Source: Clostridiales bacterium
GTDB lineage: Bacteria; Bacillota; Clostridia; Monoglobales; Monoglobaceae
Direction: 5' to 3'
Assembly: GCA_019419865.1 (NCBI GenBank)
Contig: JAHZIG010000026.1
Coordinates: forward strand, 1 to 39,019
DNA: 39,019 nt
Shown: positions 1 to 39,019 of the stretch, piece after piece
Numbering within the stretch: the stretch's first letter is position 1
How the letters are laid out: each line of letters opens with the position of its first letter
Notes under the pieces: model-generated
Told to the model about the DNA's origin: nothing
The model's database searches: none
Seen by the model: only the letters and a program-made list of their open reading frames with translations
Position numbers and translations under genes: made by a program

Positions 1-53
1 CCTATGACCCTCTGCTTGTAAGGCAGATGCTCTCCCAGCTGAGCTATGCTCCC
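1..53 (-). tRNA. tRNA-Val (anticodon UAC), 5' part, cut by window edge
   Basis: Read on the minus strand from 53 down, the sequence gives an acceptor strand GGGAGCA, a D-arm with AGCTCAGCTGGGAGAGC, and an anticodon stem TCTGC/GCAGA closing the loop CTTACAA. The anticodon UAC lies at 20-18. The variable region GGTC and the start of the T-arm run off the left edge, so the 3' acceptor strand is not visible. Val(UAC) is one of the tRNAs that carry mo5U34 in Firmicutes, which links it functionally to trmR in this window. Confidence 0.93.
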
Positions 54-94
54 AGATTATTGATCGCATCTTGGTGAAAACTGCGACAAAGATA

Positions 95-122
95 ATTATA
101 CCAGAATTTTTCATAATGTCAA
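95..122 (-). promoter_or_regulatory. Promoter of the tRNA-Val gene
   Basis: On the minus strand TTGACA (122-117) and TATAAT (100-95) are separated by 16 bases, with TG one base before the -10. Both hexamers are perfect, and transcription would start about 35 bases upstream of the tRNA. The rest of the interval up to the next gene (123-338) is AT-rich. It holds a TATAAT at 242-247 on the plus strand without a recognisable -35 partner, so the promoter of the following gene is unresolved. Confidence 0.8.
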
Positions 123-338
123 GTAGTATTTTACATATTTACATATTTTTATTTTTCTGTGATAAAAGAATTTAAATAAATTTAAAAATATTTTGAATTG
201 TTAACTCAATGTTTTTTCAAAGTGAAATATAACGGGTGAAGTATAATAAATAATCAAACAAGAGTAACGTTATTATTCTATACGGCATATGATATCAATG
301 ATGGCATGTCCATTAAAATTATATAGGAGGTAAATATA

Positions 339-1715
339 TTGGGGATCACATTTTCAAATAAACAGATCAGTGAAAACCGGATAGACTGCGACGGTTCGCT
401 GAGAGTTACGTTGTCTCTTACCGGGGAGCCGGATATAACCGAAAATCCGGCGGATATAGTACTGGCGCTCGACCGTTCGGGCAGTATGACGGGAACGCCG
501 CTTGCCGACATGAAAATCGGAGCTAAGACTTTTATAGATATAATCGACGAGGCTACGGACGGTACGCAGGACGGTAATATAGGCTCGGGCAGCCGCATAG
601 GAATAGTCAGTTTTGCAGGAACCGCAACGGTAGACGAACAGCTTATCACTTCCGTCGCGGATTTAAAGGCGGCGATCGACGCGATAAGCGCCGGAGGCTC
701 TACAAATCATGCCGACGCGTTTACCAAGGCGGGAGAACTTTTGGAAGGCTCCAGCGGCTCGCAAAAAATAATCGTTATGTTTACCGACGGAAAAACGACC
801 GCCGGCGCGCCGCCGACGCCGGTAGCGGAGGAACTGAAGAGCAAAGGTATAATCATATATTGCATAGGCTTGATCGGCGAGGACGGTATAAGCGTAGACG
901 ACTTAAACGCGTGGGCGACGCCGCCGAGATCGGCTCACGTAGCGGTGACGCCCGACAGCGCGGATCTTGAACAGCTGTTTGAAGATTTAGCGAAAAATAT
1001 TTCTAAGCCGGGCGCTACAAATATAGTTATCGACGAAGCTATAAACGCTGACTTTGAGATAACCGAACTGTTCGCTCCGACCTTGGGACAAGCGACGCAG
1101 CTGGATTCCAACACGATAAAGTGGACGATCCCGGCGTTAGGCGTCAACGGAAGCGAGAGCGCCGTTATGCAGTTTGATATCAAGCACACCGCCGAAACAG
1201 GAGGAGTAAAAGAGGTAAACGATTATATAAACTATACGGACGACGAGAATAACGTCGTTAATTTCCCATCGCCCGAGGTCGAAGTCGAATGCGGCGACGT
1301 GGTAACGGAGCCCTGTCCGGTCCCGATCGATATGAAGATCGACGGTTGTAAGGATTCGGTCGTATTCGATTTAGGGGACGTTTATTTGCAGTCGCTGGGA
1401 CGCATAATCCAGATGAACGTCAATATTAAAAACGTCTGTCCGAGAAAGCGCGTCGCGCTCGCCGTTATCCTGACCGAGACCGATCAATACGGAAACGAAC
1501 ATCAGCGCGGGATGAAAACGTTTACTATTCCGGCGCACAATCATCCTACCTGCCGCGACGTACTGGTAAAATGTATAAAGTTCGTTTTACCGGATGACTT
1601 GAACGTGTCGGGAGGCCCGACAAATTCGCTGTGCAGCGAGCGTAATCTTAAGGCGCGACTCATCGCCCAGAATATAGACACGGATTTTGTGTGCTGCGAG
1701 GATACTACAATCTAA
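339..1715 (+). CDS. von Willebrand factor A-domain protein with cysteine-rich C-terminus
   Basis: Starts at TTG, chosen because AGGAGG (325-330) sits 8 bases upstream and no better start follows. The VWA fold spans about residues 40-220 and has a complete MIDAS metal site: D45-x-S47-x-S49, T122 and D150. Residues about 225-315 resemble a DUF11-like beta-sandwich. Residues 316-458 form an unrecognised domain holding nine cysteines, ending with a CC pair close to the C-terminus. There is no signal peptide, transmembrane segment or sortase motif, although MIDAS VWA plus beta-sandwich architecture is usual for surface adhesins. It is a single-gene unit converging on rodA. A cytoplasmic or spore-surface role is possible but inferred only from the missing signal and the cysteines. 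The VWA call is secure; the function is unknown. Confidence 0.9.
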   Translation: MGITFSNKQISENRIDCDGSLRVTLSLTGEPDITENPADIVLALDRSGSMTGTPLADMKIGAKTFIDIIDEATDGTQDGNIGSGSRIGIVSFAGTATVDEQLITSVADLKAAIDAISAGGSTNHADAFTKAGELLEGSSGSQKIIVMFTDGKTTAGAPPTPVAEELKSKGIIIYCIGLIGEDGISVDDLNAWATPPRSAHVAVTPDSADLEQLFEDLAKNISKPGATNIVIDEAINADFEITELFAPTLGQATQLDSNTIKWTIPALGVNGSESAVMQFDIKHTAETGGVKEVNDYINYTDDENNVVNFPSPEVEVECGDVVTEPCPVPIDMKIDGCKDSVVFDLGDVYLQSLGRIIQMNVNIKNVCPRKRVALAVILTETDQYGNEHQRGMKTFTIPAHNHPTCRDVLVKCIKFVLPDDLNVSGGPTNSLCSERNLKARLIAQNIDTDFVCCEDTTI

Positions 1716-1742
1716 GAATAGACAGAGTATAGAATTATAAGG

Positions 1743-1774
1743 AAAAAATATTGCCGCCCGGTCATGGGCGGCAA
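1743..1774 (-). terminator. Terminator between the VWA gene and rodA
   Basis: A perfect 9-bp stem (1751-1759 with 1766-1774, GC-rich) has a 6-base loop. Read on the minus strand it is followed by TATTTTTT, so it ends rodA, whose stop lies 5 bases before the hairpin. On the plus strand the following bases are only moderately T-rich, so termination of the VWA transcript here is possible but weaker. Confidence 0.8.
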
Positions 1775-1778
1775 GTTA

Positions 1779-2894
1779 TTAAAAGTTTATTTTCTTATAT
1801 CGGTATCGGACGTTTAGAACTAAGCCTATAGCGAGCATATTCGTGACTAACGACGAACCGCCGTAGCTTATAAACGGCAGAGTTATTCCGGTGACCGGGA
1901 AAACTCCCAAACACATACCTATATTTTCAAACGACTGGACCAACAGCATCGCGGCGACTCCGGAGCATATATACATTCCTTCGCTGTTGCGGGCGTGAAG
2001 ACCTATAAATAGACATCTTATGATTATGGCGGAGAGGAGAACTATCACCGCGATACCGCCTATCATACCAAGCTCTTCGCATACGACCGAGTATATAAAA
2101 TCAGTGTGTCTTTCGGGAAGTAAGTTGTTATATTGGCTTGCGCCGTTATATAACCCGCTTCCGAATACTTTACCGCTGCCTATTGCTATTTTGGATTGTA
2201 TCACATGATAGCCGGCGCCGGTCGGATCGTTTTCGGGGTTAAACAAGGTAATTATCCTGTCTTTTTGGTAATCGGCCAGTAAGAAGAACCATGCGAACGG
2301 CGCGAACGCAGCCAAAACGCCAAATCCGGCCGCGATATACTTCCAGCTGATTTTTGCCATAAACAGCATACATACCGCCATCATTACAAAAACCATGACC
2401 GTGCCGAAGTCGGGTTGGAGCAGCATGAGAATACAGAGTATGCCGACGTGCGCGAGCAGCTTTAAGACGTTTTTGGGTTTGTTTATCTCGCTTTCGACCA
2501 TGCTGAGATGTTTTGAAAACGTTATCACAAAGCCTATTTTCACGACCTCCGCAGGCTGAAAACTGATAGGACCGAAATTGAACCAGCTTCTCGCTCCGTT
2601 TTGCTCTGAACCGACGCCGGGTATGAGCACCAGGATCAGCAGGGCTATACATATTATATATATATATTTGGAAAGCCGCGCCAGGTAATCGTAATCGAGA
2701 ATGCTTATAACGATTACGCCTATAAGCCCTATAACGAGAGCCGCGGACTGGACCGTCACATATCTCGCCGCATTGTTTCCGCCGGCGCTGGATATCATAA
2801 CGATTCCAAAAATCGCTATTGCAAGCGTCAGAGCTATCAGAGGATAATCAATATTTTTAAACACGTCTTTAAGACGCCGCGTACTGTTAAGCAT
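1779..2894 (-). CDS. rodA: SEDS-family peptidoglycan polymerase, RodA type
   Basis: A 371-residue polytopic membrane protein of the FtsW/RodA/SpoVE family, which polymerises lipid II glycan chains with a partner class B PBP. The family signatures are visible: hydrophobic helices from about residue 17 onward, the LPERHTDFI motif in the large extracytoplasmic loop (about residues 260-275), and the C-terminal PFISYGGSS motif followed by the last helix. The length and short N-terminus fit RodA better than FtsW or SpoVE, but assignment within the family is by size and overall look. The start ATG has GGAGA 7 bases upstream. It has its own consensus promoter and a dedicated terminator, so it appears monocistronic. 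Confidence 0.88.
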   Translation of the reverse strand: MLNSTRRLKDVFKNIDYPLIALTLAIAIFGIVMISSAGGNNAARYVTVQSAALVIGLIGVIVISILDYDYLARLSKYIYIICIALLILVLIPGVGSEQNGARSWFNFGPISFQPAEVVKIGFVITFSKHLSMVESEINKPKNVLKLLAHVGILCILMLLQPDFGTVMVFVMMAVCMLFMAKISWKYIAAGFGVLAAFAPFAWFFLLADYQKDRIITLFNPENDPTGAGYHVIQSKIAIGSGKVFGSGLYNGASQYNNLLPERHTDFIYSVVCEELGMIGGIAVIVLLSAIIIRCLFIGLHARNSEGMYICSGVAAMLLVQSFENIGMCLGVFPVTGITLPFISYGGSSLVTNMLAIGLVLNVRYRYKKINF

Positions 2895-3039
2895 ATCAGT
2901 TCTCCAATCATTTTTACGCCAATAAGTATATTTTCTAAGGCGCCGCAGTTACATTAAGCGCAAAAGCAGTTTTGCAGTATTAAAAATTCGACAAAGCTTT
3001 TAAAATATATATTTTAGAAGCGGAGCGTACAACAGTTAT

Positions 3040-3067
3040 ATTATAATCCTGAGACAAAATATGTCAA
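3040..3067 (-). promoter_or_regulatory. Promoter of rodA
   Basis: On the minus strand TTGACA (3067-3062) and TATAAT (3045-3040) have a 16-base spacer and both hexamers are perfect. The predicted start near 3033 gives a leader of about 140 bases before rodA. I see no clear riboswitch or terminator in that leader. The remaining bases up to 3189 show no gene. Confidence 0.8.
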
Positions 3068-3189
3068 TACCTAATCGCGCCGGGCGAGGCGCTCTAAAGA
3101 GTTTTCAGTAAATATTTGTAAAAATCCTCAATTAACAACGGCTGCAAATTGGTATTTTTTATTGTTTAGTTCGCTTACACAGGCAAATC

Positions 3190-3858
3190 TTAAATCTTAA
3201 AGCTCACCGCCACTCCGTCCCCAAGCGGAAGCAGCGAGGTATCGAGCCTATCGTCTCGGCACAGCGTTTTTAAGTAGTCTCTCAGTCTTTTGACTATCGT
3301 TCTCTTTCTGTGCAGCACGAGCTCGTCCGTCGCCGTCATTCCCTTATACAGAACGTTGTCGGATATCAACGCGCCGCCGCTGTTTAAAAGCGTTATACAA
3401 GGCTCGAAGAAATTTCCGTACTGCGCCTTAGCGGCGTCGATGAATATCATATCGTATTTGTCCATGAGTCCAAAACTGAAATCCTTTACAAGCAGAGGCA
3501 GTATTTCGGCGGCGTCGCCCGTGTGAACGTGGATTTTATCCGCGTATCCGGCCTTTTCTATGTTCGACTTTGCGAGCTCGGCCGTCCGAGGGTCGATCTC
3601 TATCGTATCGATAGTCTCCGCTCCGGCTCCCGCCATACAAATTGCGGAATAGCCTATAGCGCTTCCGACTTCAAGTATTCTTTTCGCTCTGCTCAGCTTT
3701 ATCAACACTTCGATAAACTTGATCGTTTCAGGCTGAGAAATCGGAACTTCGTTTTCTTCAGCATATTTCTCGAGTTCGGATAAAAGTCCTTGCTTTGGGC
3801 GGATTGTGTCTCTTATATATCGAATTATGTATTCGTGATTGATATTGTCGTCTATCAT
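3190..3858 (-). CDS. trmR: tRNA 5-hydroxyuridine methyltransferase TrmR-like (YrrM family)
   Basis: A class I SAM-dependent O-methyltransferase of 222 residues, of the caffeoyl-CoA OMT-like family. SAM motif I is ILEVGSAIGYSAICMA (about residues 79-94). The acidic loop TIEIDP follows at about 115, the metal/catalytic IFIDAAKAQY at about 160, and ISDNVLYKG at about 185. In Bacillus subtilis the homologue YrrM is TrmR, which methylates ho5U34 to mo5U34 in tRNAs. The gene lies directly downstream of mltG, as yrrM lies beside yrrL there, and this synteny supports the specific assignment over a generic OMT. ATG is preceded by AAAGGG. Family is certain; the substrate is inferred. Confidence 0.8.
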   Translation of the reverse strand: MIDDNINHEYIIRYIRDTIRPKQGLLSELEKYAEENEVPISQPETIKFIEVLIKLSRAKRILEVGSAIGYSAICMAGAGAETIDTIEIDPRTAELAKSNIEKAGYADKIHVHTGDAAEILPLLVKDFSFGLMDKYDMIFIDAAKAQYGNFFEPCITLLNSGGALISDNVLYKGMTATDELVLHRKRTIVKRLRDYLKTLCRDDRLDTSLLPLGDGVAVSFKI

Positions 3859-3966
3859 TGTTATCCCTTTCGAATTTCATAGTTTTTACAGATAACGGTC
3901 TTGTTATAAAGTTTGTTCAAAATCGATAGCTACCCCGTCGCATAAAATTTAACGCACAAAGCGCAA

Positions 3967-3988
3967 CCCGCCGCCAGACGGCGGCGGG
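3967..3988 (-). terminator. GC-rich hairpin after mltG, possible terminator
   Basis: CCCGCCGCC (3967-3975) pairs with GGCGGCGGG (3980-3988) around a 4-base loop, 28 bases after the mltG stop on the minus strand. The tail is TTGCGCTTTG rather than a clean T run, so it may be a partial terminator that lowers trmR expression, or an RNA-stabilising end. Confidence 0.5.
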
Positions 3989-4015
3989 CGTTCGATCTTG
4001 GTCCTCTTAAAAAAT

Positions 4016-5119
4016 TTATTCGACCGGTTCTCCGTTTTGAAGCCGTGTCTGTTTATCGAGATGTTCCTCGTACGTCGTTGAAAAATAGTTTTTGCCGCCG
4101 TTCGGATCGGCTACAAAATACATATACTGCGTATCCGCGGGAGATAACGCCGCCCGCATTGCCGCGGCGCCCGGCGAAGCTATGGGGCCGACGGGCAGAC
4201 CGCTGTACATATAGGTGTTGTACGGCGAATCTATAGCGGTATCCTCGTTGCTTAGAACGGTTTTTCTTTCTTTGAGAATGTATTGCACCGTCGCGCACGA
4301 CTCGAGTTTCATACCGGCGTACATGCGGTTATTAAAGACGGAGGAGACGATAGGCATCTCGTCTTCGGTTCCGGCCTCGCGTTCTATAATGGAAGCAAGA
4401 ATAACCGCCTCGTCGAGGGTGTAATCGGTTTGAGCCGAATTGTATATCGGAAGAATATTATCCTCAAAGCCCTGAAGCATCTTATTGATAATAGCGTGGG
4501 CGTCGTCCGTCGTTGAAAATTCATAGGTAGCGGGAAATAGGTATCCCTCCAGCATGTTCTCGGTTCTTGCGATCCCGTTCAAAAATTCAAAGTCAAAAAC
4601 GCCGTTTTCCGCTTCGTTGATAAATTCGTCCGCAGATACGAGGCCGTTCTCCTCGACAAGCTCCGCGACCTGCCTTATCTCGTATCCCTCGGGAATCGTC
4701 AAATTTAACGTTTCAATGGCCTGCTGCGATTTTCTGACCGCGAACGTCTCGAGGATCTCGGCGTACGACATATCAGAACTCAGCTGGTATCTGCCCGCCT
4801 GATAATTGTATCTGTCGCCCGCGTAGAATTTGAACGCGGGTTTGCAGGATATGATCTCTCTTGCGCTAAGTAGGTCTGCGACGCTGTCGGCGTCGGCGTT
4901 TTCAGGTATGTCGATAGTAAACGATTTGCCGTCGCCGCCCAGTCCTGCGAAATCGCGGTATGCGTAAACGAACGTAAACGCCAGCGCGGCTAAGATCAAT
5001 AATATTATGGTCGTAGTCAGCGCGATCATTCTTCTTCGGCGGCGTCTCTTACGACGCAGTCTGCGTCTTTGTTCAAAATCCGGGATATTCGCAGCGCCGG
5101 ATCTGTTATTATCGCTCAT
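4016..5119 (-). CDS. mltG: Endolytic murein transglycosylase MltG (YceG-like)
   Basis: A membrane-anchored lytic transglycosylase that cuts nascent glycan strands near the membrane. The cytoplasmic N-terminus is very basic (arginine/lysine block at residues 18-30) and is followed by one transmembrane helix (about 31-54). A LysM-like region (about 65-135) precedes the YceG catalytic domain. The catalytic glutamate corresponds to E246 in SIIEREAG, and the conserved SPYNTY, GLPVGPI and ADPNGG elements follow in order. Length (367) is normal. ATG has AAAGGAGA 9 bases upstream. It starts 44 bases after the cyclo-ligase gene and is followed by trmR. The arginine block is longer than usual but fits the positive-inside rule. 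Confidence 0.94.
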   Translation of the reverse strand: MSDNNRSGAANIPDFEQRRRLRRKRRRRRRMIALTTTIILLILAALAFTFVYAYRDFAGLGGDGKSFTIDIPENADADSVADLLSAREIISCKPAFKFYAGDRYNYQAGRYQLSSDMSYAEILETFAVRKSQQAIETLNLTIPEGYEIRQVAELVEENGLVSADEFINEAENGVFDFEFLNGIARTENMLEGYLFPATYEFSTTDDAHAIINKMLQGFEDNILPIYNSAQTDYTLDEAVILASIIEREAGTEDEMPIVSSVFNNRMYAGMKLESCATVQYILKERKTVLSNEDTAIDSPYNTYMYSGLPVGPIASPGAAAMRAALSPADTQYMYFVADPNGGKNYFSTTYEEHLDKQTRLQNGEPVE

Positions 5120-5163
5120 ATGTATATTCTCCTTTAAGTCGTTTCATTTAATGTTTAAACGGT

Positions 5164-5739
5164 TTAACAGTAATAAATTTTTCCAAGCTTAATATCGTGC
5201 TTCTCGGCGGGAACGCTCTCCACAAGACATTCCGAAAAAGCTATTCCCACGGAAACCCCCGTATATCCTTCAAGAAAACGGTCGTAGTATCCGCCGCCGT
5301 ATCCGAGTCTTCCGCCATGTTTGTCAAACCCTAAAACCGGGACGATCGCCAGATCTATATTCGTCTTGTCGCCGATTTTTAAAACTCCGCTTTCGAGAAG
5401 TTCTTTTTTAGGTTCTAAAATTCCGTAGCTTCCTATTTCCAACTGATCGAACGATCCGATCTCAACAGGAAACATTACTTTCAAATCAACGTCGCATATG
5501 GGGACGAACAATTTCTTCTTATCAGTCAATACTTGTTCCATGAGCGCCTGAGTCTGGACTTCGGAGCCGAAAGAGACGTACGTCATCACCGACTCGGAGC
5601 GTCGATACGCCTCGCTGCCGGTAATCGTTTTCGTCAGCTCAAGACTTTTGGCGCGCGCCTCGTCCTTTGGTATTAGGGCGCGTATCCTCTTTAGTTTTTT
5701 CCTTAATTCCTGTTTTTTATGCGCTAATGCGTTGTCCAC
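5164..5739 (-). CDS. 5-formyltetrahydrofolate cyclo-ligase
   Basis: Converts 5-formyl-THF to 5,10-methenyl-THF using ATP, salvaging folate for one-carbon metabolism. Family marks are the basic N-terminus KKQELRKKLKRIRA, the PK-E-LLESG segment mid-protein, and the diagnostic LGYGGGYYDRFLE loop near residue 150. I place the start at GTG 5739, because GGAGG lies 5 bases upstream. The longer reading from TTG 5751 would put that ribosome site inside the gene. That gives 191 residues, normal for the family. It is co-oriented with mltG (44-base gap) and probably co-transcribed. Confidence 0.93.
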   Translation of the reverse strand: MDNALAHKKQELRKKLKRIRALIPKDEARAKSLELTKTITGSEAYRRSESVMTYVSFGSEVQTQALMEQVLTDKKKLFVPICDVDLKVMFPVEIGSFDQLEIGSYGILEPKKELLESGVLKIGDKTNIDLAIVPVLGFDKHGGRLGYGGGYYDRFLEGYTGVSVGIAFSECLVESVPAEKHDIKLGKIYYC

Positions 5740-5817
5740 GTCAGCCTCCAAAGTCGCGGTGCGAATAATTTGCTTGTAACGTTAAGTCGATTTTTATGCG
5801 GTTTTCAGCAATAATTA

Positions 5818-6369
5818 TTATCTCACCTGCATTTTTTTCAAAACCTTAAATCCGCCGGGTCCTTTATCCGTATTTTCGGTGAAATAGTCAACGATCTCGG
5901 CGCCGAATTCAAGCGCTACGCCGGCGCCCTTTCCGGTTATAAAATTTTCGTCCCGAGCGACGCTGTCGTCGACGATATTAGCCCCGTTTAGATTTTCCTC
6001 GAAGCCGGGAAAACAGGTCGCGTTTCTGCCGTCCAACAGATTCAGTTCGCCGAGTATCATGGGAGCCGCGCATATCGCGGCGACGAGTTTTTTATTTTGA
6101 GCGCAGTAGTCGAGCGCTTTTCCTACAAATTCGTCCTTTTGAAGATTTAGAGTTCCCGGCATTCCGCCTGGCAGGATTATCCCGTCCATATCGTCGAATT
6201 TGACGTCTTCGGGGAGTATATCCGCGGTAACGGTCAGCCCGTGCGTCGATTGAACGGTCTTTCCGGTGATCCCGACCGTTTTTACAGGTATCCCGGCTCG
6301 GCGCAGCACGTCCAGAGGCGCTACCGCTTCCGTTTCCTCAAAGCCTTCCGCTAATAATAAATATAACAT
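5818..6369 (-). CDS. DJ-1/PfpI family protein
   Basis: A DJ-1/ThiJ-like protein with a flavodoxin-type fold, of the class that includes YajL and human DJ-1. The nucleophile elbow AAICAAPMIL carries the conserved cysteine (near residue 100), and the early acidic residue lies in LAEGFEETEA. The segment GIILPGGMPG also fits. ATG 6369 is favoured: AAAGGAGA is 9 bases upstream, whereas an in-frame TTG at 6378 would touch that site. That gives 183 residues, normal length. Activities reported for the family (protease, glyoxalase, deglycase, chaperone) are disputed, so no reaction is assigned. It lies in the tagA-to-trmR series. Confidence 0.9.
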   Translation of the reverse strand: MLYLLLAEGFEETEAVAPLDVLRRAGIPVKTVGITGKTVQSTHGLTVTADILPEDVKFDDMDGIILPGGMPGTLNLQKDEFVGKALDYCAQNKKLVAAICAAPMILGELNLLDGRNATCFPGFEENLNGANIVDDSVARDENFITGKGAGVALEFGAEIVDYFTENTDKGPGGFKVLKKMQVR

Positions 6370-6470
6370 ATACAGCAATCTCCTTTAAATTTATTTTTTA
6401 TCCCGCGCCTATAGCGTTGGAGCAAAATATATTACGATATTGAAAAGTAACTGCATGAGGATGCGTAGCT

Positions 6471-7208
6471 TTATTTATTTTTATCTTTCGCGGACTTTTT
6501 GACCGTCAGCATAAACTTCGGCAAAGCCGCGAATCTGCCGAGACGGCTCGGGTTCTTACAAAATCTGTAAAGCCATTCTAAGTTGCATTTAATGAATATT
6601 TCGGGCGCTCTTTTTACGTTTCCGCTGAAGACGTCGAGCGCGCCGCCGATACCCATGCACAGGTTGACGTTGAGCTTATCCCTATTGGCGTATATCCATT
6701 TCTCCTGCTTGGGAGCGCCGAGACAAACGAACAGCAAATTGGCGCCCGAGTCGTTTATCTTTTTTATTATAGCCTCGTTATCCTCGTCGCTGAAATATCC
6801 GTTTTGGACTCCGGCTACCGTCAGCCCGGGATATTTCTCGTACAGCTTATCCCTCGCGGCTTCGGCGATTCCCGGTTTGGCGCCGAACAAAAATACGCTT
6901 TCCCCGGTCTTGCTGATGCTTTCAAGCAAGCCGCAGGCGAGATCGAAGCCGGCTATGCGCTCTTTGAGCGGCGTTCCGAGTATTTTGGCCGCGTACACGA
7001 CGCCGATGCCGTCGGGCGTGCACATATCCGCGGAGTTTAGGATCTCTTTAAACGCGGGATCCTCGTGCGCCGCCATAACTATCTCTGGATTAGGCGTAAA
7101 AATCATAGACGTCCCGTCTGTTTTGACCATTTGCTTGGCTTTTTCAAGCGCGTATCCAAACGAGATGTTATCGATCTTTACTCCCAAAACGTCTATAGTA
7201 TCTCTCAT
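6471..7208 (-). CDS. tagA: WecG/TagA-family glycosyltransferase (ManNAc transferase type)
   Basis: A GT26-family enzyme. TagA adds ManNAc to GlcNAc-PP-undecaprenol in wall teichoic acid linkage-unit synthesis, at the cytoplasmic membrane face. The start VLGVKID, the TPNPEIVMAAH motif with the DMCTPDGIGVVYAAK segment (about residues 38-75), GFDL, and the LFVCLGAPKQEKWI motif (about 155-170) are all typical. So is the basic C-terminus ending in lysines, which tethers the enzyme to the membrane. ATG is preceded by GAGAGG. It is the first gene after a consensus promoter and leads a minus-strand series that also holds mltG. The acceptor lipid and final polymer in this organism are not shown by the sequence. 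Confidence 0.9.
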   Translation of the reverse strand: MRDTIDVLGVKIDNISFGYALEKAKQMVKTDGTSMIFTPNPEIVMAAHEDPAFKEILNSADMCTPDGIGVVYAAKILGTPLKERIAGFDLACGLLESISKTGESVFLFGAKPGIAEAARDKLYEKYPGLTVAGVQNGYFSDEDNEAIIKKINDSGANLLFVCLGAPKQEKWIYANRDKLNVNLCMGIGGALDVFSGNVKRAPEIFIKCNLEWLYRFCKNPSRLGRFAALPKFMLTVKKSAKDKNK

Positions 7209-7256
7209 GATCTGTTACCTCTCTTAATCTACATATAATTTTACATATACATAAAT

Positions 7257-7285
7257 ATTCTATCACAGTATATTACATTAAGCAA
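7257..7285 (-). promoter_or_regulatory. Promoter of tagA and the minus-strand series
   Basis: On the minus strand TTGCTT (7285-7280) and TAGAAT (7262-7257) have a 17-base spacer, and TGA precedes the -10 as an extended element. The predicted start is about 40 bases before tagA. I found no comparable promoter in the short gaps between tagA, the DJ-1 gene, the cyclo-ligase and mltG, which supports co-transcription. Confidence 0.75.
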
Positions 7286-7386
7286 GAAGTTTGTAAAAAT
7301 TTATGAGAAATTAAAGAAAGACGTTATATACATTATTTCCCAAGAGAGATTTGAATAACGATATATTCAACATATACAAAATTTTC

Positions 7387-7415
7387 TTGACAGCGTTAAA
7401 GCGGTATGTTAGAAT
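7387..7415 (+). promoter_or_regulatory. Promoter of the cold-shock gene
   Basis: TTGACA (7387-7392), a 17-base spacer and TAGAAT (7410-7415) preceded by TGT form a strong extended -10 promoter, divergent from the tagA promoter about 100 bases away. The leader to the ATG is about 50 bases, much shorter than the long thermosensing leader of Escherichia coli cspA. Confidence 0.85.
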
Positions 7416-7474
7416 ACAACAGTAAGCGCTACATATATCGAGCGTTTGCGGAAATTTTTAGGAGGTATGTCTAC

Positions 7475-7672
7475 ATGACAGGAAAAGTTAAATGGTTTAA
7501 TGCGGAAAAAGGTTTTGGCTTTATCGAGACCGAAGAGGGTTCGGACGTCTTCGTACATTTTTCCGCGATTGCCATGGACGGTTATAAGACGCTTGAAGAC
7601 GGAGCGGAAGTTGAATTCGACGTTATCGAGGGCGCTAAAGGACCGCAAGCTGTCGATGTTAAACGTGTTTAA
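7475..7672 (+). CDS. Cold-shock domain protein (CspA family)
   Basis: A 65-residue single cold-shock domain, a five-stranded beta barrel that binds single-stranded RNA/DNA and prevents mRNA secondary structure. RNP1 is KGFGFIE (about residues 13-19), RNP2 is VFVHFSAI (about 26-33), and the start TGKVKWFN is invariant in the family. ATG 7475 is the right start: AGGAGG ends 9 bases upstream and the product then has the standard length, whereas extending to 7406 would add residues foreign to the family. It stands alone behind a strong promoter. Confidence 0.97.
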
Positions 7673-7742
7673 TATATATTTTAATTAATATTTATTTTAA
7701 CGAAACGATTGACTTATTGACGATGGAAACCATTCGGATTAC

Positions 7743-7772
7743 TTGACGTTTACTGTATGCGGCGTTTGTAAT
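7743..7772 (+). promoter_or_regulatory. Possible promoter of the GNAT gene
   Basis: TTGACG (7743-7748) and TGTAAT (7767-7772) with an 18-base spacer precede the acetyltransferase by about 55 bases. The match is fair, not strong. Read-through from the cold-shock gene is the alternative, since no clear terminator separates them. Confidence 0.4.
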
Positions 7773-7826
7773 CGAGTGGTTTTTGTTTTGTAATAAGAAA
7801 ACATATGAGAACAATACGGAGGAAAT

Positions 7827-8270
7827 ATGATCAGAAGCATAGAGGAAAAAGACAGAGCGGTATTTATCGAGATGGCTCGCGAATTTTATTCGACCGACGC
7901 GGTGGAGCGATCTATTCCGTATGAATATCACGAACGGACGTTCAAAGAGCTTATGGATTCGGACGTATACGCGTTTTGTTATATGCTTGAGTATAACGGC
8001 GCCGCGGCGGGATACGCGCTGATGGCCAAGACTTTCTCTCAAGAAGCGGGCGGATACGTAGTCTGGATAGACGAGGTATACGTAAGACCAGAGTATAGAT
8101 CTAAGGGGCTGTTTAAGGAGTTTTTCAGTTATTTAAAGACTAATATTGGAGATAAGACCGCCCGTATCAGACTCGAGGTCGAGAGCGATAACGTCCGCGC
8201 TATTTCTCTATATGAAAGTATCGGGTTCAGAAAGCTCGATTACGGACAGATGGTAATGGATCTTAATTAA
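7827..8270 (+). CDS. GNAT-family N-acetyltransferase
   Basis: A 147-residue Gcn5-related acetyltransferase. The central strand VWIDEVYVRPEYRSKGLFKEFF contains the acetyl-CoA pyrophosphate loop (R-S-K-G). The C-terminal VESDNVRAISLYESIGFRK is the classic end of the fold. ATG has GGAGG 5 bases upstream. The acceptor substrate cannot be told from sequence. The next gene, a hydroxyacid dehydrogenase, begins 43 bases later on the same strand, so the two may be co-transcribed. Confidence 0.9.
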   Translation: MIRSIEEKDRAVFIEMAREFYSTDAVERSIPYEYHERTFKELMDSDVYAFCYMLEYNGAAAGYALMAKTFSQEAGGYVVWIDEVYVRPEYRSKGLFKEFFSYLKTNIGDKTARIRLEVESDNVRAISLYESIGFRKLDYGQMVMDLN

Positions 8271-8313
8271 CGGAAAAGGAGACGAAGCGGCTAAAAACGC
8301 CGCGCAAATAGTT

Positions 8314-9288
8314 ATGGAAATAAAAAATATTCTTACGACGATCCCGCTCGATAGCGACGGGAAAAATAAGTTGAGATCGTGCGGCGACGGGCTTGAGTTT
8401 ACCTACTCGTCGCCCAAGTCGGTTACCCGGGAGATGGTAGAGGAGACCGACGCGATCATAGGCAACGTGCCGCCGCGATTTTTAATGGACGCGGATAAGC
8501 TCAAGCTGCTTCAGCTAAGTTCGGCGGGAACCGACGGTTATACGGAACCCGGAGTTATGCCGCCCGGAGCTAAGCTCGCAAATTCCTCCGGCGCGTACGG
8601 GCTTGCGATATCGGAACATATGCTCGCTATGCTGCTGACTCTTGTTAAAAAGATAAATCTCTATTGCAAAAATATGGAGGAAAGTCTATGGCGCGACGAA
8701 GGCAGAGTTACGTCCATCGACGGTTCGACGACGCTCGTAGTGGGACTTGGGGATATAGGCGGCGAGTTTGCCAGAAAGATGAGCGCGCTCGGTAGCCGCG
8801 TGATAGGGATCCGCAGAAACAAAACCGCTAAGCCCGAGTATTTAGACGGGCTTTTCACGCCGGATAAGCTGGACGAGCTTTTGCCGAATGCGGATATAGT
8901 CGCGTGTTCGCTGCCCGGAACTAAAGATACTTACCGACTCTTTGACAGAGGCCGGGTGGAGAGAATGAAAGACGGAGCGATCTTTATGAACGTGGGCAGA
9001 GGTAATTTGATCGAAACGGAAGTACTCTTGGCCGCTTTAAACAGCGGTAAGCTCGGCGGCGCGTGCATAGACGTTACCGATCCTGAGCCGCTGCCCAAGG
9101 AATCGGCGTTGTGGAAAGCTCCGAATTTGATATTGACCCCGCATATTTCGGGGTGGTATCATCTGGATCAGACGCTGGAGCGAATAATCGATATTGCGGC
9201 CTATAATTTAAAGGCCGTCGTTGAAGGAACGCCGATCAAAAACGAGGTTGACTTTAACACAGGATACAGAAAATTTGTTGGGGAGTAA
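8314..9288 (+). CDS. D-isomer-specific 2-hydroxyacid dehydrogenase
   Basis: An NAD(P)-dependent D-2-hydroxyacid dehydrogenase of 324 residues. The Rossmann glycine motif is GLGDIG (144-149), preceded by TTLVV. The catalytic series follows in order: the arginine in NVGRGNLI, the glutamate in DVTDPEPLP, and the histidine in LTPHISGW. There is no C-terminal ACT domain, so it is not a full-length serine-pathway PGDH of the long type, and the substrate is open. ATG lacks a close ribosome site (AGGAG is about 30 bases upstream). The frame is open back to 8257 but contains no standard start codon, so ATG 8314 is kept. It may be coupled to the upstream GNAT gene. Confidence 0.9.
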   Translation: MEIKNILTTIPLDSDGKNKLRSCGDGLEFTYSSPKSVTREMVEETDAIIGNVPPRFLMDADKLKLLQLSSAGTDGYTEPGVMPPGAKLANSSGAYGLAISEHMLAMLLTLVKKINLYCKNMEESLWRDEGRVTSIDGSTTLVVGLGDIGGEFARKMSALGSRVIGIRRNKTAKPEYLDGLFTPDKLDELLPNADIVACSLPGTKDTYRLFDRGRVERMKDGAIFMNVGRGNLIETEVLLAALNSGKLGGACIDVTDPEPLPKESALWKAPNLILTPHISGWYHLDQTLERIIDIAAYNLKAVVEGTPIKNEVDFNTGYRKFVGE

Positions 9289-9333
9289 AAGAGAGTCGGT
9301 TTATTAACAAACGGTTAACTATATGATTTTCCC

Positions 9334-9362
9334 TTGAATAATAATTATAATTAGTTTATAAT
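9334..9362 (+). promoter_or_regulatory. Promoter upstream of the DUF3783-like gene
   Basis: TTGAAT (9334-9339) and TATAAT (9357-9362) have a 17-base spacer in a very AT-rich stretch. The leader to the ATG is about 30 bases. This probably also serves prsA, whose gene follows only 49 bases after the first gene. Confidence 0.7.
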
Positions 9363-9398
9363 TATTCCAATCTATTATAGCAAAATAAGGGGTAACGT

Positions 9399-9824
9399 AT
9401 GGCAAAGTATAACGGAGAGACTATTCTATATTATTCATGCGGAAACGGCGAGAGAGAAAAAGAACTTGAGAAGATTTCCGCAAGACAGGGCGTTAAATTT
9501 AAAACTGTCGGCGAGGACGGTTTCGGCGCTTCGATCGGCGCTTTGTTCGGTATCGGCGAATATTCGCAGGGCGGCAAAGACGAAACCGTTAAAGCCGGTA
9601 GCGAGGCGAACGGGATCCCTGAAGAGATCATGGTCATGTATAATTTCGGCAGTAAGAAAATGGACGCGCTTTTGAAAGCTATAAGAAGTTCGCCGCTCGG
9701 TAAGATCGATCTAAAGGCCGCGGTAACGGAGCGAAACGTGGGCTGGACGCTGTTTGAGCTGTATTCGGAAATCAAGAAAGAACATGAGTTAACGACGGGA
9801 TCTAACAAAGATATTAATGATTAA
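9399..9824 (+). CDS. DUF3783-like protein
   Basis: A 141-residue soluble protein with no signal or membrane segment. The C-terminal half, from MVMYNFGSKKMDALL through KAAVTERNVGWTLFEL to YSEIKKEHEL, matches my memory of DUF3783, a family of unknown function widespread in Clostridia. The N-terminal half begins ETILYYSCGN and looks like a small alpha/beta fold with a glycine-rich linker near residue 50. ATG has AAGGGG 8 bases upstream. It is followed by prsA at a 49-base gap. No biochemical role is proposed. Confidence 0.75.
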   Translation: MAKYNGETILYYSCGNGEREKELEKISARQGVKFKTVGEDGFGASIGALFGIGEYSQGGKDETVKAGSEANGIPEEIMVMYNFGSKKMDALLKAIRSSPLGKIDLKAAVTERNVGWTLFELYSEIKKEHELTTGSNKDIND

Positions 9825-9873
9825 GCGACAAGCTGAAAAATTGACGTAACTATTGTTTTGGAGGTATGTATAA

Positions 9874-11010
9874 GTGTATGTAGAAAAAATAATAAAGAAG
9901 ATAGCGGCGTTTTCTGTAGCCGCGGCGCTTTGCGTTACGGTTCTGAGCGGTTGCAGCAGAGAAACGGAGCAGCCGAGCGGCGCGGTTGAACAGGGGAACA
10001 GCGCCTCGTCCGAAGCGCCTCAAAGCGCGGAGGCTACGTCGTCTTCGTCCGATCAAACGGACGCCGGGAGCGGCGAAGCCGATAATTCGGAGGAGACGAT
10101 CTCCAACGCTTCCGAGTTGATCGCCGAAGTTGGGAACGAAGAAATTACGGTCGCGGACTTAGGCTATAATATATATAACAATGCGATAATCCAAATGCAG
10201 AAGATAGATCCTAATACGACGGGGGATATAGGCTCGTTTGATTGGACGACTACGGATGAAAACGGAGAACTCCTTTCCAACGTGGTTGTAAGGCAGGCTA
10301 TCGAAGATACGATAAACGATTGCCTGTTTAGACAAAGGGCGCAGAGCGCGGGTTATATCATGTCGGACGAAGAAAAAGAACGGGCCTCTAACTTGGTTTC
10401 AAACGCGGTCGCAAATCTTGGCGAGGAGGAATTTTTAATAAGAGCCAACTCGATGGGAATACTCAGCGCAGATATTTATCAGACTGTTTATGTGAACTCG
10501 GTAATATTCCAGGACGTCTCTAACGAAATGTATAGCGAACCCGAGAAATATATAGACGACGTTTCGGTATTGTCCGATTATACAGGAGACCGCGGAGCCA
10601 CGGTTCAGCATATTTTGATAATGGACAACACCGAGAAGGGCGACGCGTATACTATAGCTTCCGAGCTTTCGCAAAGAGCGAAAAACGGCGAGGATTTCGC
10701 GGCGCTTATGAACGAGTATAACGAGGACGAGGCGGAGGTCGAGCAGGGATACACGTTCCCGGTAGGACAAATGGTCGCTTCGTTTGAGGACGCCTCTTTC
10801 AATCTTGGGATCGGAGAAATAAGCGAGCCGGTACAGTCCGACTATGGATATCATGTGATCAGAAGATATGCCGGGGCGTACGAGCTTATGAATTATTGGA
10901 GAGCGAATTCAGACGTCAATATTGCCGATAACGCGGAGGAGCTGGTCGATTTCGACGACTTTGTGCAGCTCATCAAGAGCGCTAACGAGAGTCTGAATCA
11001 ATCCGAGTAA
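9874..11010 (+). CDS. prsA: PrsA-like parvulin foldase lipoprotein
   Basis: A 378-residue extracytoplasmic peptidyl-prolyl isomerase that helps fold secreted proteins. GTG is the start: GGAGG ends 9 bases upstream, and an ATG between them stops after five codons. The signal peptide ends in the lipobox LSGC with the acylated cysteine at 27. A serine/glutamate-rich linker follows (28-85). The parvulin rotamase domain occupies about 238-335 (VQHILIM, GEDFAALMNEY, DYGYHVI), flanked by SurA-like helices. With two secreted giants of more than 2000 residues nearby, a foldase is a plausible helper, but no direct link is shown. The next gene encodes a cyclophilin. Confidence 0.92.
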   Translation: MYVEKIIKKIAAFSVAAALCVTVLSGCSRETEQPSGAVEQGNSASSEAPQSAEATSSSSDQTDAGSGEADNSEETISNASELIAEVGNEEITVADLGYNIYNNAIIQMQKIDPNTTGDIGSFDWTTTDENGELLSNVVVRQAIEDTINDCLFRQRAQSAGYIMSDEEKERASNLVSNAVANLGEEEFLIRANSMGILSADIYQTVYVNSVIFQDVSNEMYSEPEKYIDDVSVLSDYTGDRGATVQHILIMDNTEKGDAYTIASELSQRAKNGEDFAALMNEYNEDEAEVEQGYTFPVGQMVASFEDASFNLGIGEISEPVQSDYGYHVIRRYAGAYELMNYWRANSDVNIADNAEELVDFDDFVQLIKSANESLNQSE

Positions 11011-11139
11011 TTGCTTGACGCTAAGAAGAGCGGCGGCAAGGTTATTTAACGGCTAAAATTTAACGATCCAATAATTTATATTATGCGTTTTGTTTTGCCC
11101 GCAGTAAAACGCTGAAAACTATAAGCGGGCGGAAAGGTT

Positions 11140-11646
11140 ATGGAACTTAATATGGATATTACAAACACTGTGAAAGTAGAAATGGAAAACGGAGGAACGT
11201 TTACGATCGAACTGGCTCCGGAGTTCGCTCCAAAAACTGTGGAGAATTTTCAGAACTTAGTGGCTAAAGGTTTTTACGACGGTTTGACGTTTCATCGGGT
11301 GATCGACGGCTTTATGGCGCAGGGCGGCTGCCCGCTCGGAAACGGTACCGGAGGCTCCGGCGAGAACATTGTGGGCGAATTCAGTCAGAACGGTTTTCCG
11401 GACAACACGCTCAGCCATACGAGAGGCGTGGTCTCGATGGCTCGCGCTATGAATCCGAACTCGGCCAGCAGCCAGTTTTTCATCTGCTACGACGACGCGT
11501 CGTTCTTAGACGGTCAATACGCGGCGTTCGGAAGAGTGACGGACGGAATGGAAACGGTTGACGAGTTCTTAAAGATAAAACGCGTAGGTCCAGAGGGCGG
11601 TACGCCTACGGAACCGATAGTTATCAAGAAAATGACGTTTATTTAA
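11140..11646 (+). CDS. ppiB: Cyclophilin-type peptidyl-prolyl isomerase
   Basis: A cytosolic cyclophilin of 168 residues. The active-site series is present: FHRVIDGFMAQGG with the catalytic arginine, then SMARAMNPNSASSQFFI, and FLDGQYAAFGRV. The start is ambiguous. ATG 11140 has GGAAAGG only 2 bases before it, while the in-frame ATG at 11152 has the same site 14 bases away; the protein is unaffected in its core. A GCCCGC/GCGGGC pair (11097-11102 with 11125-11130) lies immediately before the ribosome site. It sits between prsA and cca, all co-oriented, with gaps of 129 and 66 bases. Confidence 0.93.
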   Translation: MELNMDITNTVKVEMENGGTFTIELAPEFAPKTVENFQNLVAKGFYDGLTFHRVIDGFMAQGGCPLGNGTGGSGENIVGEFSQNGFPDNTLSHTRGVVSMARAMNPNSASSQFFICYDDASFLDGQYAAFGRVTDGMETVDEFLKIKRVGPEGGTPTEPIVIKKMTFI

Positions 11647-11712
11647 TATGCCGGCTGCGCGATCGACGCGGTCTCGATTATCTCCAAAGCCGGCGGCTTA
11701 GAGGGATCGGCG

Positions 11713-13065
11713 ATGAATATTTTTATACCAAGCGAAGTAAATACGATATTGGACAGACTCGAGCGAGCCGGGCATCAGGCGTATATAGTCGGCGGCTGCG
11801 TCCGCGACAGTATCATGGGCGCCGAGCCGTCCGATTACGATATAGCGACGAGCGCCAGGCCGGAGCGGGTCAAAGAGGTTTTCAGCGGCGAAAACATCAT
11901 AGAGACCGGACTGAAACACGGGACGCTGACATTGAATATCGGCGCGAATAATTATGAAATAACCACTTTCAGAAGCGACGGCGAATATTTGAATAACAGA
12001 AGTCCGGAGTCGGTGCGTTTTGAATCGGATATAAGAGCGGATCTGAGTAGAAGAGATTTTACCGTAAACGCAATGGCGTATAATCCGAGCGAAGGCCTGA
12101 TAGATCTATTCGGCGGCAAAACCGACATAAAGAACGGGATAATCAAGTGCGTCGGTTCGCCGCATAAGCGGTTTGAGGAAGACGCGCTTCGGATACTGCG
12201 CGCCCTGCGCTTCGCGTCCGTTTTAGGATTTGAGATCGACGAATCTACCAGACGCGCCGCGATTGAACAAAAAGAACTGATAAGCGCGCTTTCGGCGGAG
12301 CGGATATTCTCAGAATTTAAAAAAATTATTTGCGGCGAGAACGCGGCCTTTATATTAAACGAGTTTCGGGACGTTTTTGCAATATTTATACCGGAGCTTA
12401 AACCGACGTTCGGTTTTGAGCAGCATAATAAATATCATTGCTTCGACGTTTGGAAACATACTGTGACGGCGCTTTCAAATACCGAACCGGACGTAGAACT
12501 GAGGATCGCGACGCTATTTCACGATATAGGCAAGCCCGAAACGTTTTTTATGGGCGACGACGGAAACGGTCATTTTTACAATCACGCCGAAGTAGGATCG
12601 GAAATAGCGAGAAGAATACTCGGTCGCTTAAAATGCGATAACGATACCAAAAGCGCGGTCTGCGCGCTGGTAAAGTATCATGGGATCGAAATCATAAATA
12701 CAAGAAAGATAATAAAACGCAGACTGAATAAGTTTGGAGCCGAGCTGTTTGATAAGCTAATAAAGCTAAAGATCGCGGACGTATCCGCGCTCGATCCCGA
12801 ATATACTGAGGGCGCTGAGGATTTTTACGCGGAGACTCAAAGGCTGACCGGCGAGATACTTTCAGACGGCGAGTGCTTTTCTCTGTCCGGTTTAGAAATC
12901 AACGGCAGGGATTTGATCGAAGCCGGGATCGCGGAAGGCAGAGAGATAGGAACGATTTTGAAAGCCGCGCTTAAAGCGGTTATAGACGGGAGCGTTTCAA
13001 ATCAAAAGGACGAGCTTATGAAATTCGCGTTAGCCGCGCGCAAAGAATACGACCGCGGAAGCTGA
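11713..13065 (+). CDS. cca: CCA tRNA nucleotidyltransferase with HD domain
   Basis: Adds or repairs the 3' CCA of tRNAs. The class II nucleotidyltransferase head carries GGCVRD (28-33) and the metal-binding DYD (41-43). The RRDFTVNAMA motif (near 118) and the template-binding EEDALRILRALRFA (near 157) follow. The middle contains an HD phosphohydrolase domain (H...FHDIGKP near 275, then H...EVG and K-Y-H-G), the fused form known from many bacteria. Length 450 fits that form. ATG has GAGGGA 7 bases upstream. No terminator is obvious before the ara promoter region. Confidence 0.95.
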   Translation: MNIFIPSEVNTILDRLERAGHQAYIVGGCVRDSIMGAEPSDYDIATSARPERVKEVFSGENIIETGLKHGTLTLNIGANNYEITTFRSDGEYLNNRSPESVRFESDIRADLSRRDFTVNAMAYNPSEGLIDLFGGKTDIKNGIIKCVGSPHKRFEEDALRILRALRFASVLGFEIDESTRRAAIEQKELISALSAERIFSEFKKIICGENAAFILNEFRDVFAIFIPELKPTFGFEQHNKYHCFDVWKHTVTALSNTEPDVELRIATLFHDIGKPETFFMGDDGNGHFYNHAEVGSEIARRILGRLKCDNDTKSAVCALVKYHGIEIINTRKIIKRRLNKFGAELFDKLIKLKIADVSALDPEYTEGAEDFYAETQRLTGEILSDGECFSLSGLEINGRDLIEAGIAEGREIGTILKAALKAVIDGSVSNQKDELMKFALAARKEYDRGS

Positions 13066-13133
13066 TCCGGAAAAGGACGCGATACATAAGTATGATTCGA
13101 GTAAATCAATTCTCTTATATATCTTTAAAAAAT

Positions 13134-13172
13134 ATGGCAAAAAGTTTATAATTATACTTGATTTTTTGCCAT
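13134..13172. promoter_or_regulatory. Putative operator: perfect inverted repeat overlapping the araB promoter
   Basis: ATGGCAAAAA (13134-13143) and TTTTTGCCAT (13163-13172) are perfect 10-base inverted arms with 19 bases between them. The right arm falls between the -35 and -10 of the araB promoter, where a bound protein would block RNA polymerase. It does not match the Bacillus AraR box that I know. A hairpin in RNA is unlikely to matter because the site lies upstream of the predicted transcript start. Confidence 0.6.
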
Positions 13173-13186
13173 TAATCAGATATAAT
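13158..13186 (+). promoter_or_regulatory. Promoter of araBD
   Basis: TTGATT (13158-13163) and TATAAT (13181-13186) have a 17-base spacer. The leader to the araB ATG is about 65 bases. It overlaps the right arm of the inverted repeat. A second TATAAT at 13147-13152, inside the spacer of that repeat, lacks a good -35. Confidence 0.75.
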
Positions 13187-13257
13187 CAGTTAGGATACAT
13201 ATTTTAACTTAAATATAACTGAAAATCCATTTGTTATTGAAAGCGAGGTTAGTTGCT

Positions 13258-14937
13258 ATGAACAAGAAATATTCCATAGGGGTCGATTTCGGCTCTTTGT
13301 CGGGACGAGCAGTTTTGGTCGAAGTGGACACCGGCAAAGAGGTTTCGACTTCTACGTTTGAATATCCGCATGCGGTCATGTACGAGTATTTGCCGGACGG
13401 CGAGACGAAGCTGGGGGTAGACTGGGCGCTTCAGGATCCCCAGGATTATCTGGACGTGCTCCAAAACACTATTCCGGACGTGATGAATAAGGCGCAGGTT
13501 TCGCCCGACGACGTTATAGGGGTAGGTATTGATTTTACCGCGTGTACGGTTTTGCCCGTAAAGAGCGACGGAACGCCGCTTTGTTTTCTGCCGAAGTACA
13601 AGAGCGAGCCGCACGCGTACGTCAAGCTTTGGAAGCATCACGCCGCGCAGAAATACGCAAACAGACTTAACGAGATCGCGGCGGAGCGGGGAGAAGACTT
13701 TTTGGCCAGATACGGCGGAAAGATATCTTCCGAATGGATGATCCCTAAGGTTTGGCAGATAGCGGAGGAGGCTCCGGAGATATACTGCGAAATGGATAAG
13801 TTTATAGAGGCGGCGGACTGGGTGATATGGCGTCTTACGGGAGTAGAGACGCGCAACAGCTGTACCGCGGGCTATAAGGCGATCTGGAATAAGAAGACGG
13901 GATTTCCGCCGAAGGAATTTTTTAAATCGCTTAATCCATTGCTTGAAAATTTCGTCGAGGAAAAAATAGGCTGCGAGATCACGCCGATAGGCCAAAAGGC
14001 GGGCGAAATTGACGAGAGAGCTTCAAAGCTTACAGGACTTAACGTAGGAACGGCGGTTGCGATAGCGAACGTCGACGCTCATGTCGCGTTGCCCGCGGTC
14101 GGCGTTACCGAGCCGGGAAAAATGCTGATGATAATAGGCACGTCCACCTGCGACGTGCTCTTAGGAGAGAGCGAGAATATAGTACCGGGAATGTGCGGGG
14201 TCGTAGAGGACGGCATAATACCCGGCTATATGGGATACGAAGCGGGGCAGTCCTGCGTGGGAGATCATTTCGACTGGTTTGTAAAGAACTGCGTGCCGGA
14301 GAGTTATTACCGCGAGGCTAAGGCTTTTGGCATGAATATCCACCAGCTTTTAAGAACCAAAGCTGAAAAACAGAATCCCGGCGAGAGCGGATTGCTTGCG
14401 TTGGATTGGTGGAACGGAAACAGGAGCGTATTGGTAGACGTCGATCTGACCGGCGTTATGCTGGGTCTGAACCTCTTGACAAGACCGGAAGAGGTATACA
14501 GAGCGCTTTTGGAGGCTACGGCGTACGGCGCCAGAATGATAATCGAGACCTTCAGAGAGAACGGCGTGCCGATAAACGAGTTATACGCCGCAGGCGGAAT
14601 AGCCGAGAAGGACGCTTTTATGATGCAGATATACGCGGACGTTACGAATATGGAAATAAAGATATCCGCGTCGTCTCAGACTCCGGCTCTCGGCTCCGCG
14701 ATGTTCGGCGCGGTCGCGGCCGGAAGCGAGAGAGGCGGATATGATAATATAAAAGACTGCGCCAAAATAATGGGCAAGGTCAAGGCTCACACATACAAGC
14801 CTATTCCTGAAAACGTTGAAACGTACGATAAGCTTTTTAAAGAGTATAAAATACTTCACGATTATTTTGGCCGCGGAGATAACGACGTTATGAAACGTTT
14901 AAAAGAGATCAAACGCGAAGCTAAGGCTAAGAATTAA
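13258..14937 (+). CDS. araB: Ribulokinase (FGGY family)
   Basis: Phosphorylates L-ribulose to L-ribulose-5-phosphate in L-arabinose catabolism. The ATP/phosphate loop at the N-terminus is [16 protein letters not shown] (about residues 8-23). The ribulokinase-typical [11 protein letters not shown] (about 290) and the FGGY signature near [20 protein letters not shown] (about 443-462) also fit. From ATG 13258 the product has 559 residues, close to the usual length. This ATG is chosen over an in-frame start at 13231 because GAGG lies 9 bases upstream and the family start follows at once. araD follows 86 bases later. No araA, araR or sugar transporter is in the window. Confidence 0.95.
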
Positions 14938-15023
14938 TTATATTTAAATTGACGGCGACAATTGACGGCGACGTCTTAATATCGCTGTAATAATATATGT
15001 TTTTTAAGGATGGTGTTTCTGAT

Positions 15024-15761
15024 ATGCTGGAGGAACTAAAGCAAAAGGTGTATGAAGCTAATATGCTACTTCCGAAGTATGGTTTGGTAACGTTCACGTG
15101 GGGGAACGTTTCGGGAATCGACAGAGAAAAGGGTCTGGTCGTGATTAAACCTTCGGGCGTTGAGTACGACGAGATGAGAGCGTCGGATATGGTGGTCGTG
15201 GATCTTAACGGGAAAGTCGTCGAGGGCGATATGAATCCGTCGTCGGACACGCCGACGCATGTGGAGCTGTATAAGGCTTTCAAAGACATAGGCGGAGTCG
15301 TGCATACTCATTCGTCATACGCTACGTCGTGGGCGCAGGCGGGCAGGAATATTATAGCCTACGGAACGACGCACGCCGACTATTTCTACGGAGACATTCC
15401 GTGCACAAGAGCGCTTACCAAGCAGGAAATAACAGAAAACTACGAATTAAACACCGGTAAGGTTATAATCGAAACTTTTAACGGCGAGACGCCGTTTAGA
15501 GACGACGAGGTTCCGGGAAAGGCCATAGACCCGAACGCCGTTCCGGGAGTGATCGTGTTTAATCACGCTCCGTTTACATGGGGGAAAGACCCCAAAGACG
15601 CGGTGCATAACGCTGTGGTCCTTGAGGAAGTGGCTAAAATGGCGTACAGATGCGAGGTCATTAATCCGGATATAACCAAGATGGGCAAATACATATTAGA
15701 TAAGCATTACCTTAGAAAACATGGGGCCAACGCTTATTACGGTCAAATAAAGAAGAACTGA
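15024..15761 (+). CDS. araD: L-ribulose-5-phosphate 4-epimerase
   Basis: Zinc enzyme of the class II aldolase family that interconverts L-ribulose-5-P and D-xylulose-5-P, feeding the pentose phosphate pathway. Typical segments are [11 protein letters not shown] (about 25-35), [10 protein letters not shown], and the metal-binding histidines in [15 protein letters not shown] (about 92-106). The GTTHADYF segment and a further histidine (FNHAPF) also fit. ATG 15024 gives 245 residues, the expected size. AAGGA lies about 13 bases upstream, rather far, but the in-frame ATG at 14997 has no ribosome site. It ends the araBD unit, followed by a strong hairpin. Confidence 0.95.
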
Positions 15762-15790
15762 TTTTATTATAAACTAATCAAAAAACATGT

Positions 15791-15835
15791 CGCCCAACGC
15801 ATGCCGAACGTTATTATCGCTGCGTTGGGCGTTTT
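15791..15835 (+). terminator. Terminator after araD
   Basis: CGCCCAACGCA (15791-15801) pairs perfectly with TGCGTTGGGCG (15821-15831) over a 19-base loop and is followed by TTTT. An A run precedes the left arm, so it could also act on the opposite strand. Confidence 0.85.
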
Positions 15836-15857
15836 AATTAATCGCTGGAACGCATAG

Positions 15858-16151
15858 GGTTTTAGAGAAAGCTTTAGGGTTGGAACATCTCGGCGAATCC
15901 CCGGCATGAGAAAAGAAGAACGATTGAAAGAGAATTTCGGAGCGGCAGAAATTACTTTTACCGATAAAGAGTTTGACGAAATTGAAAAGGAGCTTTCCAA
16001 TATCGTCGTTTACGGAAACCGTACGGGATATTGCAAAGCTGAGAAAAATGCATTGATTATAATGGCGTTTATTGTAAAATCAAAAGCGATTACCGCGATA
16101 CGATTCGCATTTTACGGCGGGTCGTATTATGGTGATTTTTTTCTTTCTTGA
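15858..16151 (+). pseudogene. Remnant of an aldo/keto reductase (C-terminal end only)
   Basis: The stop-free stretch encodes RRIPGMRKEERLKENFGA, then AEITFTDKEFDEIEKELSNI and VVYGNR. This is the familiar C-terminal end of aldo/keto reductases, where an IPG-x-R/K loop binds the NADPH 2'-phosphate and a helix of the form L-x-EN-x-GA follows. The upstream catalytic barrel with its Asp-Tyr-Lys-His residues is absent: the frame stops at 15855 and the araD terminator lies just before. After about 16030 the reading becomes unrelated. An ATG at 15906 exists but there is no ribosome site. It looks like the leftover of a deletion rather than a working gene. The match is from memory of the family. Confidence 0.6.
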
Positions 16152-16274
16152 CGTAAGCGGAAGTTTGCGAACGCGCCGTCCGCCACTGTGATTTCGGGAG
16201 GCGCTGCGGTACGATCTGATATCGAAGTCGATATGTTATTTTATTTGGGGAGGCGTATATCTGCCTGTAAAAGG

Positions 16275-16303
16275 TTGAAATTATTCTCGTAGTATTGTAT
16301 AAT
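16275..16303 (+). promoter_or_regulatory. Promoter of the dual-HTH regulator gene
   Basis: TTGAAA (16275-16280), a 17-base spacer and TATAAT (16298-16303) precede the regulator by about 105 bases. The leader holds TTGACA at 16333-16338 without a matching -10. The stretch 16152-16274 shows nothing I can name. Confidence 0.7.
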
Positions 16304-16411
16304 AAAAGTGTTCGCTAAAACGAAAAAATGTTTTGACAGAAATATGTCGAAATATACGGCGATGCGAATAGTCTATGGCTATGAAGGAATAATCCGGGAG
16401 ATGAGTACTTT

Positions 16412-17611
16412 ATGGAATATATAACCGTGCGCGACGCAGCGCAAAAATGGAATATATCGGAGCGGTTGGTGCAGAAATACTGCGCGGCGGGGCGCGTCGA
16501 AGGGGCGAAGAAATTCGGTACTTCCTGGGTGATCCCGGACGGAACGATAAAGCCGAAAGACCCGCGTAAAGCGCAAAGCGCGCCGGATATGCGTCGGGAA
16601 AGGAAGCGGTTCGTTTCTTATCCGGGGCTTATGCCGTTGATGAACGCCGCGTTTGAACCGGGCAAATGCTTGGAATTTATTCACGATATGGCCGACGGTC
16701 CGCAAAAACAGATCGCGCTTGCGGAATACTATTATTTCAGCGGCCAGCCGGAAAAAGCGGCGCGTGAAACAGAAGTTTTTCTTACCGGGGCGGATAGAGA
16801 TATACGGCTTTCCGCCTGTCTGATCTATGCGTATGCAAATCTTTCCGTTGGAAACATACAACGCGCCAGATACGCGCTTACGACGGTGAGCGAAATGCTC
16901 GCTTCCGATTCGGAAAAACATCCGGAAACGCGCGCGGCGCTGTCCTTTATTTCATCGGCCGCGGCGGCGCTTTTGCATCTTCCTTTGCCGGAGGGGCTGC
17001 CGCCCATGCAGGAATTTTTGCCAATGCTTCCGATTGGGCTCAGAATGTTTGCATTATATGTAAAAGCGCATTACATCTATCTGCAAAAGGATTATCAAAA
17101 GAGCCTCGGCATTGTGGAGGCGACGCTCGGTATGCAGACGGAAGAATATCCGATCCCATCTATATATCTGCATTTGGTTGCGGTTATGGATTGTATGAGT
17201 TTAAAACAAGTAGATAAGGCGAAATGGCATCTGCTTTCGGCGTGGGAGCTTGCCAAACCTGACGATCTGATAGAAGGGTTCGGCGAACACCACGGACTTT
17301 TGGGCGGAATGTTGGAGGCGGTCATCAAACCGGAATATCCGGAGGACTTTAAACGGATCATCGCCATCACTTACCGATTTTCCGCCGGGTGGCGCAAGAT
17401 ACATAATCCCGATACCGGACACGACGTAGCGGATAACTTAACGACGACGGAGTTCGCCGTGTCCATGCTGGCCGCTCGAGGCTGGATGAACCAGGAGATC
17501 GGCGCTCATATGAATATCTCGGTCAATACGGTGAAATGGCATATCACAAACGCCATGCAAAAACTCAATATAAACAGCAGGCAAGAATTAAAAAAATACA
17601 TGCTTCTCTAA
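16412..17611 (+). CDS. Transcriptional regulator: N-terminal excisionase/MerR-like HTH plus C-terminal LuxR-type HTH
   Basis: A 399-residue soluble protein. Residues 1-50 (from YITVRDAAQKWNISERLVQKY to WVIPDG) form a winged helix-turn-helix of the excisionase/MerR-like type. Residues about 60-325 are helical with paired-helix, TPR-like spacing. Residues about 338-396 form a GerE/LuxR HTH with the recognition segment AHMNISVNTVKWHITNAMQKL. A DNA-binding domain at each end with a helical sensor or scaffold between is unusual. No receiver or ligand-binding domain is evident. GGGAG precedes the ATG by about 10 bases. The gene ends in its own terminator, 160 bases before the small-protein/giant operon, so that operon is the most likely target. 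Confidence 0.85.
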   Translation: MEYITVRDAAQKWNISERLVQKYCAAGRVEGAKKFGTSWVIPDGTIKPKDPRKAQSAPDMRRERKRFVSYPGLMPLMNAAFEPGKCLEFIHDMADGPQKQIALAEYYYFSGQPEKAARETEVFLTGADRDIRLSACLIYAYANLSVGNIQRARYALTTVSEMLASDSEKHPETRAALSFISSAAAALLHLPLPEGLPPMQEFLPMLPIGLRMFALYVKAHYIYLQKDYQKSLGIVEATLGMQTEEYPIPSIYLHLVAVMDCMSLKQVDKAKWHLLSAWELAKPDDLIEGFGEHHGLLGGMLEAVIKPEYPEDFKRIIAITYRFSAGWRKIHNPDTGHDVADNLTTTEFAVSMLAARGWMNQEIGAHMNISVNTVKWHITNAMQKLNINSRQELKKYMLL

Positions 17612-17619
17612 AGAATAAG

Positions 17620-17647
17620 GATTCGGTTTTCGGCCGGATCTTTTTTT
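17620..17647 (+). terminator. Terminator after the regulator gene
   Basis: GATTCGG (17620-17626) pairs with CCGGATC (17634-17640, one G-T pair) around a 7-base loop, followed directly by seven T residues. It separates the regulator transcript from the downstream surface operon. Confidence 0.85.
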
Positions 17648-17653
17648 ATTACC

Positions 17654-17680
17654 TACCCATTTTTATCCCTCTAACGGGTG
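17654..17680. promoter_or_regulatory. Putative activator site: inverted heptamers TACCCAT / ACGGGTG
   Basis: TACCCAT (17654-17660) fits the NarL-type heptamer TACYYMT exactly. ACGGGTG (17674-17680) is a near-perfect inverted copy, with 13 bases between. The centre lies about 49 bases before the predicted transcript start, a normal place for an activator next to a poor -35. The adjacent gene encodes a LuxR/NarL-type HTH. This is inference from a short motif only. Confidence 0.4.
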
Positions 17681-17700
17681 GTCTCAAAAGAAATATTCAA

Positions 17701-17709
17701 TGTTATAAT
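17701..17709 (+). promoter_or_regulatory. Extended -10 promoter of the surface operon
   Basis: TGT followed by TATAAT (17704-17709) is a good extended -10. The base block 17 upstream (GTCTCA, 17681-17686) is a poor -35, suggesting dependence on an activator. The predicted start is near 17716, about 62 bases before the first gene. Confidence 0.6.
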
Positions 17710-17719
17710 TAAATAAACT

Positions 17720-17741
17720 ATGAATAAATAATGAATAAATT
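17720..17741 (+). repeat. Tandem 11-base direct repeat in the operon leader
   Basis: ATGAATAAATA (17720-17730) is followed immediately by ATGAATAAATT (17731-17741) just after the predicted transcript start. It could be an operator or simple AT-rich slippage. Confidence 0.5.
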
Positions 17742-17777
17742 ATGTTGGAAATCGGAAGTGGAAAGGATGATTTGCGC

Positions 17778-18065
17778 ATGAATAAGATCAAAGAATACAA
17801 TATCGAAGGCGCGACGCTTACGATTCCGCTTCGATATGATGAAAAGTCTGGCATATATATGGAGGAGTATCCAGACTTCGTAAAAGATCCCGTATATACG
17901 CCGGAGGGTAACCCGATCATGCTGACGCTTGAAGACGCCTGCGCTTGGGGCGAGCCGAAAGACGCGGGCGAGCCGCTTATAGACTGCGGTTCGTGCAGAT
18001 TCTACCGGCAGGCGGCGAATACTTTGATCGGGGTGTGCTGGTGCGAAAAAAATAAACAAATATAA
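17778..18065 (+). CDS. Small four-cysteine protein, conserved hypothetical
   Basis: A 95-residue soluble protein starting at ATG 17778, with AAGGA 10 bases upstream. This is preferred over an in-frame ATG at 17742 that has no ribosome site. The N-terminal half is a short beta-rich segment (ATLTIPLRYDEKSGIYMEEY). The C-terminus carries DCGSCRFYRQ and, after about a dozen residues, VCWCEK, a C-x2-C...C-x-C set that could hold zinc or an iron-sulfur cluster. No signal peptide is present, so it should stay in the cytoplasm. It ends 22 bases before the first giant gene and shares its promoter. I have an impression of similar small proteins in gut Clostridia but no name for them. Confidence 0.75.
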   Translation: MNKIKEYNIEGATLTIPLRYDEKSGIYMEEYPDFVKDPVYTPEGNPIMLTLEDACAWGEPKDAGEPLIDCGSCRFYRQAANTLIGVCWCEKNKQI

Positions 18066-18087
18066 ATACACAAGGAGGATAGAGACA

Positions 18088-21000
18088 ATGAAAAGACGTA
18101 TTTTAACTTTCATGCTGTGCGTTTGTATGGCGTTTCAGCTCTCTCCCGCCGTCATTACGGTAGATGCGGCGGGCGGATACGCTCCGAAGCGAAACGACGA
18201 TTTCATCATTCCGGCGGCTCTCAGAAGCAACAGGGATTTTATGATGGGGTCGACTCTCAGAGGTACTCAGGCTAATTTCATCAACAAAATGGGCTTAAAC
18301 GGCAACAGTACGTATAAGGATTTTAGTACGAACAACAGCTTGGAAATAGGCGAGGTATCAAAGGAACTTAGAAGCGCCGGTCAGCTCAGCTATACCTTCG
18401 GCGCAAGAGTAAAAACCAGCAACAGCAGATTGACTGGCGAGATAGAAACATGGTTGTCGCTTAACGGAGTCAGATATTATCCGCAGCACAGTTCGTCGAA
18501 CGCCTTTAAAGACCACGGAATATATGAGAACGCAAACACGACATACAATATGGGATCCGACTCGTTCCGGTTTTGGGCGGCGACGTATAACGCGGAATGG
18601 TATACGAAGGCCACGCAGACAAAGGATCTGGCGATTTATCTGCTGGACGAAAAAGCGCCGACGGTCGAAAGCTGCGAGATCGCGCAAAACGGCGAGAAGA
18701 CGTCGGTCGTACAGCTCGGCTCCACCGTTCGGTTCACGCTCAACTTCTCGGAATATATCAGGTTTGCCGACGATTCGGACTCTCATGAGCCGGGGCTTCA
18801 GTTTGAGATTTTACCTTACGGCGAGATCGTAAGCGATCCGATCCGGCTGAAAGCGGATTTTGTCGAGCTGTATGATAATAAAATGGTGTTTGAATACACG
18901 TTTTTAGATGAATACAGCGGCTATGAGGGCATAAAGGAATTTTATATCTCAAGGATAGAAAGGATAACGCAGCAGGAAGACTTCGACGCGGAATACGACC
19001 TTGCTCTACTTCCTCAAGAGATAGCCGACGCGGCGAACACGCCGGATATAACAGTCAACAACCTTGTCACCGATCTTGCGGGAAACGCCGCGGAAGAAGT
19101 TTTGGCGACGGATGAAAACGGCGCTGTGACCGGCGAGCGGGAAATCGTCTTTAACGCCGTCAAGATCGATTCCAAAGCGCCGTCCGCGCAAAGCGTCGGC
19201 ATAGAAAAAAAGCTGACGTCTTGGCGGACCGTTGCGGAGGAGGACGCCGGTCTGTATGCAAAAGTAGGCGACAAAGTGCAACTGAGCGTTTCTTTTGACG
19301 AGCCTGTTTATGCGGACGCGGGAAGCGCGACGCTGACCCTTAACGTTAAGGATAGTACGGGCCGGCCCGTCGCGGTAAAAAACGATACGGATATCTCGGG
19401 CGGGACCGTCATGACCTTTGAAGAAGTCGAGATAACGGAGGGCATGACGTATACCGACGGCGCCGCCGCGGATGGAAAGATAACGCCCGTTTCCATCGAC
19501 GCGTCCTCGGTTTTGGACTCTGCGGGAAACGCGTGCGGAGTACATGATCTAAAAGATCAAGGAATATTTGCCAACCGGGATTTTGCGCTGGATACGCTGG
19601 GACCCGCGATCGATCTCAGCGATCCGATAACGACGTTTGACGACGACGCCGTTTTCTGCGCGCCGTTTAATATAGCGGACGACGACGGCGACGGGACCGT
19701 GTCCGTCAGCGGCGTTGATACGATGCGCGGATATTTCTATCTGACCGGTTTTCCGAGTCGCTACTCTTATGTGAGCGGCGGCGATGAAGCATATTATGAA
19801 AAACAATACTTTTCGTATTACATATCCAATACCGTTATGACCGAAGCCGAGTTGGAAGGCAGATGGATACCGGCGGCCGAGAGCTTCCGAACAGATTTGC
19901 CGGATAGCGGCGCGTACTATTTCGATCTATACAGCGGCGGCGAAACTTACATATATATAAAGATAGGCGATATTGAAATTACAGATCCTACCATACACGT
20001 GATGGCGGAGGACGTCGCCGGGAACCGCAACGTCGTATCGGAACAGATAGGTTATACCCTCGATATGACAAATCCGAGCTTCGGAAACGCAAGCCGCGTG
20101 ACCGCCTCTCCAAGTCAAAACACGCCGAACGCATACGATCTCTCGTGCAGCATAACGCTCGAGGATGAGAACGGTATCAACTTCGACGCGTTCAGGGCGT
20201 CGGCGGACAACGGCCTGTTCACCGACGCGGGGCTCGGCTCGCATCAGTATGTCGATATCATAAACGCTCCGGGTGAAGACGGCAAGACGAACACGATCAC
20301 GTTTGTTATGAAAGCCGTACCCGCGGGTGAGATACCGAATTATAACGTTACGTTCACAGCCGAGGATAACTCCGGTAACGAGAGCCAAGTAACGTTCCCG
20401 TTTACGTATAATCTCTCGAGTTTTCATATACTGGAACGCACGACGACTTGGGATGATGAAAACGGATATTCGTCGTATTTTATTTTTCACAGGCTCAATG
20501 CGCAATTCACGCCGAACGCGCAAACGATCCTGATGATAAAGGATCCGTATTCGAGCGACGAGGGCTATGCCGTGACTATAGTAGACCAATACTATATCTC
20601 GGACGATAATTTCAATATACTTACCGATGAGAACGCGCAGTGGTCGTATTATACAAGAAGCGCGAATTCCGATCCGCAAAAGCAGATCTTGCTTACGCCC
20701 GCCGGGGGCAGCGCTGATTTCATCCAGGATCTGACTGCGTACGACGCGTATTTCGGAGACGTTTCGTACGTATTGATCTCCGGAGACGGTCTGGCGATAG
20801 AGGATTTTACAAACGGCGATCCGTTATCCGTGCCGATTTCCATAACCGAGGAAACGATTCGGTTAACGGGATCTTCGGATTACATAAATAACGTGTCGCT
20901 TGCGCCCGGGTTCGATTACGAGCCCGTAGACTGGGAGCTGGATCCGACCGGCGGCGTCTGGCAAGCGCCCGCGTACGGCGAGGAGGGATTGACGACGTAC

Positions 21001-24000
21001 AATACGAGCCTTGCCGGTAAATCGATCCGCGTAAGACTCTCTCTTCCGGAAATAAACGGCCTTGAGTGGTCCGATTATGAAAGCGTCGTATTAAAGCTGG
21101 GGTACGCGTCGGACGATATAGCTAATAACGATAATCCTATCTTTGAGACGCAGCTGTCGCTTACGGAGGAAGAACAATACATAGTTCTCCCCGAAAGCCT
21201 GAATGAAGATTTCTTTACAGAAAGGACGAATCTCGAATTCTATATCCAGACGTTTGTGAAATGGGATACGGCATACAGTTACGGATTCTATACGACGAGC
21301 GGCGAGGTATTTTCCTGCTATAACAGCGCGCAGCAAGACGAGGCGTATTTACAGAAACTTACTAAGAACACATATATAGACGTTCCAAATAATAACGGCG
21401 AGACGGAACGGGTATCCGTTTTACACGAACAGGAATTCGGCTCCGCGCAGGAGACGGCTCAGGATCTTGGCGTGGCGAAAGCGATAGATATCGCGCTATC
21501 GGACATGACGGCTATCACTCTTGATTTTGCCGGTCTTGGTTACGAGCAGAGGATCCGTATCTGGAACGAGGCCAACGGCGAAACAAAAGACGGCGCGGAA
21601 TGGATGATGGGTGTAACTAACTTTGAGAGACATCTTATCGCCGACGCGGTAAATACCGTATATTATCAGACGGTCGATCCATACGGCGGACTTAGCGATA
21701 TCCATACGCTTATCTTCGATACCAGGCAGGAGGCGCCGAAGATATCCGTTGACTTCACGCCGAGCGCGGACGACGGATACGCGCGGGAGCGCAGATTAGT
21801 CCTCGGCGAACTCAGCGGCGGCGCCGGCGAGGAGCTTACCGTTAAGATGATAGATCCCGAAGGGAATATCTCCGATTTCCCGCAGGGCGACGACGCGATC
21901 GTGCGCGATGAAGAATACAGAGTCTTCTATACGGTAAACAGCGCCGGAGCTATCGGATATACAGCCGTAAAAGCCGAGAAGATAGACGTCGATAACCCGG
22001 TTGTAAACATTGACAACCAAAGCGGCTCTTATCTTGGTATATCCGTTACGGACGACGTATACGATGAAGACGTATCGGAGATGGAGCTGTATATCAGATA
22101 CGACGATCCGGCATACAGAGCCATCCTGGAAGAATACGGGCTTTTGACCGATGAAGACGGGTTCTTCAGGGTCGATGAGTTTTCAGAGTCGGCGTTCAGC
22201 GCGCGTCCGGAAAATACCGCTATGGGCATATTGGAATATACAGGATCTTTCAGGCCCTTGGATAATCAGATTAACGCCGGAATGACGTTTACGGCGCCTG
22301 CGGGGAGCGGCGGATATACGGGGACGATCTCCATGTACGCAGTAGATCGCGTCGGACGGCAGTCGGATGTCGTTACGACTGACGCGGTTAACATTCCGGA
22401 GATCAAATTTACGGAGAATGAATTTGGTTATAACCGAGATAATTATCCGTTTGGCGCCGAGGGAAACATCACTTTCCCGTCGTATTCAGTTTTGCTGGAG
22501 AATCCGGCTGAAGTTACTGAGCCGAGACTAACCGATAGAGGCGTCAGAGGCGAGATCGATACGGAAAATACGTTCGGGAACTTATATCAAGCGATGCCTA
22601 TCTACAAAGACGGCGAATATACACTTACGGTAAAAGATCATTTCGGCGACGAACACGAAGTCGCATATACCGTTCCGCCGGAGGCTTTCGACGGCGACAG
22701 GCTCGACGTATACGCGGTTAACGCAAAGGACGGAGATACTGATATCGTCAATTTAAGTATCAGATCCCTTGACAACAGCCGATTCAAAGTGGAATTGCCC
22801 GAGGACGACGACTATAGTTACGAGGCGATGCAGGGAGCGACCATAGATCCTTCAATGAAAGCGGGCGAAGCGACCGTATGGCAGAGCGACGGCGCCGAGG
22901 GCGGTTTCGGCGAATTTTATACGGAAGTAACGCTCAGAGTGACAAAAAACGGGACGTTCAAGGTTTTGGTCGAAAACAACGAGGGAACGCTCACCGAATA
23001 TTTGGTAAACGTTTATATCAACCGGGAGATCGCCGAGCTTGAAACAACGTGGAGTTTCCCGAACGGACGATTTACAGACGAAAACGGCGATATTTACACC
23101 TACGACTACGCGACGTTTGTGGTAGATACGGTAGACCCCGAAAGGTCGCTGATAGGAGAAAACGAGTTCAACTTCACATACAACGACGCCGTGGGAACGA
23201 CCAAAACGTTTACGATCACAGACGATTACGGTTTCGTACAGGAGATCACGGCGGAGCTTGATTTTGAGATACGCAGATCCGAACAGGGATACCTCGATCC
23301 TCCGGATATGGAGGTATCGCTCTACGCGAATCGGAACGGCGCGTTTCAGCTGCTTGGAAGCGTCGGCGAAAACGGGCGGTATAAAGAACTGATCGATATG
23401 TACGGCGGCGCGACGCAGTATAGTATCACAACGTCGACGATCTCGCCGAACAACGTAAAGACGGCGCTGCTACCTTACGGCGCAAATACGTCCGGCATTA
23501 CGTACGATACGGCGCAGAACGCTACGATCGACGGAGTTGAAGTAGACGGCGATATCATCAGGATAAACGAGACGGACGCCAGGTTCTCGATCGTCATGGT
23601 CGATGAAAACGATCTCTTAAGCGAAAGATTCGACTTTGACGGCGGCTTTACAATAGACGATACTCCGCCGGCGATCGGCGATGTGAAGAAAACCGTAAAA
23701 GGCTACAGCGTAGAGCTTGAGATAACCGTGACCGACGACGTCAGCGGCTTTGACGAACTGACCGTCCTAAGCCCGGCCGGCGTTACAAGAGGGGATAACG
23801 TATTCCTATACACCGTCGGTCAGAACGGAAACGTCGTATTCATAGTAAGCGACGAGTGCGGCAACTATGCGACGCAGGCGATCTCCATAGCGGAGATCGA
23901 CGATACGCAGCCGACGGCGAGACTTGTAGCGTACTCCCCGTCGTCCGATACCTCTCAAACCGTATTGCCGACGATTTCAAACAGGGATATTGAAGCGTTT

Positions 24001-25314
24001 ATCACATTTAATAAGAATATAAGGGAGCTTAGCCTTGAGATCCTCAAAGACGGCGCGTATACGGCCGCGACGGACGAAGACGGAGTGAGTATATCGAAAA
24101 ATACCGAAAGTTCGGCCACCGTAACTTTCACAAAGGGCGCGTCCGTAAGAGTTCAGTATAAAGCTCTCAACGGTCAAAGCGGAACGCCGCTTGAGATCAA
24201 TGTTCCGGACGGCGTTATAGATAAGAGCGCTCCGAACATCGTAACTGAAGTTATATACAATAGACGCGACGGAGCGAGCAGACCGATAAGCGCGACGATC
24301 AGAGCTTACGCCGATAATAAGACGATATTCTACGGCGCCGGCGCGTATACGGCGGAAGATCCGTTCGAGGAGATCGTATATGAGAATAACGTTTACGAGT
24401 ATTCCTTTACGGACGGCGCGGGGAATGTCGCGGAAGTAAATATCGATGTCAACGAGATCGACGAAAAGAGGCTGGAGGTCTATGCGTTCGATATACCCGA
24501 GCAGATAACGGCGACGGGAGCGGAATTTAAGCTTTCGGTGAATAAGCCCGCGACGGTCGTTTTGCACGACGGGCTTACGACGAGCGACAGCCTTGTAGTA
24601 ACGGAGCCGGACGGCGGCGTTCTTACGCTGACGGCGCAGAGCGCGGGATTCTACGCGATAACGGCGACGGACGAGGCTGGGAGCAAAGCGAACTGTTATG
24701 TTTCGATAGCGGTCGGCGATTCCATGCCGCCTACGATCATGGCGGATTCGTATTACGTATACGTACGCCAGGGCGAGAACATCGCAAGCGTTGACGATAG
24801 CAGACTTACAAGCGGTCTGTTTGTAAGCGACGATAGATCCGACGCGGAAAACATCGCGCTTACGGTCGACAGGTCGGGCTTACCGGCGGATCTGAGTATT
24901 GTAGGCGACTACGCTTATACTGTAACGGCGACCGACGAAGCCGGGAATACGACCGATATAAGACGCTATCTAAGCGTTTACTCACAGAGCGCCACGGTTG
25001 TGGAAATAGACGGTGTCTTTACTAAAAACACGGGCGTTGCGACTACGACGAGGGGCGAACATACGATTGGCGTAAACCTGCCGAGCGGCTCCGTTTTAGG
25101 AGCGGCATTCGAGCCGTATCAGGTATTCTGCGCAAAGGGATATTATACGGAGGGGCAGATGAAACCGTGGATGACGCCTTTGACGGCCGCGGGTATAACA
25201 AGCGGCATAAACGACGAATACAGATACGACTTCGAGCAGGAGGGCTGGTATACGATCTATGTAGCGCGTCAGAATAAAGAAGTATTCTTAGCTCATCTGC
25301 TGATCCAGGAATAA
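18088..25314 (+). CDS. Giant secreted Ig-like repeat protein without wall anchor (2408 aa)
   Basis: AGGAGG precedes the ATG. The signal peptide covers about residues 1-27 (basic start, hydrophobic core, VDA before the cleavage site). Residues about 30-185 form an unrecognised domain. From about 187 onward, divergent bacterial Ig-like modules repeat, each opened by an acidic-x-x-x-P hinge: DEKAPTV (about 187), DSKAPSA (360), DTLGPAI (507), DMTNPSF (662), DDTPPAI (1855), DKSAPNI (2050), MPPTIMA (2212). The last (about 2210-2305, ending TVTATDEAGNTTDI) matches DUF5011/HYR-type Ig-like domains. DDDGDG near 530 looks calcium-binding. The whole is strongly acidic. There is no SLH, LPxTG, choline-binding or C-terminal transmembrane segment, so it is either released or held by a partner, most simply the SLH giant encoded 31 bases downstream. 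Role unknown; adhesin or surface-layer component is inferred. Confidence 0.88.
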   Translation: MKRRILTFMLCVCMAFQLSPAVITVDAAGGYAPKRNDDFIIPAALRSNRDFMMGSTLRGTQANFINKMGLNGNSTYKDFSTNNSLEIGEVSKELRSAGQLSYTFGARVKTSNSRLTGEIETWLSLNGVRYYPQHSSSNAFKDHGIYENANTTYNMGSDSFRFWAATYNAEWYTKATQTKDLAIYLLDEKAPTVESCEIAQNGEKTSVVQLGSTVRFTLNFSEYIRFADDSDSHEPGLQFEILPYGEIVSDPIRLKADFVELYDNKMVFEYTFLDEYSGYEGIKEFYISRIERITQQEDFDAEYDLALLPQEIADAANTPDITVNNLVTDLAGNAAEEVLATDENGAVTGEREIVFNAVKIDSKAPSAQSVGIEKKLTSWRTVAEEDAGLYAKVGDKVQLSVSFDEPVYADAGSATLTLNVKDSTGRPVAVKNDTDISGGTVMTFEEVEITEGMTYTDGAAADGKITPVSIDASSVLDSAGNACGVHDLKDQGIFANRDFALDTLGPAIDLSDPITTFDDDAVFCAPFNIADDDGDGTVSVSGVDTMRGYFYLTGFPSRYSYVSGGDEAYYEKQYFSYYISNTVMTEAELEGRWIPAAESFRTDLPDSGAYYFDLYSGGETYIYIKIGDIEITDPTIHVMAEDVAGNRNVVSEQIGYTLDMTNPSFGNASRVTASPSQNTPNAYDLSCSITLEDENGINFDAFRASADNGLFTDAGLGSHQYVDIINAPGEDGKTNTITFVMKAVPAGEIPNYNVTFTAEDNSGNESQVTFPFTYNLSSFHILERTTTWDDENGYSSYFIFHRLNAQFTPNAQTILMIKDPYSSDEGYAVTIVDQYYISDDNFNILTDENAQWSYYTRSANSDPQKQILLTPAGGSADFIQDLTAYDAYFGDVSYVLISGDGLAIEDFTNGDPLSVPISITEETIRLTGSSDYINNVSLAPGFDYEPVDWELDPTGGVWQAPAYGEEGLTTYNTSLAGKSIRVRLSLPEINGLEWSDYESVVLKLGYASDDIANNDNPIFETQLSLTEEEQYIVLPESLNEDFFTERTNLEFYIQTFVKWDTAYSYGFYTTSGEVFSCYNSAQQDEAYLQKLTKNTYIDVPNNNGETERVSVLHEQEFGSAQETAQDLGVAKAIDIALSDMTAITLDFAGLGYEQRIRIWNEANGETKDGAEWMMGVTNFERHLIADAVNTVYYQTVDPYGGLSDIHTLIFDTRQEAPKISVDFTPSADDGYARERRLVLGELSGGAGEELTVKMIDPEGNISDFPQGDDAIVRDEEYRVFYTVNSAGAIGYTAVKAEKIDVDNPVVNIDNQSGSYLGISVTDDVYDEDVSEMELYIRYDDPAYRAILEEYGLLTDEDGFFRVDEFSESAFSARPENTAMGILEYTGSFRPLDNQINAGMTFTAPAGSGGYTGTISMYAVDRVGRQSDVVTTDAVNIPEIKFTENEFGYNRDNYPFGAEGNITFPSYSVLLENPAEVTEPRLTDRGVRGEIDTENTFGNLYQAMPIYKDGEYTLTVKDHFGDEHEVAYTVPPEAFDGDRLDVYAVNAKDGDTDIVNLSIRSLDNSRFKVELPEDDDYSYEAMQGATIDPSMKAGEATVWQSDGAEGGFGEFYTEVTLRVTKNGTFKVLVENNEGTLTEYLVNVYINREIAELETTWSFPNGRFTDENGDIYTYDYATFVVDTVDPERSLIGENEFNFTYNDAVGTTKTFTITDDYGFVQEITAELDFEIRRSEQGYLDPPDMEVSLYANRNGAFQLLGSVGENGRYKELIDMYGGATQYSITTSTISPNNVKTALLPYGANTSGITYDTAQNATIDGVEVDGDIIRINETDARFSIVMVDENDLLSERFDFDGGFTIDDTPPAIGDVKKTVKGYSVELEITVTDDVSGFDELTVLSPAGVTRGDNVFLYTVGQNGNVVFIVSDECGNYATQAISIAEIDDTQPTARLVAYSPSSDTSQTVLPTISNRDIEAFITFNKNIRELSLEILKDGAYTAATDEDGVSISKNTESSATVTFTKGASVRVQYKALNGQSGTPLEINVPDGVIDKSAPNIVTEVIYNRRDGASRPISATIRAYADNKTIFYGAGAYTAEDPFEEIVYENNVYEYSFTDGAGNVAEVNIDVNEIDEKRLEVYAFDIPEQITATGAEFKLSVNKPATVVLHDGLTTSDSLVVTEPDGGVLTLTAQSAGFYAITATDEAGSKANCYVSIAVGDSMPPTIMADSYYVYVRQGENIASVDDSRLTSGLFVSDDRSDAENIALTVDRSGLPADLSIVGDYAYTVTATDEAGNTTDIRRYLSVYSQSATVVEIDGVFTKNTGVATTTRGEHTIGVNLPSGSVLGAAFEPYQVFCAKGYYTEGQMKPWMTPLTAAGITSGINDEYRYDFEQEGWYTIYVARQNKEVFLAHLLIQE

Positions 25315-25345
25315 AAAAAGATCCATACAGAGAGGAGGAGTAAAA

Positions 25346-28300
25346 ATGAAGAAATGCATGTCGCTTATATTATGCTTGAGCCTGTTCGTAGGCCTGATAG
25401 CTCCACTGACCGCGTATGCGGACGGGGAGAGCGAATACAGCTTGATAAACGAAAATATCGAAGTCTACGTATCTGCGGAAAACGGCGGTTTTGCTATCAA
25501 AACTGCCGAAGGAGACACGCTCAAAAAATCGGATAATAATAAAGATCTATTGTATCATGGCGGAGAATACGATACGTCTTTCACTTCTTTTGAAGTAGAG
25601 CGCGACGGAGAGAAGAGGGAGTATATCTTCGGCGGAAGCTATGGATTTTTGGGGCTTAGCAGTTCGGACGTGACGGTGACTCAGCTCGCCGACAGTATAG
25701 AAGCGGTTTGGAGCGTGGACGGCATAGAATTTACGCAGATGATAGAGATACCGAATACGGCGAGTAATCAGCACGGTATGGTAACTATATCGTATAGAGC
25801 CGAAGTAAAATCGGGAAGCCCCGCGAAAATAAGGTCGAGGATCTTGTTTGATACCTCGCTCGGTAATCAGGATTACGCGTATTATAACGCGAACGATAAC
25901 CTCGGTTACGCCGTAACATATGAACGCGAGACGGAGCTTCTGGGTAGCGATTATTCTTCAGGCTTCATTCCGGAGAGTATTTATGCGTCGGATAACGACG
26001 GGCTTTCGGGCGTCGCGGCATATTCTATCAACACGACGGCGTATAAAGCGGTTTTCGCGCACTGGAACAACCTTGCGTCTACGGTGTTTGAGTACGCTCC
26101 GAATCCCGCGATGACGTTTACTAACCCAAATAATATCGAGTATCAGACGGCGGACAGCGCCTATGCTATCTACAACGATCTGGGCGAGATAGGATTAAAC
26201 GCAAGCGCCAGCGTGAGCTGTTACTACGGCGTCTATTCAAACTACAACGTCGGCGCGTCGGAGAGCGTGGCGCTGAATGTTATCGCGCCTAATTCGCTTG
26301 AACTCTCGGCCGATAAGCAGAGTTATATCCCGGCGAGCGGCGCTTTGGGTAACGCGACGTTCCCGGTAAATATCAATATGACCAACTTTTCGTCAAACGA
26401 TCTGTCCAGGATCGCGATCGCCGCGTACACGACGAACGGGATAACTCCGCTCGATATGAACGGAAACGAATTGGAGTTTGAGCCGAATAGTATGAACCCG
26501 TATTACGTTACCTATGAAGGGTTGAGGTCCGGCGACGTCCTCGATTACATATTCCAATTCAGAGCGTCAGTTGGAGAAAACGCGACGTACAGAAGGGTCG
26601 AACTTAGAGTTTATGATATTTCCGACGGAACGACGACATTATCGAGCGGAAATATGATAGGGAGCAGAAGCTTTAATATATTGTGTCCCGGCGGAGACGG
26701 TAACCTGCCTCGGGTAACGTTCACGGGAGCGGATCCTGAGATCTTATATAACAAAGGCGGAAACAGGTATATCGTTACAGGAACAAATTTCTCCATGCTG
26801 ACGGATCCCGCGCATTATTCTATAACGCTCGAGTCGGACGACGGATCAAACGGCTATACCGTGGATCCAAACGATATCGTGATCGACGCGGAGCTTGGAA
26901 CGATGACGCTGATCCTGCCGGAAGAATATGTGCCGGGCGCGTATCACGTATATATAAACTGGAGGCAGTCGGCGTACGATAGCGGGATCGTCGATTCAAA
27001 CACGCCTTCGTCTTACACCTCCGAAGCGCTCCGACTTATCTTTTCCGAAGATCCGAAATACAAGAACAACGTTTACGGAGTCGTCGCGGTCGTGCAGGAT
27101 AAATCGCCAGCTCCGAATCAGGTATATACGATCTTGAGCTTTAAAGACGAGGCCGAGTTTAATACGTACAAACAGACGGATGAAAATTACAGCGAGATCC
27201 TTTTAGAAGTCAGAGGAGAATTTGAGGCCGTAACGGACGGACACGGCAACATGGTGCATCTTACGGGAACTTCGCAGTCGGGTTCAAACGACGTATATAC
27301 GATCAACCAGTGCCTTGATTTTCAGGACGGGATCATAGAGATCTATTATGAAAACGACGATATCGACGCGGCGAACAGAAAGATAAACGTTGATTTTGAC
27401 GGCAGTTTGTATACGTCGGGAGAGCGAACTCATATAGCGTCCGTTCCGGCGGCGCTGACGAGTATCGAAAACGGACGGGAATACGGCCTTTTGGAATATA
27501 ACCTGAACGGAGAGAGGAAAAACGACGCGAACGTATGCTATATCTCTCTGGTATGGGGACATACCGGACTGGAGCTTGCGCAGCAGATAGCGGGTTCGGT
27601 ATTCCAGCTCGGATTCGGTATACTCGGCGTGATAGAGGACGATAACGGCGGCGCCGTCGGCAAAACCGTTTCGTTTACAGCGTCGTTCGACATAGGCTTT
27701 TTGATCCCGAACGGGCAAAAATATAGAAACAGCGGACTGGATTATGACGATCCGATCGATCGCATTTTAACGGCGTTTGATTTTAACGATTACTATCATC
27801 CGCGGGATCTGCGACAGCGGGCGAACGTCCTCTTTGGATGGAATAACGATTTCACGGACGAGGATAGGTATGTGCAGTCTCAGCAGGCCGCGACGATGAA
27901 TATCATTGTGAGGGACGTTCTGTTCGCTTATATCCCCGCGCAAAGCGAAGGGGAAGAAGATCTGTGCGGATTCTACGGTTTCCGCGGCGGCGCGGATATT
28001 ATACTTCCGTCTTATACGACGGCTATGCCGCAAATAAAGGCGCGGCTTGAAGTGAACACGATAAGAAATTACAGCTTTTCGGTCGAAGGCGGGTTGAGAT
28101 TTGCAAACCTTGATTTTGGCGCTTCGCTCGAGGTCCTGAGCGTGGACAACGAGATACCGGTTCCGAACAAATTGTTCGTCTATTGCAATCTTCCGGCGGG
28201 GGCGCTGGGATTTTTCCTGGATCCTGCGGGCGCCGTCGTTATAACGGGCGGAGGCGGCGGTTTTGATAACCTGTATGAAACCATTATGGTGCGGGATAAG

Positions 28301-31300
28301 CTTCCGACATTACAGCTTATGCTCCGGCTCTATATCAAGGTGATCCAGGTGATGTCGTGCCAGGCGGACGGAATGTTCAGCCTGCAAGGGGTAAGCCTCT
28401 CTATGTCGAACCTTAGGCTTGACTCCGTACCGAACTCGCCGCCCGTTATCCCATATGCGGGGCTTAAACTTCAGTGGCTGCCGACATGGTATTTTCACGT
28501 CGCTATCAACATAGACTTGTTCCAGATCTTGAGCGGCGGAGGATATATCGTAGTCGATCAGAAAGAAGACGACGACGTATTCTTTGAGGCGTTCGCAACC
28601 GTCATGGTGCGGATCCCCGACTATGTGGGACTTGTCGGAGGAATCGAAGTCGCCGGCGCCACGGTCGGGTTAAACACCGATAAAGTGTGGGGGTCCGTCA
28701 GAGTCATAGGGATAGGACTCGGCATCGTATACTATTGGGGCGATGAAGACAGCTTCGATTTCGGCATAGGCGTAGGCGAAACGCAGCCGACGTATCCGGA
28801 ATTACTCCCGGCGCTTCAGGGGCTCGAGCCCGTACTTTTGGGATACGACGAAAAAGCGGGCAAGAACGTATACATGAAGATCGGTACTAATATTAGTCCC
28901 GGAGCGCAGGCTCAGATCGTTTCGGATCTGAATACTACGCCCGTCCTTTTAGGCGAATCGTCCGTTCAGTCGCTTGACACAAGAACGCAGCACAGAGTGA
29001 CTATAGGCGGAAATTCGGACGAGATCATGACTCTCGTCTATCCGGCGCAGAGTCTCGAGCACGCGCGGGAACTGTACTCGCAGATGAGCGGCCTTCCGAC
29101 GAATATCAAGATGTATCCAGACGCGGATGCAAACGCGAATCTCACATTCAACGAGGGAACGGCGACGCTGGCCGTTACGTCGAGCAAGGGTACAAGCGCG
29201 ACATACGATATAACGACGCCCGTCGCGACCGATATCACGATCTTGAGCGTCGCGCCTATACCGGAAGTAAGCGGTATTTCTGCGTCGAGCGCAGAGGATA
29301 AGATCGATATATCTTACGATGGCGAAAACTTAAACGAGCTTGATAAGATAAGCTTCTATCTGGCAAAAGAGCAGACGGTGAGCGAAAACAGCACGGACGG
29401 CGATATGCTCTTAGGCGTATATACGGATCCCTCGGATATTTCTTCCGGATCGGCGTCGTTCGATATACCTAAAGGACTGCAAAGCGGCGACTATTATGTG
29501 AGAGCCGTATATTCGCAGGAAAACGTCGTGAGCGATTATATCGCTACGGACAACAAACTTTCATATGTAAATCCGGATCAGCCTCAGGCGGCCGACATAG
29601 TATCCTATGAAAACGCGGGAGATCATTACTTGGCGGCGGTTCTCGGCGATATTCCCGACAATATATCGGGATATGTTGTAAACGTATATAACGAGGACGG
29701 AAGCCTGACGGATTTTGCGGGAGTGGAGATCCCAAGGGATAGCATAGAGGATAATAAACTGATCGTAGGCGGAAGATTCGACACGCCGGTTTACGATGAA
29801 GAAGGGAACGTAGTCGAAGGCGAGACCGCAGAGGTGGGCTTAGAGCCCGGTCAAAGATACAGGATCGGGATAATCCCGTACTATGAAACGACCGAGGACG
29901 CAGGTTCATACCGAGTGATGGGAGAAGAGGTAATTGGCTCCGCCGTTACGCTCAGCGCTCCTACGCCGGCGGAGATATCCGTGTCATCCGATAAGGAAGG
30001 AACGCTTTTTGCGGACGGGAATGTAACGTTTACAGTCTCGTCGAATGAAAAGCTTACGGGCGTCTGGAGCATAGCGAACGGATACGAAGAAGGCAGGGAA
30101 GGTTATTACGGCGAATTTACGGACGCCGATACAATAACGATACCGCTTGCTAATCTTCCGGACAACGATTATGTGCTTGAAATATGGGGAAGCGATGAAA
30201 CGAACGATTCGTTCTCGCACAACCATAAGTTTACGGTCGATACGACCGAGCCGCGCCTGATTTTAAGCTCGCCGATAAACGGTTCCGTATTCGGCGAAGA
30301 CGGAAAGCTTACCGTGACCGGCATTACGGATCTTGACGCGTATATCACGGTCGAGATAGACGGAACGGTCACGGCGGATAACGTACCGTTCAGCCAATTC
30401 AATGCGGATATGGATGCGAACGGCTGTTTCAGCTTCGATTTGATGATCGATCAGAGCGTTTCGACCCATGATATAAAAATAACGTCCAAGGACGAGGCGG
30501 GAAACGCTTCGATTCATGAGGCGAAGGTAAACCATGCGGGCCTTAGCAAAGTGGAGCGCGTCGACGTTTATTATAACGGAGTTCTTTATTCAAATAAGAA
30601 CATAAGCGTTTTAGACGATACGAACGAGGGTCAACTGAGCCTGGTGGCGCAGACTCCTACGGGAAGATTTACGATCGACGACGATATCGTCGATTGGTCT
30701 GTGAATCCTGTAACAGGAAGCGCTGCGGTTGACGAAACCGGAAAGATAACGTTTGATAGGCAAAGCGAAGGTTACGTAGTGGGACGGTTTAATGTTACAA
30801 GCGTAGCGCCGATGACGGCGAGCGCGACGTTCGGAGCGCCCGAAAGCGCGTCCGGCAACGTTGTGGTAGTAGGTTCTACCGTCGGCGGAACCGTAACCGG
30901 CGGAGGCGAATACGCGCCGGGCGATACGGTCGTATTGACCGCGCAAGCCGAAAGCGGATATCGATTCTCGCATTGGGAACTCGACGGCGCGACTGTGGAA
31001 GATACTTCAAGCGCAGTGATCGAATTTACCATGCCTGATTCGATCGTATATGCGACGGCGCGCTTTGAGACGATCAACAGCGGTCGTCCGAGCGGCGGCT
31101 TTGCGGGCGGTTTTGCAGGCGGATTCGGCGAAGAAGATCCGGCGATCGAACCGGAAGACGTTATAGCGACGATCGACGCGGACGAAGGCGAACTTGTTGA
31201 ATATAATCTGACGCAGCCTATAGAAAACGAAGATAATATTGTCGCGCAATACAGTACGGACAATGGAGAAACATACATAACGGTCGCAAAGTCCGCGGTA

Positions 31301-31921
31301 GTGGACGGCGCGTTCAAGTTCATTGCTCCCGTCGCCGCGCAGTACAGGATCGTGAGCGTCGATGGGATCGACTTCAGCGATGTTACGGAGTCGAACTGGG
31401 CGTACGATTATGTGGATTTCGCATCGATAAGAGAGATCGTAAACGGCGTGGGAGATAATATGTTTGAACCCGACGGAAATCTTACAAGGGCGATGTTTGT
31501 AACGATGCTCGGCAGGATGCACGGCGATCTGGGTTCTTATGATAAACATGCTTTCGCCGACGTTGAAGCGGGTTCATGGTATGAGGAATACGTATCATGG
31601 GCGTCCCACAACGGCATTGTCGAAGGTTACGACGCTGAGAGCTTCGCGCCGGACGATAATATCACTCGCGAACAAATTTGTACGATGATAGACCGTTATA
31701 TGAAGTATGAAGGTTATAATATAGAGATCGAGCCTGCGGATAAATTCACGGACGACGCGTTGATAAGCGATTGGGCGTACGATTCTGTAGAAGCGGTTAA
31801 AAACCTTGAAATAGTGATCGGATACGAGGACGGAAGTTTCAGACCGCAAGGATTAGCGACGCGCGCGGAGGCCGCGACAATGTTTACGAGATTGATATAC
31901 GCATTGCTCGCGAACAGGTAA
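25346..31921 (+). CDS. Giant SLH-anchored surface protein (2191 aa)
   Basis: AGGAGG precedes the ATG. The signal peptide is about 1-25 (ends AYA). Residues about 28-320 form an unrecognised beta-rich domain. About 450-560 is TIG/IPT-like (ITGTNF-type loop VTGTNFSML). About 740-1150 is a long run of alternating hydrophobic strands with GGGGGF and GIGLGIVYYWG segments. About 1330-1640 holds fibronectin/Ig-like modules, and 1690-1790 an Ig-like module with DEAGNAS. About 1845-1905 is a divergent InlB B-repeat (GGEYAPGD...GYRFSHWELDG), followed by a GGF-repeat linker. Three SLH domains end the protein (about 2008-2062, 2068-2127, 2131-2188) with TRA/TRE/TRAE motifs that bind pyruvylated wall polysaccharide. 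It is the wall-attached member of the operon. Domain boundaries are by eye. Confidence 0.9.
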   Translation: MKKCMSLILCLSLFVGLIAPLTAYADGESEYSLINENIEVYVSAENGGFAIKTAEGDTLKKSDNNKDLLYHGGEYDTSFTSFEVERDGEKREYIFGGSYGFLGLSSSDVTVTQLADSIEAVWSVDGIEFTQMIEIPNTASNQHGMVTISYRAEVKSGSPAKIRSRILFDTSLGNQDYAYYNANDNLGYAVTYERETELLGSDYSSGFIPESIYASDNDGLSGVAAYSINTTAYKAVFAHWNNLASTVFEYAPNPAMTFTNPNNIEYQTADSAYAIYNDLGEIGLNASASVSCYYGVYSNYNVGASESVALNVIAPNSLELSADKQSYIPASGALGNATFPVNINMTNFSSNDLSRIAIAAYTTNGITPLDMNGNELEFEPNSMNPYYVTYEGLRSGDVLDYIFQFRASVGENATYRRVELRVYDISDGTTTLSSGNMIGSRSFNILCPGGDGNLPRVTFTGADPEILYNKGGNRYIVTGTNFSMLTDPAHYSITLESDDGSNGYTVDPNDIVIDAELGTMTLILPEEYVPGAYHVYINWRQSAYDSGIVDSNTPSSYTSEALRLIFSEDPKYKNNVYGVVAVVQDKSPAPNQVYTILSFKDEAEFNTYKQTDENYSEILLEVRGEFEAVTDGHGNMVHLTGTSQSGSNDVYTINQCLDFQDGIIEIYYENDDIDAANRKINVDFDGSLYTSGERTHIASVPAALTSIENGREYGLLEYNLNGERKNDANVCYISLVWGHTGLELAQQIAGSVFQLGFGILGVIEDDNGGAVGKTVSFTASFDIGFLIPNGQKYRNSGLDYDDPIDRILTAFDFNDYYHPRDLRQRANVLFGWNNDFTDEDRYVQSQQAATMNIIVRDVLFAYIPAQSEGEEDLCGFYGFRGGADIILPSYTTAMPQIKARLEVNTIRNYSFSVEGGLRFANLDFGASLEVLSVDNEIPVPNKLFVYCNLPAGALGFFLDPAGAVVITGGGGGFDNLYETIMVRDKLPTLQLMLRLYIKVIQVMSCQADGMFSLQGVSLSMSNLRLDSVPNSPPVIPYAGLKLQWLPTWYFHVAINIDLFQILSGGGYIVVDQKEDDDVFFEAFATVMVRIPDYVGLVGGIEVAGATVGLNTDKVWGSVRVIGIGLGIVYYWGDEDSFDFGIGVGETQPTYPELLPALQGLEPVLLGYDEKAGKNVYMKIGTNISPGAQAQIVSDLNTTPVLLGESSVQSLDTRTQHRVTIGGNSDEIMTLVYPAQSLEHARELYSQMSGLPTNIKMYPDADANANLTFNEGTATLAVTSSKGTSATYDITTPVATDITILSVAPIPEVSGISASSAEDKIDISYDGENLNELDKISFYLAKEQTVSENSTDGDMLLGVYTDPSDISSGSASFDIPKGLQSGDYYVRAVYSQENVVSDYIATDNKLSYVNPDQPQAADIVSYENAGDHYLAAVLGDIPDNISGYVVNVYNEDGSLTDFAGVEIPRDSIEDNKLIVGGRFDTPVYDEEGNVVEGETAEVGLEPGQRYRIGIIPYYETTEDAGSYRVMGEEVIGSAVTLSAPTPAEISVSSDKEGTLFADGNVTFTVSSNEKLTGVWSIANGYEEGREGYYGEFTDADTITIPLANLPDNDYVLEIWGSDETNDSFSHNHKFTVDTTEPRLILSSPINGSVFGEDGKLTVTGITDLDAYITVEIDGTVTADNVPFSQFNADMDANGCFSFDLMIDQSVSTHDIKITSKDEAGNASIHEAKVNHAGLSKVERVDVYYNGVLYSNKNISVLDDTNEGQLSLVAQTPTGRFTIDDDIVDWSVNPVTGSAAVDETGKITFDRQSEGYVVGRFNVTSVAPMTASATFGAPESASGNVVVVGSTVGGTVTGGGEYAPGDTVVLTAQAESGYRFSHWELDGATVEDTSSAVIEFTMPDSIVYATARFETINSGRPSGGFAGGFAGGFGEEDPAIEPEDVIATIDADEGELVEYNLTQPIENEDNIVAQYSTDNGETYITVAKSAVVDGAFKFIAPVAAQYRIVSVDGIDFSDVTESNWAYDYVDFASIREIVNGVGDNMFEPDGNLTRAMFVTMLGRMHGDLGSYDKHAFADVEAGSWYEEYVSWASHNGIVEGYDAESFAPDDNITREQICTMIDRYMKYEGYNIEIEPADKFTDDALISDWAYDSVEAVKNLEIVIGYEDGSFRPQGLATRAEAATMFTRLIYALLANR

Positions 31922-31925
31922 AGAC

Positions 31926-33338
31926 ATGAAAAGAATTATAATAATCATATCGTTGATATTTGTTTTATTTACGGAGACGGCGCACGCCGCCTCCGTAAGG
32001 ATCGGAGTGATCGACACGGGTGTGAAAGAAAAGGAAGGTATTATCGACGGTGAAAAAATACTCGACGGCAAAAACTATGTTTTGGGCGGCGGCGACACCG
32101 ACGATGAGGTCGGACATGGAACGAGAGTGGCAAGCCTTATTATAGGCACAGCCGACGGAGAAATAGTTTCGCCGTGCAGCGAAAGCGCGATCGTTCCGCT
32201 TGTATATTATACAAAGCTCGCTTCGGGCGCCGTACTGAACGGAGGGATCGAATCGATCTGCAACGCGATATACGACGCCGTGGATATATACGATTGCCAA
32301 ATTATCAATATCAGCAGCGGAATAACGGCGGACGACGAGCGCTTGAAAAAAGCTGTGGATCATGCCGAGGAACAAGGCGTATTGATCGTGTCGGCCTGCG
32401 GCAACAGCGGCGGAGAGACGTACTATCCCGCCGCGTACGATACGGTTATCGGCGTGGGGAGCCATAACGATGAATTTGAGCCGGCGGACTTCTCTTGCCA
32501 AGGGAGCGGACTCGATATGCTTACGTACGGCGAAGATCTGAAAGTGGTCTCGATAAAAAACGCCGCCGATTATGAAACGATAAGCGGGACCTCGTATTCG
32601 ACGGCTTTGATCTCCGCTCACGCGGCCGCGGCGCTTGAACAATATCCGCATCTTACGCCGTCTCAGATAAGATATCTTATGAGGACCAGCTGCGACGATA
32701 TATGCGACGCCGGATATGATGAAAAAAGCGGATACGGCGTTTTTTCTCCCGACCGATTTTACGAGAATCTCAGGCTTTTCGATCATGGTGAAATAATTTG
32801 CTTTTATGACGTCGAAGAAAGCGACTGGTATTATGAAAGCGTGAGAGAGGCGTATCGTCAAGGGTGGATGAACGGTACTGGCGACGGGATATTCGACCCG
32901 GACGGCAACATGACGCGCGCGATGTTTGTGACCATACTCTACAGAGCCGAAGGCGAACCGCAGATTAACAATGTATTGAAATTTGACGATGTGGACGAAA
33001 ACGCGTATTATGCCGAGGCCGTCGGCTGGGCGTCGGATAACGGGATAATTGCGGGTTATTCCGATACGGAGTTTGCTCCGGAGAGAAATATCGCCCGCGA
33101 GGAAATGGCGGCGGTCATGAACCGATACGCGGATTATAAGGGCATGAACGCAGACGACCAAGGCGACCTGACGGTATTTGCCGATGCGAACGTTGTTTCA
33201 GACTGGGCGAGAGAAAATATTAGCTGGGCGGTTGGAACCGGATTAATTACCGGCAAAGGCGACGGTATACTCGATCCTTTGGGGAACGCTACCCGAGCCG
33301 AGACCGCGGAGATCATGCATAGATTTTTAGAAAAATAA
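31926..33338 (+). CDS. SLH-anchored subtilisin-like serine protease (S8)
   Basis: A 470-residue secreted protease. The signal peptide is about 1-22. The catalytic triad is Asp30 (VIDTG), His64 (GHGTRVAS) and Ser223 (GTSYSTA), with oxyanion Asn160 (ACGNSGG). The catalytic domain ends near 275 and three SLH domains follow (about 292-345, 350-408, 413-468). The catalytic core starts within a few residues of the signal cleavage site, so the usual I9-type propeptide that folds and restrains subtilisins is missing. ATG lies 4 bases after the stop of the SLH giant with no strong ribosome site of its own, indicating translational coupling. A role in maturing or shedding the two giants is inferred from position and shared anchoring. 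Confidence 0.93.
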   Translation: MKRIIIIISLIFVLFTETAHAASVRIGVIDTGVKEKEGIIDGEKILDGKNYVLGGGDTDDEVGHGTRVASLIIGTADGEIVSPCSESAIVPLVYYTKLASGAVLNGGIESICNAIYDAVDIYDCQIINISSGITADDERLKKAVDHAEEQGVLIVSACGNSGGETYYPAAYDTVIGVGSHNDEFEPADFSCQGSGLDMLTYGEDLKVVSIKNAADYETISGTSYSTALISAHAAAALEQYPHLTPSQIRYLMRTSCDDICDAGYDEKSGYGVFSPDRFYENLRLFDHGEIICFYDVEESDWYYESVREAYRQGWMNGTGDGIFDPDGNMTRAMFVTILYRAEGEPQINNVLKFDDVDENAYYAEAVGWASDNGIIAGYSDTEFAPERNIAREEMAAVMNRYADYKGMNADDQGDLTVFADANVVSDWARENISWAVGTGLITGKGDGILDPLGNATRAETAEIMHRFLEK

Positions 33339-33379
33339 AATAATATGTTTTCCTAAAGGAAAGCTGGTATGTACGGCGG

Positions 33380-33420
33380 CCGCTCGGCGAATGGGTTATT
33401 CTTTTCGTTGAGCGGTTTTT
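33380..33420 (+). terminator. Terminator of the surface operon
   Basis: A 12-bp stem (33380-33391 with 33404-33415, two G-T pairs) closes a 12-base loop and is followed by five T residues, 41 bases after the protease stop. Confidence 0.85.
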
Positions 33421-33876
33421 GCGTTTTGATCGACGAAACTTTCTTTCGCGCGCCGCTCTCATAATAGATCGATTCAAAGACCGACATGACGGGCGGAATA
33501 TATTGAAAAATACTCGATATCGTTGATATTATTTAGCGAACGAGTCTTGCATATCGCCATAAAGCGCGTTATAATAGATTTATGGTATATTAAGGCTCTT
33601 TCCGTCTTGGAAATGAGCGTTGTGAATACCGAAAAAAAGACGGGATAGCAAAAATAGAATTTTGCAAACAGGCGGTAAATCTTTCTGTTATGGTTGAGAC
33701 GGTACGGCTTTTCGCATAGATGTTTACCATGCAATTTACTGCTTTTGAAAGCGAATATAAGAAAATTTGAGGAGTTATAAAAGTATTTTTTAAGCCGCAA
33801 AATGCTGTAAAGCATTATAAATAAGAATTTAGAGATATTTGTGAAATTATAAAAAATTTGAGTTGAGGAGATAAAA
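33421..33876 (+). other. Gene-free interval with a strong promoter and a long leader
   Basis: No convincing gene lies in these 456 bases on either strand. TTGCAT (33547-33552) and TATAAT (33570-33575) with a 17-base spacer form a good promoter about 300 bases before the P1 peptidase gene. The predicted leader contains CCGTCTT/AAGACGG (33602-33608 with 33637-33643), GGTAAA/TTTACC (33674-33679 with 33723-33728) and a short AATGCT-GTAA-AGCATT hairpin (33801-33816). I do not recognise a riboswitch class. It could be a structured leader or a separate small RNA. Confidence 0.45.
33547..33575 (+). promoter_or_regulatory. Promoter upstream of the P1 peptidase gene
   Basis: TTGCAT and TATAAT are separated by exactly 17 bases. 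The predicted start near 33582 leaves about 295 untranslated bases before the ATG at 33877. No better promoter is visible closer to the gene. Confidence 0.65.
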
Positions 33877-34845
33877 ATGTGTGAAATAAGTATCAAGGAT
33901 ATTGAAAACATAAAGATAGGCGCCGCTGAAAATTTTGAGGGCGGAACGGGCTGTACGGTTATAATCTGCGAAAACGGGGCGCCGGTCGGGCTTGACGTGC
34001 GCGGCGGAGGACCCGCGTCGAGAGAGAGCGAACTGCTTAAGCCGACCGCGGCGGCGGATAGCGTTCACGCAGTATTGCTTAGCGGAGGGAGCGCGTTCGG
34101 CCTCGACGCCGCCGGAGGAGTCATGAAATATCTGGAGGAACGAGACGTGGGATTCGACGTCGGTATTACCAAGGTGCCGCTGGTCTGCGAGTCCTGTCTT
34201 TTCGACTTAACGGTCGGAGATAAGGATATAAGACCGGATAAGGAAATGGGATACGCGGCCTGCGTAAACGCCGAAGCCGGAAATTATCGCGACGGCAGCG
34301 TCGGAGCGGGCGTTGGGGCTACTGTTGGAAAGCTGTACGGCATGGACTATTGCATGAAGTCCGGGATAGGAAGCTACGCGGTCCAGACGGGCGAGCTTCA
34401 AGTAGGCGCGATAGTCGCGGTCAACGCGCTGGGCGATATTTTCGACTACAAGACCGGGAAAAAGATAGCCGGGTTGCTTAATGAGGAAAAGAACGGGTTT
34501 AGGTCCACGACAGACGAGATGCTTAAGAATTACTCGGTGAAGGAAAATAAATTTGTCGGAAATACCACGATAGGAGTAGTTATAACAAACGCTCGGTTTA
34601 ATAAGACCGAACTTAATAAGATAGCGTCCATGACGCATAACGGCTATGCGAGATCTATAGATCCCGTGCACACGAGCGCGGACGGTGACAGTATTTACGC
34701 GATGTCCGTAGGCGAAGTAAGCGCCGATATGGATATGGTAGGAACTCTTGCGGCGAGAGTAATGGCCGAAGCGATAGTTAAAGCGGTGAAGAATGCGGAA
34801 TCGATGTACGGATATAAGTCGGCGAAGGATCTGGGTTTTGCGTAG
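33877..34845 (+). CDS. P1 family peptidase (DmpA/L-aminopeptidase D-esterase type)
   Basis: A self-processing N-terminal nucleophile hydrolase of 322 residues. The family marks are ENFEGGTGCTVIICENG at the start, the LLSGGSAFGLDAAGGVM segment (about 68-84) and the GSVGAGVGATVGK glycine loop (about 144-156). The GNTTIGVVITNA motif near residue 228 is where the chain is cut to expose the nucleophile in related enzymes. Members act on N-terminal residues of short peptides or amides, or on beta-peptides; the natural substrate is unknown. There is no signal peptide, so it is cytoplasmic. ATG has GAGGAG 7 bases upstream. The gene stands alone between a long leader and a strong terminator. Confidence 0.92.
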   Translation: MCEISIKDIENIKIGAAENFEGGTGCTVIICENGAPVGLDVRGGGPASRESELLKPTAAADSVHAVLLSGGSAFGLDAAGGVMKYLEERDVGFDVGITKVPLVCESCLFDLTVGDKDIRPDKEMGYAACVNAEAGNYRDGSVGAGVGATVGKLYGMDYCMKSGIGSYAVQTGELQVGAIVAVNALGDIFDYKTGKKIAGLLNEEKNGFRSTTDEMLKNYSVKENKFVGNTTIGVVITNARFNKTELNKIASMTHNGYARSIDPVHTSADGDSIYAMSVGEVSADMDMVGTLAARVMAEAIVKAVKNAESMYGYKSAKDLGFA

Positions 34846-34874
34846 GAATGATTTATTATAATCGAATGTAATCG

Positions 34875-34900
34875 ACGCGGCCAAACGGCCGCGTTTTATT
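34875..34900 (+). terminator. Terminator after the P1 peptidase gene
   Basis: ACGCGGCC (34875-34882) and GGCCGCGT (34887-34894) form a perfect 8-bp stem around AAAC, followed by TTTATT. It ends just before the ribosome site of the next gene, so that gene's promoter must overlap it or read-through must occur. Confidence 0.85.
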
Positions 34901-34911
34901 CGGGGGTAAAC

Positions 34912-35397
34912 ATGATAGAGATAACAAGATACGACGATAAATTTAAAGACGATGTGATCGAGCTGATCCTGAGCTGTCAAAATGACGGAACAAGACCTAT
35001 TGTCGGCGTTAAAGAACAGCCGGATCTATGTTCTATAGAGGAGAGCTACTTTGGTTCGGACGGATATTTCTGGATCGCGGTCGAGGACGAAAAACTTGCG
35101 GGAACAATAGGCCTTATGAATTATGGCGGCGGCGTCGGAGCGCTAAAGAAATTTTTTGTGCGCGAAGAGTTTCGCGGCGAACCGGTTCATTTGGGGCGAA
35201 GACTGTACGCCGAATTGCTCGAGTTTGCCAAAAACAACTCTTTTAAGACGATCGTACTCGACACTCCTAAAAATACTGAGCGCGCGCATAAATTTTACCA
35301 AAAAGCCGGTTTTACAAAAGTATCGGAGGACGATATGCCCGACGAATACGCTTGCCCTTACGCCGACTGCGATTTCTTTATGCTCAGACTTAATTAG
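34912..35397 (+). CDS. GNAT-family N-acetyltransferase
   Basis: A 161-residue acetyltransferase. The fold is visible from the N-terminal strand IEITRYDDKFKDDVIELIL, through the central strand LKKFFVREEFRG (acetyl-CoA loop), to the C-terminal helix RAHKFYQKAGFTKVS, which ends the fold. The C-terminus PYADCDFFMLRLN is also typical of small GNATs. The acyl-CoA loop reads EEFRGEPVHLGRRL instead of the usual R/Q-x-x-G-x-G/A, so binding may be somewhat changed. ATG has GGGGG 6 bases upstream. It lies directly after a terminator and before the FeoA promoter. Acceptor unknown. Confidence 0.88.
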   Translation: MIEITRYDDKFKDDVIELILSCQNDGTRPIVGVKEQPDLCSIEESYFGSDGYFWIAVEDEKLAGTIGLMNYGGGVGALKKFFVREEFRGEPVHLGRRLYAELLEFAKNNSFKTIVLDTPKNTERAHKFYQKAGFTKVSEDDMPDEYACPYADCDFFMLRLN

Positions 35398-35447
35398 GCG
35401 TCTCGATCCGCGTATAAGAAAAATTTTATAAAATTGGATTTTTTAAG

Positions 35448-35476
35448 TTGACAATTCCGAAACAGTGCGTTATAAT
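35448..35476 (+). promoter_or_regulatory. Consensus promoter of the metal module
   Basis: TTGACA (35448-35453) and TATAAT (35471-35476) are perfect and have a 17-base spacer. A perfect AT palindrome, AATTTTATAAAATT (35422-35435), lies just upstream. The leader to feoA is about 143 bases. A promoter this strong usually needs repression, which fits the inverted repeat at the predicted start. Confidence 0.85.
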
Positions 35477-35484
35477 AACACTGG

Positions 35485-35500
35485 GTTAGCAATAACTAAC
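35485..35500. promoter_or_regulatory. Putative metal-regulator operator (GTTAG-N6-CTAAC)
   Basis: GTTAG (35485-35489) and CTAAC (35496-35500) are inverted around CAATAA and cover the predicted transcript start. The arms resemble the half-sites of DtxR/IdeR/MntR operators (TTAGGTTAG...CTAACCTAA), and the genes downstream are for metals. Short and imperfect beyond five bases, so tentative. Confidence 0.45.
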
Positions 35501-35625
35501 TCCTGCTTAGATAAAAATATTTGTATATATAGCGACATGTAATTTAACTAAGCTGAAGCAAAGCGATATTACTGCTATTTTGCACATCTTAGGCGGCGGT
35601 CGAGTTTTAGTAAAGGAGTCAAAAA

Positions 35626-35853
35626 ATGATCCCATTGACGCTTGCTCCCGTAGGCGAGGAGCTAATAATAAAAAAGGTCGGCGGTTCGCCCGAACTTAAA
35701 TCTCATCTTGAGGATATGGGGTTTGTAACCGGCGGCGCCGCGACTGTGATCTCGACGATAGGCGGAAATCTTATCGTAAGCGTAAAGGGGTCCCGCATAG
35801 CTGTAAGCCGCGAAATGGCGGGACGGATCATGGTTATGCGAGGGGCGTCTTAG
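35626..35853 (+). CDS. feoA: FeoA-domain protein
   Basis: A 75-residue SH3-like FeoA protein. In ferrous iron uptake FeoA is a small cytoplasmic partner of the FeoB transporter. The pattern LAPVGEELIIKKVGG, HLEDMGFVTGGAATVIS, LIVSVKGSRIAVSREMAGRIMV covers the complete domain. ATG has AAAGGAG 8 bases upstream. No feoB is in the window; instead the following genes encode an HMA protein and a P-type ATPase, so this FeoA may serve a different transporter or act as a regulator. It is the first gene behind the consensus promoter. Confidence 0.92.
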   Translation: MIPLTLAPVGEELIIKKVGGSPELKSHLEDMGFVTGGAATVISTIGGNLIVSVKGSRIAVSREMAGRIMVMRGAS

Positions 35854-35971
35854 GTTAATTTGTTTATCAGAACTATCGCGCGGTTTATTCAACCGAATTT
35901 TATATAAGATACTTCGCGGATAATAAGTTTGAGTTTGCCGGAGCGGAGCGGCGGAACGGAGGTTTTATATC

Positions 35972-36355
35972 ATGGGAAACGTTTGGTCTACCATATTGAT
36001 TTGCGCAATTTTAGTTGTAATATGCGTTTTCGCGGTCAGATCGTATGTTAAGAAGTTAAAGAGCGGCTGCTGCGGCGGAGGCGGCGACGAGGTTAAAAAG
36101 GTTCGCCCGAGCGACGGCGACGTTTCGCATTATAACTATTCGTATAAGATCAGGATAGACGGCATGAGCTGTAAAAACTGCGCCAGAAAAGTTGAAAACG
36201 CTTTTAACGGGCGAGAAGGATTCTACGCGGTCGTGGATCTAAAGCAAAACGACGCTATGGTTAGGACGAAGGCTCCCGTTTCGGAGACTGAACTGAGACG
36301 GATAGTACAAAGCGCGGGATACGGCGCGGCGGGTGTTGAGACCGTAGGAGCTTAG
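35972..36355 (+). CDS. Membrane-tethered heavy-metal-associated (HMA) domain protein
   Basis: A 127-residue protein. A single hydrophobic helix (about residues 5-24) is followed by a basic patch and the motif SGCCGGGGDE (31-40), a possible second metal site. The C-terminal HMA domain (about 57-125) holds the metal-binding MSCKNC with cysteines 67 and 70, and ends with an AGYGA loop. The family delivers soft metal ions such as Cu(I) or Zn(II) to P1B ATPases, and here the P1B ATPase lies two small genes downstream. ATG has GGAGG 11 bases upstream. The metal ion is not deducible. FeoA lies 118 bases upstream. Confidence 0.9.
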   Translation: MGNVWSTILICAILVVICVFAVRSYVKKLKSGCCGGGGDEVKKVRPSDGDVSHYNYSYKIRIDGMSCKNCARKVENAFNGREGFYAVVDLKQNDAMVRTKAPVSETELRRIVQSAGYGAAGVETVGA

Positions 36356-36416
36356 TTTTAAAAAGCGGCGGTTTTTAATCACATAGAGATTAATATCGAA
36401 AGAGGGTGTATTAAGC

Positions 36417-36497
36417 ATGAAGAAACATCGTTTTTGGGCTTTTGCGGCGGTTGTTTGCTTTATAATGCTTTTTTATACGGGTTATAAACATAAATAG
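36417..36497 (+). CDS. 26-residue single-pass membrane micro-protein
   Basis: The short frame reads MKKHRFWAFAAVVCFIMLFY followed by TGYKHK and a TAG stop. It has a basic N-terminus, one hydrophobic helix with a cysteine (about residues 6-21), and a basic tail. AGAGGGTG lies 8 bases before the ATG. It fits exactly between the HMA gene and the DUF6110-like gene, and the next ribosome site (AGGAGG, 36503-36508) begins 6 bases after its stop, which is typical of a translated operon member. I have an impression that similar micro-proteins occur in this cluster in other Clostridia, but cannot confirm. A role as a small subunit of the P-type ATPase is a guess. Confidence 0.7.
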   Translation: MKKHRFWAFAAVVCFIMLFYTGYKHK

Positions 36498-36512
36498 AGA
36501 TTAGGAGGAAAC

Positions 36513-36794
36513 ATGATGTTTAAGGAAGATCATATCAAGGCTTTAGGATTATTTTTAGGAGGGGTTCTCTTCGGCACGGCCGGGATCAAGCTGCTGTCGA
36601 GCAAGGACGCGAAAAAGGCGTACGTTAATTGTACCGCCGCGGCGCTCAGAGCTAAGGAAAGCGTTATGAAGACGGCCGCTACTATTCAGGAGAACGCCGA
36701 GGACGTTTTAGCCGAGGCGAAGCAGATAAACGAGAAAAGAGCTGAAGAAGAAGCGGCGGCGGTTGTAGACGGCGAAGCGGTAGAAGCGGAATAA
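36513..36794 (+). CDS. DUF6110-like small protein
   Basis: A 93-residue protein starting at ATG 36513, with AGGAGG 5 bases upstream. A short hydrophobic stretch ALGLFLGGVLFGTAGIKLL (about residues 10-28) suggests a membrane-inserted or membrane-associated N-terminus. The remainder is a long amphipathic helix rich in alanine, lysine and glutamate, ending in an acidic tail. The pattern LFLGGVLFGTAG-x-KLL-x-S-x-DAKK-x-Y-x-x-x-TAAALRAK matches my memory of DUF6110, a family I associate with neighbouring heavy-metal ATPase genes. No enzymatic motif is seen; a scaffold or regulatory subunit is possible. Confidence 0.7.
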   Translation: MMFKEDHIKALGLFLGGVLFGTAGIKLLSSKDAKKAYVNCTAAALRAKESVMKTAATIQENAEDVLAEAKQINEKRAEEEAAAVVDGEAVEAE

Positions 36795-36804
36795 CCGTTG
36801 TTTC

Positions 36805-36828
36805 GGGACTGTTTACACAGTCCCTTTT
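36805..36828 (+). terminator. Intra-cluster terminator or attenuator before the ATPase gene
   Basis: GGGACTGT (36805-36812) pairs perfectly with ACAGTCCC (36817-36824) around TTAC, followed by TTTT and more T-rich sequence. It lies 10 bases after the DUF6110-like stop and 40 bases before the ATPase start, so it should reduce ATPase expression relative to the small genes. Confidence 0.75.
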
Positions 36829-36868
36829 GCTTATTGTTAAGAATTTTTGGTATTATGGAGGAGTCTGC

Positions 36869-38944
36869 GTGAAATTTATTATTAAACATGAAATAGAAGG
36901 GCGTATTCGAGTGCATTTTGCGCAAAATAGAATGACCTACGTCGAGGCGGACGCTCTGCTCTACTATCTTGAAAAATTAGAGTTTGTAAAAAAGGCTAAA
37001 GTCTACGAGCAGACAGCGGACGCCGCTATCGTATACGTAGGGGAAAGAGAGAATGCGATAACGGCTTTGCGCGAGTTTGAATACGAAAATGTTGAAGTTC
37101 CTAAAGGAGTTTTGGAAAGCTCCGGCCGCGCGCTGAACGCCGAGTACAGGGAAAAGCTGATACGTAAAGTAGCGTTTCGGGCGCTTGGCAGGTTTTTTGT
37201 ACCGAGTCCGCTTAGGATCCTTTACACCGTATTTAAGTCCGCGAGTTACTTTAAACAAGGACTTAAATGTTTAATAAAAGGAAAGCTGGAGGTTCCCGTT
37301 CTGGACGCTACGGCGATAGGCGCGTCGATGCTGAAAGGCGATTTTAAAACCTCCGCGTCTATAATGTTCCTATTGGGGATCGGCGAATTACTGGAGGAGT
37401 GGACTCACAAGAAGTCGGTCGGGGATCTGGCGAGAAGCATGTCGCTCGGCGTCGGGAAAGTTTGGCGCGTCCGCGGCGATAAGGAGGAGCTTGTCGAAGT
37501 ATGCGACGTCAGACCCGGCGACGAGGTTGCGGTTCATATGGGAGCCGTGATACCGTTTGACGGTATTGTAGTAAGGGGCGAAGCGATGGTAAACCAGTCC
37601 TCGCTTACCGGCGAGAGCGTTCCGGTCAGAAAAGAGGCCGACGGATACGCGTACGCGGGAACGGTAGTCGAGGAGGGAGAGCTTGTAATCAGAGTAAAAG
37701 AAACCGCCGGTTCGACAAAGTATGAAAAGATCGTTGAAATGATCGAGGGTACGGAAAAGCTTAAATCAGCCGTGGAAAGTAAGGCGGAGCATCTTGCGGA
37801 TAAGCTTGTTCCTTATACGCTTATGGGAACGGTCGTTTCCTATCTCGTTACCCGCAATATCACAAGAGCTTTGTCGGTACTTATGGTCGATTTTTCATGC
37901 GCGCTTAAATTAGCCATGCCTATAACGGTCTTGTCGGCTATAAGAGAAGCGGGAACTCATAAGATCACTGTAAAAGGCGGAAAATATTTAGAGGCGCTGG
38001 CGGAAGCCGACGTTATAGTTTTTGATAAAACGGGAACGCTGACAAAGGCGCGGCCTACAGTGGTCGACGTGATTCCGTTCGGCGACGAGAGCGCGGACGA
38101 GTCGCTTAGAATAGCGGCGTGCTTGGAGGAACATTTTCCACATTCGATGGCCAAGGCCGTCGTAAAAGCGGCGAAGGACAAAAAATTGGAGCATGAGGAA
38201 ATGCACTCGAAGGTCGATTATATCGTAGCGCACGGCATAGCTTCGTATATAGGCGAGAAGAGAGTGATAATAGGCAGTTATCATTTTGTGTTCGAGGACG
38301 AGGGCTGCGCGGTTCGAGACGAATATACCGAACGCTTTGAGAATTTACCCGACGAGTATTCGCATTTGTATTTGGCGGTAGACGGCGAACTTACGGCGGT
38401 AATATGTATAGCGGATCCGCTGCGCGAAGAGGCGAAAGAGACTATTGAAAGACTGAAAAGAGAAAGCTTTAAAAAAGTGGTCATGATGACCGGAGACAAC
38501 GAGCGCACGGCCTCGGCTATAGCCGATAGACTCGGACTCGACGAGTATTATTCGGAGGTTCTACCCGAGGATAAGGCGAATTTTATATTAAAGACGAAAG
38601 AAAACGGTTCAAAAGTCGTTATGGTCGGCGACGGGATAAACGATTCGCCCGCGCTGTCGGCGTCCGACGTCGGAATAGCTATAAGCGACGGCGCGGAGCT
38701 TGCCCGAGAGATAGCGGATATAACTATCGCGGCGGACGATTTAAGGGAGCTTATTGTTTTGAAGCGGATCGCTAAGGCGATGATGAGAAGGATCGGCGGT
38801 AATTATAGGTCGATATTGGGTATCAACGGCGCCCTGATAGCTTTGGGAGTCGGCGGAGTTATTCAGCCTACGACTTCCGCTATGCTGCACAACGCTTCTA
38901 CCTTGGCCATAGGGCTTAGAAGTATGAAAAATTTACTTCCTTAA
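36869..38944 (+). CDS. Heavy-metal translocating P-type ATPase (P1B) with atypical membrane motif
   Basis: Start GTG 36869 is chosen because GGAGG lies 7 bases upstream; the longer TTG frame has none. The product has 691 residues. Residues 1-70 resemble an HMA fold but lack the CxxC motif. Core motifs are TGES (247-250) in the actuator domain, DKTGT with the phosphorylated Asp386, MMTGDN, and GDGINDSPALSASDVGIA. The usual SEHP is replaced by EEHFPHSMA. The transmembrane metal motif, normally CPC, SPC or TPC, reads SCALK (S343-C344-A345), so the proline is absent. The C-terminus TTSAMLHNASTLAIGLRS is typical. It acts in the cytoplasmic membrane, probably as an efflux pump; the ion is unknown. 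It is the last gene of the metal module. Confidence 0.92.
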   Translation: MKFIIKHEIEGRIRVHFAQNRMTYVEADALLYYLEKLEFVKKAKVYEQTADAAIVYVGERENAITALREFEYENVEVPKGVLESSGRALNAEYREKLIRKVAFRALGRFFVPSPLRILYTVFKSASYFKQGLKCLIKGKLEVPVLDATAIGASMLKGDFKTSASIMFLLGIGELLEEWTHKKSVGDLARSMSLGVGKVWRVRGDKEELVEVCDVRPGDEVAVHMGAVIPFDGIVVRGEAMVNQSSLTGESVPVRKEADGYAYAGTVVEEGELVIRVKETAGSTKYEKIVEMIEGTEKLKSAVESKAEHLADKLVPYTLMGTVVSYLVTRNITRALSVLMVDFSCALKLAMPITVLSAIREAGTHKITVKGGKYLEALAEADVIVFDKTGTLTKARPTVVDVIPFGDESADESLRIAACLEEHFPHSMAKAVVKAAKDKKLEHEEMHSKVDYIVAHGIASYIGEKRVIIGSYHFVFEDEGCAVRDEYTERFENLPDEYSHLYLAVDGELTAVICIADPLREEAKETIERLKRESFKKVVMMTGDNERTASAIADRLGLDEYYSEVLPEDKANFILKTKENGSKVVMVGDGINDSPALSASDVGIAISDGAELAREIADITIAADDLRELIVLKRIAKAMMRRIGGNYRSILGINGALIALGVGGVIQPTTSAMLHNASTLAIGLRSMKNLLP

Positions 38945-38967
38945 AAATATTATAAAAAAGCCTCTTT

Positions 38968-38976
38968 TGGTATAAT
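38968..38976 (+). promoter_or_regulatory. Possible extended -10 element at the right edge
   Basis: TGG followed by TATAAT (38971-38976) lies 24 bases after the ATPase stop. No -35 of quality is seen. It may start a gene beyond the window. The last 40 bases hold no other feature. Confidence 0.3.
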
Positions 38977-39019
38977 CCCCTTAGAGTAGACACATGAAAT
39001 AACAAAAACATTCATGTTC

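Follow-up and report, generated by a model that had tools for sequence, protein, structure and literature searches.

Which genes belong together in a run of very large surface-protein genes, and what would their products build? The question is raised by a window of 39,019 nucleotides (the whole stretch of DNA that was analysed), which carries the features outlined in Table 1. A preliminary description read four neighbouring genes as one surface system: a regulator, an unanchored giant, a giant with three SLH domains and an SLH-bearing protease. Its layout of four co-directional genes with gaps of 22, 31 and 4 bases and a terminator on both sides was confirmed by the ORF list and by RNA folds, although the hairpin closing the block is absent from the output of a consensus scan. 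In the ORF list the first frame opens at 17742; the other three are as tabulated.

Table 1. Features of the locus (positions in the window)
Feature	Position	Strand	Basis or detail
LuxR-type regulator, 399 aa	16412..17611	+	GerE E 2e-14, C-terminal; weak N-terminal HTH_17-like stretch
Rho-independent terminator between LuxR-type regulator and block	17617..17643	+	12 pairs and T tract; fold z -2.3
Operator-like site ACCTACCC-N17-GGGTGGT, directly 5' of the -10	17651..17682	+	aligned in five rows
Extended -10 promoter element TGTTATAAT	17701..17709	+	five-row alignment
Small acidic protein, 95 aa from conserved start	17778..18065	+	alignment of relatives
Free giant, 2408 aa, 265 kDa, pI 4.1	18088..25314	+	signal-like N-terminus (by eye), Ig-like repeats
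Free giant, most conserved part, res 1845-2408	23620..25311	+	alignment, conservation profile
Anchored giant, 2191 aa, 238 kDa	25346..31921	+	ORF list, domain search
Anchored giant, N-terminal domain, res 28-345	25427..26380	+	most widely found part
Anchored giant, central domain, res 737-1166	27554..28843	+	model: 20-strand antiparallel meander with helical insert, barrel-like
Anchored giant, InlB B-repeat-like domain (Flg_new_2)	30863..31075	+	E 2.3e-18
Anchored giant, three SLH domains (predicted wall anchor)	31358..31900	+	PF00395, three stretches; bounds approximate
Secreted S8 subtilisin-like protease, 470 aa, three SLH domains	31926..33338	+	S8 domain E 1e-33; signal-like N-terminus by eye
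Terminator hairpin closing block	33378..33420	+	fold of 33365-33435: -28.1 kcal/mol, z -3.4

The three large products were also described correctly. The free giant is a predicted secreted Ig-like protein, and neither a Pfam search nor its translation gave a match to an anchor domain. Its conserved part closes with a terminal GWYT motif (residue 2386 to the end), and a like motif ends 36 of the 36 free giants listed (L007, whose C-terminus is lost, is not among them); since these proteins stop right after it, there is no room for an anchor. SLH domains bind wall polysaccharide. Three of them together with an N-terminal signal, the combination that marks an SLH-anchored surface protein, are predicted for both the anchored giant, whose signal-like N-terminus was recognized by eye, and the subtilisin (SLH E-values 4.6e-35 and 4.8e-31, respectively, with three PF00395 stretches each). 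Care must be taken not to read too much into this, as each of seven genomes gave 73 to at least 150 SLH matches, and with SLH proteins so abundant SLH anchoring alone marks nothing special. The 1300-residue core of the anchored giant has no Pfam match above the cut-off in the window protein, its profile found no useful match among PDB sequences (best E 0.19), and no plasmid match to the anchored giant was found.

The small protein is a different case. Its gene most likely starts at 17778 rather than 17742, a start kept in relatives, and the 'four cysteines' first ascribed to it are the conserved ones (C67, C82, C85 and C99 in P0001) of five in total. None of its 70 homologues is named beyond hypothetical protein. 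A search of Pfam and NCBIfam up to E 0.1 returned no match and no DNA-binding domain, so its proposed role as the regulator was dropped in favour of the LuxR-type neighbour, which is the likelier regulator. An orthologue of the latter with 85-89% identity occupies the same place in L002, L003, L004 and L007, and matches to the regulator HMM lie upstream of the giants in G053, G022, G025 and G356; among lineages, the upstream regulators vary. The conserved block begins one gene earlier than the four-gene set, at this LuxR-type gene. The claimed promoter was borne out in part: a two-hexamer scan of the plus strand from 17654 to 17709 finds none, but the alignment of the window with four relatives reveals an extended -10 element (TATAAT in four rows, TATGAT in one). 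The operator-like site beside it matches once in the window and not at all in 100 shuffles; it also matches once each in G002, G003, G004, G007 and G053 (5 of 8 genomes) and has no match in the other three. The LuxR-type protein may be pictured as a switch acting on the promoter region at 17651-17709.

Comparison across genomes can reveal which of these genes stay together. The unanchored giant lies directly before the relative of the anchored giant, on the same strand, in 37 of the 37 loci with upstream sequence (window included), at an intergenic distance of -16 to +68 bases by mechanical ORF starts; the remaining 3 of the 40 loci start 1-134 bases from a contig end. These 40 loci omit L093, L094, L096, L097, L099 and L100, which are weak or partial matches with no free giant, as well as the contig-cut G094, G082 and G086, and one additional pair is present in G516. 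G022, G025 and G038 are close kin and thus not independent. In G007 the junction between the giants is deleted or misassembled. An origin of the two giants by fission of one ancestral gene was considered and stays conceivable: the 40 loci contain no fused form, and the homologue search covered proteins up to 1.75 times the query length. A class sample of 391 genomes gave 26 core rows of at least 246 bits from 24 genomes: a contig end cuts 4 of them, and each of the 22 others has a free giant upstream of it. Conversely, 20 of 20 free-giant rows of at least 233 bits sit upstream of a core. These counts use 37 of 46 core rows and 37 of 45 free-giant rows, leaving out 9 core and 7 free-giant rows whose contigs were represented before, together with a weak free-giant row on another contig (G253:C20). 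Four further loci of the phylum sample, outside the class-sample set, carry the pair. The two giants are neighbours in this order in many Clostridia and in some further Bacillota; this supports the pair of giants as the conserved unit, one genetic unit reaching far beyond close relatives. The N-terminal domain of the anchored giant reaches further, with a match at 1e-20 in 100 of 398 phylum-sample genomes, nearly all to this domain only.

The protease does not share this history. In the survey of 33 of the 40 loci (G038, G039, G118, G105, G266, G353 and G421 were left out, the end of the anchored gene being unused or outside the locus), 5 were too short; of the 28 that show 900 or more bases downstream, 10 have the subtilisin gene after the pair, all from one clade. 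The preliminary description had proposed a trio and named homologues lying mostly apart as the outcome that would speak against it; across the loci the protease does lie mostly apart, and the two giants do not. The trio was dropped as the conserved unit, and the subtilisin is, by this distribution, a local, clade-specific accessory.

With the pair in hand, the reading we lean towards, with somewhat better than even confidence, is that the products of the locus form a surface structure of two subunits, in which the SLH-held giant carries the second, anchorless one. Conservation of the pair fits a wall-bound platform with a free partner and suggests a two-part surface structure that is undescribed; a search of openly licensed PMC literature gave no description of this giant pair in the titles and abstract starts among the matches listed. 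The anchored giant would be held to the wall by its C-terminal SLH domains, and the free giant would dock on it, probably via the conserved Ig-like domains at its C-terminus. Together they could stand out from the wall as a scaffold or adhesin, and the subtilisin may, in its clade, mature or shed one giant. Most of either giant is made up of Ig-like or unassigned domains; such domains spread easily, which counts against the two-subunit model.

The most serious alternative is that the giants are independent surface proteins, for instance two adhesins or coat proteins, co-expressed without binding each other, which we consider unlikely but well worth weighing. Operon layout alone explains co-expression, the scan of the junction at 25.2-25.5 kb having found no terminator-like or promoter-like site, and many other SLH proteins are displayed by relatives. 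Divergence among distant rows is faster in the free giants, with 16-23% identity to the window as against 22-41% for the anchored giants. Core relatives without a partner can also be found. The 11 core rows of at most 208 bits have no adjoining free giant, most of them being fragments, but G321 and G123 appear to be real distant core relatives lacking one; G321 encodes an SLH protein of 1522 aa, matched at core positions 6-1267 with 130 bits, and the gene upstream of it is unrelated. Trees of 28 of the 37 pairs (some rows being ORF pieces; L007 is excluded for its lost junction, and L050, L021, L134, L135, L129, L130, L131 and L132 as partial or fetched later) largely agree, with a distance correlation of 0.87 that 0 of 2000 permutations reached, and the paralogue pairs of G021, and those of G053, are placed in matching clades of both trees. 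Within this set the trees show joint inheritance of the two giants and no sign of exchanged partners. However, genes that are linked have a common history in any case, and the agreement therefore speaks for the absence of partner swapping and not for binding. What argues against independence is that the free giant lacks an anchor and keeps its terminal motif, and that the giants stay adjacent and in order while the regulators, the proteases and the C-terminal module vary. In the anchored partner this module is mostly SLH, but it is a dockerin in G771 and BspA-type leucine-rich repeats (LRR_5) in G356, and some of the 115 anchored-giant homologues carry PF07833, PF13306 or PF00404 without SLH in precomputed annotation. 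In G211 a 1443-aa core ORF is followed by a 685-aa SLH ORF; a separate anchor gene was considered and dropped, as this is possibly one broken gene. An anchoring module that changes while the pair stays gives a testable prediction, namely that one giant holds the other.

A bolder proposal starts from the central domain, whose model weakly resembles outer-membrane barrels in fold searches; Foldseek ranks the PapC usher first, with a weak match (TMq 0.30, rmsd 10.1). An outer-membrane role in pair carriers was dropped, since neither BamA nor LpxC was matched in 16 of 16 pair-carrier genomes tested, a set that does not include the window's own genome and in which many assemblies are possibly incomplete. 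Omp85 likewise had no Pfam match in the window proteins and none in the 16 carriers, while 2 of 2 relatives with only a short N-terminal-domain protein have both BamA and LpxC. It is conceivable, if quite doubtful, that in Bacillota without an outer membrane a wall-held barrel-like domain holds, threads or loads a giant free exoprotein (or hydrophobic cargo), an arrangement that would match two-partner or usher systems in layout, but in monoderm cells. Such a pair would be ancient, swapping its anchoring module and taking up different proteases and regulators by lineage.

We regard it as improbable that trimming or release of both giants by an SLH protease is the defining activity, as with Cwp84 on SlpA. 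The motifs VIDTG/IIDTG, GHGT and GTSYS, which we take to be the Asp-His-Ser catalytic motifs of S8, are intact in 8 of 8 aligned copies. Unrelated proteases also adjoin the pair, a C11 protease directly upstream in G021 and G771 and a trypsin-like one upstream in G266 and G810 (a raw count), while none of the remaining loci matched the S8, C11 or trypsin-like queries. Against this stand the restriction of the S8 gene to one clade and the case of G053, where one pair has the subtilisin and one does not. Most remote of all is a scaffold for harvesting carbohydrates, on the lines of an anchoring scaffoldin with its scaffoldin. Although the G771 relative ends in a dockerin, P0073 and P0078 carry PF00404 and one pair (L045) has a GH53 gene in its vicinity, neither window giant matches a cohesin, carbohydrate-binding module or glycosidase and dockerins occur in just 2 of the 115 homologues.

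If confirmed, the two-subunit reading would put a name to a surface structure of Bacillota from the gut and elsewhere. Of the 391 class-sample genomes, 24 match the core strongly, and making two proteins of about 240 and 265 kDa that are so strictly conserved as a pair must be costly. Should the barrel-like domain be confirmed, its presence in bacteria that lack an outer membrane would be a structural puzzle.

Several known systems can be set beside the pair. In cellulosomes, an SLH-bound anchoring scaffoldin holds a second, unanchored large scaffoldin; cohesin and dockerin are both absent from the window giants, unlike in such scaffolds, a dockerin being present on the anchored partner of G771. 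Gram-negative two-partner and chaperone-usher secretion use a giant exoprotein and a barrel-bearing partner encoded in a two-gene layout. The two-gene layout is shared and the weak PapC match points the same way, but the carriers tested lack outer-membrane markers, and gene order and anchoring differ. OmpM carries SLH. In diderm Firmicutes it is a porin type (PMC10628300), and the anchored giant, with its modelled barrel-like domain, resembles it in joining SLH and such a domain within a single chain. OmpM hosts are diderm, whereas the tested pair carriers gave no BamA or LpxC match, and the barrel-like domain of the anchored giant, unlike that of OmpM, lies mid-chain. In Clostridioides difficile, the papain-like surface protease Cwp84 matures the S-layer protein SlpA. 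The likeness lies in secreted, wall-anchored surface proteins of Clostridia with a surface protease that can be nearby; the window differs in having two separate genes, whose predicted products exceed 2000 aa each. Cwp84 is presented in PMC4089489 as a cysteine protease with a lectin-like domain, whereas the window protease is a clade-specific S8 enzyme. Two-subunit S-layers, such as SlaA/SlaB and the low and high molecular weight subunits of SlpA, divide assembly and attachment between their parts, according to PMC12175726. The two predicted giants would resemble these S-layers in that one partner attaches and the other does not.

The two giants, a free giant without an anchor and the anchored giant directly downstream of it, form a conserved unit. 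The preliminary description had grouped them with the SLH-bearing subtilisin as a trio, but the subtilisin follows the pair in only 10 of the 28 loci with at least 900 visible bases downstream (of 33 loci examined, five were too short), and it is the giants that keep together instead. In a uniform pass over 40 loci, the free giant was found upstream in 37, the window included, with a gap to the anchored giant of -16 to +68 bases when ORF starts are called mechanically; the remaining three have their start 1-134 bases from a contig end. Homologues of the giants do not mostly occur apart. Searches in the family of G007, one of the nearest genomes, found matches to the anchored giant minus its SLH part in 18 of 70 genomes at 1e-5, four of them solely through an InlB-like repeat. 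In the loci examined from this search, the gene directly upstream is large, or is a fragment of a large gene that is split or cut by a contig end, wherever sequence exists, and the free-giant profile matches these genes.

The core of the anchored giant matches 34 of 391 genomes in a class sample at 1e-10, and the reciprocal search with the free-giant C-terminal alignment also matches 34 of 391, at 1e-15. Combined with one row per place, these searches give 37 core rows and 37 free-giant rows. Twenty-six core rows reach at least 246 bits; in 22 of them a co-directional free giant lies upstream, and four (G225, G094, G082, G086) are cut by a contig end. The free giant stands beside none of the 11 weaker rows, of which five match about the first 330-400 core positions, two (G123, G216) a segment lying within positions 114-607 together with a piece further on, and four only a stretch past position 838. 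All 20 free-giant rows of at least 233 bits lie upstream of a core, as do two weaker ones; the remaining 15 (at most 184 bits), whose contigs carry no core, are regarded as cross-matches of Ig-like repeats. A phylum sample of 398 genomes yields matches at 1e-20 in 100, almost always at the N-terminal domain only, and the pair is present in all five new longer cores (G457, G771, G810, G660, G516). Two of the 11 weaker rows are exceptions among distant relatives: G321, whose 1522-aa SLH protein matches core positions 6-1267 at 130 bits and has an unrelated gene upstream, and G123, whose core relative also lacks a free giant.

The two giants also share a history. Trees of the core and of the free-giant C-terminus, built for 28 pairs, have a distance correlation of 0.87, a value reached in 0 of 2000 permutations. 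Most groups are common to both, the differing places being L089, L049, L092 and the order inside the window clade; in the two-pair genomes G021 and G053, the pairs fall in different clades, matched between trees. This agreement shows an absence of partner exchange and is not proof of binding.

Conservation of the free giant increases toward its C-terminus. In each of the 36 free giants listed, the chain ends no more than about 30 residues from a terminal motif of the form x-[WFY]-x-T, whose first letter is G in 33 of them; this leaves no room for an anchor in any. The anchored giant is conserved fairly evenly, with peaks in its N-terminal domain and SLH part. Its C-terminal module varies: SLH is the usual form, G771 carries a type I dockerin and G356 carries LRR_5, and some of at least 115 homologues carry PF07833, PF13306 or PF00404 without SLH. 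Sources among these homologues include Lutispora sp., Sedimentibacter acidaminivorans, an Oscillospiraceae and a Paenibacillaceae bacterium, while the free-giant search returned 15 proteins, one named Paenibacillus chartarius (23% identity, E 9.7e-15). The N-terminal domain of the anchored giant (about 300 aa), spanned by no Pfam family in the proteins scanned, is also found in shorter proteins, mostly about 640-760 aa (L106-L128), in about one in four of the 398 phylum-sample genomes. DUF11-like and cohesin-like parts follow it in the two scanned (L106, L117), and BamA and LpxC are present in two tested genomes with such proteins. SLH display is a main surface strategy of the G001-G007 group, with 73 to at least 150 SLH matches per genome.

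The protease is an accessory to the pair. Subtilisin-bearing loci are those of the window, G001-G004, G005 (first locus), G006, G007, G053 (first pair) and G057. All eight aligned copies keep the catalytic motifs intact, and no propeptide is recognisable in them, the catalytic domain starting right after a signal-like stretch. The window copy does not reach the cut-off of the type VII mycosin model. Other lineages can have a protease gene upstream of the pair, clostripain-like (C11) in G021 and G771 and trypsin-like in G266 and G810; this could be repeated recruitment.

Features of the four-gene block, its surroundings and selected loci elsewhere
Feature	Source	Position	Strand	Remark
Partial tRNA	window	1-53	-	at edge; Rfam, none from ARAGORN
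LuxR-type regulator	window	16412-17611	+	GerE E 2e-14; directly upstream of block; position kept in close relatives
Terminator hairpin	window	17617-17643	+	5' of block
Operator-like site	window	17651-17682		sole match in window
Small four-cysteine protein	window	17778-18065	+	start at conserved Met
Free giant	window	18088-25314	+	2408 aa
Anchored giant	window	25346-31921	+	2191 aa, three SLH domains
Subtilisin	window	31926-33338	+	S8, with SLH
Terminator hairpin	window	~33378-33420	+	3' of block
Operator-like site	G053	28177-28208		between regulator and free giant, by coordinates
Shortened giants	L007	3261-14776		
Anchored giant in two ORFs	L082 (G211)	11231-17764		
Unrelated protease (C11 or trypsin-like)	L040	2586-4535		adjoins pair
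Unrelated protease (C11 or trypsin-like)	L130	2745-4403		adjoins pair
Unrelated protease (C11 or trypsin-like)	L131	5640-6437		adjoins pair
Unrelated protease (C11 or trypsin-like)	L092	13084-13821		adjoins pair

In the window, the four genes are present as first described, the gaps between them are indeed 22, 31 and 4 bases, and terminator hairpins flank the block. The small gene most likely starts at 17778, at a methionine conserved in the alignment; its product, proposed to be a regulator, has no Pfam or NCBIfam match up to E 0.1 and is not recognisable as one. It has the cysteine pattern C-x14-C-x2-C-x13-C and 70 homologues, all without a name, and G318 holds three copies, one adjoining the giants. 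Regulators upstream of the pair differ among lineages: LuxR types in the window clade, G053, G022, G025, G356, G404, G457 and, by profile, G387; a histidine kinase and response regulator in G322 and likewise in G071 (receiver match below cut-off); an OmpR type in G211; and TetR-like proteins, below cut-off, at the second pair of G021 and in G098. Among eight genomes, the operator-like site has one match each in G002, G003, G004, G007 and G053 and was not found in G001, G022 or G025; with the pattern reversed as a control, the eight genomes together hold a single match.

The closest loci are in Clostridia assemblies, L007 being named Candidatus Ornithomonoglobus merdipullorum. L002, L003, L004 and L007 preserve the order regulator, small protein, free giant, anchored giant, subtilisin, with best-alignment identities to the window of 85-89%, 74-75%, 70-79%, 80-89% (in two pieces for L003) and 81-85%, respectively; in L001, L005 and L006 the upstream part is cut off by a contig end. 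None of the downstream ORFs listed for these loci matches a gene that lies downstream in the window. L007 lacks the C-terminal part of the free giant and the first 592 residues of the anchored giant, from either a deletion across the junction or misassembly. In G211, the anchored giant is a 1443-aa ORF followed by a 685-aa SLH ORF; since these sum to about the usual length, one gene has perhaps been broken in two.

Searches of openly licensed PMC papers found no description of such a two-giant surface unit. The best-supported mechanism, with slightly better than even confidence, is that the anchored giant would carry the free giant at the surface; G321 and G123, which stand without a free giant, lower this confidence a little.
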